A stretch of 64,000 nucleotides of DNA, from assembly GCA_019638595.1 (NCBI GenBank), contig JAHBTJ010000011.1, forward strand, positions 124,001-188,000, written 5' to 3'. Under the pieces are notes generated by a model. That model was not told the DNA's origin. It was given only the letters and a program-made list of their open reading frames with translations, and ran no database searches. Positions 1 to 64,000 of the stretch are shown piece after piece. Source of the DNA: Chitinophagaceae bacterium (GTDB taxonomy: Bacteria; Bacteroidota; Bacteroidia; Chitinophagales; Chitinophagaceae). The translations under genes were made by a program, and so were the position numbers. Positions within the stretch are counted from its first letter, which is position 1; every line of letters starts with the position of its first letter.

Positions 1-714
1 GGGGTTTGGGGCATTTGGGATGAGCCGTTCCTGCAGTATTTTTCCAGTACGCTCAGTTCTATTAAGCAACCTTTTTTCAGTACTTTTTTTTCTGTTTCAT
101 CACATCATCCTTTTAAGATCCCCGAACAGTATACCGGGCAGTTCAAAAAGGGGCCTATTCCTGTGCTGGAATGCATTGGCTATACCGATATGGCATTGCG
201 CAGGTTTTTTGAATCGGCCGCTAAAACCGATTGGTTCAGGAATACCCTTTTTGTAATATCCGCCGATCATTCCACGCAGGCATTCAGCCGTGAATACCAG
301 ACCGCCTGGGGCGATGTGGCTATCCCGATCATACTGTATCACCCGGGCGATACCACGCTCAGGGGGGTGGATTCTTCGGGTGTTATACAGCAGATAGATA
401 TCATGCCGGGCGTACTTTCCTATCTTCACTACCAAAAGCCTTACCTTGCCTTTGGAGAGCCGTTTACAGGAAGCGGTCGTCTCAATTTTGCGGTTTCCCC
501 GGGAAATGATTACAGGTGGATAGAGAATGATTACCTGCTTTTTTTTGATGGCAGGCAAAGCAAAGCGCTGTTCAATTACAGAACAGATCGTTTTTTTGAG
601 CATAACCTGCTGGAAGAAAAAAAAGATACTGTTGCGCGCATGGAGAAACACCTGAAAGCCTTTTTGCAGCAATACAATAACCGGCTGGTAAAAAACAGGC
701 TCGTGGTAAAATAA
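1..714 (+). CDS. LTA synthase-like sulfatase-fold protein (C-terminal part)
   Basis: The reading frame is open from the first base, so the N-terminus lies outside the window; 237 codons remain. The fragment starts with GVWGIWDEPFL and continues with a PFFSTFFSVSSHHPF stretch, both typical of the lipoteichoic-acid-synthase/phosphoglycerol transferase branch of the alkaline phosphatase superfamily. The ADHS motif at fragment residues 88-91 supplies the Asp-His metal ligands of that fold. In Gram-negative Bacteroidota these membrane enzymes are thought to transfer phospho-head groups in the periplasm; the exact substrate cannot be told from sequence. The N-terminal membrane segments expected of the family would be upstream. 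Confidence 0.85.
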   Translation, partial: GVWGIWDEPFLQYFSSTLSSIKQPFFSTFFSVSSHHPFKIPEQYTGQFKKGPIPVLECIGYTDMALRRFFESAAKTDWFRNTLFVISADHSTQAFSREYQTAWGDVAIPIILYHPGDTTLRGVDSSGVIQQIDIMPGVLSYLHYQKPYLAFGEPFTGSGRLNFAVSPGNDYRWIENDYLLFFDGRQSKALFNYRTDRFFEHNLLEEKKDTVARMEKHLKAFLQQYNNRLVKNRLVVK

Positions 715-820
715 TACGAGGTTTTCCTGCATCCGGGGCAAATGCAATTTAAATTGCAGCCACTACAAAGTTATTTTATGCGATATTGCAACCCTGTTAA
801 GCAATGATAAATGATCTGCT

Positions 821-2110
821 ATGAAGTATTTACCGTTGGATCCCGAAATTTTTGTCCAGAACAGGAAGCGATTTGCCGCCCGTATGGAAAAGAATTCTAT
901 AGCTATATTTAACAGCAACGATGAATTGCCTTCCAATGGCGACGCACTGTATAAATTCAAACAAAATTCCGACCTGTACTGGTTAACAGGCATTGAGCAG
1001 GAAGATACGATGCTCATTCTTTATCCCGATAATCCCGATAAAAATTTCAGGGAAGTGCTGGTGCTGGTTCGCCCGAATGAGCTAAAGGAAAAATGGGACG
1101 GCAGGCGGCTCAGGGCCAAAGAAGCTACCGCTATTTCGGGCATTACCACTATCGTGTGGCTTGATACGCTGGATGGGTTGCTGCAGCCGTGGATCCATAG
1201 CGCATCCAACATCTACCTCAATACAAACGAAAACGATCGCAAGGCAAATGTGGTTCCGGTACGCGACTATCGCTACGCGCGTGAAATGCGGCGGAGGTAT
1301 CCCTTGCACAATTACAAAAGAAGCGCGGTAATTTTAAAAGAATTACGGGCTGTTAAAACATCCCGGGAAATAGCGGTAATACAAAAGGCGATTGATATTA
1401 CCGAAAAAGCCTTTCGCAGGTTGTTGTCGTTCATCCGGCCAGGTGTAATGGAATATGAAATTGAAGCGGAGATCTGTCACGAGTTTTTGCGGAACCGCGC
1501 TACCGGCCCTGCCTATGGCTCCATAATTGCCGGGGGCGACAGGGCGAGAATATTGCATTATGTATCTAACAGCGACGAATGTAAAGATGGCGAACTGGTA
1601 TTGATGGATTTTGGTGCCGAATATGGCGGGTATTGCGCCGACCTTACCCGCACCGTTCCCGTAAACGGTAAGTTCACAAAAAGGCAGAAACAGGTATATG
1701 ATGCCTGTTTGCATTTACACCGGTTTGCGGCCGCTGCTTTAAAGCCGGGTATTTTACTGGCCGATTATACCGATAAAGTAGGAGAGGAAGCTACCAGGCA
1801 ATTTATAAAGATCGGCTTATTGTCGAAGCAGGATGTTAAAAACGAGGATAAGAGCAATCGTGCTTATAGAAAATATTTGTATCATGGCATATCCCATCAC
1901 CTGGGAATAGACGTGCACGACCTGGGGCCGCGTGTTACGCCGGTTGCCGTAGGAATGGTTTTTACCGTAGAGCCCGGTATTTACATTGAAGAAGAACAAA
2001 TGGGTATACGTATTGAAAATAATTTTTGGATCGGTAAGAACGGCAACAAGGACCTTATGAAAAAAATACCCATTACCACTGAAGAAATTGAAGCGTTCAT
2101 GAAAAAATAA
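821..2110 (+). CDS. pepP: Xaa-Pro aminopeptidase (aminopeptidase P, M24B)
   Basis: This 429-residue protein removes N-terminal residues that precede proline, in the cytoplasm. The N-terminal half matches the aminopeptidase P N domain; the C-terminal half is the pita-bread metallopeptidase fold. The dinuclear metal ligands can be placed: Asp263 in LMDFG, Asp274 in CADLTRT, His359 in HGISHHLG, then Glu in VEPGIYI and Glu in RIENN near the C-terminus. Length matches the roughly 430-440 residues usual for PepP. The gene is followed after 21 bases by pssA on the same strand, so the two may be co-transcribed. No signal peptide is visible. Confidence 0.93.
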   Translation: MKYLPLDPEIFVQNRKRFAARMEKNSIAIFNSNDELPSNGDALYKFKQNSDLYWLTGIEQEDTMLILYPDNPDKNFREVLVLVRPNELKEKWDGRRLRAKEATAISGITTIVWLDTLDGLLQPWIHSASNIYLNTNENDRKANVVPVRDYRYAREMRRRYPLHNYKRSAVILKELRAVKTSREIAVIQKAIDITEKAFRRLLSFIRPGVMEYEIEAEICHEFLRNRATGPAYGSIIAGGDRARILHYVSNSDECKDGELVLMDFGAEYGGYCADLTRTVPVNGKFTKRQKQVYDACLHLHRFAAAALKPGILLADYTDKVGEEATRQFIKIGLLSKQDVKNEDKSNRAYRKYLYHGISHHLGIDVHDLGPRVTPVAVGMVFTVEPGIYIEEEQMGIRIENNFWIGKNGNKDLMKKIPITTEEIEAFMKK

Positions 2111-2131
2111 GATAGATATTATACGTATAAC

Positions 2132-2899
2132 ATGAAACACATTCCTAATATTTTTACCCTGCTGAACCTGTTTTTTGGTTGCCTCGCTGTTATTGTGATA
2201 TTACAAACAGGTATTGTGCTGGTAACTACTGAAGAAGGCGGGCAGATGATGAGCATGCCCGAAAAGATATTTATGGCGGCGTTGTTTATAGGGCTGGCAG
2301 GAGTTGTTGATTTTTTAGACGGATTTGTAGCCCGGTTATTTAACGCGCAATCTGCTATGGGGAAGGAGCTGGATTCGCTGGCCGATGTGGTAAGCTTTGG
2401 TGTGGCGCCGGGAATGATCATCTACCAGTTTCTCCGGTTGTCTGTAGCGCGCGGGCAGGATGGGCTGGATGCCTCCACCGGATGGTTATTGCCTGCATTG
2501 CTGCTGCCCTGCGCCGCTGCCTGGCGGTTGGCTAAATTTAATATAGATGATAAGCAAAGCTTTTCTTTCCGGGGAGTTCCTACTCCTGCTGTAGGCATAC
2601 TGGTGGCTTCGTTTCCCCTGGTTCTTTGGCATGCCGTTTCCCCGGCTGTAATAGAGCTTTTTTTAAACAAATGGATCTGGTATGCTGTAATAGCTGTATT
2701 AAGCTATCTTATGATAAGCAACATTCCCATTATGGGCATGAAGTTTAAAGATTATACGGTAAAGAACAACCTGCCGAAGCTCCTGCTGGCAGGCCTGTCG
2801 GTGCTGTTGATAATACTGTTCAAATGGGCGGCGGTTCCGCTTATTTTTATCACCTACATTCTGTTATCTTTGCTGCTCAAAAATAAAATAGCATCATGA
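2132..2899 (+). CDS. pssA: CDP-diacylglycerol-serine O-phosphatidyltransferase
   Basis: This integral membrane enzyme makes phosphatidylserine from CDP-diacylglycerol and serine, the step before phosphatidylethanolamine. The CDP-alcohol phosphotransferase signature is complete: DFLDGFVAR, then G, then the two Asp of KELDSLAD at the expected spacing, around residues 60-85. Several hydrophobic helices flank it, including one at the N-terminus (about residues 5-27) and paired helices at the C-terminus. The 255-residue length fits the short Gram-positive/Bacteroidota type. Its stop codon overlaps the start of purS by four bases (ATGA), indicating translational coupling. Confidence 0.92.
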   Translation: MKHIPNIFTLLNLFFGCLAVIVILQTGIVLVTTEEGGQMMSMPEKIFMAALFIGLAGVVDFLDGFVARLFNAQSAMGKELDSLADVVSFGVAPGMIIYQFLRLSVARGQDGLDASTGWLLPALLLPCAAAWRLAKFNIDDKQSFSFRGVPTPAVGILVASFPLVLWHAVSPAVIELFLNKWIWYAVIAVLSYLMISNIPIMGMKFKDYTVKNNLPKLLLAGLSVLLIILFKWAAVPLIFITYILLSLLLKNKIAS

Positions 2900-3147
2900 C
2901 CTACGCTGTTCATATCAATGTAATGCCTTTAAAAGAATTGCTCGATCCACAGGGAAAAGCCGTAATGACCGGCCTTAGCAACCTGGGTTTAAAAGGCGTG
3001 GAGGATGTGCGTATCGGAAAGCATATTACATTACAAATAGCAGCGGCATCCGAAGCGGAAGCAAAAAAGATCGCCGAAGAAGCCTCGCAGAAATTATTGG
3101 CCAACCAGGTAATGGAATACTTTGAAATTTCCGTGGTGCCTGCGTAA
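2896..3147 (+). CDS. purS: Phosphoribosylformylglycinamidine synthase subunit PurS
   Basis: PurS is the small structural subunit of the three-part FGAM synthase (PurS, PurQ, small PurL) in purine biosynthesis, where it dimerises and bridges PurQ and PurL to channel ammonia. The 83-residue protein shows the family pattern: an N-terminal strand, the phrase KELLDPQGKAV, a GLKGVEDVRIGKHI stretch, and a C-terminal helix ending LLANQVMEYFEI. Start overlaps the pssA stop (ATGA). No purQ or purL is adjacent, so the subunits are encoded elsewhere. Confidence 0.92.
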   Translation: MTYAVHINVMPLKELLDPQGKAVMTGLSNLGLKGVEDVRIGKHITLQIAAASEAEAKKIAEEASQKLLANQVMEYFEISVVPA

Positions 3148-3202
3148 TATAACAAGCCTGTATTCATATATTTTCGTTCATCATTAAACTGCCTTTCACA
3201 TT

Positions 3203-3931
3203 TTGAGCGATCCGGTAAATGCTGAGGTAAATAATAATTCCACCGCTGCCGGTGGAGCGGTTCCGCTTTTATATATAGTGCCTACGCCTATAGGTAATCT
3301 GGCCGACTTTACTTTCAGGGCGGTTGAAGTGTTGAGATCGGTAGATTTGGTGCTGGCGGAAGATACGCGTACTTCTTCTGTACTGCTCAGGCACTATGGT
3401 ATACAAAAGCCTGTTACGCCTTATCATCAGCACAACGAACACAAAGTGGTAACCCACTTGGCCGGGCAATTGCTGGGCGGCAAAACCATGGCCCTGCTTA
3501 CCGACGCGGGCACGCCGGGTATTTCCGATCCGGCTTTTTTACTGGTGCGTGAATGTGTAAAGTTGAATGTAAAAGTAGAATGCCTGCCGGGTGCAACAGC
3601 GTTCGTACCAGCATTGGTAAACAGTGGCTTGCCCATCAACAGGTTTTGTTTTGAAGGTTTTTTACCGCTTAAAAAAGGACGGCAAACCCTGTTTAAAAAG
3701 CTGGCGGAAGAAGAGCGCACCATTGTTTTTTATGAATCGCCCATGCGGCTGGTGAAAACACTGCAGGAATGCATTCAGTACTTTGGCGAAGAACGGAAAT
3801 GTTGCGTTAGCAGGGAGCTTACCAAAATGTTTGAGGAAAATAAACGTGGAACGCTGAAGGAGGTATGTGACTATTTTTCCACAAAAGCAGTTAAGGGCGA
3901 AATTGTGGTAGTAGTGGAAGGAGTTTCCTGA
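3203..3931 (+). CDS. rsmI: 16S rRNA (cytidine-1402-2'-O)-methyltransferase
   Basis: RsmI methylates the ribose of C1402 in the 16S rRNA decoding centre using S-adenosylmethionine. The SAM/tetrapyrrole methylase fold is evident from YIVPTPIGNL (residues about 24-33), DLVLAEDTRTS, the LLTDAGTPGISDP loop and FEGFLP. At 242 residues it is slightly longer than the core enzyme. No ATG precedes the conserved domain in frame, so a TTG start at this position is the best choice; it gives a short Asn-rich N-terminal extension of about 20 residues. The gene stands alone, 55 bases after purS. Confidence 0.93.
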   Translation: MSDPVNAEVNNNSTAAGGAVPLLYIVPTPIGNLADFTFRAVEVLRSVDLVLAEDTRTSSVLLRHYGIQKPVTPYHQHNEHKVVTHLAGQLLGGKTMALLTDAGTPGISDPAFLLVRECVKLNVKVECLPGATAFVPALVNSGLPINRFCFEGFLPLKKGRQTLFKKLAEEERTIVFYESPMRLVKTLQECIQYFGEERKCCVSRELTKMFEENKRGTLKEVCDYFSTKAVKGEIVVVVEGVS

Positions 3932-4014
3932 GTATTAAGAAATTTTTATAAACTTTTTTGACAGACAACCCGTCTATGGCACGAAATTGCATCAATTTAT
4001 AATAAATGTAATGT

Positions 4015-4461
4015 ATGAAAAAAGTATTGTTTTTACTACTCGTTATGGTTACCGGAGTAGTATATGCGGCTAATGCCCAGATCCGTAAAATTCCCGCTGA
4101 AGTTACAAGCACTTTTTCTGAAAAGTATGCCGATGCAAAGAGCGTAGAATGGAAAGATAAGCTGAGTAATTTTGCAGCAACTTTTGAGCTGGATGGCGAT
4201 AAATATGAAGCGCGGTTCAATAAAAAAGGAGAGTGGCTTAATACAGAAAAGGAGATGGATGTGAATGACCTGCCCGATAATGTAAAAGACGGGCTTGCCA
4301 AAAGCAAATATGCAGACTGGGAAATAAAATCGCTGTATAAGATCGAACTGCCGGAAGATAAAATACAGTACCGGATACATGTTACTAAAACAAGCGTTCA
4401 GCAAAAGAACCTGTTGTTCAATGAGTCGGGCAAGCTATTGAAAGACAATCTTACCCTGTAA
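4015..4461 (+). CDS. Secreted PepSY-like (beta-lactamase-inhibitor-like) protein
   Basis: The 148-residue protein has a clear signal peptide (MKKVLFLLLVMVTGVVYAANA) and then two short repeats of the form x-F-x-x-K-Y-x-x-A-x-x-V-E-W, FNKKGEWL and LLFNESGKLL. These are characteristic of the PepSY-like/BLIP-fold family that is abundant in Bacteroidota. Role unknown; a periplasmic binding or inhibitor function is only an inference from the fold. It is a single-gene unit with a strong intrinsic terminator directly downstream. Confidence 0.75.
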   Translation: MKKVLFLLLVMVTGVVYAANAQIRKIPAEVTSTFSEKYADAKSVEWKDKLSNFAATFELDGDKYEARFNKKGEWLNTEKEMDVNDLPDNVKDGLAKSKYADWEIKSLYKIELPEDKIQYRIHVTKTSVQQKNLLFNESGKLLKDNLTL

Positions 4462-4478
4462 TATCAGCAAATAATAAA

Positions 4479-4528
4479 AAAGGGTGAATGGTATATAGGT
4501 CGTATACTGTTCACCCTTTCACTTTTTT
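4479..4528 (+). terminator. Intrinsic terminator
   Basis: AAAGGGTGAA (4479-4488) pairs with TTCACCCTTT (4510-4519); inside it GTATA pairs with TATAC after a TG/TG mismatch. A run of six T follows at 4523-4528. It lies 17 bases after the PepSY-like gene and just before the promoter of the M1 peptidase. Confidence 0.85.
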
Positions 4529-4546
4529 ATTAAGCGTTCATTCCCC

Positions 4547-4554
4547 TACCTTTG
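4547..4554 (+). promoter_or_regulatory. Bacteroidota -7 box for the M1 peptidase
   Basis: TACCTTTG matches the Bacteroidota housekeeping -7 consensus TAnnTTTG. It would place transcription start near 4559, about 12 bases before the ATG at 4572. A convincing -33 element was not found, so this rests on the -7 box and its position after a terminator. Confidence 0.5.
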
Positions 4555-4571
4555 GCAATATTGTTTATTAA

Positions 4572-6503
4572 ATGAATATCCGGATGATGAGGTTACTTGT
4601 TCTTTTCCTGTTATGCCTGTCCCTGGCGCAAGCCGCAATGAGTCAGCCCGACCGTTGGCAGCAAAAGGTAAAATATGTAATGGACATAGATCTGAATGTG
4701 CAAACCAACCAGTTCAAAGGAAAGCAAAAGCTGGAGTACTGGAATAATTCGCCTGATACATTGTATAAAGTGTTTTACCATTTGTACTGGAATGCTTTTC
4801 AACCTAACAGCATGATGGATGCCAGAAGCCGGGAGCTGGGAAATACGGTATTCCAGGGCAGGGGTAACCAGGTGATCCGCGATTGGGACAGCCGTGTGCA
4901 GGACAGGATACAGAACCTGAAACCGGATGAAACCGGGTATCAAAAAGTGTTGTCATTAAAAATGAACGGTATAGCCCAGGAATACAGGGTGTATGAAACG
5001 ATCCTTGAGGTGAAGCTCAACAAACCTGTTCTTCCCGGGTCGAAAGTGGTATTTGATATGGAATTTGAAGCGCAGGTACCGTTGCAGGTACGGCGTTCAG
5101 GAAGAGATAACCCTAATACCGGCGTGCGTTATTCCATGAGCCAGTGGTATCCTAAATTATGCGAATACGATTACGAAGGCTGGCATCCTACCCCGTATGT
5201 GGCGCGCGAATTTTACGGCGTATGGGGCGACTACGAAGTAAAAATTACTTTAGACAAAACCTACATCATTGGCGGAACAGGATATCTCCAGAATGCAGGC
5301 CAGATAGGTTACGGTTATGAAGCGGCGGGTACTAAGGTAACCCGGCCATCCGGTAATACATTGACCTGGCATTTTGTGGCGCCCAATGTACACGATTTTG
5401 TTTGGGCGGCTGATCCGCAATTTAAACATATAACAAAAAGTGTTTCTAACGGGCGAACGATTCATGTGCTGTATAAAAATAAGCCCAACGACAGCGCTAA
5501 TGATAAAGCCTGGCAGGAAGTGGCGGATGCCGCGGTAACAGTATTACCTTTTATAGAGAAAAAGTTTGGCGAATATCCTTACAAGCAATATTCGTTTATT
5601 CAGGGAGGCGACGGAGGCATGGAGTACCCGATGGCTACTTTGCTGAACGGACCTGGACTGGGAACCGTTTTTCATGAATGGATGCATAGCTGGTACCAGA
5701 TGATGCTTGCTACCAATGAATCGCTGTATGCATGGATGGACGAGGGTTTTACGAGCTATGGGGAAGCGCTGGTGTCTGACTACTACCGGCAGCAAAAGAA
5801 CAAACAGGCTGCGGGCGCCGGAAGCAATAATTTACCGGAGGATGAATTACCCCTGCATCATGCGGACGCGTATGCTTCTTATTTCAGCCTGGCTAAGAGT
5901 GGCCTGGAAGAGCCTTTAACAACGCATGCCGATCATTTCAATACCAATTTTGCTTATAGCAGGGCGGCCTACTCGAAAGGAGAAGTATTCCTGGAACAAC
6001 TGGGATATATTATAGGAGCAGAGCAAAGAGATAAAGTGTTGCTTGAATACTATAAGCAATGGCGGTTTAAGCACCCCAATGTAAATGACTTTATGCGCAT
6101 TGCCGAAAAAGTAAGCGATATGCAGCTTGACTGGTACAGGGAATATTGGATCAACAGCACCAAAACAATTGATTACAGTATTGACAGCTTATGGGAAGAG
6201 GGTGGAAAGACCAGGATCCGTTTACGGATGATTGGAAAGGTGCCTATGCCGATCGACGTTGTATTACAATACAAAGACGGCAGCAGGGAAACTGCATATA
6301 TTCCGCAATTGATCATGTTTGGAGAAAAGCCGCCCGAAAACACCATGCCCCGTACAGTGCATGAACCCTGGAAATGGACCCTTCCCACATATGTGTTCGA
6401 AATAAACCAGCGGTTGTTTAACCTGCGTTCTGTTGAAATTGATCCCAGCCGGCGCATGGCAGATACAGACCGAAAAAACAATAAACTGGAGCTGACCTGG
6501 TAA
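4572..6503 (+). CDS. Secreted M1-family (gluzincin) metallopeptidase
   Basis: The 643-residue protein has an N-terminal signal peptide (hydrophobic core about residues 7-22) and an aminopeptidase-N-like N-terminal beta domain. The zinc site is complete: H368-E369-x-x-H372, then 18 residues, then E391 in DEGFTSYGE, which is the M1 spacing. A GGMEYP motif just before it corresponds to the substrate-binding GxMEN loop, here with Tyr-Pro instead of Asn. It probably acts in the periplasm or outside the cell in peptide degradation. Monocistronic by context: its own promoter upstream, and a 137-bp inverted-repeat element follows. Confidence 0.88.
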   Translation: MNIRMMRLLVLFLLCLSLAQAAMSQPDRWQQKVKYVMDIDLNVQTNQFKGKQKLEYWNNSPDTLYKVFYHLYWNAFQPNSMMDARSRELGNTVFQGRGNQVIRDWDSRVQDRIQNLKPDETGYQKVLSLKMNGIAQEYRVYETILEVKLNKPVLPGSKVVFDMEFEAQVPLQVRRSGRDNPNTGVRYSMSQWYPKLCEYDYEGWHPTPYVAREFYGVWGDYEVKITLDKTYIIGGTGYLQNAGQIGYGYEAAGTKVTRPSGNTLTWHFVAPNVHDFVWAADPQFKHITKSVSNGRTIHVLYKNKPNDSANDKAWQEVADAAVTVLPFIEKKFGEYPYKQYSFIQGGDGGMEYPMATLLNGPGLGTVFHEWMHSWYQMMLATNESLYAWMDEGFTSYGEALVSDYYRQQKNKQAAGAGSNNLPEDELPLHHADAYASYFSLAKSGLEEPLTTHADHFNTNFAYSRAAYSKGEVFLEQLGYIIGAEQRDKVLLEYYKQWRFKHPNVNDFMRIAEKVSDMQLDWYREYWINSTKTIDYSIDSLWEEGGKTRIRLRMIGKVPMPIDVVLQYKDGSRETAYIPQLIMFGEKPPENTMPRTVHEPWKWTLPTYVFEINQRLFNLRSVEIDPSRRMADTDRKNNKLELTW

Positions 6504-6526
6504 ATTATAACGGGCTGCTGCTTCAG

Positions 6527-6663
6527 GGGTGCATTTAAAATTGTCGTGGTCGTCATGCCGACTGTAAGGAGGCATCTCCTGAATATGGTAGGAGATACCT
6601 CGCTTTGCCCGGGATGACGTTCAACAAGTGTATTTATTTCGTGTGGCAATTTTAAATGCACCC
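6527..6663. repeat. 137-bp element with perfect 17-bp terminal inverted repeats
   Basis: The ends GGGTGCATTTAAAATTG (6527-6543) and its exact reverse complement (6647-6663) bound the element. Inside is a second, imperfect palindrome that starts CGTCATGCC and ends GGGATGACG (about 6550-6620). There is no reading frame in it. A similar-sized element with related ends lies at 51918-52057. It looks like a small non-autonomous or REP-like repeat. Confidence 0.7.
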
Positions 6664-6722
6664 GCCGCTTTCATCTTGCAATAAACTTTTTATCTTCATT
6701 GTACCTTAAAAAATATATTGAA

Positions 6723-7565
6723 ATGAAAAAGGTATTATTATTGGCATTTTGCATTTCTTCTGTTGTATACCAATCTGCTGCGCAAAATAACACGGCGCTC
6801 ACTATTGCTACTTATAATATCCGGTACGATAATGCGGGCGATAGCTTAAATGCATGGCCCAACCGGAAAGAAGATGTGAAGGCTTTAATACGATTTCATG
6901 ATTTTGATATATTCGGCACGCAGGAAGGGTTGATCCACCAGATCAAGGGACTGGAAGAAATGAGCGAGTTCGGGCGTATTGGAGTTGGTCGCGATGATGG
7001 CCGGGATGCCGGTGAGCATTCCGCGATCTTTTATAAAAAAGACAGGTTCCGGTTATTGCAGTCCGGCAATTTTTGGTTGAGCGAAACGCCGGATACGCCG
7101 GGCAAGGGGTGGGATGCGAAGTGCTGTAACCGTATTTGTTCGTGGGCGAAATTTAAAGACCAGGTTACCCAAAAGGAGTTCTACTTTTTCTGTGTTCATT
7201 TTGATCACCAGGGGGTGGAAGCAAGACGCCAGTCGGGAAAGCTGATGGTTAAAAAGATAAAAGAAATAGCCGGTAATACGCCTGTTGTTTGTGTGGGCGA
7301 CTTTAATTCTACCCCCGATACTGAACAAATAAAGGAAATGCAGACGATCCTGGGCGATTCGTACAATGTAACCCAGGCGCCGCCTTACGGCCCGGCAGGA
7401 ACATTTAATGCATTTAGATTTGGCGCGCCAATGAAACACCGGATAGATTATATATTTGTTAGCCCGGGCATTACGGTGCAAAAATATGGCGTATTAACCG
7501 ATGCCAAAGACCAGCGTTATCCTTCAGACCACCAGCCTGTGATGATAAAAGCCAATATTAATTAA
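6723..7565 (+). CDS. Secreted endonuclease/exonuclease/phosphatase family protein
   Basis: The ATG at 6723 is chosen because it begins a standard signal peptide (MKKVLLLAFCISSVVYQSAAQ); an upstream TTG in frame would add eight unlikely residues. The mature protein has the complete DNase I-like fold: TYNIRYDN, QEGL with the metal-binding Glu, VCVGDFNSTP with the Asp-x-Asn pair, and SDHQP with the terminal Asp-His. About 280 residues is normal. Such exported enzymes hydrolyse phosphodiesters or phosphomonoesters; the substrate is unknown. It leads a run of three secreted phosphoesterase genes, 23 bases before the next. Confidence 0.85.
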   Translation: MKKVLLLAFCISSVVYQSAAQNNTALTIATYNIRYDNAGDSLNAWPNRKEDVKALIRFHDFDIFGTQEGLIHQIKGLEEMSEFGRIGVGRDDGRDAGEHSAIFYKKDRFRLLQSGNFWLSETPDTPGKGWDAKCCNRICSWAKFKDQVTQKEFYFFCVHFDHQGVEARRQSGKLMVKKIKEIAGNTPVVCVGDFNSTPDTEQIKEMQTILGDSYNVTQAPPYGPAGTFNAFRFGAPMKHRIDYIFVSPGITVQKYGVLTDAKDQRYPSDHQPVMIKANIN

Positions 7566-7588
7566 TTCGCGGCAAATATTCTCCAGCT

Positions 7589-9136
7589 ATGAAGATCCTG
7601 TTGTCCTTCATCGGTTTCCTGCAGATGCTGCTTTGCTTTTTAGCGCCTGCGTTTGCCGGAACAGGGAACCTGTTGCCGGGCGATACCGCAAAGCTGCGTA
7701 CGCTCATCATCATGTTCGACGGCTTGCGCCCCGATTATATTACCCCTTCATTAATGCCAAGGCTGTATGCTTTTAAAAGCAAAGCGGCATATGGCAACGA
7801 TCATCATAGTGTATTCCCAACCGTTACCAGGGTAAATGCTGCGTCTTATGCAACTGGTTCGTATCCCATGCGGCATGGATTAATGGACAATTCCCTGTTC
7901 ATTCCCCAGTTAGATTCACTGAAGCCGCAAAATACCGGCAGCGCCGAACAGCTTTTGAAAGTAGAAGCCGTGTCGGGAGGAAAGCTGCTTACCGCCATTT
8001 CTTTGGGGGAAATATTACAAAAATCGGGCGAACAATTATTTGTATACAGTTCAGGCAGCACGGGGCAGGCCTTTTTGCAAAATCATAAAGTAAATGGTGC
8101 GGTCATTAACCCTGCCATGATACTGCCGTCTTCTCTCACACAGGAAGTGGTGGCTAAGCTGGGAGATCCGCCCGCCGATGCAACTCCTAATTCTGGGCGG
8201 CATACATGGATCACCGACGCTTTGTGTTTGTACACATTGCAGAATAATGGTCCGCTGGTAAGCGCTATCTGGTTCTCAGACCCCGATGGAACCGCGCATG
8301 AATATGGCATTGGAGTACCAATAACAAACGAATCGTTAAAAGCGGTGGATGAACAGTTTGGCCGGATAATAGATTCTGTTAAAGCACGTGGATTTGAACG
8401 ATCATTCAATATCCTGGTATCTACCGATCATGGATTTATAACGTATGGCGGTGGTGGGAATGTGGTTGATCTGCTGGTGAAAGAAGGGATAAAGCAAAGC
8501 CATAGTTCCGCGGATATTGTTGTGGCAGGCAGCGGTATCTATGTAAAAAAACACGATGCTGCGCTCATTGGGAAAATAGTAGCTGTGCTGCAACAGCAGG
8601 AATGGATCGGCGGGCTGTTTACGAAAGCGGTAAAGCCGGGTTCTTACAAAGGTTTTGTGAAAGGAACCTTGTCAACAGAGCGTATTTACGCCGGTCATGC
8701 GGATCGGATGCCGGATATTATTGTTGCAGAAAACTGGAACGATCATACTAACGGTAATGGATATCCCGGAACAGCAATGGAGAATGGATCGGCGGGGCAT
8801 GGTGGTGCAAGCCGGTATGAAATTCATATTCCTTTCATCGCTTCCGGACCTTCGTTCAAATCTTCCTTTGTGAGCAATATACCATCTTCTAATATAGATA
8901 TGGCGCCTACTATCTTAAAGCTGTACGGTATAAGTATTCCTGCTTCAATGCAGGGCAGGGTGCTGGAAGAGCTGATGGAAGGTGGCAGGGAAGGAACGGG
9001 GAGTGCTCCTCAAAAAAGCACCAGGAGCGAAAGCGCTTTATACAAGGGCGGGCGCTATACGGTTACCATGGAAACGGTGGAATGGAAAGGCCACCGGTAT
9101 ATTAACTATATTCAGGCATTGCGTGTAATTCAATAA
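7589..9136 (+). CDS. Secreted alkaline-phosphatase-superfamily phosphodiesterase
   Basis: The 515-residue protein has a signal peptide (cleavage near residues 23-24, after APAFA) and the nucleotide pyrophosphatase/phosphodiesterase fold. MFDGLRPDY supplies the first metal-binding Asp, FPTVT the nucleophilic Thr, STDHGF an Asp-His pair and GHGG the last His. The family hydrolyses nucleotide or other phosphodiesters. Spacing is 23 bases from the gene before and 17 from the gene after, so the three phosphoesterases are very likely one transcript. Confidence 0.85.
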   Translation: MKILLSFIGFLQMLLCFLAPAFAGTGNLLPGDTAKLRTLIIMFDGLRPDYITPSLMPRLYAFKSKAAYGNDHHSVFPTVTRVNAASYATGSYPMRHGLMDNSLFIPQLDSLKPQNTGSAEQLLKVEAVSGGKLLTAISLGEILQKSGEQLFVYSSGSTGQAFLQNHKVNGAVINPAMILPSSLTQEVVAKLGDPPADATPNSGRHTWITDALCLYTLQNNGPLVSAIWFSDPDGTAHEYGIGVPITNESLKAVDEQFGRIIDSVKARGFERSFNILVSTDHGFITYGGGGNVVDLLVKEGIKQSHSSADIVVAGSGIYVKKHDAALIGKIVAVLQQQEWIGGLFTKAVKPGSYKGFVKGTLSTERIYAGHADRMPDIIVAENWNDHTNGNGYPGTAMENGSAGHGGASRYEIHIPFIASGPSFKSSFVSNIPSSNIDMAPTILKLYGISIPASMQGRVLEELMEGGREGTGSAPQKSTRSESALYKGGRYTVTMETVEWKGHRYINYIQALRVIQ

Positions 9137-9153
9137 TTCTAAAAGGTGATACA

Positions 9154-10239
9154 ATGAAAGCGTTTTATTCAAGAACAGCAGCCGTATTGCTTTGGTGCAT
9201 GGTGGGGGTACTATCGGCCCATGCACAGCAGTCAAAGTATACTGCCCCGGCATTAAGTAATCCTGCCTCCTGGTCGGTCATTATGTTGCCCGACCCGCAA
9301 ACCTATCAAAAGTTCGAACGCAACCAGCCGTTATTTGAGCTGATGACGGCATGGATAAGTGACAATATTAAAAGGCTGAATATACAACTGGTTATTTGTA
9401 CGGGTGATCTTGTTGAGCAGAACGAAATGATCAACCCAAATGGCGTTGCGGCAGATCAGCCCAGCCGAAAACAATGGGCATCCGTTGCAAGGGCGTTTAA
9501 CAGGCTGGATGGGAAGGTTCCTTACATACTGGCTGCAGGCAATCATGATTACGGCTATTCCAACATCAGCGTGCGCAGGTCTAACTACAATCATTATTTC
9601 CCGGTAGATAAAAACTTTCTCACGCAAAATATAGTAAGAGAAGTAGCCCTGAATGCGGAAGGCATTCCTACACTGGAGAATGCGGCCTATGAATTTGTTT
9701 CTCCAACAGGCAGGAATTTTTTATTCTTTACACTGGAGTTCGCTCCCCGCGATACTGTGCTGGCATGGGCTACAAAAGTAGCGTCTATGGAAAAGTATAA
9801 AAATCATACAGCGGCTGTTCTTACGCATTCCTATCTGAATTCGGAAAACGCCCGCATTCAAAAAGAAAATTATCCTGTTACTGATGGTAATTATGGCGAA
9901 GCGATCTGGAAAAAGCTGGTAGCGCCCTCCGCTAACTTTCAATTGGTTTTTTCAGGGCATATTGGTGCAGAAAACGATGCAAGAGCGCATGTTGGATTCA
10001 GGGTAGACAAAAACGCAGGAGGTAAAAAAGTAAGCCAGATGGTTTTTAACGCGCAGGCAATGGGCGGTGGCTGGCATGGAAATGGGGGAGACGGATGGCT
10101 GCGTATACTGGAATTTTTGCCCGATGGAAAAACAGTAAAGGTGAAAACGTTCTCACCTCTTTTTGCTATATCGCCTGCCACGCAGCAGTATGCATGGCGT
10201 ACAGCGCCATACGATGAGTTTGAATTTTCCATTGACTGA
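9154..10239 (+). CDS. Secreted calcineurin-like metallophosphoesterase
   Basis: A signal peptide (MKAFYSRTAAVLLWCMVGVL, cleavage near AHA-Q) precedes a metallophosphoesterase domain. The metal-ligand blocks are in order: MLPDPQ (an Asp in the first block, with DPQ in place of the usual D-x-H), CTGDLVE, AGNHDYG, an LTHSY block and VFSGHIGAE. The 361-residue length is normal for exported members. It closes the three-gene phosphoesterase run and is followed by a strong hairpin terminator. Substrate not predictable. Confidence 0.83.
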   Translation: MKAFYSRTAAVLLWCMVGVLSAHAQQSKYTAPALSNPASWSVIMLPDPQTYQKFERNQPLFELMTAWISDNIKRLNIQLVICTGDLVEQNEMINPNGVAADQPSRKQWASVARAFNRLDGKVPYILAAGNHDYGYSNISVRRSNYNHYFPVDKNFLTQNIVREVALNAEGIPTLENAAYEFVSPTGRNFLFFTLEFAPRDTVLAWATKVASMEKYKNHTAAVLTHSYLNSENARIQKENYPVTDGNYGEAIWKKLVAPSANFQLVFSGHIGAENDARAHVGFRVDKNAGGKKVSQMVFNAQAMGGGWHGNGGDGWLRILEFLPDGKTVKVKTFSPLFAISPATQQYAWRTAPYDEFEFSID

Positions 10240-10311
10240 CCGGCGCCTGTTATTATACGCCCATTGGTTGCAGATGTGTAGATTTACAGACGTGGCGCGT
10301 TTGCCGTAAAT

Positions 10312-10341
10312 AAAAAACACCCGGTTCAGCGGGTGTTTTTT
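10312..10341. terminator. Bidirectional intrinsic terminator
   Basis: A perfect stem AAAAAACACCC / GGGTGTTTTTT with loop GGTTCAGC. A-tract on one side and T-tract on the other let it work on both strands. It separates the phosphoesterase run (+) from the outer-membrane protein gene (-), which converge here. Confidence 0.9.
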
Positions 10342-10359
10342 ATAATGATATGTTGCCGG

Positions 10360-10449
10360 TCAGGCATTTGCAATAAGCGTGTAAATTACAATAAAGGCAA
10401 TTACCGTTATTCTTATCAATACAATCTTGGACGAGAGATTTTTTTTCAT
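10360..10449 (-). CDS. Possible 29-residue hydrophobic peptide
   Basis: Reading leftward from the ATG at 10449, a short frame encodes MKKNLSSKIVLIRITVIAFI and then VIYTLIANA before TGA. It has a basic N-terminus followed by one hydrophobic segment, so it could be a membrane peptide or a bare signal-like sequence. It sits 70 bases downstream of the outer-membrane protein gene on the same strand and before the shared terminator, so it would be transcribed. No family recognised; a chance frame cannot be excluded. Confidence 0.35.
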   Translation of the reverse strand: MKKNLSSKIVLIRITVIAFIVIYTLIANA

Positions 10450-10519
10450 GGCTTTAAGTTTTATAGGATGATTGATTACAGGAGTTTACGCCAATGTTAA
10501 TCTCGTATTTTTCAGGTTG

Positions 10520-11500
10520 CTAAAATCTTACCGGGCAGGGAAGGGAGCCATTAGAATAACCGCCTCCGAATCTTATACCCAATTTAAAGGAAACAGAATA
10601 GTACGAATCCATCCTGGTGCCGGTTCCTCTTTTGTCTCCCGCGTTGTAAGGCGATATTCTGACACCGGGGCTTACCTGGGGAGCTTTATTGGCCATTTGT
10701 TTGGCAATTTCCGCTGTTGTGGATCCTGCTCCAAAATAGTTGTCGAAATCGCTGTCGGATATATAGTTGGTGCCGATATCGTCGAGGTAGTCGGTAAATG
10801 TTTTCCTGTTCACTAATTCAAGCGCTCCGCTGATCCTGTCGGAAAAATAGTAACGGATGCCCACACCATAAGGAATATTTATTTGTGTAAGGCTGTATTC
10901 CTTCCTGTCGGGATATTGAGGCATTCCCTGTCCCTCGGTGCGGAGTGGTTGTAAGGCAACCAGTTGCTTTGAGCCGTCGGGGGCAGTGTATACGCCTTTA
11001 GGATTAAATTTAAAAACACCCACGCCTATAATGCCATATGGACGGAATTTATGATACAGGTCTTTATCGTCGCTTTCCAACAGAACAAGAGGATATATTT
11101 CGGCCGTTAAGGTAGCTTCAGAAACAGGAGTTTGAACAGAGAGGTTCCTGTTTTTACGGGCAACTTCAGCCCCTCCTTTATCTACAATAATACTATCCGC
11201 ACCTTCCAGTGTGGTAAAGTTTACAGCAAGCGACAGTCCAAAGAACTCACTGGGGCGAACTGAAAAATAAGCGCCTTTCATGAGTTTGGTCATCTGGATA
11301 TTATTATCCTTGATGAAGGTTGTTCCAATGCCCGGGCGTCCGCCAAGGTCGCCCAACAGGTTAGATGGGCCAACGTTGATCCCTATTTCATACACGGGCT
11401 TGCTGAAAAACTGGTATTGGCTGTATGATTTTACAGACAGCAGACTGGTTGCCATTAATATACAGGCACGAAAAGTGAGGTTAGGTATATTTTTTATCAT
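10520..11500 (-). CDS. Outer-membrane beta-barrel protein (DUF6089-like)
   Basis: The start at 11500 is preferred over the longer frame (to 11581), because it gives a proper signal peptide (MIKNIPNLTFRACILMATSL, cleavage after VKSYS-Q). The mature protein, about 300 residues, opens with YEIGINVGPSNLLGDLGG, a pattern I associate with DUF6089/PorT-like barrels in Bacteroidota. It alternates amphipathic strands and ends in an aromatic residue (PVRF). Exact role unknown; an envelope-structural or secretion-linked function is an inference. Confidence 0.7.
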   Translation of the reverse strand: MIKNIPNLTFRACILMATSLLSVKSYSQYQFFSKPVYEIGINVGPSNLLGDLGGRPGIGTTFIKDNNIQMTKLMKGAYFSVRPSEFFGLSLAVNFTTLEGADSIIVDKGGAEVARKNRNLSVQTPVSEATLTAEIYPLVLLESDDKDLYHKFRPYGIIGVGVFKFNPKGVYTAPDGSKQLVALQPLRTEGQGMPQYPDRKEYSLTQINIPYGVGIRYYFSDRISGALELVNRKTFTDYLDDIGTNYISDSDFDNYFGAGSTTAEIAKQMANKAPQVSPGVRISPYNAGDKRGTGTRMDSYYSVSFKLGIRFGGGYSNGSLPCPVRF

Positions 11501-11634
11501 GAGAGCGGATTTATTGCTTTCAAAAAAGTATTGGACTGACCTATTAAACGGAAGATGGGATAAAATATTATAGAGCTCCACATGTGGCGGGAGGTGCGGA
11601 GCCGGGGCAAATAAGGATTAAAAGGAGAGAAATT

Positions 11635-12081
11635 TTATGCCAGTATCATTTTTATGTGCTCAATATTATCCTCCAGGTAAATATCGCTGTCCTGTACAAA
11701 GCCGAAACTTTCGTAAAAATTTTTCAGGTAAAATTGTGCTCCTATTCTTATGGAAACCTGTCCAAAAAGCTGGTATACAGCGTTTATAGAACGTTGCATC
11801 AACTCCCTGCCAATGCCGGAACCCCTTACGGAAGCAGAGTTCACAACCCTTCCTATAGAAGCTTCTGTATAAGAAATTCCCGGAGGTAAAATGCGTGTAT
11901 ATGCTATCAGCTTGTCAGCCTCCCATGCGCATACATGACTGGCTTTTTGATCTTTGTCATCTATATCCTGGAATGCACATTGTTGCTCAACAATAAAAAC
12001 CGCTGCCCTTAGTTGCAGTATCTTGTACAGCTCGTTATTGGAGAGTGCTTCAAAAGGCTTAAGTGTCCAGTGTATTGCCAT
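11635..12081 (-). CDS. ElaA-like GNAT N-acetyltransferase
   Basis: The 148-residue protein matches the ElaA branch of GNAT acetyltransferases: LYKILQLRAAVFIVEQQCAF near the N-terminus, then IGRVVNSASVRGSGIGRELM, where RGSGIG forms the acetyl-CoA pyrophosphate loop, then YLKNFYESFGF. It transfers an acetyl group from acetyl-CoA to an unknown amine acceptor in the cytoplasm. It lies 56 bases downstream of rarA on the same strand and may share its transcript. Confidence 0.88.
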   Translation of the reverse strand: MAIHWTLKPFEALSNNELYKILQLRAAVFIVEQQCAFQDIDDKDQKASHVCAWEADKLIAYTRILPPGISYTEASIGRVVNSASVRGSGIGRELMQRSINAVYQLFGQVSIRIGAQFYLKNFYESFGFVQDSDIYLEDNIEHIKMILA

Positions 12082-12137
12082 GAAAATTTGATGTATGATA
12101 ACAAAATAAAGGGACAGACCGGGCGGCTTATAAGTGT

Positions 12138-13400
12138 TCAGTAGCGGTATTTATCCTTCCATAAGCTTTTCAGCCATTTTCTTAACTCTTCCTCTCTCGC
12201 ATTTTTGCCGGGATTATAAAAAGCGGTACCGCTTATTTCGTCAGGCAGATACTCCTGTGCTGAAAAGTTCTGTTCATAGTCGTGAGCGTATTGATAACCT
12301 TTACCGTAGTCCAGGTTTTTCATCAGTTTGGTAGGCGCGTTCCTGATGTGCAGCGGAACAGGAAGGTCGCCATATTGCTTTACCGCTGCCATAGCGTTGT
12401 TAATGGCCATATAAGACGCGTTGCTTTTAGGAGAAGCCGCCAGATAAGTGGCGCATTGAGACAGGATGATCCTTGCTTCGGGATTGCCGATCTTATTGAC
12501 AGCTTCAAACGTTGCATTTGCCAGCAGCAGTGCGTTGGCATTCGCGTTCCCAATATCTTCACTTGCTAATATTACCAGCCTCCTCGCAATGAATTTTATA
12601 TCCTCTCCGCCTTCAATCATTCTTGCCAGCCAGTATACTGCCGCGTTAGGATCACTGCCCCTGATGGATTTTATGAATGCAGAAATGATATCATAATGCT
12701 GTTCCCCGCTTTTATCGTACAACGCTATCTTCTTTTGAGCTATCTCCATTACAATATCGTTCGTAATGACAGCCGGCTTGTTTTCCGGTAATGCGTCTGC
12801 TACTATTTCCAGCAGGTTCAGCAGCTTCCTGGCATCGCCTCCCGATATATTTAATAAAGCGTTTGTTTCTGCCAGTTCCACTTTTCTTTTTTTCAGCCAC
12901 TCATCTTTATCAATGGCTTGTTGCAATAGTCTTTTCAGCGCATTTTCATCCAGGGGCTTCAATACGTATACGAGGCAGCGGCTCAGCAACGCGGCGTTCA
13001 CTTCAAATGACGGGTTTTCGGTGGTAGCGCCTATTAGTGTGATAGTGCCTTTTTCCACGGCGCCTAATAACGCGTCCTGCTGTCCTTTATTAAAACGATG
13101 TATTTCATCAATAAATAAAATACTTTCAGGGAGCAGCTTTGCTTTTTCAATTACTTCTCTTACTTCCTTTACGCCCGCACTGATAGCGCTTAAAGTATAA
13201 AACGGAACATTCAGCGTATGCGCAATAATGTTAGCAATGGTGGTTTTACCTACGCCGGGTGGTCCCCATAATATCATAGACGGGATCTTCCCCGCGTCTA
13301 TTGCTTTACGCAATACGCTTCCTTTACCTGTAAGATGTTCCTGTCCTGTCAGGTCGTCCAGCGAGCGTGGACGTAATCGTTCCGCCAATGGAGTAGCCAT
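12138..13400 (-). CDS. rarA: Replication-associated recombination protein A (AAA ATPase)
   Basis: RarA/MgsA is a clamp-loader-like ATPase that acts at stalled replication forks. The 420-residue protein shows LAERLRPRSLDDLTGQ at the N-terminus, Walker A GPPGVGKTT (residues 46-54), Walker B ILFIDEIHRF near residue 95, sensor GATTENPSFEVN, and the C-terminal helical tetramerisation region including SIRGSDPNAAVYWLARM. Length is slightly short of E. coli RarA (447). The promoter may be the TACATTTG box at 13406-13413. Confidence 0.94.
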   Translation of the reverse strand: MATPLAERLRPRSLDDLTGQEHLTGKGSVLRKAIDAGKIPSMILWGPPGVGKTTIANIIAHTLNVPFYTLSAISAGVKEVREVIEKAKLLPESILFIDEIHRFNKGQQDALLGAVEKGTITLIGATTENPSFEVNAALLSRCLVYVLKPLDENALKRLLQQAIDKDEWLKKRKVELAETNALLNISGGDARKLLNLLEIVADALPENKPAVITNDIVMEIAQKKIALYDKSGEQHYDIISAFIKSIRGSDPNAAVYWLARMIEGGEDIKFIARRLVILASEDIGNANANALLLANATFEAVNKIGNPEARIILSQCATYLAASPKSNASYMAINNAMAAVKQYGDLPVPLHIRNAPTKLMKNLDYGKGYQYAHDYEQNFSAQEYLPDEISGTAFYNPGKNAREEELRKWLKSLWKDKYRY

Positions 13401-13405
13401 AAGGG

Positions 13406-13413
13406 CAAATGTA
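13406..13413 (-). promoter_or_regulatory. -7 box immediately upstream of rarA
   Basis: On the minus strand TACATTTG fits TAnnTTTG and ends five bases before the rarA ATG. If it is used, transcription would start at or next to the ATG and the mRNA would have almost no leader. Confidence 0.4.
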
Positions 13414-13458
13414 AGCGGATATGTTCAATTGCAGAACAATGATAGCTGTATTTGCCTG

Positions 13459-14025
13459 CTATTGAATTTTTGTGCTGAATGTTACGTCTGCATCGGTTGA
13501 CGATTTGCTGCTGCTTACCAGGTCGTTTGCCGCCTTTCCTCCATCAGGGTAATGGCGCAATACAATATTCACCGAACCATTTGCTGCAGCCGCGGTTGTC
13601 CAGCGGCTGGTTATACCCAAAGGAATACCGTCGCTGTCGTTGTTGAGATCGTCAATGGTAATATTGGATTCGCCCGACGGAATAAAATAAAAGCGATGGT
13701 CTGCCGCTTCTTCTTCTACTTCTTCTGTAATATCTTCTACGGGTGTTTTGGTTTTATCTAAAAGCACAATTTGCACGTCATATACCTTTTCAGGCGCTAA
13801 TACAATTTCACTAATTACCGGCGCATTACCACCGTCGCCATCAAGATCTTCCCATTTATAAGTCAGGCTGCTGCCTGTTCCCTGTTCTGTAAAATGCAGC
13901 TCAACAGTAGTAATAATTTCATTGTCGTTATCTTCAGGCTTCGCCGATTCTTTTTTACAGGAAACTGCAAAAAGTGCAACACATCCGGCCGCAATGACCG
14001 TTTTCGAAAAAAAGTTCATTTTCAT
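13459..14025 (-). CDS. Lipoprotein partner of the TonB-dependent receptor
   Basis: The 188-residue protein has a lipoprotein signal (MKMNFFSKTVIAAGCVALFA, then VSCKK with the lipid-anchored Cys), then an acidic linker (KPEDNDNE) and a beta-rich domain. The C-terminal LRHYPDGG...DADVTFSTKI pattern recurs in Bacteroidota lipoproteins annotated as type 1 periplasmic binding fold proteins, found next to TonB receptors. It lies 29 bases after the receptor gene in the same direction. The acidic clusters (DLDGDGG, DDLNNDSDG, EEVEEEAADH) could bind a cation, which would fit a metal-uptake role. Function is inferred from context only. Confidence 0.65.
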   Translation of the reverse strand: MKMNFFSKTVIAAGCVALFAVSCKKESAKPEDNDNEIITTVELHFTEQGTGSSLTYKWEDLDGDGGNAPVISEIVLAPEKVYDVQIVLLDKTKTPVEDITEEVEEEAADHRFYFIPSGESNITIDDLNNDSDGIPLGITSRWTTAAAANGSVNIVLRHYPDGGKAANDLVSSSKSSTDADVTFSTKIQ

Positions 14026-14054
14026 GATTTTGTTTTTTATAATGAGCAGATTAT

Positions 14055-16409
14055 TTACAAAGTTTTTTCCAGGGGTATTTTTAATCTTACCCCTATATTC
14101 CTTCCCCTTTCATCGGTGAAGTAGCGAAAGCTGTTCATGTATTCGCGGTAGGACCTGTTGAGCAGGTTGGTGCCGGAAAGCCCGACCGTTACAGGAAGAT
14201 TTTTTCCCACGAGGATGGTAGTAGATACATTCAGGTTCATCAATACATACCCTGCCGGCGGCTCCTTATAGTCCTGTAAGCCATGCTTGCTTTCGTCAGG
14301 AACCCTGGTTTGTTTGAATACAAAAGGCGTTTCAACGGAGATGTATGTACCAGAGAACTTCCCTCGATCGTTGAAGCTGTATGCTGCCTCCAGTGTCGTC
14401 CTGTCGGAAGGCATGCCTATCTGCCAGTCGTTCAGCGTACGATTGTATGCCCTGAGAACGGAAGTGCGGGATGTAAGTAGTATTTGTTTGGAAAGATGAT
14501 AATTCAAAGCCAGGTCTATGCCTGTAAGCCTGGCATTGGTTTGTTTCCATTTAGCCTGTAAAAAGGTACCCGCCACCGTTACCATGGTATCGCCGGGTGA
14601 TGGCTGGAGGTAAATAAAGTTATTAATGATATTATTGTAAAAAATCAGTTCCGCAGAAAAAGTATTTTTACTGTTGTTAAAGCTCAAACCCGCTATCATA
14701 TTGAACGATTGTTCCGGTTTTACATCCGGTACCAAAGCCGTATTCCTGTCTATAAATCCTGTTTCATAAAATCCTGTTCCCTGGTGAATGCCATCGCTTA
14801 ATAATTCATTTACATAAGGCGCCCTTGTTGCCAGCGTTACACCCGTATTTACTTTAAGCTGGTCATTTATTTTGTAAATGGCATTAAAGGATGCACCAAC
14901 GGTGGAGTAATTAAAGTTGTAAGAGAGTGGTTCGCTGTTGTAGGGATACCTTGTTGTATTGATATTCTTATAATCGTACCGTACTCCACCCTGCACTTCC
15001 CACTGGTGCTTGCTCCATTTTTCGATCCAGTAACCCCCAAGCGTAGACGAAGTATAAGCCGGGATAAAATAACGCCCCCCGTACGAATTGTCCTGTTGCA
15101 TGGCGGATATGCCTACTGTTCCGTTGAAGTTGCCGTTAGCAGGATGATCCCAGGAAATATCTTCCGACAGGGTGAGAACGGCCAGTCGCATCTGCGCTCC
15201 TTTCCTGGACGCATCTCTTACTATATCATATTCCTGCCTGCGGTTATGCTGAGCCGCCAGTTGTACGTGGAATTTTCCAATTCCCGATTTGAAATTGCTT
15301 TTAATTTTAAACAACCGGTGCGTTACATCCTGGTAAGGGCGGCCGATCTCATAAGAATCTTTTCCCAGGTAGATGTCATCCGGCCTGGATGCGGCAATTG
15401 CGTTTTTGAGATCGGTAAGGTTACCCATATGCGAGCCCGAGAAGATGCCGATCTGTGTATTGAACTGGCTGTAAAAAGATTCTATATCATACTGCTCTTT
15501 TTTCCATCCGGCTGTTAAAGAAAAGTTGGCCTCCTGCAAAGCAGTATTGTTCAGCCGGTAATGAGGTGTGCTTATATTGGCTGCTTTTTTAAAAGTGCCC
15601 TGTACCCGGTAGCTGAATGCCGGCAGCTTTTTCAATTGTTGCTCAAACATGGCAGACGCATAATATTGCCGGTCGTTGCTGAAATAACCGGTATTCAGTT
15701 CCCCGTAATAACCTGGCAGGTAGCGTAATGGTTTCGGGTTTACCAGTATTACACCGGCAATAGCGTCGGAACCGTATTTTAGCTCATCCACTCCTTTTAT
15801 TACCGTGAGCTTATCAGCTATAAAGGGATCAATTTCAGGAGCATGTTCATTGCCCCATTGCTGCCCTTCCTGGCGTACGCCATTGTTAATAGTAAGAATG
15901 CGATTGCTGTGCAAGCCATGAATAACAGGTTTTGAAACCGTTGATCCTGTTTGTAACATGCTTACTCCATTCAGCTTGCTGAGTGCCTGGGCAAGAGACA
16001 GCCCTTTGGTTTCCTCAAGTGTTTGCCCGCTCAGCTCCTGCTTAAATCCTGTGTTGGGAATTCCTTTCCGGGCTTCCACCACTACGGCGCCCAATGTTTT
16101 ACGCGCATGATCTAAAAAGATGTCCTGGTGCCTGTTACGATCCAGCCTGATCTTTTGTTCTACAGGGTCGCAGCTTACATGACTGATGTATAACGTGTAT
16201 TCACCGGCGCAAAGCTGCCCGAAAACGAAGTCCCCGTTTTCATCTGTAGTAATTTCCCTGTTGAGCTCTTTGAGCAATACAGTGGCGGCATATAATTTTT
16301 CTTTTGTATCTGCATCTTCTACATGACCCGAGAGGCGCAGGGTACAATCCTGGCAAAACGAATGGGATGTGATCGCCATACACAGCAGCAAAACCGGATA
16401 ATATTTCAA
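14055..16409 (-). CDS. TonB-dependent outer-membrane receptor
   Basis: The 784-residue protein has a signal peptide (to about residue 20, ...SHSFCQ), a CarboxypepD-regulatory-like domain (LSGHVEDADTKEKLYAATVL through LYISHV, residues about 25-100), a plug domain (KLNGVSMLQTG..., GVDELKYGSDAIAGVI), and a 22-strand barrel whose last strand ends in IGVRLKIPLEKTL. The plug phrase QQWGNEHAPEIDP resembles that of ZnuD-like zinc receptors rather than SusC. It is the middle gene of a three-gene operon with a His/Cys-rich small protein upstream and a lipoprotein downstream, pointing to metal or metal-chelate import. Confidence 0.85.
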   Translation of the reverse strand: MKYYPVLLLCMAITSHSFCQDCTLRLSGHVEDADTKEKLYAATVLLKELNREITTDENGDFVFGQLCAGEYTLYISHVSCDPVEQKIRLDRNRHQDIFLDHARKTLGAVVVEARKGIPNTGFKQELSGQTLEETKGLSLAQALSKLNGVSMLQTGSTVSKPVIHGLHSNRILTINNGVRQEGQQWGNEHAPEIDPFIADKLTVIKGVDELKYGSDAIAGVILVNPKPLRYLPGYYGELNTGYFSNDRQYYASAMFEQQLKKLPAFSYRVQGTFKKAANISTPHYRLNNTALQEANFSLTAGWKKEQYDIESFYSQFNTQIGIFSGSHMGNLTDLKNAIAASRPDDIYLGKDSYEIGRPYQDVTHRLFKIKSNFKSGIGKFHVQLAAQHNRRQEYDIVRDASRKGAQMRLAVLTLSEDISWDHPANGNFNGTVGISAMQQDNSYGGRYFIPAYTSSTLGGYWIEKWSKHQWEVQGGVRYDYKNINTTRYPYNSEPLSYNFNYSTVGASFNAIYKINDQLKVNTGVTLATRAPYVNELLSDGIHQGTGFYETGFIDRNTALVPDVKPEQSFNMIAGLSFNNSKNTFSAELIFYNNIINNFIYLQPSPGDTMVTVAGTFLQAKWKQTNARLTGIDLALNYHLSKQILLTSRTSVLRAYNRTLNDWQIGMPSDRTTLEAAYSFNDRGKFSGTYISVETPFVFKQTRVPDESKHGLQDYKEPPAGYVLMNLNVSTTILVGKNLPVTVGLSGTNLLNRSYREYMNSFRYFTDERGRNIGVRLKIPLEKTL

Positions 16410-16487
16410 CGGAATAAAATTTGGATAACAAAAAATACACAGGGCAAAAGCAGGAATATAGTTTCCTGTTCGGGGTAGGGAATGCTG

Positions 16488-16829
16488 TTATCCTAATGCG
16501 GGCGGGCCGCGTAAAGAAAAAAAGTTGTGCGCAGGGTTTTTGACTGCAGATGAAAAAGCGGATGCATATTCAATGCCGGTAGCAGGTGTGCGAAATTGAA
16601 TAATATCATTATTTTCCGTAAACGGCGAGGTTGCCACCAGGTTGTCGCAATTGCAATTAAAGCCGTGGTGATCAATATGGTCTTGTCCATCGTTTGCAGC
16701 TACGGTAGTAATGTCATCCTTATGATCGGCTACCAGGTCGTGCAGGAATTTTTTAGGCGTAATGCTAAATACCAGCACCAGTGCCAGTATCCATGCGTAA
16801 AAAGATCGTATGGTTTGCCTTCGGATCAA
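16488..16829 (-). CDS. Small His/Cys-rich membrane-anchored protein
   Basis: The 113-residue protein has one N-terminal hydrophobic segment (WILALVLVFSIT) and then a cluster of possible metal ligands: HDLVADHKDD, DGQDHIDHHGFNCNCDN. It ends SLRGPPALG, a C-terminal tag I recall from small proteins encoded next to TonB receptors in this phylum. No ATG exists in frame before a stop, so translation must start at the TTG. It is first in the operon with the receptor (78-base gap) and has a good -7 box (16849-16856). A periplasmic metal-handling role is an inference. Confidence 0.6.
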   Translation of the reverse strand: MIRRQTIRSFYAWILALVLVFSITPKKFLHDLVADHKDDITTVAANDGQDHIDHHGFNCNCDNLVATSPFTENNDIIQFRTPATGIEYASAFSSAVKNPAHNFFSLRGPPALG

Positions 16830-16848
16830 ATTTTTTGCTACAGTGTTG

Positions 16849-16856
16849 CAAATTTA
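16849..16856 (-). promoter_or_regulatory. -7 box of the TonB-receptor operon
   Basis: On the minus strand TAAATTTG matches TAnnTTTG exactly and would start transcription near 16844, about 15 bases before the TTG start of the small His/Cys-rich protein. No clear Zur- or Fur-like palindrome was identified. Confidence 0.45.
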
Positions 16857-17009
16857 TGGGTTTCTGTTGAAATGATACGGAATATTTTTATGTGCTTGTT
16901 ATTACAAACCGGTATGCATGTTTTTAATGAATGAGGGAATAATGGGGCAAACTCAATATGAGGCGAAAATTTGGAATACTCCCGTATGAGCCTGATCATA
17001 TGTTTTTTG

Positions 17010-17017
17010 TATTTTTG
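17010..17017 (+). promoter_or_regulatory. -7 box immediately upstream of the 80-residue protein gene
   Basis: TATTTTTG matches TAnnTTTG and ends five bases before the ATG at 17023. It would give a nearly leaderless mRNA, as at rarA and at 56314. Confidence 0.4.
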
Positions 17018-17022
17018 CAGCC

Positions 17023-17265
17023 ATGGAAAATATAAGTGTTCTTACGGATTTTGATCAGGTGGCGAGTACAGGAAATTTCAGGCAGATTGATGCGCCGGCT
17101 GACTTAGAGGGTTACTCTGTTTATATTGGTGGCAATTTTATTTTTATATCCAATGCTGCCCAACGTACAGTTCGGTTCAGCCTCGCTAATTTCAATACCA
17201 GTGTTTCCTCCGATTCCATTCATGAATGGATCAACCGGATAAAAAAGTTGTACCCCGGCTTCTAG
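17023..17265 (+). CDS. Conserved-looking small protein, unknown function
   Basis: This 80-residue protein has no signal peptide or membrane segment. It is a mixed alpha/beta sequence with a strand-rich middle (GYSVYIGGNFIFISNAAQRT) and a C-terminal helix (IHEWINRIKKLYPGF). I do not recognise the family. It stands alone between the divergent receptor operon and the GH127 gene, and is followed by a perfect 12-bp inverted repeat. A -7 box just upstream supports expression. Confidence 0.55.
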   Translation: MENISVLTDFDQVASTGNFRQIDAPADLEGYSVYIGGNFIFISNAAQRTVRFSLANFNTSVSSDSIHEWINRIKKLYPGF

Positions 17266-17289
17266 CTTTTTCATTCCAATTTTTTGTAG

Positions 17290-17324
17290 CAGTGTTTCCA
17301 ATTTTTCAAAAGTTGGAAACACTG
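17290..17324. repeat. Perfect 12-bp inverted repeat (hairpin)
   Basis: CAGTGTTTCCAA (17290-17301) and TTGGAAACACTG (17313-17324) are separated by 11 bases. It begins 24 bases after the small-protein stop. There is no T-run after either arm, so it is not a classic terminator; it could still stabilise the 3' end or bind a regulator. Confidence 0.6.
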
Positions 17325-17458
17325 GCATATCCAGGTCTTTTATGCCGGGTTGTTCCGGCTTTTCGCCAGGATATTACCCCGCCAGGGCATAACTTCTGAT
17401 CCGGGATGTTATTATAATAAGATGGCCGTGCCGGCTGTTATTGAAAAAAATCCTCTTT

Positions 17459-17508
17459 CACTAGGGGCTCTCTCCAAATAACGTGTCTTTAATTATTATA
17501 ATAAAATG
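17459..17508 (+). promoter_or_regulatory. Leader motif shared with the FecR gene (copy A)
   Basis: CACTAGGGGCT, then TCC-AAATAA, GTGTCT and TAATTATTATAATA, align with the sequence at 24371-24420 in the same order, and both are preceded by an A-run. Copy A sits before the GH127 gene, copy B before FecR. Either a shared promoter/leader under one sigma factor or the scar of a rearrangement. Confidence 0.6.
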
Positions 17509-17577
17509 ATCATCGAAATGAGATTTGCTTGCAAGTCGCCTGGTTTTCGTCACCTGTATCTTTTTAAAAATACAAAA

Positions 17578-19986
17578 ATGAGTATAAACGGGATGCAGGG
17601 TTATATAATAGCGTTCGTGATATTACCATTATTTGTAGTGTCGTGTGGCGTAAATGCTGAGAATACTTCTCCCAAAGCCGCCACTCAAACTGTTCCTTCC
17701 AGGGCATTCATGTTCAGCAGCGGTGAGGTCAGGCTACTTGATGGGATCTTTAAGCAATCGCAGCAATCCGAAGGAAAATATTTGCTGAGCCTGGAAGCGG
17801 ACAGGCTGCTTGCCCCTTTTTTAATTGAAGCTGGACTGCCTTCAAAAGATTCGATCTATGGAGGGTGGGAAACAAGTGTTCTTCCGGGGGTAGCCCTGTC
17901 GTTTTATTTATCGGGACTATCACGTATGTATATGGGCACAGGCGATAAGGAATACCTGGACAAAATCAATTATGCGCTGCATGAACTTGAGCGGTGCCAG
18001 GAAAAATCCGGAGGTTATCTTTTAGGTGTACGTGACGGAGCGAAGGTTTTTGATCGTTTGGCAAAAGAGGGGTATTACGCAGGTTTTGGAGATTGGGGTG
18101 GCGGAAATGCTACCCCCTTTTATTCGCTGGAGAAGCTGATGTCCGGGTTACGTGATGTATACAGGATATGCCACATCCAAAAGGCGCTGACAATTTGGAG
18201 AGGAATTGGCGAATGGCTGAGCGGTCTGATGATCAAAATTCCGGATGCTGAGTTGCAGAAATTGATGACGGTTGAGTACGGAGGTATGAACTGGCTCCTG
18301 AGTGATCTTTATGCCGATACCGATGACAAAAAGTTTCTTGAAATGTCGAAGCGATGGCAGGACAGCCTGACGGTAATTCCCAGTGTCAATGGTTTTGACC
18401 GGCTTACTAACGTTCACGCCAACAGGCAGTTTCCGAAGTTTTCGGGATTGGCAGCGCGCTATCCCTATTCGGCAAATCCGGGCGATTTGGCAGGCGCACG
18501 CTATTTCTGGGAACGGGTAGTTTATCATCGCAGTTATGCAACCGGGGGAAACAGCGAAAGTGAATATTTCAGTCCGGCAGACACGCTCTCGAACCGTTTG
18601 ACGCCTTTTACTGCAGAAAACTGCAATGAGTATAATATGCTTCGACTCACTTCGCTGCTTTACCAGATAGAACCGAAAGCAGAATATGCCGATTATCAGG
18701 AGCGTGTTTTATTCAATCATTCCCTGGCAGCGCAAAATCCTGATGACGGTAAAATCTGTTATTTCCTTCCACTGATGTCCGGTACACAAAAAAAATATTC
18801 GCCTTTGTATACAGATTTTTCCTGTTGTGTGTGCAGTTCGATGGACCACTACACGCGCCATGGTGAATTTATTTATGCTTATGATGATTCGTCGCTGTAT
18901 GTAAATTTATTTATAGCCTCTGAGGCAAAATGGAAACAAAAAGCTGTAAATATTATACAAGACACTAAGTTCCCATTTTCCGAAGAAACAACGCTGCAAA
19001 TCAAATGCGACAAAGAATCAGAGTTCACAATGAAGATTCGGAGTCCACGCTGGTTGGCATCTCCCATGGTCGTAGCGATCAATGGTAAAGCCCATAACTT
19101 TATGCAGAAGGATGGTTATTTCAGCATAACCCGGAAGTGGCATACCGGAGACATCGTTTCACTTAAACTGCCCATGCAGATCAGGTATGAGTCCATGCCT
19201 GATGATAAAAATAAGATTGCATTGTTCTACGGACCGGTTCTTTTGGCAGGAGAGTTGGATGAGGCTGACGCCGGTGCTTTGGCGGCCAATATGTTAAACC
19301 CTACCTTGCTAACCCCTAATAAACCGGTTCAGGATTGGCTGAAGCCGGCTGGAGATTCACTCCGGTTTATCTGTAATGTTTCAAAACCCGGACCAATAAA
19401 AGTGAAACCGTTATTCCTGCTTAAACATGGTTTTTATAATGTCTATTGGCAGCAAATGGCGGAAAAGGAATACGAAGAACGGCAGTATCTTCTAAAAAAG
19501 AAAGAGGATGAAAACCTGAAAACAGATATGATAACAGTTGATAAGGTAGTTGTTGGTGATAGCATATCAGAGAAAAACCATCTGCTATCGGGGCATTCCA
19601 GAACAGAAAACTGGCCATACAATCTGCCGGGTATGGGTTATTCCATATGGCGTGAACTATCCGATTCGGCTGGTTTCAGTTATACTATGAAGTTACCGAA
19701 AACAGGTAGTGCTGTTCTTCAATGCAGGTTTATGGGGCGCGAAGCTTATGAATCCTGGAATTTTGCAATTCTTGCAAACAACGATACCGTACTGGCAAAA
19801 CAAAGGGGTAAGGAAGATCGTTCGCCTGTTGTTCCTTATACTATGAATATTCCACTACCCATTTCGGCAGTAAAGGATAAAAATGTAGTTACTATACGTT
19901 TTGCAAAATTTCAAAAAAAATCACAGGAAGCCATGCCGAGGTTGCTTGAGCTGAGGATTTTGCACACCGATGAACCAATGCCTTAA
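17578..19986 (+). CDS. GH127-type beta-L-arabinofuranosidase, lipoprotein
   Basis: The ATG at 17578 is preferred over 17506, because it starts a lipoprotein signal (MSINGMQGYIIAFVILPLFV, then VSC). The roughly 800-residue protein has an alpha/alpha-toroid catalytic domain (formerly DUF1680). The zinc and nucleophile residues of GH127 are present: E347-x-C349 in TAENCNEYN, and C416-C417 in FSCCVCSSMD. Known enzymes use the Cys as nucleophile to release L-arabinofuranose from glycans. A C-terminal beta-sandwich (about residues 640-800, DUF6805-like) follows. The extra Cys419 is unusual. A shared leader motif links it to the sigma/FecR system downstream. Confidence 0.85.
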   Translation: MSINGMQGYIIAFVILPLFVVSCGVNAENTSPKAATQTVPSRAFMFSSGEVRLLDGIFKQSQQSEGKYLLSLEADRLLAPFLIEAGLPSKDSIYGGWETSVLPGVALSFYLSGLSRMYMGTGDKEYLDKINYALHELERCQEKSGGYLLGVRDGAKVFDRLAKEGYYAGFGDWGGGNATPFYSLEKLMSGLRDVYRICHIQKALTIWRGIGEWLSGLMIKIPDAELQKLMTVEYGGMNWLLSDLYADTDDKKFLEMSKRWQDSLTVIPSVNGFDRLTNVHANRQFPKFSGLAARYPYSANPGDLAGARYFWERVVYHRSYATGGNSESEYFSPADTLSNRLTPFTAENCNEYNMLRLTSLLYQIEPKAEYADYQERVLFNHSLAAQNPDDGKICYFLPLMSGTQKKYSPLYTDFSCCVCSSMDHYTRHGEFIYAYDDSSLYVNLFIASEAKWKQKAVNIIQDTKFPFSEETTLQIKCDKESEFTMKIRSPRWLASPMVVAINGKAHNFMQKDGYFSITRKWHTGDIVSLKLPMQIRYESMPDDKNKIALFYGPVLLAGELDEADAGALAANMLNPTLLTPNKPVQDWLKPAGDSLRFICNVSKPGPIKVKPLFLLKHGFYNVYWQQMAEKEYEERQYLLKKKEDENLKTDMITVDKVVVGDSISEKNHLLSGHSRTENWPYNLPGMGYSIWRELSDSAGFSYTMKLPKTGSAVLQCRFMGREAYESWNFAILANNDTVLAKQRGKEDRSPVVPYTMNIPLPISAVKDKNVVTIRFAKFQKKSQEAMPRLLELRILHTDEPMP

Positions 19987-20063
19987 ACGAACACTGAACT
20001 ATTGTATAAAAACAGGTGGATGACAGAGTTACTCTTTACGGGAAAGAGTTCTGGCGTTTTTAT

Positions 20064-20079
20064 CCCGGATTTATCCGGG
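20064..20079. repeat. Short palindrome after the GH127 gene
   Basis: CCCGGAT-TT-ATCCGGG, 77 bases after the GH127 stop. There is no T-run, so it is at best a weak transcript end. Similar CCGGAT hairpins occur at 42753-42773 and 48157-48186. Confidence 0.4.
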
Positions 20080-20164
20080 CAATAATGATTTATTTTGTGT
20101 GAGTTTTATTTCGTTTGAAAAAATAACAATAACTTCATGAAGCATACAACCAAAATTGCGTGTA

Positions 20165-20758
20165 ATGACTGCAGAACAAATCTTCTTGCTTCAACAAAAA
20201 GTATCACTATGTGATGATGAAGTTGCATTTCAGCAGTTATTCAGGTTGTTCTATACCGGGTTGTTCCGGTTTTCTGTTTCTATGGTAAAGTTGAAAGAAG
20301 TAGCGGAAGAGGTAGTGGAAGATGTATTTGTAAAATTGTGGAATAACAGGGAACAGATGGGCGGGATCAATAATCTCCGGGTATACCTGTACGTCGCTGT
20401 CAAAAATCATTCGTTAAACTATATTAACCGGCAGGGCGACAAAAAAGTATTAGCGGGATCAGATGACTTTGATGTTATTTGCAATGAGTTTGCTCCCAGT
20501 CCCGAGGAACTGATGATGGTGTCTGAAATGCTGCAGGCTGTAAATAAAGTTATATATGAACTTCCTCCCAAATGCAGGATAGTATACAAACTGGTAAAAG
20601 AAGACGGGCTGAGGTATAAAGAAGTTGCCGAAGTGCTGAATATTTCGCCCAGAACAGTAGAGCACCATATAGCAACTGCCATCCGGAAGATTGCCACCGC
20701 ACTTAATATTGATTTGGTAGCCTACCAAAAATCTGTTTCCTGTTCGCCGGGATCTTAA
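20165..20758 (+). CDS. ECF sigma-70 factor, Bacteroidota SusCD-linked type (locus 1)
   Basis: The ATG at 20165 gives a 197-residue protein; an upstream TTG is less likely. Region 2 is seen in AFQQLFRLFYTGLFRFSVSM and VVEDVFVKLWNNRE; region 4 in YELPPKCRIVYKLVKEDGL and YKEVAEVLNISPRTVEHHI, a helix-turn-helix binding the -35 element. These factors are held by a FecR-type anti-sigma until a SusC-like receptor signals. Unusually, the matching FecR gene is not next door: a 3.3-kb GH106 gene lies between them. Confidence 0.93.
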   Translation: MTAEQIFLLQQKVSLCDDEVAFQQLFRLFYTGLFRFSVSMVKLKEVAEEVVEDVFVKLWNNREQMGGINNLRVYLYVAVKNHSLNYINRQGDKKVLAGSDDFDVICNEFAPSPEELMMVSEMLQAVNKVIYELPPKCRIVYKLVKEDGLRYKEVAEVLNISPRTVEHHIATAIRKIATALNIDLVAYQKSVSCSPGS

Positions 20759-20919
20759 GCCCGGTTATCCTTTCGGGAAGAACAGGTTTCACTTCGCTGC
20801 CCGCGGGTAGCAAAAAGTACATATCAAAAATCATTTTATTCAGTCCATTACGGGTTTCAGTTGTTAGGTTTGACAAAGGTTTATGGAACTGTCAGCGTAT
20901 ATTATCTTCTTTCAACAAA

Positions 20920-23900
20920 ATGTATTCGTTCATGAAACCTCAACTCCAGCCGGAACAAATCCCCATTTGTAAAAGCAACCGCGTTGTATTTTATTTAAAA
21001 GTCATCGTTTGTGCAATAATGAGCATGTTGCTTATATCAACTATAACGGCACAACCCGGAGGTAATAATGCCGTACCTGCTTTGGAAAAAGGATTTATAT
21101 CCCCGCCTGATTCGATACAAACCAGCATTTACTGGTACTGGATATCGGATAATATTTCTAAAGAAGGAGTGGAAAAAGACCTGGAAGCCATGAAGCGCGT
21201 GGGAATCAATCGCGCTTTTATCGGGAATATAGGATTGGACGACGCTCCCTATGGAAAAGTAAAGTTGTTTTCAGATGAATGGTGGAATATTACGCATGCC
21301 GCGCTTAAAAAAGCCGCTGAACTGAATATTGAAATCGGACTGTTCAACAGCCCGGGATGGAGCCAGTCAGGAGGTCCCTGGGTAAAGCCGTCGCAAGCCA
21401 TGCGTTACCTGGCTGCTGGTAAAACTATCATACAGGGTGGAAAGATGATCCGCCGGGAGCTTCCCAAGGCAGGAGAGGATTTCCAGGACGTAAAGGTGCT
21501 TGCTTTTCCTGCGCCCCAACATTATGGAACATCCATAGCCGATGTGCAGCCCCGGGTTGCTGTAACTCCGCAAACAGAAAACGCATCCATTCTTTTTGAT
21601 GGTAATACATCGAACAGTATTCCTATACCCTCCGGCACAAACATGATAGTGGATATCTCCTGCACGCATCCTTATACCGCCCGGAACCTGGTTATTTATC
21701 CTGCACATCAGAACCTGAAAATGGAAGTTGAGCTTCAGGCGCAGCAAGATGGCTCTTTTCAAACCATAAAAAAAATGATGGTAGACAGGAGTAACAATGA
21801 ATTGCATGTAGGATTTGAAAGATACGCACCGGTGAGTGAATCGTTTGCCGCCGTTTCCGCAAATGCGTTTCGCATCATTGTATCCTCTCTGAGTGGTAAA
21901 GCGGGTATTGCCGAAATAGAGTTGTCCTCTGTTCCCAAAGTGGAGCGTTATGTTGAAAAAACGCTGGCGAAGATGTACCCAACGCCCCTGCCTTACTGGA
22001 AGGAGTACCAGTGGCCGCAACAGGCGCCGGTAAATGAAAGTAATCTTCTTGTTGACCCGTCTTCCGTATTAGATATTTCTGCGTTTATGAACAGCGACGG
22101 TGTATTGAACTGGAATGCTCCTGCGGGTAACTGGGTGATATTGCGGACCGGGATGCTTCCCACAGGAGTAAAAAACAGCCCCGCTTCAAAAGAAGGAACC
22201 GGCCTGGAGATAGATAAAATGAACAGCAGGCACGCAGCCACTCATTTTGATGCTTATATGGGAGAGATCATCAGGCGTATTCCTGCCGAAGACAGAAAAA
22301 CCTGGAAATTAGTGGTGCAGGACAGCTATGAAATGGGTGGACAAAACTGGACGGACGATTTTATACAGCGGTTCACAAAGAGGTATGGCTATGATCCCCT
22401 GCCGTATATCCCCGCTATGTATGGGCATGTTATAGGCAGCCAGGACCGGAGCGATCGCTTTTTGTGGGACTTACGCCGTTTTGTGGCCGATAATGTGGCG
22501 TATGAATATGTTGGCGGGTTACGAGATGTCAGTCACCGGCATGGCTTGAAAACATGGCTCGAAAACTATGGGCACTGGGGTTTTCCCGGGGAGTTTTTAC
22601 AATATGGAGGACAGTCTGATGAAATAGGAGGAGAGTTCTGGAGTGAAGGCGACCTGGGTAATATAGAGAACAGGGCGGCTTCATCCGCGGCGCATATATA
22701 TGGAAAAAGAAAAGTATCTGCCGAGTCGTTTACAGCGGGCGGTAAGGTATTTGCCCGTTACCCGGCAATGCTGAAGCAGCGGGGCGACCGGTTCTTTACG
22801 GAAGGAATAAACAATACGCTTTTGCATGTGTATATTCATCAGCCTTATGAAGATAAAAAGCCCGGTATGAATGCCTGGTTTGGAAATGAGTTCAACCGTT
22901 TCAATACCTGGTATAACGATATGGATATGTTTACTGCCTATTTAAAGCGTTGTAACTTTATGCTGCAACAGGGTACCTATGTAGCCGATGTTGCTTATTT
23001 TATAGGCGAAGATGCTCCTAAAATGACAGGGGTTACTGATCCCGGGTTGCCCAAAGGGTATGCGTTCGATTACATGAATGCAGAAGTTATAGAAACAAGG
23101 CTTTCTGTACAAAACGGAAGGTTTGTGCTGCCCGATGGAATGTCGTATAAAATACTGGTACTGCCGCAATTGAAAACCATACGGCCGGAACTGTTAAAGA
23201 AAATTGCAACACTGGTAGAGCAGGGCGGCGTAATACTTGGTCCCAGGCCGGAGCGTTCTCCCAGCCTTGAAAATTATGGAAAAGCGGATATGGAAGTAAA
23301 ACAGGTTGCCGGTTTGTTATGGGGGAATATTGATGGTAAATCTGTAAAAATAAACCGCGTGGGAAAAGGGATGGTGATGAGTGGTATGGATATGCAGCAG
23401 GCGTTAGATCTTGTAAAGGTGATCCCTGATGTAAAAACGGCTGATGCCGACCCGGTATTATATATTCACCGCACTCTTGAAGAGAGTGAAATTTACTTTA
23501 TCTCCAACCAGGGTGATAAAAAGGTTGATATAGCGCCTGCGTTCCGTGTTACCGATAAAAAACCCGAGTACTGGAATGCGGTGCATGGTACTATGCGCGA
23601 TCTTCCCTCTTATAAGATTCAGGCACAAACTACCGTTGTTCCGCTATCGCTGGAGGGATATGAAAGCATGTTCATCCTTTTCAGGAAAAAAGATGCCGCG
23701 GGGAAAAATACCCGGCAGGTTGAAAACTTTCCGGCGGCTTCAAAAACGCTCCCTGTTACTGCACCGTGGGTAGTTAAATTCGATCCCGGCTTGCGGGGGC
23801 CTGTTCACCCGGTTGTATTGAATATCCTGAGCGATTGGTCAACTCATAGCAATGACAGCATTAAATATTATTCGGGCGGGGCATGGTATACCAATACTTT

Positions 23901-24231
23901 CAGTATAGATAAGATCGGTCAGGCTGAACGTATTGTACTGGATCTCGGCAGTGTGACGGCATTGGCAAAAGTAAGGATTAACGGGAAGGACGCAGGTGCT
24001 GTATGGACGCCCCCCTATTCACTGGATATTACGGATGCAGTAAAGCCGGGCGAAAATAAGGTTGAAATAAAAGTGGTGAACACCTGGGTAAACAGGCTCA
24101 TCGGCGATCAGCGTCTACCCGAAAAAGACCGTAAAACCTGGACTGTAGTCAACCCTTATAAAGCAGATAGTCCCCTGGAGCCATCCGGGTTACTTGGCCC
24201 GGTTAGTCTGCGGTTTTTTAAATATAACTAA
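20920..24231 (+). CDS. GH106-family alpha-L-rhamnosidase
   Basis: The 1103-residue secreted protein has a long N-region and a signal segment (VIVCAIMSMLLISTITAQ). The family hallmark follows: PPDSIQTSIYWYWISDNIS, GVEKDLEAMKRVGINRAFIG and later GWSQSGGPWVKP. A TIM barrel with an inserted domain fills the middle (QDSYEMGGQNWTDDF, GEFWSEGDLGNIENRAASSA); a flavodoxin-like stretch (KILVLPQLKTIRPELLKKIA) and a C-terminal sugar-binding beta-sandwich (KVRINGKDAGAVWTPPYSLD) end it. GH106 enzymes remove alpha-L-rhamnose from glycans such as pectic rhamnogalacturonans. It sits between sigma factor and FecR. Confidence 0.87.
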   Translation: MYSFMKPQLQPEQIPICKSNRVVFYLKVIVCAIMSMLLISTITAQPGGNNAVPALEKGFISPPDSIQTSIYWYWISDNISKEGVEKDLEAMKRVGINRAFIGNIGLDDAPYGKVKLFSDEWWNITHAALKKAAELNIEIGLFNSPGWSQSGGPWVKPSQAMRYLAAGKTIIQGGKMIRRELPKAGEDFQDVKVLAFPAPQHYGTSIADVQPRVAVTPQTENASILFDGNTSNSIPIPSGTNMIVDISCTHPYTARNLVIYPAHQNLKMEVELQAQQDGSFQTIKKMMVDRSNNELHVGFERYAPVSESFAAVSANAFRIIVSSLSGKAGIAEIELSSVPKVERYVEKTLAKMYPTPLPYWKEYQWPQQAPVNESNLLVDPSSVLDISAFMNSDGVLNWNAPAGNWVILRTGMLPTGVKNSPASKEGTGLEIDKMNSRHAATHFDAYMGEIIRRIPAEDRKTWKLVVQDSYEMGGQNWTDDFIQRFTKRYGYDPLPYIPAMYGHVIGSQDRSDRFLWDLRRFVADNVAYEYVGGLRDVSHRHGLKTWLENYGHWGFPGEFLQYGGQSDEIGGEFWSEGDLGNIENRAASSAAHIYGKRKVSAESFTAGGKVFARYPAMLKQRGDRFFTEGINNTLLHVYIHQPYEDKKPGMNAWFGNEFNRFNTWYNDMDMFTAYLKRCNFMLQQGTYVADVAYFIGEDAPKMTGVTDPGLPKGYAFDYMNAEVIETRLSVQNGRFVLPDGMSYKILVLPQLKTIRPELLKKIATLVEQGGVILGPRPERSPSLENYGKADMEVKQVAGLLWGNIDGKSVKINRVGKGMVMSGMDMQQALDLVKVIPDVKTADADPVLYIHRTLEESEIYFISNQGDKKVDIAPAFRVTDKKPEYWNAVHGTMRDLPSYKIQAQTTVVPLSLEGYESMFILFRKKDAAGKNTRQVENFPAASKTLPVTAPWVVKFDPGLRGPVHPVVLNILSDWSTHSNDSIKYYSGGAWYTNTFSIDKIGQAERIVLDLGSVTALAKVRINGKDAGAVWTPPYSLDITDAVKPGENKVEIKVVNTWVNRLIGDQRLPEKDRKTWTVVNPYKADSPLEPSGLLGPVSLRFFKYN

Positions 24232-24370
24232 CTATATCCGGGGTTTTCATTGTACCGGAGCACATTTGCCTTCGGTAAGAAAGCTCAAATAAGTCCGGCG
24301 CCGGGATCTTCATTCAAAGCTATTGCGGGTTTCCTGCGCTGTGCTTTCATTACAAAAAAAATACTTCCTC

Positions 24371-24420
24371 CACTAGGGGCTGATCCAAAATAATGTGTCT
24401 GTATAATTATAATACAACGC
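24371..24420 (+). promoter_or_regulatory. Leader motif before FecR (copy B)
   Basis: CACTAGGGGCT, then ATCCAAAATAA, GTGTCT and ATAATTATAATA end right at the FecR ATG. It matches copy A at 17459-17508. In other Bacteroidota I recall a CTAGGGG-type sequence in sigma-FecR intergenic regions; that recollection is not verified here. Confidence 0.6.
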
Positions 24421-25509
24421 ATGAAAGAATCCAGGGTTTTTATTTTGTTGGGGAAAAAACTAAGCAATGAAGCTACGTCTGAGGAATTAGCTGAATTAAA
24501 CTGGTTGCTGAAGGATAAGGATGTGAAGTCTTTTGATCTGGAATTATTGCAGGATATATGGCAGAAAAATCCGGGGTTAGATGAAACCTTTTTAGACGAG
24601 CAATGGGAAAAAGTGTCCGGGCGACTGTATGGCTATGCGGTGCAACCATCTGATCCCATGCCAGGGGGTGGGGACAAAAGAAAGGTATTTAGCATAAGAC
24701 GTTTATTGGCCGCGGCTTCGGTGGTGTTATTATTGATAGTTACCGCATGGATGATATGGCTGAAGCCGGCAGAAAAAATCCCCCGGATCGTGCAGGAGCA
24801 GATTAAGGATTCGGTGATTGTAGCTCAAAATGGAGAAAGAAAAAAAGTATTACTTCCGGATAGTACTACGGTACATTTGAACAGCGGCAGCCGGCTGGCA
24901 TACAATAAAAATTTTGGAAAAGGTAACAGGGAAGTATGGTTAAGGGGGGAAGCCTTTTTTGAAGTGACCAAAGACGCGGCTCATCCTTTTTTAGTGAATA
25001 CGGATCGGATGCTGGTGAAAGTGCTGGGTACTGTTTTTAATGTAAAGTCGTATGATACGAAGGAAGATATTGAAACAACCGTGGTGGAAGGGAAAGTAGA
25101 AGTGAGCCTGAAGGAAGGTGCGGAAAAAAAGGTGATCCTGCTGCCTAACGAGAAAATTTCACTGAAGAATAGCAATCAGCTTAAAGAACCCTCTTTTACC
25201 CAGGCTGCTGTATCCGGGATAAGTTACGAAGTAAAAACAGTTCCGGTAGATATTGAAAAAACCGGTATGCCGGAGGAAGCGGTATGGATTAAAGAGAAAG
25301 TGATTTTTACCGATGAGCCTTTTGAAATGGTTGCCCTTAAAATGGAAAGATGGTATAATGTGCGCATTCATTTTAAAAATGAAAAGATGAAAAGCATCCT
25401 GATGAATGGAGACTTTGATAATGTGGACATTCAGCACGCCCTGCAGATATTACAGATAATGGTAAATTTCAAATACGAGATAATAGATGAGGAAATTTAT
25501 ATCCGGTAA
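24421..25509 (+). CDS. FecR-family anti-sigma factor (locus 1)
   Basis: The 362-residue inner-membrane protein has a cytoplasmic N-terminal sigma-binding domain (to about residue 90), one transmembrane helix (LLAAASVVLLLIVTAWMIWL), and a periplasmic FecR domain with the signature GERKKVLLPDSTTVHLNSGS, LRGEAFFEV and VKVLGTVFNVKSY. The C-terminal DUF4974 domain (IFTDEPFEMVALKMERWYNV...ILQIMVNFKYEI) is the part expected to touch the STN domain of SusC. It should hold the sigma factor encoded at 20165 and relay the receptor signal. It precedes susC by 190 bases that contain a hairpin. Confidence 0.93.
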   Translation: MKESRVFILLGKKLSNEATSEELAELNWLLKDKDVKSFDLELLQDIWQKNPGLDETFLDEQWEKVSGRLYGYAVQPSDPMPGGGDKRKVFSIRRLLAAASVVLLLIVTAWMIWLKPAEKIPRIVQEQIKDSVIVAQNGERKKVLLPDSTTVHLNSGSRLAYNKNFGKGNREVWLRGEAFFEVTKDAAHPFLVNTDRMLVKVLGTVFNVKSYDTKEDIETTVVEGKVEVSLKEGAEKKVILLPNEKISLKNSNQLKEPSFTQAAVSGISYEVKTVPVDIEKTGMPEEAVWIKEKVIFTDEPFEMVALKMERWYNVRIHFKNEKMKSILMNGDFDNVDIQHALQILQIMVNFKYEIIDEEIYIR

Positions 25510-25595
25510 GGAAGCGGCAGGGTATTACTCAAATTGTAAACCAAAACAATGCATATGACATCTCATGGTCCTCCGGGATAGCTGCCTTAAAAAAA

Positions 25596-25618
25596 GAGGA
25601 AGAATGGCTCTCTTCCTC
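25596..25618 (+). terminator. Hairpin between FecR and SusC (locus 1)
   Basis: GAGGAAGA pairs with TCTTCCTC around a 7-base loop, preceded by seven A. Only two T follow. It resembles an attenuator or weak terminator that would separate the regulatory genes from the abundant susCD transcript. The equivalent gap in locus 2 carries a similar A-run plus hairpin. Confidence 0.55.
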
Positions 25619-25699
25619 TTCAAAGCTAAATTCAGGTAATAGAATAAGCACAACTGTCTGGCGGGCTTATTCATCTTTTTAACTTTTCAAATCAAAAGT

Positions 25700-28600
25700 A
25701 TGAAAAAATGCAGGAATCTGCTGCAGGATATTCCTTTGCGCCCCCTCTTTAAGTTTTTACTGCTTATGAAACTAACGATCTTGCTTCTTCTCCTTCCTTT
25801 TCTGCATGTGTCTGCCAATGGCTACGGGCAGGAAAGGTTTTCTATAAAGCTGGAGCAGGTCAATGTATCACAGGTATTCAGGAAAATACAGGAAACAAGC
25901 GATTACCGGTTCTTTTTCTTAAAAGAAGATATCAAAAAGCTGGGTAAGGTAAATGTGGATGTAAAAAATGCAACCGTACCGGAAATTATGCAACAGGTGC
26001 TGGGTAATTTCCTGGTGTATAAAATTGTCAACAATTACCTGGTGGTTATTTCGCCTAACCGGTCCGAGCTGGAAAGCCAGGTCGATATCGGGGGGAAAAT
26101 AACAGATGAAGGGGGAAACCCGCTGGAAGGGGTGAGTGTAAAAGTAAAAGGGCAGAATAAAGGGGTGACAACAATTTCTGACGGTTCTTTTTCCATAGCC
26201 GCAGACAATAAGGATGTGCTTGAAATAAGTATGGTAGGCTATGAATCAAGGGAAATTCCGGTTGCCGACGTAGCTCAGTTGGGAACAATCGTGCTGAAAG
26301 TGGCTGCTGCGGGACTTGACGAGGTAGTTGTTACCGGATATGGAACACAAAAAAAGCAAACCGTTACAGGGTCCATTGCATCCGTTAAGGGTGAACAATT
26401 AACAGCAGTTCCTGTGGCGAGCACCGCTAATAGTTTAGCCGGGCGCCTGCCGGGTTTAATTTCTTTGCAATCCAGCGGACAGCCGGGGGCTGATGCAGCA
26501 AGTTTAAGTATCCGGGGTTTTGGTGGAGCGCTTGTTATTGTAGATGGAGTAGAATCAAGTTTCAATAACATAGATGCCAATCAAATTGAATCTGTTACTA
26601 TTTTGAAAGATGGCTCTGCTTCCATTTACGGAGCGCGTGCAGGGAATGGTGTTATACTGGTTACTACCAAACGGGGAAATACAGGAAAACCGGTTATTAC
26701 GTTGAATTCCTCTGCAACAATGCAGGGCATTACAATAATGCCAAAACCCGCAAATGCAGGTCAGTATGCTGAGATGAAATCTGAAGAGTGGCTCCAATCG
26801 GGCCGTCCGGCTGACCAGGTACCTTTTACAGAAGAGCAGATTCAAAAATATTATGATGGTACAGATCCATTGTATCCCAATACAAATTGGTATCGTGAGC
26901 TAATCAGGGATTGGGCGCCTCAGCAGCAACATAATTTATCTGTAAGAGGCGGCACTAACAGGATTAAATACTATGGCTTAATAGGATTCCTGGATCAGCA
27001 AACAATCTGGAAAAAGAATGGCGGAGATTATAAAAGGTATAACATTCAATCCAATATTGATGCGGCAATTTCGGATAACCTGTCTTTTCAATTGGATATT
27101 TCTTCCATTTTTGAAAGTCGTAAATTCCCCTGGCGGCCGCAAAGCGCCGGGGCAAACACTGTATGGCAGGATTACTGGAACACATTACCCATATACCCGG
27201 CAACGTTGCCGGATCCTACTAAAATTTCTTTTGCCAACGGTGGAGGTACGGGGGGCGCTCACGTAATTACTAACAGTGAGATAGCCGGATATGATAATAC
27301 TGAATCTCAAAATTTAAGAGGATCCATTGCCTTAAATTATACCTTTAATGCTATTGAGGGGTTATCAGCCAGGGCATTCGTAAATATTGTACAGGATTAT
27401 GCTAATAATAAGCATTTTACGAGACCCATACAATTCTATACCTATGATCCTGTAGGCGATACCTATACATTAGCAGGTGCATTAGGCTCAACCGCTTCAC
27501 TTTCACAGGTTAATAGTAAGAACAGGGCGATAACCGGTCAGCTTTCACTGAATTACAACCGAACCTTTGGCCGGCACCATCGTGTAAATGCCTTAGCCCT
27601 TTATGAGGCGATTGATTATAATAGTGATTATATAAGTGTGGGTAGAATTAATTTTCTTACCCCTGCTATAGACCAGTTATTTGCCGGAAGCACTTCTGGT
27701 ATGGTAAATAATGGTTCAGCGTCTGAAATGGGAAGAAAAAGTTATGTAGGCAGGATTAATTATTCGTATAAGGAAAAGTATTTGGTGGAAACCATTCTAA
27801 GAGCTGATGCTTCTGCTAAGTTCCCTTCAGATAAGAGATGGGGCTATTTTCCCAGTGTTTCTTTTGGCTGGAGGCTGTCTCAGGAAAATTTCATGAAGGG
27901 GATAAGTGATTTAGGTGACTTAAAACTTAGAGCAAGTTATGGGGAATCAGGTAATGACGGGGTAGGTAATTTTCAGTACCTCACGGGATATCAATATGGG
28001 CTTATATACATACTGGATAATAAGGTTCAACAGGGAATTGTTTCGAGCGGTTTGGCTAATCCAAATTTAACCTGGGAAAAAATTCGTATTTATAACGCAG
28101 GGCTGGATTTTTCTTTGTGGAATAGAAAATTATATGGAGAGGGGGATATTTTCTACCGGGAGCGTACAGGGATACCTGCCACAAGGATTACTACTTTGCC
28201 CACCACATTTGGAGCGAACCTTCCTCCTGAAAATATAAATAGCTTAAATGACAGAGGGTTTGAATTAAGACTGGGCACATCGGGAATGAGTAAACACTTT
28301 ATATGGGATGTAAGCGGGAATATCTCCTGGTCAAGGGCAAAGTGGAACCATTATGAAGAGCCTGAGTATGCCGATCCGGATCAGGAAAGGATCTATAAAA
28401 AATCAGGAAGGTGGACTGATCGTAGTTACGGTTATTTATCCAATGGATTATTTACCAGCCAGGGACAGATCGACGGATTAAAATTCGACCAGGACAACCA
28501 GGGAAATGTATCACTTCGCCCCGGTGATATAGGGTATACAGATACGAATGGTGATGGTGTATTAGACTGGAAAGATCAGGTTGAGATCGGAAAAGGTACG

Positions 28601-29068
28601 GTTCCTCATTGGATGATCGGTTTCAATGGCAATATAAAATATAAAGATTTTGATTTTTCTGCATTGTTCCAGGGGGCATTCGGATACTATAACTACGTTG
28701 TATTAACACATGGAAACTTACCGCCCGCAATCGTGTATGATTTGAGGTGGACACAAGAAAATAATAACCCTAATGCTTTGGTTCCCCGATTAGGGGGAGC
28801 AGCTACTAACGGGCTGTCATCAGATTATTACTACAAAAAAGCCGGTTATATAAGGTTAAAAGCAATCGCTCTCGGCTATAATTTACCCAAACAATGGTTA
28901 GAAACCATTAAGTTAAAGCAGGCAAGGATCTATGTTGCCGGAAATAATTTGTTAACTTTTGACGGGTTGAAGAAATTCGGCACTGATCCGGAAGCGCCAT
29001 CAGGTAATTCGGGATACTATTACCCCCAGCAAAAGACAATAACCTTTGGTGTGAACATCTCTCTTTAG
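25700..29068 (+). CDS. SusC/RagA TonB-linked outer-membrane importer with STN domain (locus 1)
   Basis: The 1122-residue protein has a long signal region, then an STN domain (about residues 45-120; VFRKIQETSDYRFFFLKEDI), the carboxypeptidase-regulatory-like domain (GGKITDEGGNPLEGVSVKVK), the SusC plug hallmark (LDEVVVTGYGTQKKQTVTGS; SIRGFGGALVIVDGVE; ILKDGSASIYGARAGNGVIL) and a beta-barrel ending in ITFGVNISL. With the SusD lipoprotein it forms the glycan importer. The STN domain means it can also signal to FecR across the periplasm. Confidence 0.95.
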   Translation: MKKCRNLLQDIPLRPLFKFLLLMKLTILLLLLPFLHVSANGYGQERFSIKLEQVNVSQVFRKIQETSDYRFFFLKEDIKKLGKVNVDVKNATVPEIMQQVLGNFLVYKIVNNYLVVISPNRSELESQVDIGGKITDEGGNPLEGVSVKVKGQNKGVTTISDGSFSIAADNKDVLEISMVGYESREIPVADVAQLGTIVLKVAAAGLDEVVVTGYGTQKKQTVTGSIASVKGEQLTAVPVASTANSLAGRLPGLISLQSSGQPGADAASLSIRGFGGALVIVDGVESSFNNIDANQIESVTILKDGSASIYGARAGNGVILVTTKRGNTGKPVITLNSSATMQGITIMPKPANAGQYAEMKSEEWLQSGRPADQVPFTEEQIQKYYDGTDPLYPNTNWYRELIRDWAPQQQHNLSVRGGTNRIKYYGLIGFLDQQTIWKKNGGDYKRYNIQSNIDAAISDNLSFQLDISSIFESRKFPWRPQSAGANTVWQDYWNTLPIYPATLPDPTKISFANGGGTGGAHVITNSEIAGYDNTESQNLRGSIALNYTFNAIEGLSARAFVNIVQDYANNKHFTRPIQFYTYDPVGDTYTLAGALGSTASLSQVNSKNRAITGQLSLNYNRTFGRHHRVNALALYEAIDYNSDYISVGRINFLTPAIDQLFAGSTSGMVNNGSASEMGRKSYVGRINYSYKEKYLVETILRADASAKFPSDKRWGYFPSVSFGWRLSQENFMKGISDLGDLKLRASYGESGNDGVGNFQYLTGYQYGLIYILDNKVQQGIVSSGLANPNLTWEKIRIYNAGLDFSLWNRKLYGEGDIFYRERTGIPATRITTLPTTFGANLPPENINSLNDRGFELRLGTSGMSKHFIWDVSGNISWSRAKWNHYEEPEYADPDQERIYKKSGRWTDRSYGYLSNGLFTSQGQIDGLKFDQDNQGNVSLRPGDIGYTDTNGDGVLDWKDQVEIGKGTVPHWMIGFNGNIKYKDFDFSALFQGAFGYYNYVVLTHGNLPPAIVYDLRWTQENNNPNALVPRLGGAATNGLSSDYYYKKAGYIRLKAIALGYNLPKQWLETIKLKQARIYVAGNNLLTFDGLKKFGTDPEAPSGNSGYYYPQQKTITFGVNISL

Positions 29069-29090
29069 TAATGATCCTAAAAAATAAGTC

Positions 29091-30887
29091 ATGAAAATAA
29101 TAATCCGAATACTTTTAATATGCTTTATAGTAAACGCATCCTGTAAAAAGGGCGTACTGGATAAAGTGCCTTTAGATATGATTTCTGATGATGTGGTGTG
29201 GAAAGATCCGGCGTTAATCAATGCCTACCTTACTCAATGCTATGCAGAAACCTACGTTTTTTGTAATGTTTCAACTGATAATTCCTGGGATAATCTTTGG
29301 AAGGGCGATGCGGGACCTGCTCCCATGTGGATTAATGAGGTAAGTGACGAATCCAGAACCGCGTGGCTCAGTGATGCATATCCGTATAAATCGGGTAATT
29401 TAAAAATTAACGGTGGTTTACTGGAGTGGTGGGAAAGCGCATATAAAGTTATCCGTAAGCTGAACCAGTTTATACAAACAGTGCCTTCATCACCGCTGGA
29501 AGATGATTTGAAAGAAAAAAGATTAGCGGAGGCAAGGTTCTTAAGAGCTTATAATTACTTCGAAATGGTAAAACGTTACGGAGGTGTTCCTTTAATTACT
29601 GAAGCCCAGGATTTGGATGCTCCTAAAGATGTATTGTATCCAAAACGGGATAAAGAGCAGGTGATATATGATTTTGTGTTGTCGGAAATTGATGCATTTT
29701 TGAATGATCTTCCTGAAACATCCAACGACCTTGGCAGACCTACCAAATATGCGGCACTGGCTTTAAAATCCAGGGCTGCTTTATATGCAGGAAGTATAGC
29801 GCAGTTTGGAACGGTGCAATTAGATGGGGTAACAGGCATTGACGCATCTGCGGCTAATGCCTATTACCAGCAGGCGTATAATGCTGCAGACCTGGTTATA
29901 CATAGCGGTAATTACTCGTTGTATAAAAAATACCCCGACGATAAAATCGAGAATTTTAAAAACCTTTTTCTTGATAAGAATAACGCGGAGCAGATTTTTG
30001 TAAAGAAACATGATGAGAATAATGGAATGGGAAATGGCGGAAATGGATGGGGGTATGATTTCTTTCAATGTCCATTACCCAATGGCTGGGGGTCGGGTAA
30101 TCAGAATGCGGTTTACCTGGAAATGGTTGAAGCGTTTGAATATATTGATGGACGTACAGGTGATCTGGACCGGAATGCCATTCAGCAGGGATTGTGGACT
30201 ACTGATCAATTGTGGAAGGATAAAGATCCGAGATTCTTCGCAACGGTGTATACTCAGAATACATTATGGAAGGGAGAACTGTTGGATTATCATAAAGGTA
30301 TACTGAAGGCTGATGGCGCCATCCAAACAGATGGGTCATACAATGGTATACTTGCTAACGGTATTCAAAACAAAACCACAGGTTTTGGTGTAATGAAATA
30401 CCTGGATGAGAGCCATGGTAACCTGATAGGATCTAACGGGGATTGGGCCACCTCTTCTACGGATTTTATTGTATTTCGTTTAGGAGAAGTATTATTGAAT
30501 TATGCGGAAGCTGCTTTATATCTTGGGAAACCTGGTGATGCATTAGAGGCAGTTAATCAAATCAGGGAGCGGGCAGGGGTTGCACCGCTTGCTTCTGTTG
30601 ACCAGGATAAAATAAGACAGGAAAGAAAAGTAGAACTTGCCTTTGAGGGGCATCGTTATTGGGACCTGCGTAGATGGAGGGTAGCCGTTACCGCACTTTC
30701 CCGGAATTTTTCCGGATTACAGTATATCCTGGATTATACCACCGGCAAATATAAATTATTGATTATTGAAAATGTTGATGGAACTGTGGCGCCACCTGCA
30801 TTTTATCCGCAAAACTATTATTTGCCAATTACACTTACCCGTACAGGTAATAATCCCAATCTGGTTGAAAATCCGGGCTATCAATAA
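29091..30887 (+). CDS. SusD/RagB glycan-binding lipoprotein (locus 1)
   Basis: The 598-residue surface lipoprotein (signal MKIIIRILLICFIVNASC, lipid-anchored Cys18) has the SusD tetratricopeptide pattern: EARFLRAYNYFEMVKRYGGV, NYAEAALYLGKPGDALEAVN and the C-terminal EGHRYWDLRRWRVA. It binds oligosaccharide at the cell surface and lids the SusC barrel. It is 22 bases after susC and 18 bases before the first GH99-like gene, so the whole set to 40421 is probably one transcript. It is longer than SusD itself (551). Confidence 0.94.
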   Translation: MKIIIRILLICFIVNASCKKGVLDKVPLDMISDDVVWKDPALINAYLTQCYAETYVFCNVSTDNSWDNLWKGDAGPAPMWINEVSDESRTAWLSDAYPYKSGNLKINGGLLEWWESAYKVIRKLNQFIQTVPSSPLEDDLKEKRLAEARFLRAYNYFEMVKRYGGVPLITEAQDLDAPKDVLYPKRDKEQVIYDFVLSEIDAFLNDLPETSNDLGRPTKYAALALKSRAALYAGSIAQFGTVQLDGVTGIDASAANAYYQQAYNAADLVIHSGNYSLYKKYPDDKIENFKNLFLDKNNAEQIFVKKHDENNGMGNGGNGWGYDFFQCPLPNGWGSGNQNAVYLEMVEAFEYIDGRTGDLDRNAIQQGLWTTDQLWKDKDPRFFATVYTQNTLWKGELLDYHKGILKADGAIQTDGSYNGILANGIQNKTTGFGVMKYLDESHGNLIGSNGDWATSSTDFIVFRLGEVLLNYAEAALYLGKPGDALEAVNQIRERAGVAPLASVDQDKIRQERKVELAFEGHRYWDLRRWRVAVTALSRNFSGLQYILDYTTGKYKLLIIENVDGTVAPPAFYPQNYYLPITLTRTGNNPNLVENPGYQ

Positions 30888-30905
30888 TTTACTCAAAGCG
30901 CTGTT

Positions 30906-31967
30906 ATGATGTCTTCCATAGGTAAGGTATTATTATTTATAATGCCTACCATCTTTAGTTTTCTTGTATCGTGCAAATTATCTTCTTCCTCCTCTTACAA
31001 GCAGGAGCCTCTTGTAGGGGCTATTCGATGGGATGCCTGGGTTGGAGACTTAAACCGTGCAGGGCTGGAGGTAGAGCGTGCGCTTGGTCCGCACCAATAT
31101 CATTATCGGGCTCCATTTTATAGCAAGGAAATTTCTTATGACTCCATTCAATGCCGGGGTGCTACCCAGGACATTATGGATCAGGAAATTGCCTACGCAA
31201 AGCATGCAGGGCTCGACTACTGGGCATTCTGCTGGTATCCTCCACACAGTGGGCTGGATACTGCCAGGCAGCTTTATCTTGCCAGTAAACACCGGGATGA
31301 TATTAAATGGTGTGTAATACTGGGCACAAATCCGTTTGATTATGACATGGATGCAGTGTGGCTGGTTGATAGGTTTAAGGAAAAAAACTATCAGAAGGTG
31401 CTAAATGGAAGACCATTAGTGTATGTTTTTCCCTCTACTATCACTAAGCCACATGAACTTGCCAAACTGAGAGAGCTGGGTAAGGTAGCAGGTGTTGGGG
31501 AGCCTTATGTAGTGGTGATGGAATTTTCTGTCAGGACCGCGGTTGCAATGGCAGATAGCTTGCATGCGGATGCAATGAGTGCCTACATCAGTTGGACGGG
31601 CAGGAATGGAGAGCCTTATTACCCGGTTATTCCTTATACTGATTCTATTGGGTGGGAAGAGTATAAGGCTACAGGACGAAAAGTGGTACCCTGGGTAACT
31701 ACCGGGCACAACACAAAACCACGCATTGATAACCCGGTATCGTGGACAAAAGTTTCTTCTGATGAATGGGTAAGTGATGGAACACCAGAGCAAATTGCAA
31801 ATAACCTGGATAATGCTTTAAAGTGGATAAAGAGGAACACGTCAACTGTGGAGTCCAATGCAGTGCTGATGTATGCCTGGAATGAGTTTGATGAAGGAGG
31901 ATGGATATGCCCCACTTTGGGAAATAATACAAGTCGCTTAGATGCCATTAAAAAAATCTTAAAATAG
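30906..31967 (+). CDS. GH71/GH99-like lipoprotein 1
   Basis: The 353-residue protein has a lipoprotein signal (GKVLLFIMPTIFSFLVSC) and a predicted TIM barrel related to GH99-like domains: VGAIRWDAWVGDLNRAGLEV, LDYWAFCWYPPHSGLD and, at the C-terminus, MYAWNEFDEGGWICPT. The NE-F-D-E motif holds E327 and E330, the spacing of the GH99 catalytic pair. Known GH99 enzymes are endo-acting alpha-mannosidases or mannanases; whether this one cleaves mannose is unknown. The next gene is a close tandem copy. Confidence 0.75.
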   Translation: MMSSIGKVLLFIMPTIFSFLVSCKLSSSSSYKQEPLVGAIRWDAWVGDLNRAGLEVERALGPHQYHYRAPFYSKEISYDSIQCRGATQDIMDQEIAYAKHAGLDYWAFCWYPPHSGLDTARQLYLASKHRDDIKWCVILGTNPFDYDMDAVWLVDRFKEKNYQKVLNGRPLVYVFPSTITKPHELAKLRELGKVAGVGEPYVVVMEFSVRTAVAMADSLHADAMSAYISWTGRNGEPYYPVIPYTDSIGWEEYKATGRKVVPWVTTGHNTKPRIDNPVSWTKVSSDEWVSDGTPEQIANNLDNALKWIKRNTSTVESNAVLMYAWNEFDEGGWICPTLGNNTSRLDAIKKILK

Positions 31968-31973
31968 AATACA

Positions 31974-33053
31974 ATTAAAACATTCGCTTTTCCATATGGA
32001 ATTTTAATTGCTTTGGTGTTTTTAACACAGCATGTAACGAGTGCTGCAAGTCCGTTTAAGGAAAGAGAGAAGCCGCTTGTGGGAGCCATTCGCTGGGACG
32101 GGTGGGTAGGTGATTTAAACAGGGCCGGTTTGGAAGTAGAGCGTATATTAAGCCCGAATCAATATCATTACAGGGCCCCGTTCTTTAGTACAATAGTTAA
32201 TGATGATTCCATTCAGTGCCGCGGTACTACACAGGCTATCATGGATCAGGAAATTGCCTACGCAAAGTATGCAGGGCTCGACTACTGGGCATTCTGCTGG
32301 TACCCTCCACATAGTGGATTGGATACTGCCAGGCAGCTTTACCTTACCAGTAAACATAGAGATGATATTAATTGGTGTGTAATACTGGGTACAAATCCGT
32401 TTGATTACAATAAGGACGGGAAATGGCTGGTAGAAAGGTTTAAAGAAAGTAATTATCAAAAAGTATTGAACGGAAGACCATTGGTATACATTTTTTCGGC
32501 TACTGCTACACTGCTTTCCCAGCTTATTGAGTTGAGGAATTTAAGCAGGCTTGCGGGTGTTCCTGATCCTTATATAGTAGTGATGGAGTTTTCGATACGA
32601 AATGCTGTTGCTGCTGCAGATAGTTTACATGCAGATGCAATCAGTTGCTACGCCAGTGTATCTGATTTTGAAACGGGTGCTCCCTATAAAGGAGCGGCTT
32701 ATTCGCCCGCTGTTTCTAAAAGCGATCAGGCGGGATGGGAAAAGTATGTGGCTTCAGGGAAGAAGTTAGTTCCCTGGGTTACAACGGGCTGGAATCCTAA
32801 GCCAAGAATTGAAAGATCTGTTTTGTGGAATTCTTATTATACTTCCGATGGCTATGCAAAAGATGGTACCCCGGATCAGATTGCACAAGGTCTACAAAAT
32901 GCAATCAACTGGAGTAGGAGCAATGCAAATGCTGCTGAAGCCAATGTAATACTGATGTATGCCTGGAATGAATTTGATGAAGGGGGATGGATATGCCCGA
33001 CATTGGGAAACAATACCAGCCGGTTAGATGCAATTCGTAAAATATTAAAATAA
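31974..33053 (+). CDS. GH71/GH99-like protein 2, non-standard or lost start codon
   Basis: It is a tandem copy of the gene before, with long nearly identical nucleotide stretches (for example 31179-31320 against 32240-32381). The first standard start in frame is a GTG at 32013, which would cut a signal peptide in half. Reading from ATT at 31974 gives a full one (I/M-KTFAFPYGILIALVFLTQ, then HVTSAAS). The frame is open back to the stop of gene 1, six bases upstream. Either ATT is used as the start or an ATG was mutated. The catalytic-like pair E333/E336 (numbered from ATT) is intact in MYAWNEFDEGGWICPT. Confidence 0.65.
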   Translation: MKTFAFPYGILIALVFLTQHVTSAASPFKEREKPLVGAIRWDGWVGDLNRAGLEVERILSPNQYHYRAPFFSTIVNDDSIQCRGTTQAIMDQEIAYAKYAGLDYWAFCWYPPHSGLDTARQLYLTSKHRDDINWCVILGTNPFDYNKDGKWLVERFKESNYQKVLNGRPLVYIFSATATLLSQLIELRNLSRLAGVPDPYIVVMEFSIRNAVAAADSLHADAISCYASVSDFETGAPYKGAAYSPAVSKSDQAGWEKYVASGKKLVPWVTTGWNPKPRIERSVLWNSYYTSDGYAKDGTPDQIAQGLQNAINWSRSNANAAEANVILMYAWNEFDEGGWICPTLGNNTSRLDAIRKILK

Positions 33054-33057
33054 TAGT

Positions 33058-34275
33058 ATGAGACAATGGATAATAATTTCTTTTGTAACAATAGCACTTA
33101 TTGCAAAAAGTGACTTTGCCGACAGCCAGACATTCAATAACAAAAAGAAAGATAACTACGAAGTAGGGGTATATTATTTCCCTAACTATCACGTGGACAA
33201 ACGCAATGAAGCGCATTTTGGAAAGGGATGGACGGAATGGGAGTTGGTGAAAGCGGCAAAGCCCAGGTTTGCAAACCATGATCAGCCGAAAGTTCCTGTT
33301 TGGGGATATACAGATGAGGCAGATCCTAAGCAAATGGCAAAAAAAATTGCCGCTGCGGCATCTCATGGGATAGATGCTTTTATATTTGACTGGTATTATT
33401 ATGATGATGGGCCGTTTTTAGAAAGGGGATTAGAAGAAGGCTTTATGAAGGCAAAGAACAATCATTTACTAAAGTTCAGCCTGATGTGGGCTAACCATGA
33501 TTGGGAAGATATTCATCCGTATACGCAGGGTAAGCCGCATAAAATTTTATATCCGGGAACAATTACGCCAGCCACCTGGGATAAAATGACCGATATGATT
33601 ATCGAACGTTATTTTAAACACCCGTCTTATTGGCTCATTGACGGTGCACCCTATTTTTCCATTTATGAATTAAGTAAACTACAGGAGTCGTTTGGCAGTG
33701 TGGAAGCAACAGCAGCAGCGCTTGCCGCATTCAGAAAAAAAACAATTGCAGCCGGATTTAAAGACCTGAATCTTAATGCTGTTGTTTGGGGAAACCCGAT
33801 ACTTCCGGGAGAGAGATCCGTTACAGATCCTGCTGCTTTGGTAAAAAAGTTAGGATTTAATTCTTTCACGTCTTATGTATGGATCCATCATGTGCCTTTA
33901 AATGACCAGGTTGTTCTCTACGATATTGTGAAAAAAGCATACCTGCAATATGCAGAAAAAGCAATAGCCACATTTCCCATGCCCTATTATCCAAATGCAT
34001 CGGTGGGCTGGGATCCGTCACCGCGTACGGATCAGAATACCCCGTTTAATAATTCTGGTTATCCTTATACCAACATTATTGGAGGTAATACTCCTGAGGC
34101 TTTTAAACAGGCACTCATAGACGTAAAAAAAATGATGGATAAGCATAATCAAAAAGTCATTACTGTCAACTCATGGAATGAATGGACGGAAGGGAGCTAT
34201 CTGGAACCCGATATTGTGCATAAAATGAAATATCTCCAGGCGATTAAAACTGTATTTGGTCAGGAAAATAAATAA
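33058..34275 (+). CDS. WbsX/GH99-like secreted protein 3
   Basis: The 405-residue protein has a signal peptide (cleavage near FADSQ) and the complete WbsX-type pattern: VGVYYFPNYHVD, GWTEWELVKAAKPRF, QPKVPVWGYTDEADP, ASHGIDAFIFDWYYYDDGPF, LMWANHDWED and VNSWNEWTEGSYLEPD. The last motif carries E375 and E378 at the GH99 catalytic spacing. WbsX domains were first named from O-antigen clusters and called glycosyltransferase, but the fold and motif fit a GH99-type hydrolase. It starts four bases after gene 2 ends. Confidence 0.8.
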   Translation: MRQWIIISFVTIALIAKSDFADSQTFNNKKKDNYEVGVYYFPNYHVDKRNEAHFGKGWTEWELVKAAKPRFANHDQPKVPVWGYTDEADPKQMAKKIAAAASHGIDAFIFDWYYYDDGPFLERGLEEGFMKAKNNHLLKFSLMWANHDWEDIHPYTQGKPHKILYPGTITPATWDKMTDMIIERYFKHPSYWLIDGAPYFSIYELSKLQESFGSVEATAAALAAFRKKTIAAGFKDLNLNAVVWGNPILPGERSVTDPAALVKKLGFNSFTSYVWIHHVPLNDQVVLYDIVKKAYLQYAEKAIATFPMPYYPNASVGWDPSPRTDQNTPFNNSGYPYTNIIGGNTPEAFKQALIDVKKMMDKHNQKVITVNSWNEWTEGSYLEPDIVHKMKYLQAIKTVFGQENK

Positions 34276-34286
34276 AACGATCCGTC

Positions 34287-35786
34287 ATGAAATATGTATG
34301 CTTATCAATTATCTTTTCGGTTTTATCCTGCTTTGAATTGGCTGCACAGGAAAAAATCAACATCAAACGTAATAGTTTTCAATCAGATCAACCCATTATC
34401 AGGGCAAACCGGCCATTTCATTTCAACGTGGTAATTGAAAATCCTGAAAAACTAAAATATGAATGCCGCCTGGTTCTTCCGGATGACGTTGCCCGCCGGG
34501 GAAAGGAAACGGTTACACCTGTGCGTGATGCTGCTCAAAATCACCGGTGGGAAGTAGCATGTTTGAACCCCGGACAAAAAGATTTTGCATTGGAAGTACT
34601 TGTTGGTGGAAAGGTATTTGCACGCTCAACGATCAACCAGGTGGTGATGCCTGCCCGCAAGGTAGAAAAACCGGCTTATATTCCTGCGCCCAGACCTGCC
34701 AAAACCGATATACTGGTGGGGGTACATAACTGCCCGTTGTGGGAAACCGGGCGCCACGAACTTTGGAACCAGGTGGTACATAAACACCAGGAGCGTACAC
34801 CGGCTTTGGGGATATACTCGCAGGATAACCCTGAGATATCCGATTGGGAAACCAAATGGGCATTGGAGCATGGTATTTCCTTTTTTATTTATTGCTGGTA
34901 TCGTACCAGCCAGAATGGTCCCATTACTACCCAATTTGAAAAAAGTGTTTTTGATGAGGCGCTCTTTAAATCGAAGTACGGCGATCAGATGAAGTTCACG
35001 ATCATGTGGGAAAACCAATCTAAAGGAACATCCGGTATTACCGACGAGAAAGACCTGATGGAAAACCTGATGCCTTATTGGATTGAGAAGTTTTTTAAGC
35101 GGGATAATTATTTGAAAATCGACAATAAGCCGGTGCTCTATGTCTATCGCCCGCTCTTTATTTCAGATGATCTCGGGGGAGACGAAAAAGCAAAAGCAGC
35201 GCTCAATCTCATGCGGGAAGCCTGCAAAAAAGCAGGGTTCGACGGTTTGATCATCATGGGAGAGGAGCGTGGTTTTAATCCAACCTCACTTGAGCGATTC
35301 AAAGCCATGGGGCTGGATTATACGTTCCAGTACTGCTGGCATGTAACCAATAGTCCTTCGCCCGAAGTTGCCATTGAGAGCCAGATGGAACAGATTCGAA
35401 AGATGCAAAGCCTACACGACGTAATGCCGCAGGTGGTCACCTTTACACAGGCGTGGAGCGGATGGCAGGATGAGGGCAGCGTGTGGAAGCTCGCTCCCAA
35501 AGATTTTGAGATACTGCTCCGGAAAGGGAAAGCATTTATTGAGAAGAATTTTTCGAAAGATGAACTGGGCAGCAGGATGATCATACTGGACAACTGGAAT
35601 GAATGGAGCGAAGGGCATTACCTGGCGCCCTATCGCGAACATGGATTCGGCTACCTGGATGCTGTTCGAAGGGTATTTTCCCAAGATCCGGAAAAGCATG
35701 ATGACCTGATCCCGGAAGATATAGGAAAAGGCCCTTATAATATGCCGATGGAACTTTTTGAAAAAAAAGAAAAAAATAAAGAATGA
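34287..35786 (+). CDS. WbsX/GH99-like secreted protein 4, with N-terminal extension
   Basis: The 499-residue protein has a signal peptide (SIIFSVLSCFELAAQ), then an extra domain of about 120 residues, probably a beta-sandwich, then the GH99-like barrel: DILVGVHNCPLWETGRHELW, SFFIYCWYRTSQNGP, KFTIMWENQSKG and LDNWNEWSEGHYLAPY with E439 and E442. It ends in a Lys/Glu-rich tail. The stop overlaps the start of the next gene by four bases (ATGA). Probable glycoside hydrolase of unknown specificity. Confidence 0.75.
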   Translation: MKYVCLSIIFSVLSCFELAAQEKINIKRNSFQSDQPIIRANRPFHFNVVIENPEKLKYECRLVLPDDVARRGKETVTPVRDAAQNHRWEVACLNPGQKDFALEVLVGGKVFARSTINQVVMPARKVEKPAYIPAPRPAKTDILVGVHNCPLWETGRHELWNQVVHKHQERTPALGIYSQDNPEISDWETKWALEHGISFFIYCWYRTSQNGPITTQFEKSVFDEALFKSKYGDQMKFTIMWENQSKGTSGITDEKDLMENLMPYWIEKFFKRDNYLKIDNKPVLYVYRPLFISDDLGGDEKAKAALNLMREACKKAGFDGLIIMGEERGFNPTSLERFKAMGLDYTFQYCWHVTNSPSPEVAIESQMEQIRKMQSLHDVMPQVVTFTQAWSGWQDEGSVWKLAPKDFEILLRKGKAFIEKNFSKDELGSRMIILDNWNEWSEGHYLAPYREHGFGYLDAVRRVFSQDPEKHDDLIPEDIGKGPYNMPMELFEKKEKNKE

Positions 35787-36949
35787 AAAAGATATTGTTG
35801 ATTGCCTGTTTAGTTGTGCTTATTATAACAACCGCCAACGCTCAAAAGAAATATGATATTGCTGCATTTGTATGGCCTTCCTATCACCCCGATGACCGTG
35901 CAAAAATATTCTGGCCGGAAGGTATGGGAGAGTGGCAAACGGTAAAGTCGAACAAAGCCAAATTCCCGGGTCACCAGCAGCCCCGTTATCCCCTTTGGGG
36001 ATATGTGAATGAGGCCGATCCGTATGTAATGGAGATGCAGATATCGGCAGCTACGCGTCACGGAGTGAACGTATTTATTTATGACTGGTACTGGTACGAC
36101 GGTATGCCTTTTCTTGAAAGCTGCCTGAACGATGGATTTCTGAAAGCGGCTAATAACAGGGACATGAAGTTTTACCTGATGTGGGCCAATCATGACGTGA
36201 ATATGACGTGGGATAAACGTTTGGCCGGGCAACCCAATAACAGCCTTATATGGAAAGGCGGTGTGAACCGTAAGGAGTTTGAAAACATTTGTAAGCGGGT
36301 GATTGAAAAATATTTCAGCCAGCCGAATTATTATACAGTGGATGGCAAGCCAAGCTTTATGATCTATGAGCTGCAAACTTTTATAGACGGTATGGGCGGG
36401 TTGAAAGAAGCCAAAGCGGCATTAGACTGGTTCCGTGCCGAAGTAAAAAAAGCAGGTTTTAAAGGATTAGACTTACAGCTCACTTTACGCAATAATATGC
36501 AGGGCAATATTACCGGCATAGCAGGAGATAATATCGGCACTCAGCTCAATATTATTAATACCTTACAGTTTGACGGTGCTACCCATTACCAGTATGTCCA
36601 TTTCCTGAACATTGACCGCGACTACCCCGAAATACAGTCTGATGCCGTAAAAGAGTGGGAAAAGATTGACAAAGATCTATCTATTCCATATTACCCCCAT
36701 GTATCTGTAGGCTGGGACAATAACCCCAGGTTTGAAATGCAGGTGGGTGGTATTGTTAAAAACAATACTCCTGGCAATTTTGAGAAAGCGCTCCGCAATG
36801 CAAAAGCTTACGTAGACGCTCACCCGAAACAGGCTCCGCTGATCACTATCAACAGTTGGAACGAATGGACGGAAACGAGCTACCTGCAGCCGTGTACGAT
36901 GTTCGGGTATGGGTACCTGGAAGCGGTAAAGAAAGTATTCAAGCCCTGA
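35783..36949 (+). CDS. WbsX/GH99-like secreted protein 5
   Basis: The 388-residue protein (signal MKKILLIACLVVLIITTANA) shares the WbsX pattern with proteins 3 and 6: IAAFVWPSYHPDDRAKIFWP, GEWQTVKSNKAKFPGHQQPR, ATRHGVNVFIYDWYWYDGMP, YLMWANHDVNMTWDKR and INSWNEWTETSYLQPC. E361 and E364 are kept, but the usual Gly after the second Glu is Thr. It is translationally coupled to the gene before. Confidence 0.78.
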   Translation: MKKILLIACLVVLIITTANAQKKYDIAAFVWPSYHPDDRAKIFWPEGMGEWQTVKSNKAKFPGHQQPRYPLWGYVNEADPYVMEMQISAATRHGVNVFIYDWYWYDGMPFLESCLNDGFLKAANNRDMKFYLMWANHDVNMTWDKRLAGQPNNSLIWKGGVNRKEFENICKRVIEKYFSQPNYYTVDGKPSFMIYELQTFIDGMGGLKEAKAALDWFRAEVKKAGFKGLDLQLTLRNNMQGNITGIAGDNIGTQLNIINTLQFDGATHYQYVHFLNIDRDYPEIQSDAVKEWEKIDKDLSIPYYPHVSVGWDNNPRFEMQVGGIVKNNTPGNFEKALRNAKAYVDAHPKQAPLITINSWNEWTETSYLQPCTMFGYGYLEAVKKVFKP

Positions 36950-36978
36950 TTAATCACTGTTTACTAAAACAGTAGAAG

Positions 36979-38223
36979 ATGAATCTGATCTTTTTAAAAC
37001 TGAACAATGGTCCAATCAGGAACCCGCTTGTTTGGACTGGAACGAAATGTATTATTTTCCTTTGTACCGTTTGGGTATTGATCTTAACAAGCTGCAGATC
37101 ATCTGTGGAATCCATTGATCCGGAGCCCGAATTACCGATAGACATTCCTGAAGGGGATGTATCGGTGGCTGCGTATTATTTTCCCAACTGGGGACCTGTA
37201 GCCGAATCCGAATGGCAGCTCATTAAGTTTGCTAAACCCCGTTTTAATGGTCATCAGCAACCTAAGGTTCCGCTGTGGGGATATGAAAACGAAAATGAAC
37301 CTGCCGTGATGTCCAAAAAAATAGAGGCGGCAGCCAGTCATGGGATTGATGCCTTTATTTTCGACTGGTATTATTTTGACCAGCCCCATGGAAAATATCT
37401 TTATAAAGCGCTGGAAGAAGGTTTCCTGGGGGCAGACAATAATACAGATATTAAGTTTGCGCTCATGTGGTGCAATCATGATGTAGGTAATATGAAAGGT
37501 GCTGTAACCCCGGGCACCTTCACAGATATCATGGATTATATAATAGAGAAATATTTTAAACATCCGTCTTATTGGTTAATTGATGGCTGTCCTTATTTTT
37601 CTATCTATCAGATTCATACATTTATTGAAACCTTTGGCGGAGATGTTCAGAAAGCCGCCGAAGCTATCGGGCTGTTCCGGTCAAAAGTTAAAGCAGCCGG
37701 GTTTAAAGATCTCCATCTGAATGGTGTGTTATTTGGATTGAATAACTACATGGATGTGGCCGTTAATAGCCTGAAGGTGAACAGTACAACGTCTTATGTG
37801 TGGATCCATCATAATGCATTACCTTCTTTTCCTGCTACAAAGTACGAGGTAGCAGTTGACCAGTATTTTCGCAGCGTAAAAAATGGCGGTGGCGCAAACG
37901 GTCTGGAAAAACCAGCTACCTCTATCCCTGTTCCCTATCACCTCAATGTAAGTATGGGCTGGGATTCTTCGCCCAGGTGCGGGAATGCCAGCGACTGGAT
38001 GCAGCGGCGTGATTATCCCTATGGTGCTGTGATAACGGATAACACACCTTACCTGTTTAAAAAAGCTTTGGCAGAAGCCAAAAAAATAACAATGGAAAAA
38101 CCTCCCGGCGAGCGGATCATCACGATCAATTCATGGAACGAATGGGGGGAGGGGTCCTACCTGGAACCAGATACGCAGAATGAGATGAAATATCTCAAAG
38201 CAGTGAGGGATGTATTTAAATAA
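36979..38223 (+). CDS. WbsX/GH99-like lipoprotein 6
   Basis: The 414-residue protein has a long N-region and a lipoprotein signal (CIIFLCTVWVLILTSC), an acidic spacer (PEPELPIDIPEGD), and then the WbsX pattern: VAAYYFPNWGPV, EWQLIKFAKPRFNGHQQPKV, ASHGIDAFIFDWYYFDQPHG, LMWCNHDVGNMKG and INSWNEWGEGSYLEPD with E388 and E391. It is most like protein 3 (shared FKHPSYWLIDG.PYFSIY). It is the last of six consecutive GH99-like genes. Confidence 0.78.
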   Translation: MNLIFLKLNNGPIRNPLVWTGTKCIIFLCTVWVLILTSCRSSVESIDPEPELPIDIPEGDVSVAAYYFPNWGPVAESEWQLIKFAKPRFNGHQQPKVPLWGYENENEPAVMSKKIEAAASHGIDAFIFDWYYFDQPHGKYLYKALEEGFLGADNNTDIKFALMWCNHDVGNMKGAVTPGTFTDIMDYIIEKYFKHPSYWLIDGCPYFSIYQIHTFIETFGGDVQKAAEAIGLFRSKVKAAGFKDLHLNGVLFGLNNYMDVAVNSLKVNSTTSYVWIHHNALPSFPATKYEVAVDQYFRSVKNGGGANGLEKPATSIPVPYHLNVSMGWDSSPRCGNASDWMQRRDYPYGAVITDNTPYLFKKALAEAKKITMEKPPGERIITINSWNEWGEGSYLEPDTQNEMKYLKAVRDVFK

Positions 38224-38249
38224 AATGCTGTCATTATAATCAAAAATTC

Positions 38250-40421
38250 ATGAAACTTCTATTGACAGGCTTTTGCCTGGGCATTGTTGTTTTTGCCGGC
38301 CGCACTCAAACAATCGATGAAAGCATAGCCTTCAAATTCAGGAATCCACCTTTACCATATCACATGAACCTGAATGTTCATCACGCTCCTTACGAACCTG
38401 CGAAGCAGGATATGCTGCTGGATTCTTTATTGCGTTGCGGATATGGAGGTGTGGCCACCAATGTTAACTGGACGGAGGATTATTTGAAGAATAGTGAAGC
38501 GTTTTCGTCTTTCTTTCGTTTTGCACGTTCAGCCCGGAACAAAGGCATGGAAGTATGGCTGTACGACGAAAAAGGATATCCTTCCGGAATGGCAGGCGGT
38601 CATATCCTTTCGGAACATCCGGAATGGGAATCTGAAGGGATGTTTTTTAAAGATACAGTGATAACCGGTCCTACAAAAACAGGTATACCGGTGCTTCCCG
38701 GGAAACTCATTATAGCCACTGCATTTCCCTTAAAAAACGGAGAGGTACAGTTTGAAAAAGGGGAAGACCTCCGCCATCGGCTAACCGGTGGCAGGCTTCA
38801 GTGGAATGCACCCGGTGGTACCTGGAAAATAGTGCAAATATCGTCAGGTGCGTTGTATCATGGTTTTCAGGCGGGCACTAACAGGGCAGGAGAGGTACTT
38901 CGTTATCCCAGTTTGCTGCTACCGGAAGTTACAGATCGCTTTATTGAATTAACCCATAAAAAGTACGAGGAGGTTTCGGGCAGTTTGCTTGGTGATTTAT
39001 TTTTTTCAACTTTTACAGACGAACCCTCCTCCATGGCTATGCCTTATCATAACCTGGGTTACGGAGTGTATCCATGGAAAAGTAATGTTTCTGATGCATT
39101 TAAAAAGCGGTATGGATACAACCTGCAGGACCGGCTCATTTCGCTGATGCTGGACAGCGGAAGGGAAGGAAAGAAGTTGAGGGTACAATATTTCAGTATT
39201 ATCGCGGATTTAATGAGTTCGAATTACTTTAAAAAGATCAAAGATCACTGCCGCACTCAAACTCTGAAAACAGGAGGGCACCTGTTGCTCGAAGAGTCTA
39301 TGATGGCATGTGTACCGCTGTACGGAAATATTATGTCGTGTTTCAGGCAAATGGATATTCCCGGTATTGATGTGCTGACCGTTATGCCGGATTTTACACG
39401 ACGGTACATGATCTCCGGACGGATAGCCGCTTCAGCAGCAGAGCTTGAGGGCAATTCAATGGTGATGTCTGAAATATGCCCGGTGCCTGACTACGCGATT
39501 CATTCAGGTAAGGAAGCTCCGACCCTGCATGCAAAAGGAGTTGTTAACCGCCAGTTAGTAGCAGGGGTAACCAAATTCAATAACTATATGCAGCTTCAGC
39601 ACGAAAATGATGCAGGTAAGAAGGCTTTCAATACCTATGTTGCACGCGTGAGTATGCTAATGTCAGCCGGGGTTCGTGCATCCCGGATTGCAGTGTATTA
39701 CCCGGTGGAAACCATGTGGTCGAAATACAGACCTTTCCCATCTTCATTGCGTGGCTGGGATGATGTTCAGGGCGGTGATAGTGATGCGCAGCAATTGGAT
39801 CAACTGTTCATTGGTGTGAGTAACCTGTTGTACGAAAACCAATGGGAATATTCCTATATTGACAACCAGGGAATATGTGAATCGGTAGTGGAAGATGGCA
39901 AACTTCGTCATGGTCAGTCAAGCTGGGATGTATTAATTTTGCCCGGGGTAGAAACCATTTCTGAAGAAGCTATGCAAACGATTTCAACATTTTGTAAAAA
40001 GGGAGGAAAAGTTATTGCCATTCACGCTGTTCCTGAAAATTCACTTTCTGCATTTCCTTCTTCCATTGTTAAAAAATATACCGCCGATCTGCTATCTGCA
40101 AAGACCAAGAGCCATCAAAATTTCTTTTTTAAAAAGCGTTTTGAACCTTATGGTTTGAACGATCTTTTAAGCCGTTTGCTAGAGAAAGAGATCGTGATTT
40201 TTCCAAAAGAAAATGTTTTCTGTAGTCAGAAAATAGCGGCAGGGAAAAATGCCTACCTGATCACAAATGATAATTCACATCCAAAAGAATTAGACGTAAC
40301 GATAAAAAAAGGAAAATCTTTCATGTGCTGGAATCCCCAGACAGGGGAAACGTACCCTTTTATTAAGGATAAGAAACTACGCCTCGGAGCTTTTGAAAGT
40401 ATAATAATCAAAGAGGACTAA
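38250..40421 (+). CDS. GH106-like glycosyl hydrolase, short form
   Basis: The 723-residue secreted protein (signal MKLLLTGFCLGIVVFAG) has a TIM-barrel half with family-106-like features: MLLDSLLRCGYGGVATNVNW, MEVWLYDEKGYPSGMAGGHI, WNAPGGTWKIV, FFSTFTDEPSSM and GHLLLEESMMACVPLYG. A flavodoxin/GATase-like part follows (VLILPGVETISEEAMQTIST). It lacks the C-terminal sugar-binding sandwich of the GH106 protein at 20920. It probably acts on the same glycan as that enzyme and ends locus 1. Specificity unproven. Confidence 0.7.
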   Translation: MKLLLTGFCLGIVVFAGRTQTIDESIAFKFRNPPLPYHMNLNVHHAPYEPAKQDMLLDSLLRCGYGGVATNVNWTEDYLKNSEAFSSFFRFARSARNKGMEVWLYDEKGYPSGMAGGHILSEHPEWESEGMFFKDTVITGPTKTGIPVLPGKLIIATAFPLKNGEVQFEKGEDLRHRLTGGRLQWNAPGGTWKIVQISSGALYHGFQAGTNRAGEVLRYPSLLLPEVTDRFIELTHKKYEEVSGSLLGDLFFSTFTDEPSSMAMPYHNLGYGVYPWKSNVSDAFKKRYGYNLQDRLISLMLDSGREGKKLRVQYFSIIADLMSSNYFKKIKDHCRTQTLKTGGHLLLEESMMACVPLYGNIMSCFRQMDIPGIDVLTVMPDFTRRYMISGRIAASAAELEGNSMVMSEICPVPDYAIHSGKEAPTLHAKGVVNRQLVAGVTKFNNYMQLQHENDAGKKAFNTYVARVSMLMSAGVRASRIAVYYPVETMWSKYRPFPSSLRGWDDVQGGDSDAQQLDQLFIGVSNLLYENQWEYSYIDNQGICESVVEDGKLRHGQSSWDVLILPGVETISEEAMQTISTFCKKGGKVIAIHAVPENSLSAFPSSIVKKYTADLLSAKTKSHQNFFFKKRFEPYGLNDLLSRLLEKEIVIFPKENVFCSQKIAAGKNAYLITNDNSHPKELDVTIKKGKSFMCWNPQTGETYPFIKDKKLRLGAFESIIIKED

Positions 40422-40454
40422 AGGGCGTGTATTTTTATATTAATACTCAAATGT

Positions 40455-40568
40455 TGAGCATCAGTACAAAAGCCAGGCAGATTTACCTTTGGTGAGAAGA
40501 GTTCTCCCTCGCGAAAGAGTGATAAAACTACAGTGTTCGTGTTGGCTCGGTTATAATGGCATCATTAG
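40455..40568 (-). repeat. Interspersed ~110-bp repeat, copy 1
   Basis: In the 513-base gap between loci 1 and 2. The sequence from GAGCATCAGTACAAAAGC to TTATAATGGCATCATTA matches, in reverse complement, 60568-60681 and, with a deletion, 60776-60868. It includes TCTCCCTCGCGAAAGAGTGA. A GTCATTTCGAAC fragment of a different short repeat lies further on near 40711, and a small hairpin (AGGTATTT/AAATACCT) at 40816-40838. No gene or promoter was recognised in the gap. Confidence 0.75.
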
Positions 40569-40934
40569 GGATTGCTTCGACGCAAAGCAGCATAATACTT
40601 CAGTCCCTTAAGGATACTGTTTTTACAGCAAACTAAACTACTTAAGTGTCATCTCTATATTTTACGCGCTACGAGTTGGGAACTCGAAAGGACGGGAACC
40701 CCGAACGTCATTTCGAACCCGCCTTCCTGATGTTTGAATTAAATCCGCCACTATCTGCCCAAATCAATGAGTGCGCCGGGCATCAACACCAATTTTTCAT
40801 CGTATCCGGGCTTGGAGGTATTTAAAAAAGAAATACCTGTGCCTTGCTAATGTAAAAAATTACAATTGAAATGTATTGTTTATTAATATTGCTGAACAAA
40901 TACAGCAATTTTTGTTTCCTGTTTAAACTTTAAA

Positions 40935-41540
40935 ATGCTTTATGAGTTGCTGACTGCTTACTTACATAACGAAGATAAACTATTGGAACGTATAGCCAAT
41001 AGTGATGCTGAGGCATTCACCATATTTTTTCATCAGTACAGGAATAAGGTATATTCAGTAGCGCTGAAGGTTTCCGGGGCAGGCCCGGTAGCGGAAGATG
41101 CGGTGCAGGATATTTTTATGAAAGTATGGATGAAGCGCGCTGATCTTGCGCAGGTAAATAATATCGGAGCATGGCTTAATACCATTACCTGTAATCATGT
41201 ATTTACTTTATTAAAGCGAAGAACGAACAAAGAGCGTAAAGAAATAACGCTGGAGTATCTTGAAATAGCCGATCCGGGAATGGCTGATACAGATAAAATG
41301 GTGCTAAGCAGGGAAACTGAAGCTATTCTTAAAAGTGCTATTAAAACGCTTCCTCCACAACAAGGTAAAGTATACAGATTGGTAAAGGAATATGGTTGGA
41401 AGAGAGAAGAAGTTGCCATGCGCCTGAATCTTTCGGCTGAAACAGTAAAGGTGCATCTGGCGAGAGCCATAAAGAGCATCCGCGAGTATTGCCTGATGCA
41501 TATGGATGTTGTACTCCTGTTTGTGATACTGACTTTTTAA
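40935..41540 (+). CDS. ECF sigma-70 factor, SusCD-linked type (locus 2)
   Basis: The 201-residue protein has region 2 (AFTIFFHQYRNKVYSVALKV, VAEDAVQDIFMKVWMKRADL) and region 4 (TLPPQQGKVYRLVKEYGW, REEVAMRLNLSAETVKVHLA) of ECF sigma factors. The C-terminus carries a hydrophobic tail (HMDVVLLFVILTF), common in this subgroup. It is followed after 87 bases by its FecR partner, the standard arrangement, unlike locus 1. The intergenic sequence has a GGGTAACCC element and a T-rich stretch. Confidence 0.92.
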   Translation: MLYELLTAYLHNEDKLLERIANSDAEAFTIFFHQYRNKVYSVALKVSGAGPVAEDAVQDIFMKVWMKRADLAQVNNIGAWLNTITCNHVFTLLKRRTNKERKEITLEYLEIADPGMADTDKMVLSRETEAILKSAIKTLPPQQGKVYRLVKEYGWKREEVAMRLNLSAETVKVHLARAIKSIREYCLMHMDVVLLFVILTF

Positions 41541-41627
41541 TTTTTTATTCTCCGGGTAACCCTTTTTACTTTTAAAATAGTCTTACCAGATATAAAGGAC
41601 TGCTTTTTAACAATAAAGGATGCAGAT

Positions 41628-42671
41628 ATGTCCGCTTCCAGGATCAGGTATTTATTTGATAAATATATAAAAAATGAATGTTCACCTTCTGAACATTACG
41701 AATTTTCGGAATTGGTACGTGAAAACAGGCATGACGGAGAGCTGAAGGATTTATTAAGAGAACTGGTGGTTAATACAGGGGCAGAGCATACATTTTCTGA
41801 AGGTTCGGCAAATGCCATACTGAGCTCCATATTGAGCAGCGGGGAACAGCAGCCTGTAAAAATAAGATCATTACGTAACCGTAATATGGCAAAATGGTTA
41901 TCGGTTGCGGCTGCTGCTGTTATTTTGCTTATAGTGATAGGCTATGCAGTAAAACCTGCTGGCAAAAAAGATATTATTTCCGTTACGGGAGTAGCAACAG
42001 CGCCCAACCTGGTTACTGTTCATACTTCAACGGGTGAAAGTAAAGTTGTTAAACTGCCTGACGGTACAAAAATATGGATGAATCCCTCGAGCTCACTCGA
42101 ATATCCCATGGTTTTTTCCAACCAAGAAAGGGAGGTGCGTTTGTCGGGAGAAGCATTTTTTGAAGTAGCGCATAACCCGCATAAACCGTTCATTATTCAC
42201 AGTGGTGCGCTGCAAACAAAAGTTCTGGGCACTTCTTTTAATATACAGGCCTATGATAGCCAGGAAAATATTGCAGTAACGGTAGTAACCGGGAGGGTTA
42301 AGGTAAGCAACGATAAGAGAGTAGATAGCATAGAACTGTTACCAAACCAGCGGGTTGTGTTTGACAAAAAAACAGACAAGCTCATAAAAGAAAATACATC
42401 TGACGGTGCAGCACCGGATATTTTAAAAAGGAAAGTGGGCACTTTTGTATATCGTGACGAGCCGCTGCAAAAACTGGCAAAAGATATAGAAGCCTATTTT
42501 GGAGTAAAAATACGCCTGTCAGAAGCGATCAGGCATTGCGGTGTGGTAGCAAGCTTTGAAATCACGGATAAGCCGGAGGCCATTCTCGAACTTATTGCCA
42601 TCTCAATAAACGGGACTTTAGAGGTTGAAGATAACGGCTTTACCATTTATGGAGATGCATGTCCAAAATAG
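41628..42671 (+). CDS. FecR-family anti-sigma factor (locus 2)
   Basis: The 347-residue protein has an N-terminal cytoplasmic part, one transmembrane helix (WLSVAAAAVILLIVIGYAV, about residues 89-107), the FecR signature (GESKVVKLPDGTKIWMNPSS, RLSGEAFFEVAHNPHKPF, VLGTSFNIQAY), and a C-terminal DUF4974 domain (FVYRDEPLQKLAKDIEAYFG). It should bind the sigma factor just upstream and sense the STN domain of the SusC downstream. Confidence 0.92.
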   Translation: MSASRIRYLFDKYIKNECSPSEHYEFSELVRENRHDGELKDLLRELVVNTGAEHTFSEGSANAILSSILSSGEQQPVKIRSLRNRNMAKWLSVAAAAVILLIVIGYAVKPAGKKDIISVTGVATAPNLVTVHTSTGESKVVKLPDGTKIWMNPSSSLEYPMVFSNQEREVRLSGEAFFEVAHNPHKPFIIHSGALQTKVLGTSFNIQAYDSQENIAVTVVTGRVKVSNDKRVDSIELLPNQRVVFDKKTDKLIKENTSDGAAPDILKRKVGTFVYRDEPLQKLAKDIEAYFGVKIRLSEAIRHCGVVASFEITDKPEAILELIAISINGTLEVEDNGFTIYGDACPK

Positions 42672-42752
42672 CGAAAATTTCTATCCACTAAAATCAGCAT
42701 CAATGTATACAACCAAAACACAGCTCCATCCTACTTAAGTGTGCATAAAAAA

Positions 42753-42773
42753 CCGGATACTGCTGGTATCCGG
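42753..42773 (+). terminator. Hairpin between FecR and SusC (locus 2)
   Basis: CCGGATAC pairs perfectly with GTATCCGG around TGCTG, preceded by six A. No T-run follows. Position, A-run and stem size parallel the hairpin at 25596-25618 in locus 1, suggesting a shared way to uncouple susCD from the regulatory genes. Confidence 0.55.
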
Positions 42774-42859
42774 GATATTATATGCACCGGTAAAGTAGCG
42801 CCGTAAGTTTTCGACCGCAAACGGCAGCTACCTTGATAATCATATAACATTTCAAAACT

Positions 42860-45800
42860 ATGCAAAATTTTTGTAAGGGCAGGATTGTTCTAATACTAAA
42901 ACTTATGCGCTTATCCCTGCTAGCTTTATTTGTGATATGCAGCTCCGTAATGTCCCTTTTTGCCAAGCATGTAAAAGGGCAGGAAATACTTGATAAAAAA
43001 GTCACCATCACTTTTAAAAACGAGTCGCTGTTTGATGCGCTGGAAAGGATCAGGCGCGTAGCAGGTGTACAATTCTTTTATGCAACCAATATTATCAATC
43101 CCCAGGATAAAGTAACGGTTCCGGCAAAAACCTCAACATTGGGTGAGTTATTATCGGAAATTCTTGATCCCCACCGGTTAAATTATGTTGTTGCCGATAG
43201 CAATAAAGTGGTCATACGAAAAGATAAATCGCATATCTCTGTTGCCTCTGGCAGCAATATAGCACTATCTGCGCCCCAGGAAGAACTAACAGAAAAAAAT
43301 ATTGAAATAAACGGCAGGGTGATCGGGGCATCCGGTGAATTTCTTACAGGAGTTACAGTACAGGTTAAAGGAGGTGGAGCTGCTACCAAAACGGATGAAA
43401 ACGGTTTTTTCAGATTATCGGTTCCGGAGAACGCAACGCTGGTTTTTTCGTATGTGGGCTATAAAACCCTGGAAGTTCCGGTAAACCGCCGTACCGCCAT
43501 AGAAGTAACGCTTCAGCCGGTTGATGCTAAACTGGATGAAGTAGTGGTAGTAGGTTATGCTACACAAAAGAAAGCCAGCCTGGTGGGAGCTGTGGCAACT
43601 GTAAACTCGGAAGAGATTGCTGTAATGCCCGACGCGAATGTGGCTTCCCGGTTGCAGGGGCGCGTATCTGGGGTAAGCGTAACGAATAACAATTCTCCCG
43701 GGGGAACACCTTTGGTACGTATACGTGGGTTTGGCTCTATCAACAATAATGATCCCCTGTACGTGATTGACGGGGTACCTACTACCGAAGGTTTGGCCAG
43801 CATCAATCCCAATGATGTGGAATCCATGACAGTGTTAAAAGATGCATCTTCTTCTGCCATATACGGATCGCGCGCCTCTAACGGTGTGATATTAATCACT
43901 ACCAAAAGGGGAAAGAGCGGCACTCCGAAACTAACTTTCTCCTCCCGTGTAGGAACGCAATGGAATAAAAACAAAATGGATGTTTTAAGTCCCGCAGAGA
44001 TAGGCGAAATTTCATGGCTGCAGTACAGGAACGATGGCTTGCAGGTAGGAGATGTGAATTGGGGAAATCCTATGTTTGGCTATGGTGCAAACCCCGTGAT
44101 ACCGGACTATATCCTTCCGGTTGGAAAAATGGAGGGCGACCCGGCCGTGGACGAAAGCCTTTACAGGTGGCCAAGACCCTATTATGGCATCATCAAAGCG
44201 AATAAAACCGGGACTGACTGGTATGATGCAATTACAAATTCCAGCCCTTTGATCCAGGATTATAACCTGGGTGTAACCGGTGGTACGGAAAAAACGAATT
44301 ACTCCTTCTCGTTCGGATACACCAACCAGAATGGTATTTTAAAATATACCGGTTTTCAACGATACTCATTGCGTTCTAACGTAGATGCGCAGGTAACCAA
44401 CTGGTTAAAAATAGGGGAGGCGCTGGGAGTAGCCTATACCGACCAAACGGGGATAACAAATAATAACGACCTGAATCCTGTTGCACTGGCTGCCCGTACC
44501 AGCACCATGATGCCGGTTACTGATATAAGGGGCAACTGGGCCGGAGGATGGAACCCTGCGGCTCTCCTGTACCGCAATAAGGATGACTATTCCAAAAGAC
44601 TGCGTGTACTGGGAAATGCGTATGCACAGGCTACGTTTGCCAAACATTTTACTTTAAAATCGCTTGTGGGTATAGACTACAATTCAATCCGCAACCTCGA
44701 CAGGAACCTGATCATGTATGAGTCAAGCGATGCCGCTGCATCTGATGTGCTTAGCCAGAGTTATAATGGCGGGTTGCAGTATAACTGGGATAATACTTTA
44801 AATTATAACCGGTCTTTCGGCAACCATAATTTGAATGTACTCGGGGGCACGTCTGTAGTAAGCAGCTTCGGTGAATCGCTGACAGGCAGCCGCTCCACTT
44901 TTGCATTAACGGATATGGATTATATGGTGCTGGATGCAGGTGAAAAAGACCAGGCTAGTTCCGGCTCCTTTGATGAATGGTATACTTTTTCCTATTTCGG
45001 CAGGTTAAACTACGACTACCAGGGAAAATATTTGCTGGAAGCGGTAATCCGCAGGGATGCTTCCTCGCGCTTTTCCAAAGAAAACAGGTGGGGAACGTTT
45101 CCTGCGCTGGCTGTTGGATGGCGTTTGTCGAAAGAGGCCTTTATGCAAAACATTCATTGGATTACGGATCTGAAAATAAGGGCGGGCTATGGGCAAAACG
45201 GTAATGACAACGTGGGTAATTATAATATATACAGCACATACAGATCCAATATGTTCGAGGCGTACTATAATATCTCCGGATCCGGTACCACCACTTCCCA
45301 GGCAGGTTTCAGGAAGTACAAACTTGGCAACCCCAATGCGCGCTGGGAGGCTACCCGGACAACAGATATCGGGTTAGACGCCGTATTGTTTGATAACAAG
45401 ATAGAATTTACATTCGATGCCTATACCCGGAAAACTACAGATATGCTGTACCCCGATTCAAAGCCCGCAACTTTTGGAATGGTGGAACTGCCTTCTGTAA
45501 ATATCGGTGAAATGCAGAACAAAGGCTTCGACGCATCGCTGTTGTACAGGGGTAAAATGGGAAAAGATTTTTCTTTTGTTATACAGGGAAATGTATCACA
45601 CTATAAGAACAAGGTGATCAGCCTGAATGGCAAGCCCAATGAAATACGCTATGGAAGCACGTTGCGTAATTCTTTTTACAATGCTTCTACAGCGGGTCAG
45701 CCTATCTCCTCTTTCTATGGATATGTGGTGGAGGGAATATTCAATACCTGGGATGAGATCAGTAAACACCCGAAATATAATCCTGATGTGAATGGTAATG

Positions 45801-46390
45801 ATACCTATAGTAAACCCGGCATGTTCAAGTATAAAGATGCAAACGGGGATGGTGTAATTACGGCAGCAGACAGGACATTTATGGGCAGCCCGCACCCCGA
45901 TTTTACATACGGACTGAATATTGATCTGAAATATAAAAGCTGGGATCTGTCTGCATTCTTCCAGGGAGTACAGGGCAATCAATTGCTAAACTATCTTCAG
46001 TGGGACAACTTTGCATATATAAATACCAAAAGAAGCCTGTATGAGTCATGGACGGAAGAACGGTATGCAAGTGGCGACAAGATCACTTTTCCTATTATTA
46101 CAAGAGATGTTACCCAGTTACACCTGCCAAACTCCGCCTTTCTTGAAAATGGTTCTTATTTCAGGATGAAGAGCCTGTCGCTCGGTTATAACCTGTCTTC
46201 AGACATTGCTGCCAGGATGAAGCTGCGGGGCGCCAGGATTTATGTGCAGACAACAAACCTGTTCACCATTACTTCCTATACCGGGCTCGACCCCGAAGTG
46301 ACCCAGGTAAATAATCTTACACATGGTGTTGATAATGGAGTATATCCAACTTCTCAAACTTTTATGATTGGCCTCGATTTGAATTTATAG
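42860..46390 (+). CDS. SusC/RagA TonB-linked outer-membrane importer with STN domain (locus 2)
   Basis: The 1176-residue protein has a signal segment (LMRLSLLALFVICSSVMSLF), an STN domain (ESLFDALERIRRVAGVQFFY), the carboxypeptidase-regulatory-like domain (INGRVIGASGEFLTGVTVQV), the SusC plug hallmark (LDEVVVVGYATQKKASLVGA; VRIRGFGSINNNDPLYVIDG; VLKDASSSAIYGSRASNGVI) and a barrel ending in FMIGLDLNL. It imports an oligosaccharide with its SusD and signals through FecR. Sequence is clearly different from the locus 1 SusC, so the ligands probably differ. Confidence 0.95.
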   Translation: MQNFCKGRIVLILKLMRLSLLALFVICSSVMSLFAKHVKGQEILDKKVTITFKNESLFDALERIRRVAGVQFFYATNIINPQDKVTVPAKTSTLGELLSEILDPHRLNYVVADSNKVVIRKDKSHISVASGSNIALSAPQEELTEKNIEINGRVIGASGEFLTGVTVQVKGGGAATKTDENGFFRLSVPENATLVFSYVGYKTLEVPVNRRTAIEVTLQPVDAKLDEVVVVGYATQKKASLVGAVATVNSEEIAVMPDANVASRLQGRVSGVSVTNNNSPGGTPLVRIRGFGSINNNDPLYVIDGVPTTEGLASINPNDVESMTVLKDASSSAIYGSRASNGVILITTKRGKSGTPKLTFSSRVGTQWNKNKMDVLSPAEIGEISWLQYRNDGLQVGDVNWGNPMFGYGANPVIPDYILPVGKMEGDPAVDESLYRWPRPYYGIIKANKTGTDWYDAITNSSPLIQDYNLGVTGGTEKTNYSFSFGYTNQNGILKYTGFQRYSLRSNVDAQVTNWLKIGEALGVAYTDQTGITNNNDLNPVALAARTSTMMPVTDIRGNWAGGWNPAALLYRNKDDYSKRLRVLGNAYAQATFAKHFTLKSLVGIDYNSIRNLDRNLIMYESSDAAASDVLSQSYNGGLQYNWDNTLNYNRSFGNHNLNVLGGTSVVSSFGESLTGSRSTFALTDMDYMVLDAGEKDQASSGSFDEWYTFSYFGRLNYDYQGKYLLEAVIRRDASSRFSKENRWGTFPALAVGWRLSKEAFMQNIHWITDLKIRAGYGQNGNDNVGNYNIYSTYRSNMFEAYYNISGSGTTTSQAGFRKYKLGNPNARWEATRTTDIGLDAVLFDNKIEFTFDAYTRKTTDMLYPDSKPATFGMVELPSVNIGEMQNKGFDASLLYRGKMGKDFSFVIQGNVSHYKNKVISLNGKPNEIRYGSTLRNSFYNASTAGQPISSFYGYVVEGIFNTWDEISKHPKYNPDVNGNDTYSKPGMFKYKDANGDGVITAADRTFMGSPHPDFTYGLNIDLKYKSWDLSAFFQGVQGNQLLNYLQWDNFAYINTKRSLYESWTEERYASGDKITFPIITRDVTQLHLPNSAFLENGSYFRMKSLSLGYNLSSDIAARMKLRGARIYVQTTNLFTITSYTGLDPEVTQVNNLTHGVDNGVYPTSQTFMIGLDLNL

Positions 46391-46442
46391 TTCAGGATAG
46401 CCGGCCGGAAAAATAAATTGTAGTTCATATAAAAAGTAACTG

Positions 46443-48140
46443 ATGAAAAAGATTATAATAACAATGCTTTTGGGAGGAGTTTTACTATCCTGCTCAAAAT
46501 TTGAAATAAAGCCCAAAGGGCAGGCTAATATAGATCAGCTTACCACCAAGGCGGGGGTTAACGGGCTGCTGGTTGGCGCGTACGCCTGCGTGGATGGCAC
46601 AATGGTAAATGATGCCGTGTCTGCCTGGGCTGGTTCCGTATCCAACTGGGTTTGGGGCAGCGTGGCAAGTGATGATGCGCGTAAAGGTTCGTCAATGGGC
46701 GACCAGTCGCCTATTAACCCTATTGAATATTTTTATGTGGATGCTTCCAATTCTTATGTAAATAACCGCTGGAGGTCTTACTATGAAGCCGTGTCAAGGG
46801 CGAATGAAGTATTAAGGGCTTTGCAGAGTGTAACAGATATGACAGATACTGAAAAGGTACAGGTAGAAGCCCAGGCAAAATTCCTGAGAGCTCATTTTTA
46901 TTTCTACCTTACAATTGTGTATGGAAAAGTACCGTATATAGATGAAAATACGGAAGCGCCGGGAGCTGTTCCCAACGATCATGCGGTTTGGGCGGAAATG
47001 GAGAATGATCTGAAATTTGCTGCGGCAAACCTTCCGTCAAGCTGGTCCGATAAGGGTCGCGCTACTTCATGGGCGGCAAAAACCTACCTTGCCAAGGTGT
47101 ATATGTTCCAGCAAAAATTTACGGATGCCCTTCCGCTGTTGCAGGATGTGTATGACAACGGCCCTTTTACGTTAATGGACAGCTATGAAAAAAACTATCG
47201 CATTGCATATAACAACAATGCGGAATCAATATGGGAAGTTCAGTATGCAGTAAATGACGGCGCATCCGGGTCGCCGAATGCCAATTGGGGAGATGGTCTT
47301 GTATTTCCACATGGTACCGCCGGGTTGGGCATACAGGGCGCTTTTTTCCAGGCCACGCATAACTTTGTGAGTGCATTCAGGGTAGATAACAACGGGATCC
47401 CCTTGCTGGATGATACTTATTCTGTAGATGATATACTTCCTTATTCGCATACCGGGGCCGGAGTACTGTATACGCAGCCTGTTGATCCCCGTTTGGATCA
47501 TACCGTTGGTCGCCCCGGTGTTCCTTTCCTTGATTTTGGAGTGGTGCATGGTGGCGATAGCTGGGTGGTTGATGCGGTGAATATGGGGCCCTATAACTAT
47601 AAAAAGAATATGTTCCTGGCATCTGAAAGAAGCTCCACTACTACTACAGGATGGATGACAGGCTTAAATCCCAATAATTTCAGGGTGTTTAAGCTGGGGA
47701 ATGTAATATTATGGCTTGCCGAATGCGAAGCGGAGGCAGGATCGCTTCATAATGCTACCACGCTTGTAAATCTTATCCGCAACAGGGCCAGGCAGTCAGA
47801 TATAGTAACGTTTGACGATGGTACACCGGCGGCCAATTATAAAGTAGAGCCGTATGCTTCTGATTTTCCTTCGAAAGAATATGCACGCAAAGCCGTACGC
47901 ATGGAAATGCGTTTGGAATTTGGTATGGAAGGCATGCGCTTCTTCGACCTGGTGCGTTGGGGTATTGCTGCAGAAACCATTAACAGGTACCTGGAAGTAG
48001 AAGGCACTATCATGCCGCCATTGACCGGGATGCGCTTTATAGCAGGGCAGCATGAAATATGGCCTATTCCTCAAACCCAGATTGATCTGTCGGATAAAGT
48101 GAATGGTGAATCTGTTCTGAAGCAAAACCCCGGCTACTAG
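46443..48140 (+). CDS. SusD/RagB glycan-binding lipoprotein (locus 2)
   Basis: The 565-residue surface lipoprotein (signal MKKIIITMLLGGVLLSC) contains the SusD hallmarks: QAKFLRAHFYFYLTIVYGKV, TSWAAKTYLAKVYMFQQKF, LWLAECEAEAGSLHNATTLV and EGMRFFDLVRWGIA near the C-terminus. It is 52 bases after its SusC and is followed by a perfect 10-bp hairpin. It is the ligand-binding lid of the importer. Confidence 0.94.
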   Translation: MKKIIITMLLGGVLLSCSKFEIKPKGQANIDQLTTKAGVNGLLVGAYACVDGTMVNDAVSAWAGSVSNWVWGSVASDDARKGSSMGDQSPINPIEYFYVDASNSYVNNRWRSYYEAVSRANEVLRALQSVTDMTDTEKVQVEAQAKFLRAHFYFYLTIVYGKVPYIDENTEAPGAVPNDHAVWAEMENDLKFAAANLPSSWSDKGRATSWAAKTYLAKVYMFQQKFTDALPLLQDVYDNGPFTLMDSYEKNYRIAYNNNAESIWEVQYAVNDGASGSPNANWGDGLVFPHGTAGLGIQGAFFQATHNFVSAFRVDNNGIPLLDDTYSVDDILPYSHTGAGVLYTQPVDPRLDHTVGRPGVPFLDFGVVHGGDSWVVDAVNMGPYNYKKNMFLASERSSTTTTGWMTGLNPNNFRVFKLGNVILWLAECEAEAGSLHNATTLVNLIRNRARQSDIVTFDDGTPAANYKVEPYASDFPSKEYARKAVRMEMRLEFGMEGMRFFDLVRWGIAAETINRYLEVEGTIMPPLTGMRFIAGQHEIWPIPQTQIDLSDKVNGESVLKQNPGY

Positions 48141-48156
48141 TTGTCCAAATTAAAAC

Positions 48157-48186
48157 ACCCGGATATGCCTCCAGGTATATCCGGGT
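48157..48186 (+). terminator. Hairpin downstream of SusD (locus 2)
   Basis: ACCCGGATAT pairs perfectly with ATATCCGGGT around a 10-base loop, 16 bases after the SusD stop. No T-run follows, so it may protect the 3' end of susCD mRNA or cause partial termination before the enzyme genes. Confidence 0.55.
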
Positions 48187-48261
48187 ATTACAGATTGTTT
48201 CATCCTTCGGACAAAGCAAGCCGTCAAAATATTGTCCGATATTCAATTATCAATTACGATT

Positions 48262-50076
48262 ATGTCTACCACCAGAAAAGATTTTATCAGGCTGGCAGGG
48301 ATGGGCTTTGCCGGGATTGTTTTGCCCAAAAAAGATTTATCAGTATCAGTAACTGCCGGGCAGGGTATAGAAGGAGCAGGAAAAAAGCTTAGCACTTACA
48401 GGATCATCTTAAATGGCAATGCTTCTGAATCGGAAAAATGGGCCGCTGCCGAATTGCAGCACTGGTTGTTTGAAATAAGCAGGGAATACATCCCGGTGTA
48501 TAACCAGGATGCATCCTATCAGGGATCTAAAATTGTACTTGGATATAATGAAGATATAAAGAATAGAACGGGATTGCCGGAACCTGCCTTTGATGATGAA
48601 TCGTATCATTATTTTACGGCAGATGGAAATGTTTACATTTACGGTGGAAGGCAACGTGGTACCATGTACGGAGTATTTTCTTTTCTTGAAAATGAATTTG
48701 GCTGCCGGTGGTACACTCCGCAGGTAAGCCTCATTCCTGAAAAGCCTGTGCTGCTGTTTAATCAATGCGATCATAAGGAAAAGCCTGGTGTGCAGGTAAG
48801 GAATAATTTTTATTTCGAAGCGTTTGACGCTACCTGGGCAGCGAGGAACAAAATGAATGGAAGGATGTTTTTGTGGAATCCCAAATACAAGCCCAATGAT
48901 GGCATCTTTTATAAGGAGCAGCCGGGCGGGGAGGAAACATACTGGTCGGTACATACCTTTTTTCCATTGATGCCCCCGGAAGAGTTTTACGACAGGCATC
49001 CCGAATATTACAGTCTTATTAACGGGAAGCGCATATATGAAAGGGCGCAGCTATGCCTGAGCAACAAAGATGTTTTGAAGATCATTACGCAGCGGATAAA
49101 AGAGAATATCCGGAAGTATCCGAAATTTTTGATTTACGATGTGTCGCAGAATGACTGGCGTAATCCCTGCCAGTGCGATAAATGCCAGGCAATAGTAAAA
49201 AGGGAAGGAGGACAGGAATCGGGCATCATGATCTGGTTTGTGAACCAGGTAGCCGAAGCCATTGAAAAAGAGTTCCCCGATAAGTATATAGGTACATTGG
49301 CCTATCAATACACCCGCACTCCGCCAAAGAATATCCGCCCGCGGCATAACGTGGTGGTGCGTTTGTGCCCCATAGAGGCATGCGTGGCACATCCGCTGAA
49401 TAAATGTCCCGAAAATAAATCCTTTATGGATGACCTGGAAACATGGGCGTCTATTTCCCCGCATTTATATATATGGGATTACGTGGTAAACTTTGCCCGA
49501 TACATCATGCCTTATCCGAATTTTTATGTGCTGCAGTCAAATATTAAAACCTTCAGGGATAATAAAGCCATCGGCATAATGGAGCAGGCCAATCATCAAA
49601 GCCGTGGCGGAGAATTTGAAGAGCTGAAGTGTTATGTATTAGCTAAGCTTCTGTGGAATCCTGAATGCGATATGGAAGAAGCGGTGAACGATTTCATATA
49701 CAGTTATTACGGACGTGCCGGAAGGTATATCCGCGAATACTTCGACCTGGTGCACAGCCTGGTAAAGCCTGACACACATATGCACATACGTTTTGATGCA
49801 ACCGATAAAATGTTTACCGATGATTTTGTTAACAGGTCGCTTGCCGTTTTTGAGAATGCCCGGAGAGTGGCTGATAATAAGGAGGTCCTTGCCAGGGTGG
49901 AACTGACCTGGGCATCCATCCTTTATCTTAAATGCAGGCGGCAGCCTGTATTATCGCGCAACGATGGTACATACCGGAAGCTGATAAGCATTGTAGAAAA
50001 AGAAGGCGTTACTCATTTTGCCGAATACAGGGAAACAAAAGAGTCTTTTATGCAATTTATAGAAAGCGCCAACTGA
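48262..50076 (+). CDS. DUF4838 protein A (alpha-glucuronidase-like architecture)
   Basis: The ATG at 48262 is preferred over the upstream TTG. The N-terminus (MSTTRKDFIRLAGMGFAGIV) looks like a twin-arginine-type export signal with Arg-Lys. Next is a GH67/GH20-like N-terminal domain (GGRQRGTMYGVFSFLENEFG), then the DUF4838 core with SQND, the Cys cluster CQCDKC, LCPIEAC, YIWDYVVNFARYIMPYPNF and QSRGGEF. The 604-residue protein is probably a periplasmic or surface glycosidase; no activity for this domain is known to me. The next gene is a tandem paralogue. Confidence 0.75.
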   Translation: MSTTRKDFIRLAGMGFAGIVLPKKDLSVSVTAGQGIEGAGKKLSTYRIILNGNASESEKWAAAELQHWLFEISREYIPVYNQDASYQGSKIVLGYNEDIKNRTGLPEPAFDDESYHYFTADGNVYIYGGRQRGTMYGVFSFLENEFGCRWYTPQVSLIPEKPVLLFNQCDHKEKPGVQVRNNFYFEAFDATWAARNKMNGRMFLWNPKYKPNDGIFYKEQPGGEETYWSVHTFFPLMPPEEFYDRHPEYYSLINGKRIYERAQLCLSNKDVLKIITQRIKENIRKYPKFLIYDVSQNDWRNPCQCDKCQAIVKREGGQESGIMIWFVNQVAEAIEKEFPDKYIGTLAYQYTRTPPKNIRPRHNVVVRLCPIEACVAHPLNKCPENKSFMDDLETWASISPHLYIWDYVVNFARYIMPYPNFYVLQSNIKTFRDNKAIGIMEQANHQSRGGEFEELKCYVLAKLLWNPECDMEEAVNDFIYSYYGRAGRYIREYFDLVHSLVKPDTHMHIRFDATDKMFTDDFVNRSLAVFENARRVADNKEVLARVELTWASILYLKCRRQPVLSRNDGTYRKLISIVEKEGVTHFAEYRETKESFMQFIESAN

Positions 50077-50111
50077 TCAGTAAATTGCTTTACATACAAA
50101 ACAAATTTATC

Positions 50112-51875
50112 ATGAAAAGAATGATACTGTTCTGGATGCTTGGTATTGCGGTTTGTGCGAATGGTTATGCCGTTAACAATCCTTCCTCCGGAGCTACCTA
50201 CAGGATCGTATTGAACGCGGATGCTTCCGAATCGGAGCAATGGGCTGCGGGAGAGCTGCAGCAGTGGCTGTATAAAGTAAGCGGCGAATACCTTGCTATT
50301 GAAAAATACGATACCGTATATAAAGGAAACAGGATTGTGCTGGGATATAATGAAGAAGTGAAAGCAAAGACCGGGTTGCCGGAGCCGGCGTATCATGATG
50401 AATCCTTTCACTATTTCAGCGATAACGGGAATGTATTTATTTACGGGGGAAAGCAAAGGGGTACCATGTATGGCGTGTTCTCCTTCCTGGAGAATGAGTT
50501 TGGTTGTCGCTGGTATACTCCTCGCGTAACTGTAATTCCCCAAAAAGCGAACCTGGCTTTTGGTGAATACAATTACAAAAGCGCGCCTGGTATACAGGTA
50601 AGAAATGATTTTTATTTTGAAGCCTTTGACCCGGTATGGGCGGCACGTAATAAAATGAATGGCCGCCTGGAGTTTTCAGACCAGCCGGCAAAGCAGCCGG
50701 GGGGTGTGGAATCTTACTGGGCAGTGCATACTTTTTATCCGCTTATGCCGCCTTCGGAGTTTTTTGAAAAACACCCGGAATATTACAGTCTTATTAATGG
50801 CAAACGCATTTTTGAACTTGAAAAAAACGGGCACCATCAACTGGCGCAATTGTGTTTGAGCAACAAAAATGTGCTGCGCATCATAACAGAGCGCATTAAA
50901 AAGCGAATGAGGGAAAGTCCTCAATACATGATCTACGATGTTTCCCAGAACGATTACTATAATGCCTGCGAATGCGATAAATGCCAGGCGATTGTTAAAA
51001 AGGAGGGCGGAGCCGAATCCGGGCTGATGATCTGGTTCGTAAACCAGGTGGCAGCATCGGTTGAAAAAGAATTCCCGGATAAATATATAGGAACGCTGGC
51101 ATACCAGTATACCCGGATGCCACCCCAAAATATTAAGCCGGGAAAAAACGTGGTAGTACGCCTGTGCCCTATAGAAGCATGTGTAGCGCATGATCTCAAG
51201 TCTTGTGAAAGAAATAAATCCTTCCTGGATGATATGCAAAAGTGGGCAGCTATTTCACCGCAATTGTACATATGGGATTACGTGGTAAATTTTGCCCACT
51301 ATGTAATGCCCTACCCGAATTTCGCGGTGTTACAACCGAATATCAAAACCTTTAAGGAAAATAAGAGTATCGGCATTATGGAGCAGGCCGCGTACCAAAG
51401 CCGTGGCGGGGAGTTTTCGGAGCTGAAAGCATATCTTATATCAAAGCTTCTGTGGAACCCGGATATCAATACAGCGGAAGTAACAGACGATTTTATATAT
51501 GGCTATTATGGCCGCTCGGGCAGGTATATAAAGCAGTATTTCGACCTGGCGCAAAGTTTAATCACTCCTGAGCAGCATATAAAGATCGGTTTGCAACCCA
51601 ATGACAAAATGTTTACCGATGATTTCATCAACCAGTCTCTGGCATTGTTCGATGCGGCGGAAAAAGTAGCCGATAACGAGGATATCCGTTCCCGGGTAGC
51701 GCTATCCGCCCTGCCGGTTTTTTACCTGGAATGTATGCGTAATCCTGTAGCGGCGCGTAATAATGGCACGTACAACCGTGTGCTTGATATTATTGCCAAA
51801 GAAGGAATAACACACCTGGCAGAGTATAACCAAAGCATGGAGAGGTTTAAAAAAATTGTTGAAGAAGCACGGTAA
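50112..51875 (+). CDS. DUF4838 protein B (tandem paralogue of A)
   Basis: The ATG at 50112 starts a normal signal peptide (MILFWMLGIAVCANGYA); the longer frame back to 49932 overlaps gene A and is rejected. The 587-residue protein matches A throughout: GGKQRGTMYGVFSFLENEFG, VSQNDYYNACECDKCQAIVK, LCPIEACVAHDL, YIWDYVVNFAHYVMPYPNF and QSRGGEFSELKAYL. It differs mainly in the export signal and in a shorter stretch near residue 180. Probable glycosidase acting on the locus 2 glycan. Confidence 0.75.
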   Translation: MKRMILFWMLGIAVCANGYAVNNPSSGATYRIVLNADASESEQWAAGELQQWLYKVSGEYLAIEKYDTVYKGNRIVLGYNEEVKAKTGLPEPAYHDESFHYFSDNGNVFIYGGKQRGTMYGVFSFLENEFGCRWYTPRVTVIPQKANLAFGEYNYKSAPGIQVRNDFYFEAFDPVWAARNKMNGRLEFSDQPAKQPGGVESYWAVHTFYPLMPPSEFFEKHPEYYSLINGKRIFELEKNGHHQLAQLCLSNKNVLRIITERIKKRMRESPQYMIYDVSQNDYYNACECDKCQAIVKKEGGAESGLMIWFVNQVAASVEKEFPDKYIGTLAYQYTRMPPQNIKPGKNVVVRLCPIEACVAHDLKSCERNKSFLDDMQKWAAISPQLYIWDYVVNFAHYVMPYPNFAVLQPNIKTFKENKSIGIMEQAAYQSRGGEFSELKAYLISKLLWNPDINTAEVTDDFIYGYYGRSGRYIKQYFDLAQSLITPEQHIKIGLQPNDKMFTDDFINQSLALFDAAEKVADNEDIRSRVALSALPVFYLECMRNPVAARNNGTYNRVLDIIAKEGITHLAEYNQSMERFKKIVEEAR

Positions 51876-51917
51876 ATAATAGTAGCTTTCTGAATTGTAA
51901 CAAATATTATTTGTCTG

Positions 51918-52057
51918 GGGTGCATTCCAAATTGTAGCAGGCGGGTGGCGACACCCGGCTGTAGAACGCCCTACCGGTCGGTACCCGCCTGAATGGTGCA
52001 GTCGGGCAGGTCTCACCGACTCAAAGCTGTATATGGAACGATAATTTGGAATGTCCC
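51918..52057. repeat. 140-bp element with terminal inverted repeats
   Basis: Ends GGGTGCATTCCAAATT and AATTTGGAATGTCCC form an inverted repeat with a small mismatch. The interior is GC-rich, with a long palindrome (GGCGGGT...ACCCGCC, about 51940-51990) and a second stem (GTCGG...CCGAC). Size and ends match the element at 6527-6663 although the interiors differ. It lies inside the locus 2 gene series, so it would be transcribed. Confidence 0.65.
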
Positions 52058-52076
52058 AATCTATCTATCTAAACCA

Positions 52077-53327
52077 ATGAGTACATTATACAGGTATTTT
52101 GTAGCTGTGGCATTTGCTGTAATATGCAGTTTCAATGTGTTATCGCAGGAAAAGCTGAAGGCGGATGGTGAAATACCCATTCTGGCATGGATTGGCGTTC
52201 CTGAAAATGAAACAACTATTGAGCGGTTCATGGAGCTGAAAGCATCGGGGATCAATATTAATTTCTCCGGGTATTCCAGTATAGAAGCGGTTGAAAAAGC
52301 ATTGGATATTGCACAGCAGGCAGGAATTAAATTGCTTCCGTCGTGCCCCGAATTAAAATCAGATCCCGAAAAAACAGTAAAACGGTTGATGAAGCACCCG
52401 GCGCTTTCCGGCTATCATTTAAGGGACGAGCCGAATGCTGCTGATTTTCCTGAGCTTGGAACCTGGGTAAAAAGAATACAGTCTGTTGATAAGCAGCATT
52501 ACTGCTATATTAACCTGTTTCCCAATTACGCATCGCCGGAGCAATTGTTCAGCAAGGGTTTTCAGGTACCACCGGGAAAGGATGTGTATGCTGCTCATCT
52601 TGACGCATTTTTAAAAGAAGTGCCGGTTCCGTTCATCTCCTTCGACCACTACCCGGTTGTAGAAAAAGACGGCATAAAAACACTTCGCCCGCAATGGTAT
52701 AAAAATCTTGAAATAGTAGCTGCCGCTTCTCAAAAGCACCGGCTTCCTTTTTGGGCCTTTGCGCTTTCCGTAGCGCATACGCCTTACCCTGTTCCTACAG
52801 CCGCCGAAATAAGATTGCAGATGTACAGTAATCTTGCTTATGGCGCGCAAACCCTGCAATATTTTACCTACTGGACGCCGGGTAAAAATCCCAACTGGAA
52901 TTTTCATGACGCTCCTATAGGACTTGATGGAAAGAGAACCGGCGTATATGATCGTATTAAGCTGATTAACCAGGAAATACAAAACCTTTCGGGTGTTTTT
53001 TTGGGAGCGAGGGTAGTGTCTCTATCCCACACCGGCAGGCAGATCCCCGAAGGTACGCGGAGAACGGATAAGCTTCCCGCTCCTGTCAAAACACTGGAAA
53101 CAAGTGATGGCGGAGCGATTGTGTCTGTGCTTGAAAAAGCGGATCGTCAGTTTTTGGTGATCGTTAACCGCGATTTTCAAAATGCCATGAAGCTTACCAT
53201 TACCACTGACGAACCGGTGCAACGGGTACTGAAGGACGGAACGTTGGTAAAGGCAGGCGCTTATACAAACACAATAGAGGTTGATCCCGGAGATGTGATA
53301 ATATATACCTGGGAAAAGAACAGGTGA
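52077..53327 (+). CDS. Secreted TIM-barrel glycoside-hydrolase-like protein
   Basis: The ATG at 52077 opens a signal peptide (YFVAVAFAVICSFNVLSQ); the longer frame would read through the repeat element. The 416-residue protein looks like a GH5/GH42-type barrel: LAWIGVPENETTIERFMELK, ASGININFSGYSS, LSGYHLRDEPNAADFPELG, VPFISFDHYPVV and YGAQTLQYFTYWTPG. A small C-terminal beta domain (IVNRDFQNAMKLTIT) follows. The DEP motif on strand 4 could carry the acid/base. Family assignment is tentative. Confidence 0.6.
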   Translation: MSTLYRYFVAVAFAVICSFNVLSQEKLKADGEIPILAWIGVPENETTIERFMELKASGININFSGYSSIEAVEKALDIAQQAGIKLLPSCPELKSDPEKTVKRLMKHPALSGYHLRDEPNAADFPELGTWVKRIQSVDKQHYCYINLFPNYASPEQLFSKGFQVPPGKDVYAAHLDAFLKEVPVPFISFDHYPVVEKDGIKTLRPQWYKNLEIVAAASQKHRLPFWAFALSVAHTPYPVPTAAEIRLQMYSNLAYGAQTLQYFTYWTPGKNPNWNFHDAPIGLDGKRTGVYDRIKLINQEIQNLSGVFLGARVVSLSHTGRQIPEGTRRTDKLPAPVKTLETSDGGAIVSVLEKADRQFLVIVNRDFQNAMKLTITTDEPVQRVLKDGTLVKAGAYTNTIEVDPGDVIIYTWEKNR

Positions 53328-53359
53328 AAGCAATTCTTATAATAAATAATCCAACGATC

Positions 53360-56023
53360 ATGCGAAAGTATTTTTCATTTTCAATCCTGCTTTTTTGTTT
53401 CATCACCTCCTGCTCTACCAAATCCTCCCTCAATGATTTTTTGTATAAAGAAGGAGCAGGAGCGGTGGGGGTAGTCAGCCATTATTTTCGCTTTAACGGT
53501 TTTACGGAATACTGGCAGGATGTAAATGAGCAACGCATCCGTTATGGAAATCTTTTCAGGATGAACATCCCCGACCAGCAGGCGGCTGTTTTACAGGCAA
53601 AAGTAAACCTGGCCGAAGCGCTGGACATGCCGGGCTTCCGGATGCAGGAAGGGTTTTTAAACGAATTGCTGGCACAGCCCTATACAATGCTTGAGAATGC
53701 CCCGGCGCAGGAAATAGAAGCAGCATTGCAAACAGGAAAAAACGTATTGTTGCTTACTACCGGTGATAACGAAGTTGCCAAAAAGCTGGAATCAAAATAT
53801 AAGGACCCGGCTATCGCCGGCGATCTGAACAGTCACCAGGCTAATGCACAGGGCTTTTCGGTCACCAATGCTTTTATGCTTTCCAATAAGCGGAATACAT
53901 TGTTTGTGGTAAGCGCGTCTGACCCAAAATATCTTGGCCGTTTTAAAACGATCTGGACAGGACTGGAAAAAATACTGGGAGAATACGATTTGAAACGCGG
54001 CTGGTTTGGCGCACAAACGCTTATTAAGAGTGTAACCTGCACGCCCGGCACTCCAATAGAAGTGATAGGCAGGGGAATGAATGAAGGCAATTCGTGGTTC
54101 GTATTTGATGGCTACATGGAATTTTTGGCTAAGAATGAAATAGAAGGCTGGGTGAAAGAGGTAAACCTGCCTGTTGTAGCCGATGTGGGCTTTTCGCCCA
54201 TGTACGGTTTGGAAGATTATGATGGATTGCAGGTACAAAGTATGTTCACCCCGGAGTCGTGGATAGCTTACGCTAAATCGAAAAAGGGATATGTTTTTCA
54301 CCCGGTATTTGATACCGCGGCCGAAAGGCTAAAGCTGGATTACGACGGGTATTTTGCTGCAGAAGGAAATATGGAGCAGATCAATGAAGACGGGAAGCCT
54401 TTTGTAGCGGCTACGGGTGCGTTAAGGAATGGCGCTACCACCAGCATGGTTGTATTTACAAAAAAGAACGAACCGTTTACCAACGCGAAACTCTGGGAAG
54501 CGATCATGGATCAAAGGGAAGTGGCTATACTGGCAGAAGGCAAAATGATGGGGCCGGCCCTGTACAGGAACGCTTTGCAATTATTATTGCTCGACCGGGT
54601 TTTCCTGGAAGAATATTTTGGCGACCGTATCAACCTGGAAACGGTAACCGAAAGCAATAAGGTACACCTTACCGTTAGTAACCTGTACCCGTATGCCGTG
54701 GAAGGCAATATCCATATAAAGCTGCCTCCGCAGTTATCATTGCCCGGCGATAGCGTGATCGCATTGAACCTGCCTGCGAACAGTTCAAAAGATATCGTAC
54801 TGGATATACAACCTTCGCCCGGAGCAATGGGCAAACCCAATGCCGTTGCCATACAATATAATTGGGGCGACCGGTCCAAGTCAACGGTTGCCGCGGTGGA
54901 GCTGCCACCCGCTATATCTGTGCATGAATTATTGTATGGTCATTCATCAGGAATTAAATATCCTTTGTCTGTATATAATTATACAAAGCAGGCTTCCTTT
55001 CCTGTAAAGATCAGGGTTACAGATAAAGCCGACAGCAATAAGATAGTTTTTGAAAAAGAAGAAATTTTTAATGTTGACCAGGGAACGTTCGCTACCAAAG
55101 AGCTGGATATAAAAATACCAGCCGGAAGCTATACAGTATATGCAGATGCGCCGGGTGTGCGGCAAACTACACAACTGGGTGTGGAAGGGGCTGCAGGAAC
55201 TGCATCGCTGAAAGAAGTGGATTTGAACAATGATGGTATCAGTGAGTATAATATGGAAAACGATGCGGTGAAAGTGACTTTGCTTACAACAGGCGCCAGG
55301 GTAATTGAATATATTGTTAAATCAAAGAACGATAATATATTATTTAAGCTGTGGCCCGAAAAACCCATTGATGACAGGAGACCTTTCAGAACGAGAGAGT
55401 TTTATCCTTACGGTGGTTTTGAAGATTTCCTGGGACAGCCAAGCATTGAAACGCATAAAGTATATGATGCCGAAGTGGTAAAAAAAGAAGGGGAATACGT
55501 GCAGGTGAAAATGAAGGCGGAGTATTATGGCAATATCATTGAAAAAATATTTACGTTATACGGTAATTCGCCTTTGCTGGAGATACGCTTTGCATTAACG
55601 ATGCGTAATCCCGAAATGAATATGCTGGGACCACAGCCCATTCTTGAAATAGGCAAAATGCATGGGCCGGAAGATAAATTTATGATCCCGGAAATGGATG
55701 GAGTACATGAATACAGGATGAGAATGGACAGGTATTTCGGACGGGCGTTTTTTGTAAAGGAAGGCTGGAACGCCGGGCAGGATACCAAAGAAGACATCGG
55801 TTTTGTTGGTGCGTTCCCTGTTAAGCAACCCATCTTTTTGCACATGTGGATGAACCATCCGTCTAATCCCGGTTCACATTATTATTATGCCGAGTTTCAG
55901 CCATGGACGCCCCTGTTCCAAAACACCACTACTTATTTTTCGTATTACATGTGGGTCAACGGAGGCTCATGGGAAAAAAGCCTGCAGGCGCTGCGCGACA
56001 GGAACCTGATAACAGAGAAGTAA
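53360..56023 (+). CDS. Large lipoprotein of unknown function (mutarotase-like C-terminus)
   Basis: The ATG at 53360 gives a lipoprotein signal (FSFSILLFCFITSC); an upstream GTG overlaps the preceding stop. The 888-residue protein begins with a mixed alpha/beta region (QTGKNVLLLTTGDNEVAKKL), continues with repeated beta domains (LPANSSKDIVLDIQPSPGAM; IKIPAGSYTVYADAPGVRQT), and ends in a likely galactose-mutarotase-like super-sandwich (LKEVDLNNDGISEYNMEND, YPYGGFEDFLGQ, LRDRNLITEK). I do not recognise the whole protein. It may be a lyase or a sugar-binding scaffold serving locus 2. Confidence 0.6.
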   Translation: MRKYFSFSILLFCFITSCSTKSSLNDFLYKEGAGAVGVVSHYFRFNGFTEYWQDVNEQRIRYGNLFRMNIPDQQAAVLQAKVNLAEALDMPGFRMQEGFLNELLAQPYTMLENAPAQEIEAALQTGKNVLLLTTGDNEVAKKLESKYKDPAIAGDLNSHQANAQGFSVTNAFMLSNKRNTLFVVSASDPKYLGRFKTIWTGLEKILGEYDLKRGWFGAQTLIKSVTCTPGTPIEVIGRGMNEGNSWFVFDGYMEFLAKNEIEGWVKEVNLPVVADVGFSPMYGLEDYDGLQVQSMFTPESWIAYAKSKKGYVFHPVFDTAAERLKLDYDGYFAAEGNMEQINEDGKPFVAATGALRNGATTSMVVFTKKNEPFTNAKLWEAIMDQREVAILAEGKMMGPALYRNALQLLLLDRVFLEEYFGDRINLETVTESNKVHLTVSNLYPYAVEGNIHIKLPPQLSLPGDSVIALNLPANSSKDIVLDIQPSPGAMGKPNAVAIQYNWGDRSKSTVAAVELPPAISVHELLYGHSSGIKYPLSVYNYTKQASFPVKIRVTDKADSNKIVFEKEEIFNVDQGTFATKELDIKIPAGSYTVYADAPGVRQTTQLGVEGAAGTASLKEVDLNNDGISEYNMENDAVKVTLLTTGARVIEYIVKSKNDNILFKLWPEKPIDDRRPFRTREFYPYGGFEDFLGQPSIETHKVYDAEVVKKEGEYVQVKMKAEYYGNIIEKIFTLYGNSPLLEIRFALTMRNPEMNMLGPQPILEIGKMHGPEDKFMIPEMDGVHEYRMRMDRYFGRAFFVKEGWNAGQDTKEDIGFVGAFPVKQPIFLHMWMNHPSNPGSHYYYAEFQPWTPLFQNTTTYFSYYMWVNGGSWEKSLQALRDRNLITEK

Positions 56024-56067
56024 AATTAATAAAGCAAAAGAACACGTATGAGCATTGAATAAGGATT

Positions 56068-56193
56068 TTATTTACTCAGCTTGTTACCAGTATCCGCATA
56101 AGCCACCTTTTTTTCCGTGAGATATGCACTGTAGTTGATGATTGCGAATGCCTGGTTTTGTTCAAAAGCATAAGCGGCTCCTCGAAGGAAAAA
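56068..56193 (-). pseudogene. Possible decayed gene fragment, opposite strand
   Basis: In the 290-base gap before the next gene, the minus strand encodes 41 codons ending in a protein-like tail (AYAFEQNQAFAIINYSAYLT, then EKKVAYADTGNKLSK) with a stop just upstream and no start codon. The next frame upstream also reads plausibly. This looks like the C-terminal remnant of a lost gene; family not recognised. It could be chance. Confidence 0.25.
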
Positions 56194-56302
56194 TCAGTGG
56201 TGGTGCGGATACGAAGCCTGCCGGCTTGAGGCAAAAAGACAGTAATTAAAATGATGAAGGTATTGAGGAACTTTAGCTCATCTTAACCGAAACAAAAAAG
56301 TA

Positions 56303-56310
56303 TACATTTG
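56303..56310 (+). promoter_or_regulatory. -7 box immediately upstream of the gene at 56314
   Basis: TACATTTG matches TAnnTTTG and ends three bases before the ATG. It would give this gene its own promoter and a nearly leaderless mRNA. Confidence 0.4.
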
Positions 56311-56313
56311 ACT

Positions 56314-58128
56314 ATGATACATACAAAACATATTACGCTCACAACAATCTTTCTTATTGCCTTTACATGTCATTCGCTTCTGTCAGCCGGACAAAGCCTC
56401 AAAGTATCAAAGCTGGAAATGAATTATCCCAGCCCGGGCATTCCTTACTATCATATAAAGGCGGATATTGATCTGCCCTCCGCTTCCATGATCGAAGTGG
56501 AAATGGCGGTAAACGGTAAAACGTTGCGGTATACCGATCTGCATGCGGAGCAGGAACTGGGGGATCTTTCTTATCCTCATCTTACCAATCGTCCGCCGTC
56601 AGGTGCGGGATTATCGCAGGATAATAAATTGTATCATCATCCCGGCGTGGTAGGCTGGGTAAAATGGAACCCCGGGGAGACTTATGAAGTTAAGCTAAGC
56701 GTGAGGATGAAGAAAAGCCTGCAGCACAGCAAGGCAGATGTGATATTGACCAATACACAAAAAATTACATCGCCTGCAGGATCGCCGGTATTTGATACCG
56801 CCTGGAAAAACTATAAGTCGGTAGTGCTGAGTGAAACGGCAGGTATGGAACGAAAAGCCGAACCGGTGGAAGTATTGCTGGCATTTTATCCCGACGAAGT
56901 CAATGATCTGAAAAGGGAGATAAGAGTGCTGGCTTTTGATCCTGTTGCCAAAACGGTAAAGGAAGTGCCGTCACAGGTATATGATATACAGGAATACCTG
57001 GTGGAAGATGATATGGCGCCCGATAAGAACGGGAAGCCAACCCGCGATATCCCGGTATGGATGCCAACGGTAACCGCAAGGGTAGCTTTTTTAGCAGATG
57101 TGCCGGCGAGAAGCAGCCGCGTGTTCATGATCTACTATCGTAATAAGGATGCGATGATCAAAACGTATACCACCGATCTGCTGGTACAGGGCGAAGCGCC
57201 GGGCTTACGCGTTCAAAATGAATTTATGGAAGTAGGGCTGCATCCTAACTCAGGGCATTTCGACCAGATCACTTTAAAAAGTAAACCGCAATACCCGCTG
57301 TACCACCGCAAGGAAACCAATGGCGCCATTCACTGGAACCCGGAAATATATACGCCGCCTGTTCCATGGACACATACTTCCGACTGGAAACCGCCGCAGC
57401 ATGTGCAGTCTATTACAGGACCTGTTATTTCATTCAGCGATGTATGGGGTAACCTGCGTGAAATACCACAGGTAGACGCTTCCGTAAGGTATGAGTTTTA
57501 TCCCGACAAGCCTTATTTCATCAGCACCACCAATCTCCGCATTAATGAAACCGTGCAGGCAATTGCATTGCGCAACGCGGAAATTGTGTTTAAACGAGAG
57601 CTGATCACGCATGCTGCCTGGTACGATGCAATACGGGACTCCATCATTGAATATGATGTGACACATATGCCTGAGCTCACAGATGTAAAAATGCCGGACG
57701 ATGTGCCCTGGATCAGTTTTTACAATAAGGAAACGGGTGTTGGTTTTGCAGGTATTCAACTTAATTATTCCAATGCGGGACTGGAAAACAGGACAAGGCT
57801 GCTCAACCCGTTTTTCTATATAACCGGCGGACCGTGGATATACTGGGCAAGAGCTTTGTCGCTGCCTTTTCTTTCTTCCAATATGCAGCAAATGGTACCG
57901 GTGCCTAAAGGCAATTTCTTTTCCGAAAAATGGGCTTACCTGGTATTTGAAACGAATAAGGGAAAACAGCCTTATGCGCCTGTACTGGAATGGCAGAAAA
58001 AGCTTACTTCCCCGTTGCGTATACAATTGGTAGAGGAGGTGGATGATCGTGTATCCAAAACCGTTACCGAATTATATATTGAAAAAGGAAAGACAGGCTG
58101 GGAGGGAAGAGAAACGGGAAGGCATTAG
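56314..58128 (+). CDS. Secreted protein of unknown function (DUF4861/lyase-like sandwich)
   Basis: The ATG at 56314 begins a signal peptide (ITLTTIFLIAFTCHSLLSAG). The roughly 604-residue protein has an N-terminal beta domain that reads like a carbohydrate-binding or Ig-like module (MIEVEMAVNGKTLRYTDLHA), a Pro/Trp-rich middle (WNPEIYTPPVPWTHTSDWKP) and a super-sandwich-like C-terminal half (ISFSDVWGNLREIPQVDASV, YFISTTNLRINETVQAIALR). These remind me of DUF4861 and polysaccharide-lyase-like proteins; I cannot name the family firmly. The position in locus 2 suggests glycan processing. Confidence 0.55.
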   Translation: MIHTKHITLTTIFLIAFTCHSLLSAGQSLKVSKLEMNYPSPGIPYYHIKADIDLPSASMIEVEMAVNGKTLRYTDLHAEQELGDLSYPHLTNRPPSGAGLSQDNKLYHHPGVVGWVKWNPGETYEVKLSVRMKKSLQHSKADVILTNTQKITSPAGSPVFDTAWKNYKSVVLSETAGMERKAEPVEVLLAFYPDEVNDLKREIRVLAFDPVAKTVKEVPSQVYDIQEYLVEDDMAPDKNGKPTRDIPVWMPTVTARVAFLADVPARSSRVFMIYYRNKDAMIKTYTTDLLVQGEAPGLRVQNEFMEVGLHPNSGHFDQITLKSKPQYPLYHRKETNGAIHWNPEIYTPPVPWTHTSDWKPPQHVQSITGPVISFSDVWGNLREIPQVDASVRYEFYPDKPYFISTTNLRINETVQAIALRNAEIVFKRELITHAAWYDAIRDSIIEYDVTHMPELTDVKMPDDVPWISFYNKETGVGFAGIQLNYSNAGLENRTRLLNPFFYITGGPWIYWARALSLPFLSSNMQQMVPVPKGNFFSEKWAYLVFETNKGKQPYAPVLEWQKKLTSPLRIQLVEEVDDRVSKTVTELYIEKGKTGWEGRETGRH

Positions 58129-58129
58129 T

Positions 58130-58314
58130 GAGCTATGAGCTGTCAGCTATCAGCCGTCAGCGATCAGGTGTTTATAGTTTTTTGTTTATGTTTTTAAACT
58201 ACAAACTATAAACCACAAACCCGTAACCTGCAACCTGCAACTCGTAACCTGAAACTTGTAACCTGAAACCCGCAACAGCCATCAAATCTCAAATTTCAAA
58301 TCTCAAATCATCAT
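58130..58314. repeat. Degenerate short-period repeats
   Basis: The gap before the third DUF4838 gene is made of slipped low-complexity units: GAGCTATGAGCTGTCAGCTA-type, then AAACTACAAACTATAAACC, then many variants of AACCTGCAAC/AACCTGAAAC, then TCAAATCTCAAATTTCAAAT. Each unit is 7-15 bases. Length polymorphism between strains is likely. Confidence 0.75.
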
Positions 58315-60204
58315 ATGAAACAAATATTCCGGTTGAGTTTATTCATACTATTGTGCAATAGTATACAGGCGCAAACTATTACACTGGCGGGAAATAAAAA
58401 ATCTGCCTACACCATTGTGATGCCGCAAAACGCTACGGTGGTGGAAATACAGGCGGCTAAAGTATTGCAGGATTACCTGTATCGTATAAGCGGGGTATTA
58501 TTGCCTACGGGGTTTGATAGTGATAAAGAAAAGGATCATGAAATACTGATCGGCAAAGTTAACAGGAGCCATGCCAATAGTATTTCGTATGATGCATTGG
58601 ACCGCGACGGTTTATTGATACGAACTGCCGGTAAAAAGCTGATCATTACAGGCGGAAGTAAAAAAGGAGTGTTATACGGCGTATATACCTTCCTCGACAA
58701 ATACCTCGGCTGCAGGAAGTTCGCGGCTGATGTGACCTATGTTCCAAAAAAAGATATCATCGCCCTTCCGAAAATTGATGATCTGCAATTACCTGCTTTT
58801 ACTTTCCGGGAAGCCTATTACAACGAATCGTATGATCCGGAGTATATGGATTGGCATAAGCTGCATTCATTTGAAGGTAAGGGGAGCGATAAAAGCGAAT
58901 GGGGGTATTGGGTGCATACTTTTCACAGTTTACTCAGTCCCGAAGAGTATGGTACTACTCACCCTGAGTATTTCAGTTATTACGATGAGGCGCGCCATCC
59001 GGGATTGATACCCAACTGGGATAAAACGGGTGCGCAACCTGAATCGCAGCTTTGTCTTAGTAATCCCGACGTACTGGAAATTGTTTGCAAAAACCTGAAG
59101 CTCGCCATGGATAAAAAGCCGGAGGCTTTGTATTGGTCGGTAAGTCAAAACGATAATGTGCGTTATTGCAGGTGCGATCAGTGCGCGGCGCTGGATAAGC
59201 AATACGCCGCTTTTGCGCCGGAAGAAAAAATGCTTTCCACGCATGGAGGTCATAAATATCCTGCGCTGGGCATGGGGTCCCTGCTCACATTTGTAAATAA
59301 AGTAGCTGAAAGATTCCCTGATAAAATTATCTCTACGCTTGCGTATCAATATACACGCGTACCGCCTAAAGGGATTGTACCGCGGAAGAATGTAAACATC
59401 ATGCTGTGCAGCATTGAAAGTTCCCGCAATGATCCCATGACAGTGGGCGATAAGGCTTTTTGTGAAGACCTGGCAGGTTGGGCAAAGCTTACAAACAATA
59501 TACTGGTGTGGGATTATGTGATACGCTTTTCCAACCTGCTGGCGCCGTTCCCCAATCTCAGGATACTACAGTCCAATATCCAGTTTCTCCGTAACAATAA
59601 TGTTTCGGCGCTTTTTGAACAGGGCAACAGGGACAGGGGAGGGGAATTTGCCAACCTGCGCACTTATCTTATTGCCAGGATGCTGTGGAATGTGAACGTG
59701 GATATTCAAAAAGAAACGGATGAATTTTTAAAGGGATATTATGGCGCTGCGGCATCCGATATTAAAGAATACATCAACCTGCTGCACGATAATAACCAGT
59801 CAGGCAGGTCCGTTAAAATGTCTATTTTTGGATCACCTGTTGATGATAAGGAAACTTTTTTGTCGGATTCCCTGCTAACACGGTACAATAAAATTTTCGA
59901 CAGTGCTGAAGCAAAAGTAAAGCAACAGCCTGATGTATATGTGCGTGTAAAATCTGCCCGGTTGCCGGTATACTATGCCATGCTGGAAATTGCGAAAAGC
60001 GAAAAGACAGGAAAGCGGGGAGCTTTTGTTACAGGCGAAAATAACGAACTCATGCCCAATCCTGCGATCGTAAAAATATTGCAGGAGTTTAGCTACCACT
60101 GTATACGAACCAATGTAACAAGGATCACCGAATGGCATACCACACCGAAGGAATACCTGGAAAAATATGCCCGTTTTTTGCAGAGTGGGGGCGAATGGAA
60201 ATAG
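58315..60204 (+). CDS. DUF4838 protein C (divergent paralogue)
   Basis: The 629-residue secreted protein (signal MKQIFRLSLFILLCNSIQAQ) has the same layout as proteins A and B: an alpha-glucuronidase-like N-terminal domain (AAKVLQDYLYRISG, GGSKKGVLYGVYTFLDKYLG), then the core with SVSQNDNVRYCRCDQCAALD, LAYQYTRVPPKGI, ILVWDYVIRFSNLLAPFPNL and RGGEFANLRTYLIARMLWN. It keeps the Cys-x-Cys-x2-Cys cluster but has MLCSIESS where the others have LCPIEAC. It is the last gene of locus 2. Confidence 0.72.
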   Translation: MKQIFRLSLFILLCNSIQAQTITLAGNKKSAYTIVMPQNATVVEIQAAKVLQDYLYRISGVLLPTGFDSDKEKDHEILIGKVNRSHANSISYDALDRDGLLIRTAGKKLIITGGSKKGVLYGVYTFLDKYLGCRKFAADVTYVPKKDIIALPKIDDLQLPAFTFREAYYNESYDPEYMDWHKLHSFEGKGSDKSEWGYWVHTFHSLLSPEEYGTTHPEYFSYYDEARHPGLIPNWDKTGAQPESQLCLSNPDVLEIVCKNLKLAMDKKPEALYWSVSQNDNVRYCRCDQCAALDKQYAAFAPEEKMLSTHGGHKYPALGMGSLLTFVNKVAERFPDKIISTLAYQYTRVPPKGIVPRKNVNIMLCSIESSRNDPMTVGDKAFCEDLAGWAKLTNNILVWDYVIRFSNLLAPFPNLRILQSNIQFLRNNNVSALFEQGNRDRGGEFANLRTYLIARMLWNVNVDIQKETDEFLKGYYGAAASDIKEYINLLHDNNQSGRSVKMSIFGSPVDDKETFLSDSLLTRYNKIFDSAEAKVKQQPDVYVRVKSARLPVYYAMLEIAKSEKTGKRGAFVTGENNELMPNPAIVKILQEFSYHCIRTNVTRITEWHTTPKEYLEKYARFLQSGGEWK

Positions 60205-60275
60205 GGGCCAGGAGTTTCGCTTTTAAAGTAATGTTATGCTCCATGAACGTTATTTTGTTGTTGTATGCAAGGGTA

Positions 60276-60508
60276 GCCCCATACGGGGCAAATAAAAACC
60301 CTGACATTTTCTATAAACGGGTAACCGCTACGCGGCAGGATGCAGTTTCTCAGTCTTGCTGGTTACAAATTTCAGATTCCCATGTTGTAACTGTACCTGC
60401 ATTATTGCCTGTTCACTTATTCCTCCGGCTCTATTGCTTTTCTGTGCCATAGGCACAACCCATTTGTAGACAAATCAAATTAATATTTAAATTATGCGCC
60501 ATAGGCGC
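60276..60508. repeat. Three short perfect palindromes
   Basis: GCCCCATACGGGGC (60276-60289), GTGCCATAGGCAC (60444-60456) and GCGCCATAGGCGC (60496-60508). The last two share the core GCCATAGGC, are 52 bases apart and are each followed by A(C)CC and a T-rich stretch. The surrounding 60205-60540 has no convincing gene. Confidence 0.55.
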
Positions 60509-60567
60509 TACCCTGTTATACGAAAGAAAGCTGGTAAAAAACAAATGCCCGATTTTTGATTCATCCG

Positions 60568-60681
60568 TAACGATGTCATTATAATTGAGCCGACACGAGC
60601 ATTGTATTTAAATCGCTCTTTCGCGAAGGAGAACTCTTGTCACCGAAGGTAAATCTGCCAAGCTTTTGTACTGATGCTCAT
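60568..60681 (+). repeat. Interspersed ~110-bp repeat, copy 2
   Basis: Reverse complement of copy 1 (40455-40568) with scattered differences: TAACGATGTCATTATAA at one end, TCGCTCTTTCGCGAAGGAGA in the middle, GCTTTTGTACTGATGCTCA at the other end. Confidence 0.75.
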
Positions 60682-60775
60682 CTTCTGCACTACTGCCCGG
60701 CAGATTCCTCAGGCACGCTGCAACGTTCTAGATCAATGCAGCAAAAGGCGCCTTCGGAATGACGATCGTGGGTTC

Positions 60776-60966
60776 CGTCATTCCGATTGAGCCAACGAGA
60801 TCTCTATAGTTAAATCACTCTTTCGCGAGGGAGAAATCTGCCTGGCTTTTGTACTAATGCTCAACATTTGCACTTTGCCCAACAGATTTACCTTCGGTGA
60901 GAATAGTTCTCTCCCGCCGTAATACAGCTTTGGTTCAACACACATTCGGGCGGCATCGGAATGACG
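60776..60966. repeat. Interspersed repeat, copies 3 and 4 (partial, head to head)
   Basis: 60776-60868 repeats the pattern from CGTCATTCCGATTGAGCCAA through CACTCTTTCGCGAGGGAGA to GCTTTTGTACTAATGCTCAA, missing the middle ACCTTCGGTGA segment of copies 1 and 2. 60883-60966 is a partial copy in the opposite orientation, with CAGATTTACCTTCGGTGAGA and ending CGGAATGACG. No gene in this stretch. Confidence 0.65.
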
Positions 60967-61120
60967 GCAAGCGTGTTTTATTCCTATTACAGCACTCAAA
61001 GATGATGCTATCGTCACTGATCTTTTTGCTAAAAGCGAAATCCCTGCTCTTTTGGCATGAATATGTATAGTATATAGTATATTGAGTGGCTAACTGTTGT
61101 TAATCGTAAACTTAACCAGG

Positions 61121-61513
61121 ATGAAATACTTCGTTTGTGTATTGTTTTTATTTCCGGCGATAGCTTATTCGCAACCCAATGGAACAAGTTCAATAAAAAT
61201 TCCGGGTATTGGGTTGCAACAGGTAATACGTGGATTTTTGGATGCCGGGTACCCGATAGAAAGAAGCGGGCAAAATTTGAAGACCATCATTTCAGGGCCC
61301 AAAAAATCGTCCTCCAACAATATAACTACTGTTTTAACGGTAGATATAAACGATCGTGATATTATTATTTCAGGTGAATACAGCACGGAAGAACATAATT
61401 ATACCAGTATAAAAGTTACCGGCGAAAAGACCGGCCCCGCCTGGGATTCGTGGAAGGAAATGTTTGATTTTGCAGACTCATTTAAAAAGCCGGTTGAGTT
61501 TATTGTGAAATAA
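61121..61513 (+). CDS. Small secreted protein, unknown function
   Basis: The ATG at 61121 starts a good signal peptide (MKYFVCVLFLFPAIAYSQ); the upstream TTG adds an unlikely extension. The 130-residue protein has a helix with a GYPIERSGQNLKTI phrase and then alternating strands (TTVLTVDINDRDIIISGEY) and WDSWKEMFDFADSFK, a pattern seen in small exported Bacteroidota proteins. No family recognised. It stands alone after the repeat cluster. Confidence 0.6.
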   Translation: MKYFVCVLFLFPAIAYSQPNGTSSIKIPGIGLQQVIRGFLDAGYPIERSGQNLKTIISGPKKSSSNNITTVLTVDINDRDIIISGEYSTEEHNYTSIKVTGEKTGPAWDSWKEMFDFADSFKKPVEFIVK

Positions 61514-61571
61514 GGAAAAGAAAAAATATATAATCAATCATCTCCCGGCTGTCACATCGTTATATACCTGT

Positions 61572-61895
61572 TTATTTACAGTAAATGCTGCTCATATAGC
61601 AGTCAATGCCATCTGTTATCATGTGCAGCAGCAAACCTATAGCTACAATCCGTAACTGAGGTATCAATAGCAATAGCGCGTAAATGCCACAGGCTATATA
61701 GCTGTGTAACGGATGAAAGCCAATGCTGCACCTGCACGCCTGGTATACAGGTTCTGCTAAAAGATGATCTGCGTCTACCAGCATGGTTGCCAGGAATACC
61801 AGGTAGGTAACAAGCCGGTTTTTCCTGTAAAATCCTACTGCAATAAAAAAAGGAAAAATAAAGTGCAGGAAATAGTGGATGAAATGCTGTAACAT
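61572..61895 (-). CDS. DUF6122-like membrane protein
   Basis: The ATG at 61895 (rather than 62027) matches the family start MLQHFIHYFLHFIFP. The 107-residue protein has about four hydrophobic helices and conserved polar residues inside them: an HFIHYFLHF His series, LVDADHLLA, FHPLHSY and HMITDGID. The spaced His/Asp resemble membrane-embedded metal-dependent hydrolases of the YdjM/LexA-regulated type, but activity is unproven. Single-gene unit. Confidence 0.7.
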   Translation of the reverse strand: MLQHFIHYFLHFIFPFFIAVGFYRKNRLVTYLVFLATMLVDADHLLAEPVYQACRCSIGFHPLHSYIACGIYALLLLIPQLRIVAIGLLLHMITDGIDCYMSSIYCK

Positions 61896-62047
61896 GCCGG
61901 GCAAATATCTGTAAATATGCTCAGTCCATTTAATTTCGTTTGAAAATATACCCGGTTTGTGGTATAGAAAAAATTGGAGACTGGAAAAAGTTTTGCCGGT
62001 CATTCCATACCAGTTAATATGGTACATTTCGGTTTATATGAAATTTG

Positions 62048-62084
62048 ATGCCGTTTACTAGATATTTATGCCGGTTCGCTAGAT
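62048..62084 (+). promoter_or_regulatory. Operator-like direct repeat, unit 1
   Basis: ATGCCGTTTACTAGAT and ATGCCGGTTCGCTAGAT lie 20 bases apart (CCG to CCG). The second CCG is 42 bases upstream of a TATACTTG box. Paired sites two helical turns apart are typical of LytTR response regulators; the assignment is an inference. Confidence 0.45.
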
Positions 62085-62112
62085 GATATTATAAAACTGA
62101 AAAATCTCACTG

Positions 62113-62185
62113 TATACTTGTGTAAGGTTTTTCATAGGATATTGGATTAAAAAGCGGGGCGGATTTCTATCCAGCCCTTTTTTTT
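62113..62185 (+). ncRNA. Candidate small RNA, unit 1 (promoter box to terminator)
   Basis: TATACTTG (62113-62120) is close to TAnnTTTG. Transcription would start near 62125, run through TTTTTCATAGGATATTGGAT and end at a hairpin (GGGCGGAT...ATCCAGCCC) followed by nine T, giving an RNA of about 60 bases. No open frame is inside. The whole unit is repeated at 62349-62419. Confidence 0.5.
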
Positions 62186-62286
62186 GTGCCATACCCTGTC
62201 TGCAGAGATATTCCCGTTTATAATGAAATACATACTGCCCTATTTTACCGTGCTTTCGGTTATTGTAAATGAATATATGATTGTAA

Positions 62287-62320
62287 CCGTATACTCGAAA
62301 AAACTTGCCGTTTACTAAAT
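62287..62320 (+). promoter_or_regulatory. Operator-like direct repeat, unit 2
   Basis: AACCGTATACTCGAAA and TTGCCGTTTACTAAAT lie 21 bases apart, and the second CCG is 41 bases before the TATACTTG box of unit 2, nearly the same geometry as unit 1. Confidence 0.45.
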
Positions 62321-62348
62321 GAGGCGCTTAAATGCGTAAAACCGGTGG

Positions 62349-62419
62349 TATACTTGCGTAGGTTTTTCATAGGATATTGGATTAAAAAGCGGGGCGGATT
62401 TCTATCCAGCCCTTTTTTT
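62349..62419 (+). ncRNA. Candidate small RNA, unit 2
   Basis: A near copy of unit 1: TATACTTG, GTAGGTTTTTCATAGGATAT, TGGATTAAAAAGCGGGGCGG and the hairpin with seven T. The transcribed part differs from unit 1 by only a few bases, while the sequence between the operator sites and the promoter has diverged, which points to selection on the RNA or terminator. Confidence 0.5.
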
Positions 62420-62459
62420 ATGCCCTACCGGTACTCTGCACAATGCTCCTTCTGCCTGG

Positions 62460-62828
62460 TCAGCGGTTATCCTTTCTTTTAAAGAGGAATGCGGTAACGC
62501 TCGTTAATAACTCTTCCGCCGAACAGTTGCTGGGTAAAAAGCCAATTTCGTTGGACCGGGTGATGCCTGTTGCTTCAAAATAGTCCATTACAATAACCGG
62601 CACGCCCGGAAATTTTTGCATGGCTGATGAAAGTTGTGCTGCAGCCTGGTGTTGCTCCCGGGTGCGGAAATTTACAATAACAAGATCATAGCCTGTGGCG
62701 GACATTGCCTCTGACAGGTTGCTGTTGCTCCCGGCTTCGGTGATGACTATGTTTGGAAAGCCTTCTTTAATGCATTCACATATTCCCTTGCGGTAAATAA
62801 CATAATCATCCTTTACTAAAATTTTCAT
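62460..62828 (-). CDS. Degenerate stand-alone receiver-domain protein
   Basis: The 122-residue protein follows the NarL-type receiver pattern (ILVKDDYVIYRKGICECIKE, EAGSNSNLSEAM, GFLPSNCSAEELL), but key residues are changed. The phospho-acceptor Asp of the usual LVxxDxxM is Asn in DLVIVNFRT, and the conserved Lys after GY/FL is missing. There is no DNA-binding domain. It is probably a non-phosphorylated pseudo-receiver that acts by protein contact, or a decaying gene. It converges on the unit 2 terminator. Confidence 0.65.
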   Translation of the reverse strand: MKILVKDDYVIYRKGICECIKEGFPNIVITEAGSNSNLSEAMSATGYDLVIVNFRTREQHQAAAQLSSAMQKFPGVPVIVMDYFEATGITRSNEIGFLPSNCSAEELLTSVTAFLFKRKDNR

Positions 62829-63090
62829 AAAGGGTTAGGGTTTAAAGTTTGGAATACAGGATGGGTAGTTGCAGATAGATGATAACATCAGCACACAAGT
62901 GAAATAAAGTTGAATGAGTGCTGAAATGTGCTGCAAAGAAAAAGTGTATTCCGTCAAAGAGGTATAGAGCGGTTTATCATTATTGTGTAGTAGTTCAGGC
63001 TACAGGAAGTAAAGCTTCCCGCACCGGAAAGCTGTATGCGTATATCATTTGTTAATTCAGATGAATGCAGCTACTTAAAATCCTCCACCT

Positions 63091-63147
63091 AAAAAAAGCC
63101 CCTGTAGAAACAGGGGCCGTACCAAAACTAACTGCTTATGAGAAAAT
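63091..63147 (-). terminator. Conserved minus-strand terminator unit 1
   Basis: Read leftward: TTCTCATAAGCAGTTAGTTT, then a perfect stem GCCCCTG/CAGGGGC (63098-63117) and seven T. The same upstream word plus hairpin recurs at 63261-63314. The rest of 62829-63386 shows no convincing gene. Confidence 0.65.
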
Positions 63148-63260
63148 TGATTGTTTTAAATAGTATACATGCAATAGACACCGCAGGTACCGTGAACGTT
63201 TAATTGGTTTTGCTAAAAAATTCTTAAACCCCGCAATCCCTCAAATTTTCCAGCTTTTTT

Positions 63261-63314
63261 AAAAGCCCCTATTGATATAGAGGCTCTAACCAAACTAACT
63301 GCGTGTGAGCAATT
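63261..63314 (-). terminator. Conserved minus-strand terminator unit 2
   Basis: Read leftward: TTGCTCACACGCAGTTAGTT, then stem AGCCTCTA/TAGGGGCT with a mismatch, and TTTT. It is weaker than unit 1. It lies 70 bases beyond the MFS stop codon and may end that transcript. Confidence 0.55.
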
Positions 63315-63386
63315 ATAAGTTAACCTTAGAATCCTGTTATATAAGACGTATAAGTAAGCAGGTAGTACGTATTGAAGTATGTTAAT

Positions 63387-64000
63387 TTAGGTTAAAACTT
63401 CTGTGCCCGGTAATTTGTTACCTCGTTCAGGGCTTTTGATAGCATAGGCAACCGCTACTATTAGTATTAATACACCGCAAAACGACAGGGCTACCGGTAA
63501 CGAATAGCGGAAAGCTATAAAACCCAGGAAGGCAGGTCCTGCTAACTGTCCTGCATACCCCATAGTTGTAACAACAGGAATGGCTATTGCCGGGGGTATA
63601 TCGCTGAGTTTTCCGGCAGCGCTGAAAAATACCGGGACAATATTAGCCGCACCGATACCCAGTAATATAAATCCTGCCAGTGCGCTGCCGACCCAGGGTG
63701 TGGCAACCGCTAAAAAAAATCCTGCGGCAGCAATCAGTCCACCCCAGAATACCACTATTCTTCCATTGAATTTTGTTACAATTGAATCGCCCAGCAGCCG
63801 TACTATAGCCATTGCCACGGAAAAAGCCGCGTAGCCGCTACCGGTCCACGCTTCTTCCACGTTCCTGTTTTCGCGCAGGAACACAGCGCTCCAGTCGAGC
63901 ATGGCGCCCTCTGCCAAAAAAACGGCGAAACATAAAGCGCCAATGAATATTACCTGCGGCTTTAGCCATATAAAGGCCCCCCGGGTTGTTTTTTCCTGTA
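63387..64000 (-). CDS. MFS transporter (C-terminal part; runs off the window)
   Basis: The frame is open to the last base on the minus strand, so the N-terminal half is outside; about 203 codons remain. The fragment has about five or six hydrophobic helices with MFS-like loops: VIFIGALCFAVFLAEGAMLD, WTGSGYAAFSVAMAIVRLLG, GFILLGIGAANIVPVFFSAA and TTMGYAGQLAGPAFLGFIAF. The AEGAMLDWS phrase is typical of the YfnC/FucP-like MFS proteins in many bacteria. Substrate unknown. Confidence 0.85.
   Translation of the reverse strand, partial: QEKTTRGAFIWLKPQVIFIGALCFAVFLAEGAMLDWSAVFLRENRNVEEAWTGSGYAAFSVAMAIVRLLGDSIVTKFNGRIVVFWGGLIAAAGFFLAVATPWVGSALAGFILLGIGAANIVPVFFSAAGKLSDIPPAIAIPVVTTMGYAGQLAGPAFLGFIAFRYSLPVALSFCGVLILIVAVAYAIKSPERGNKLPGTEVLT

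Follow-up and report, generated by a model that had tools for sequence, protein, structure and literature searches.

The window (the whole 64,000-nucleotide stretch of DNA that was analyzed) contains six adjacent open reading frames on the same strand at positions 30906 to 38223, here called g1 to g6, each coding for a GH99-like/WbsX (PF14307) protein. The array sits between a SusC/SusD gene pair upstream and a GH106-like gene downstream. The features of the locus are as follows.

17506..19986, + strand: GH127-type beta-L-arabinofuranosidase, possibly of the same locus (PF07944, E 7e-90)
20156..20758, + strand: ECF sigma factor of the polysaccharide utilization locus (Pfam Sigma70_r4_2 and Sigma70_r2)
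20920..24231, + strand: GH106 alpha-L-rhamnosidase (PF17132, E 3e-235, full match)
24421..25509, + strand: FecR anti-sigma factor (PF04773)
25700..29068, + strand: SusC-like TonB-dependent transporter (Plug, CarbopepD_reg_2, STN)
29091..30887, + strand: SusD-like glycan-binding lipoprotein (PF07980, E 5e-54)
30906..31967, + strand: g1, GH99-like/WbsX, subfamily A; lipobox-like N terminus by eye; E327/E330, Tyr227
31974..33053, + strand: g2, GH99-like/WbsX, subfamily A; 67% identical to g1
33058..34275, + strand: g3, GH99-like/WbsX, subfamily D; E375/E378, Tyr273
34287..35786, + strand: g4, GH99-like/WbsX, subfamily B; E439/E442
35783..36949, + strand: g5, GH99-like/WbsX, subfamily C; E361/E364
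36979..38223, + strand: g6, GH99-like/WbsX, near subfamily D; lipobox-like N terminus by eye; E388/E391
38250..40421, + strand: divergent GH106-like protein (PF17132, E 3e-18, best stretch spanning part of the model)

An adjacent SusC/SusD pair, a regulator and CAZymes, by which a SusC/SusD polysaccharide utilization locus (PUL) is recognized, are all present, and the six genes would form the enzyme block of this PUL. A preliminary description of this DNA had reported six adjacent genes, each with WNE-x-x-E near the C terminus, and all six open reading frames were confirmed. It had also mentioned flanking GH106 genes, which was borne out by the full match upstream at 20920; the downstream protein at 38250 gave a weak, partial match, and its score as a BT4145-type rhamnosidase in NCBIfam was far under the cut-off. 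The gaps, previously given as 4 to 29 bases, were computed from g1 to g6 as 45 (6 with the ATT start of g2), 4, 11, −4 (an overlap) and 29 bases.

The first standard start codon of g2 is TTG at 32013. An ATT at 31974 lies further upstream and is the probable start. It gives g2 a hydrophobic N terminus, and the corresponding codon in a related metagenome-assembled genome (L003) is TTG. The g2 glutamates are E320/E323 from the TTG and E333/E336 from the ATT. Ahead of the barrel, g4 is about 90 residues longer than g3 (residue 168 of g4 aligns with residue 76 of g3). Signal-like N termini were found in all six proteins by a crude test (in g2 only from the ATT start), in line with the earlier assignment as secreted or lipid anchored, and the array proteins are probably exported.

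Family membership and predicted fold

The PF14307 scores were 24.9 bits for g1 (E 1.7e-5), 27.6 for g2 (2.6e-6), 181 for g3 (5e-53), 81 for g4 (1.7e-22), 190 for g5 (1.1e-55) and 139 for g6 (2.9e-40). Five of the six pass the gathering cut-off of 25.1 bits; g1 falls just under it, yet is 67% identical to g2. The GH99 model PF16317 gave 19.7 to 24.5 bits for g3 to g6 (E 1.8e-5 for g6), under its cut-off of 33, and had no match in g1 or g2. Thus, the Pfam check proposed in the preliminary description bore out PF14307 in five of six proteins, and GH99 was below the cut-off or absent. A weak Pfam match to GH71 was present in g6, and an NCBIfam scan of the six returned no meaningful family, only one chance match in g1 (E 0.011). 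At a threshold of E 1e-15, true GH99 was found in 2 of 296 genomes of the phylum, with none in the genome carrying the array.

AlphaFold2 models provided fold evidence for two of the six members, with pLDDT values of 91.7 for g3 and 79 for g1, the latter built on an alignment drawn mostly from other family members. Among the best 50 Foldseek matches of the g3 model in the PDB, ranks 1 to 36 were GH99 endo-mannosidases or mannanases, rank 37 was 5ngw, and ranks 38 to 43 were GH71. For the g1 model, GH99 held ranks 1 to 35 and 39, GH71 ranks 36 to 38, 40, 41 and 43, and a chitinase rank 42. No glycosyltransferase was among the best 50 matches of either model. The TM-scores to GH99 were modest (0.47 to 0.59 by query length), and the fold alignments had 12 to 17% identity. 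With GH99 as the best matches, the GH99-like fold proposed earlier was upheld for both modeled proteins.

Profile comparisons were also made. Family profile A3 matched BtGH99 (4acy, 1e-6) and BxGH99 (3.7e-6) among PDB sequences with the motifs aligned, hhalign of profile A2 against two GH99 proteins gave 89% (E 2.5e-6) with the dyad in register, and g5 matched BxGH99 (4ad1) in phmmer (E 2.9e-4). A profile of g1 and g2 only had no significant match to GH99 (2%), these two proteins matched no PDB sequence, and g4 had no GH99 match in the phmmer search of the PDB. Profile A3 also matched 5ngw weakly (2.9e-4); this entry, named OpGH99A in the PDB-sequence search, is suspected to be the Ochrovirga enzyme, and it served as the only, possible proxy for comparing the array with GH195. 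From the models, the array proteins are most likely (beta/alpha)8-barrel members of the GH99/GH71 superfamily. Although PF14307 is filed under the name "WbsX glycosyltransferase," the proteins resemble the endo-mannosidase (GH99) superfamily.

GH99 (BtGH99, BxGH99, MANEA; endo-alpha-1,2-mannosidase/mannanase) shares with the array the best fold, the dyad register and the Tyr252 equivalent, but differs in the low identity of the fold alignments, in the PF16317 score and in that the array has no GH92 partner. GH71 alpha-1,3-glucanases (AnGH71C, Agn1p) have the second-best fold and a D/E-x-x-E dyad. Only 23 to 57 residues follow the array dyad, so the array proteins do not have an added C-terminal domain, unlike GH71. 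PmGH99 of Prevotella melaninogenica is described as a single-barrel GH71/99-like PUL enzyme; compared by this description, it has a DYGE motif in place of WNE-x-x-E, and it is reported to be inactive on yeast cells and weakly active on a crude substrate from S. mutans biofilm (PMC13421300). The literature searched yielded no PF14307 enzyme with measured activity. Both points count against the reading of the array proposed below.

Catalytic dyad, diagnostic residues and relatives

NE-x-x-E occurs exactly once in each array protein, near the C terminus, and 23 selected other open reading frames of the window (14,444 aa) contain it twice and WNE-x-x-E zero times. By model secondary structure, the final strand is followed by the glutamates in g3 (367-371, then E375/E378) and g1 (319-325, then E327/E330), which places the dyad after strand beta-8 of the (beta/alpha)8 barrel, as in GH99, in both modeled proteins. 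The array dyad is in register with E333/E336 of GH99 (the first Glu is 333 in 4ad1 chain numbering), consistent with the spacing claimed previously. However, the earlier argument from NE-x-x-E to a hydrolase was not supported, because canonical WbsX proteins, a set of 44 defined by locus and not by tree, retain WNE-x-x-E in 44/44. The motif alone cannot separate a hydrolase from WbsX, and it was rejected as proof of hydrolysis.

The equivalent of BxGH99 Tyr252 was present in 6/6 array proteins and 104/104 other array-type rows (110/110 together, the 104 including 15 orthologues of the six from L001 to L003), and in 0/44 canonical WbsX and 0/8 relatives without an intact dyad. Tyr273 of g3 aligns with the GH99 Tyr 81 residues before the first Glu, the same as the Tyr252-to-E333 spacing in BxGH99; the equivalence rests on hhalign, and a low-confidence phmmer alignment of g5 with 4ad1 puts a gap there. 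The position of g3 W112 is Trp in 6/6 array proteins and 100/104 other array-type rows, and His in 43/44 canonical WbsX. In the aligned sequences, the Tyr position separates the array type from canonical WbsX better than NE-x-x-E does.

The alignment held 162 rows, the six included, from 181 family matches, after removal of matches with E >= 1e-20 or <= 250 aa, window copies, partial loci and identical sequences. A tree of 91 of these rows (the six, 34 from array loci, 8 without the dyad, 18 of 44 canonical and a random 25 of 67 others) placed the six genes in about four deep subfamilies, A to D; it was made by a quick method with SH-aLRT only, with a support of 89, not starred, for group D. 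Apart from the close pair g1/g2, the array proteins are 21 to 47% identical over aligned parts and lie in deep clades, which rules out recent tandem duplication for all but that pair. Values of dN/dS against L003 were 0.05 to 0.18 for all six, indicating purifying selection and ruling out decayed genes. A locus in another genus (L144) carries one gene each of kinds A, B, C and D behind SusC/SusD, beside GH78. In Mucilaginibacter pineti 47C3B (L004), a homologue of g3 likewise follows SusC/SusD. PF14307 was found in 30 of 195 genomes of the same family and 50 of 395 in the phylum, a single genome having as many as 13 matches.

Target sugar and proposed function

The preliminary description had suggested a mannose- or rhamnose-rich glycan. 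Of 38 loci with a g3 relative, 13 had GH106 nearby, where 1.95 were expected (P, 0 of 200,000). These mostly long-flanked loci were picked from 80 after initial counts were known; over all 80 loci the count was 19. The 80 loci were retrieved with g3 as query, and the test speaks for g3 relatives only. Because the expectation assumed uniform placement, which ignores the clustering of CAZyme genes, and a single-seed profile was the detector, the enrichment and its P value are rough. GH106 and GH78 are both common, in 36/40 and 39/40 genomes. In contrast, one genome out of 40 had a GH92 gene and a PF14307 gene no more than about 21 kb apart, against an expectation of 0.62; the pairs were picked by eye from lists before the distance was measured. 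Since g3 relatives lie near GH106 rhamnosidases and hardly near GH92 mannosidases, the context favors rhamnose over mannan.

An unlikely alternative is that the array encodes GH99-superfamily PUL hydrolases for alpha-mannan or another glycan, or acting by a GH71-like inverting route. Alpha-mannan is the substrate of the nearest characterized enzymes by fold, some relatives have sulfatase genes beside them (L021 and L040; 10/80 loci by a single-seed profile), and the genome holds ten GH92 genes. GH195 (Polaribacter/Ochrovirga), a GH99-related PUL enzyme, is described as cleaving a sulfated mannan of diatoms as an endo-acting alpha-1,3-mannanase (PMC13063451). Nevertheless, all ten GH92 genes lie elsewhere and none in the window, GH92 is hardly linked to PF14307, and the enriched exo-enzyme is GH106. 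As for the inverting route, GH71 is described as using Asp as its first acid (PMC12394665), and all six array proteins have Glu there, as in GH99. It seems improbable that some members, chiefly g1 and g2, descend from the enzymes but serve to bind glycans at the cell surface. A SusD-like gene does adjoin eight relatives whose dyad is not intact (L100, L102 to L108), as with binding proteins, but in these the first Glu and the Tyr are gone in 8/8 and the second Glu remains in 4/8, whereas all six array proteins keep both Glu, Tyr and Trp.

The Pfam name WbsX implies transfer activity, but we regard it as very improbable that some or all array proteins work as glycosyltransferases or transglycosylases. 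Counting against the hydrolase reading, canonical WbsX of O-antigen/capsule clusters is a full-length homologue (hhalign 100%, E 2e-49) with the same dyad, and its neighbors in the four loci scanned were genes for glycosyltransferases and transporters. Two array-type relatives of g1 (L142 and L143) also occur in polysaccharide-biosynthesis clusters, so the array type is not confined to PULs. In B. gladioli, wbsX mutants are described as arising under selection by an LPS-binding phage, the enzyme role being predicted (PMC13391952). However, the array lies in a PUL and in a clade apart from the 18 of 44 canonical rows in the tree, its Tyr and Trp positions are unlike canonical WbsX, and no glycosyltransferase was among the best fold matches of g1 or g3. 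The crude export test was negative in 42/44 canonical proteins and positive in 69/104 other array-type rows, called exported as a class. Nucleotide sugars are not known to occur outside the cytoplasm, which, alongside the signal-like N termini of all six (g2 from its ATT start), argues against a transferase. The array thus differs from canonical WbsX in export signal, gene cluster and clade.

We infer that the six proteins are probably GH99-like retaining alpha-glycosidases that hydrolyze different linkages of one rhamnose-containing glycan. They would probably be endo-acting and follow the GH99 mechanism: the first Glu would assist attack of the 2-hydroxyl on C1, so that a 1,2-anhydro sugar forms as the intermediate, and acid/base catalysis would fall to the second Glu. 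Such a step through the 2-hydroxyl suits 1,2-trans alpha sugars, including alpha-D-mannose and alpha-L-rhamnose. In this division of labor, the four subfamilies would probably differ in the linkage or branch of the polysaccharide that they cut, and the GH106 enzymes would trim the products.

Array-type PF14307 proteins may further represent undescribed GH families, four of them here, that form a secreted endo-alpha-L-rhamnanase kit acting through 1,2-anhydro-rhamnose, with the WbsX of O-antigen clusters derived from hydrolases; we hold this wider claim only tentatively, as rather doubtful. If array-type proteins are rhamnanases, the related O-antigen WbsX would be hydrolase derived and not ordinary glycosyltransferases. 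Phage tailspikes dominate the endorhamnosidase literature among the matches listed. If any array member cuts rhamnan internally, it would provide an endo-acting step in the breakdown of rhamnose polymers outside phage tailspikes. PF14307 is widespread and bears a transferase name, and the array presents six related enzymes that probably share one target glycan. Trp/Tyr/Glu/Glu versus His/non-Tyr/Glu/Glu offers a simple rule for choosing the members of the family to assay as hydrolases.

Family assignment of the array and the start of g2

Re-mapping of the open reading frames confirmed the six genes of the array (g1 to g6; window 30906-38223, one strand), their motif positions, and their order as given in the preliminary description, but its intergenic gaps and start of g2 required correction. 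The g2 start codon seems to be the ATT at window 31974, at which the hydrophobic N-terminus opens (region 31974-32015). This ATT start is also present in L001, and the equivalent codon in L003 (position 8912) is TTG. The loci L001 to L003, from Chitinophagaceae MAGs, were the closest named relatives found (g3 identity, 93 to 99%) of this genome of 7.06 Mb. The C-terminal WNE-x-x-E motif was absent from 23 other selected ORFs of the window, thereby indicating that its presence in the six array genes reflects shared ancestry and not chance.

The proposed WbsX-like assignment was borne out by Pfam, in which all six proteins matched PF14307, g1 only marginally. Pfam matches to GH99 were weak and sub-threshold for g3 to g6, and g6 showed a weak match to GH71. 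In profile comparisons, homology of the array family to canonical WbsX (PF14307 proteins of O-antigen and capsule clusters) was decisive; the match to GH99 was weaker, with the two Glu residues nevertheless in register, and that of g1/g2 alone to GH99 was not significant. PF14307 proteins often carry the RefSeq name "glycoside hydrolase family 99-like domain-containing," which makes the GH99 link itself less novel. Literature searches, mostly outside subscription journals, found no characterized PF14307 enzyme among the papers listed, except possibly PmGH99.

Predicted fold and catalytic residues

Structures were predicted for g3 (pLDDT 91.7, pTM 0.88, 54 sequences) and g1 (pLDDT 79.3, pTM 0.81, 30 sequences). 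Among the best 50 Foldseek rows for each model, GH99 entries ranked first, with GH71 behind, supporting the GH99-like fold; for g2, g4, g5, and g6 this assignment is by homology only. The Glu pair was placed after the last strand in both models.

Both Glu residues were found in 150 of 162 family proteins; 4 were cut off by contig ends, and 8 had no intact pair. The motif by itself fails as the sign of a hydrolase, since it is kept in 44/44 canonical WbsX proteins, whose neighbors at the four loci scanned included glycosyltransferase, Wzt-type, Alg14-like, sugar-nucleotidyl, or capsule-synthesis genes. A tyrosine separated the groups, occurring in 110/110 array-type proteins versus 0/44 canonical WbsX and 0/8 dyad-less proteins (those lacking the intact Glu pair). 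A tryptophan likewise set the groups apart, being present in 106/110 array-type proteins, with His at the same position in 43/44 canonical WbsX proteins. In hhalign, the array tyrosine paired with the GH99 tyrosine 81 residues ahead of the first Glu, which is the Tyr252-to-E333 spacing of BxGH99; for g5 alone, a low-confidence phmmer alignment had a gap across this stretch.

The application to the array of the GH99 anhydro-sugar mechanism and of the 1,2-trans argument draws on established knowledge. The Glu/Glu/Tyr set of GH99 in the array sequences argues for a putative GH99-type retaining step. PMC12394665 states the anhydro-sugar mechanism and indicates that the hydroxyl of the tyrosine would collide with the water molecule on which GH71 relies for inversion.

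In eight dyad-less relatives from the same bacterial family (L100 and L102 to L108), the first Glu and the Tyr were lost in 8/8 and the second Glu in 4/8, and a SusD-like gene adjoined the PF14307-type gene in 8/8. These are probably surface glycan-binding proteins derived from the enzyme fold. Separately, g1-like genes with a signal-like N-terminus lay in polysaccharide-biosynthesis clusters that also carry canonical WbsX (L142, 4219-5304; L143, 9686-10762); their products are perhaps EPS-trimming hydrolases.

Recurrence of the array

A maximum-likelihood tree, built by a quick method from 91 rows, resolved deep groups of g1 and g2 (SH-aLRT 100), g4 (100), g5 (99), and g3/g6 with relatives (89); canonical WbsX and dyad-less proteins formed two further separate groups (100 each). 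L003 has all six genes again, and L002 has g3 to g6. In L144 (genome G030), SusC/SusD genes are followed by one gene of each of these four kinds, and related sets comprise four genes in L021 and three in L040. Comparison with L003 indicated purifying selection on all six genes. The listed matches covered 195 genomes of the same family and 395 of the phylum, and in none besides the host genome did a single run contain as many PF14307 genes as the array; these counts are lower bounds because the search overlooks g1/g2-type genes, which are rare (3/395 phylum genomes, host genome counted).

Glycan context

Of the flanking GH106 genes described earlier, one was a full GH106 and the other a divergent GH106-like gene; GH127 also occurs around the array. 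Neighbors of relatives included GH78 and a weak GH43 match (L144); GH78, one sulfatase, and GH106 (L040); one GDSL esterase and three sulfatases (L021); and GH20 and a beta-helix protein (L004). GH78 occurred in 10/80 loci, a figure that stands without an expected count. As a side observation, one contig (G595 contig C25, 13314-44923) carries a PF14307 gene and, after it, seven or more GH106 genes in a row. A second PUL in the window (40935-60204) contains sigma, FecR, SusC, and SusD genes, three DUF4838 genes, and one weak GH42 match; its proteins at 53324 (899 aa) and 56308 (606 aa) had no Pfam match at E 0.001.

The target had been proposed to be mannose or rhamnose rich. GH106 was observed in the fetched flanks of 13/38 loci versus 1.95 expected under uniform placement, and lay within 0.9 kb of a PF14307 gene in four genomes. 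In contrast, GH92 was within range of a PF14307 gene in 1/40 genomes versus 0.62 expected, which speaks against mannose. Because all linkage loci are g3 relatives, the test bears on the g3 kind. A rhamnose-containing glycan is favored as the substrate. Altogether, the array is real and conserved, and it is probably a set of predicted GH99-superfamily hydrolases for such a glycan.
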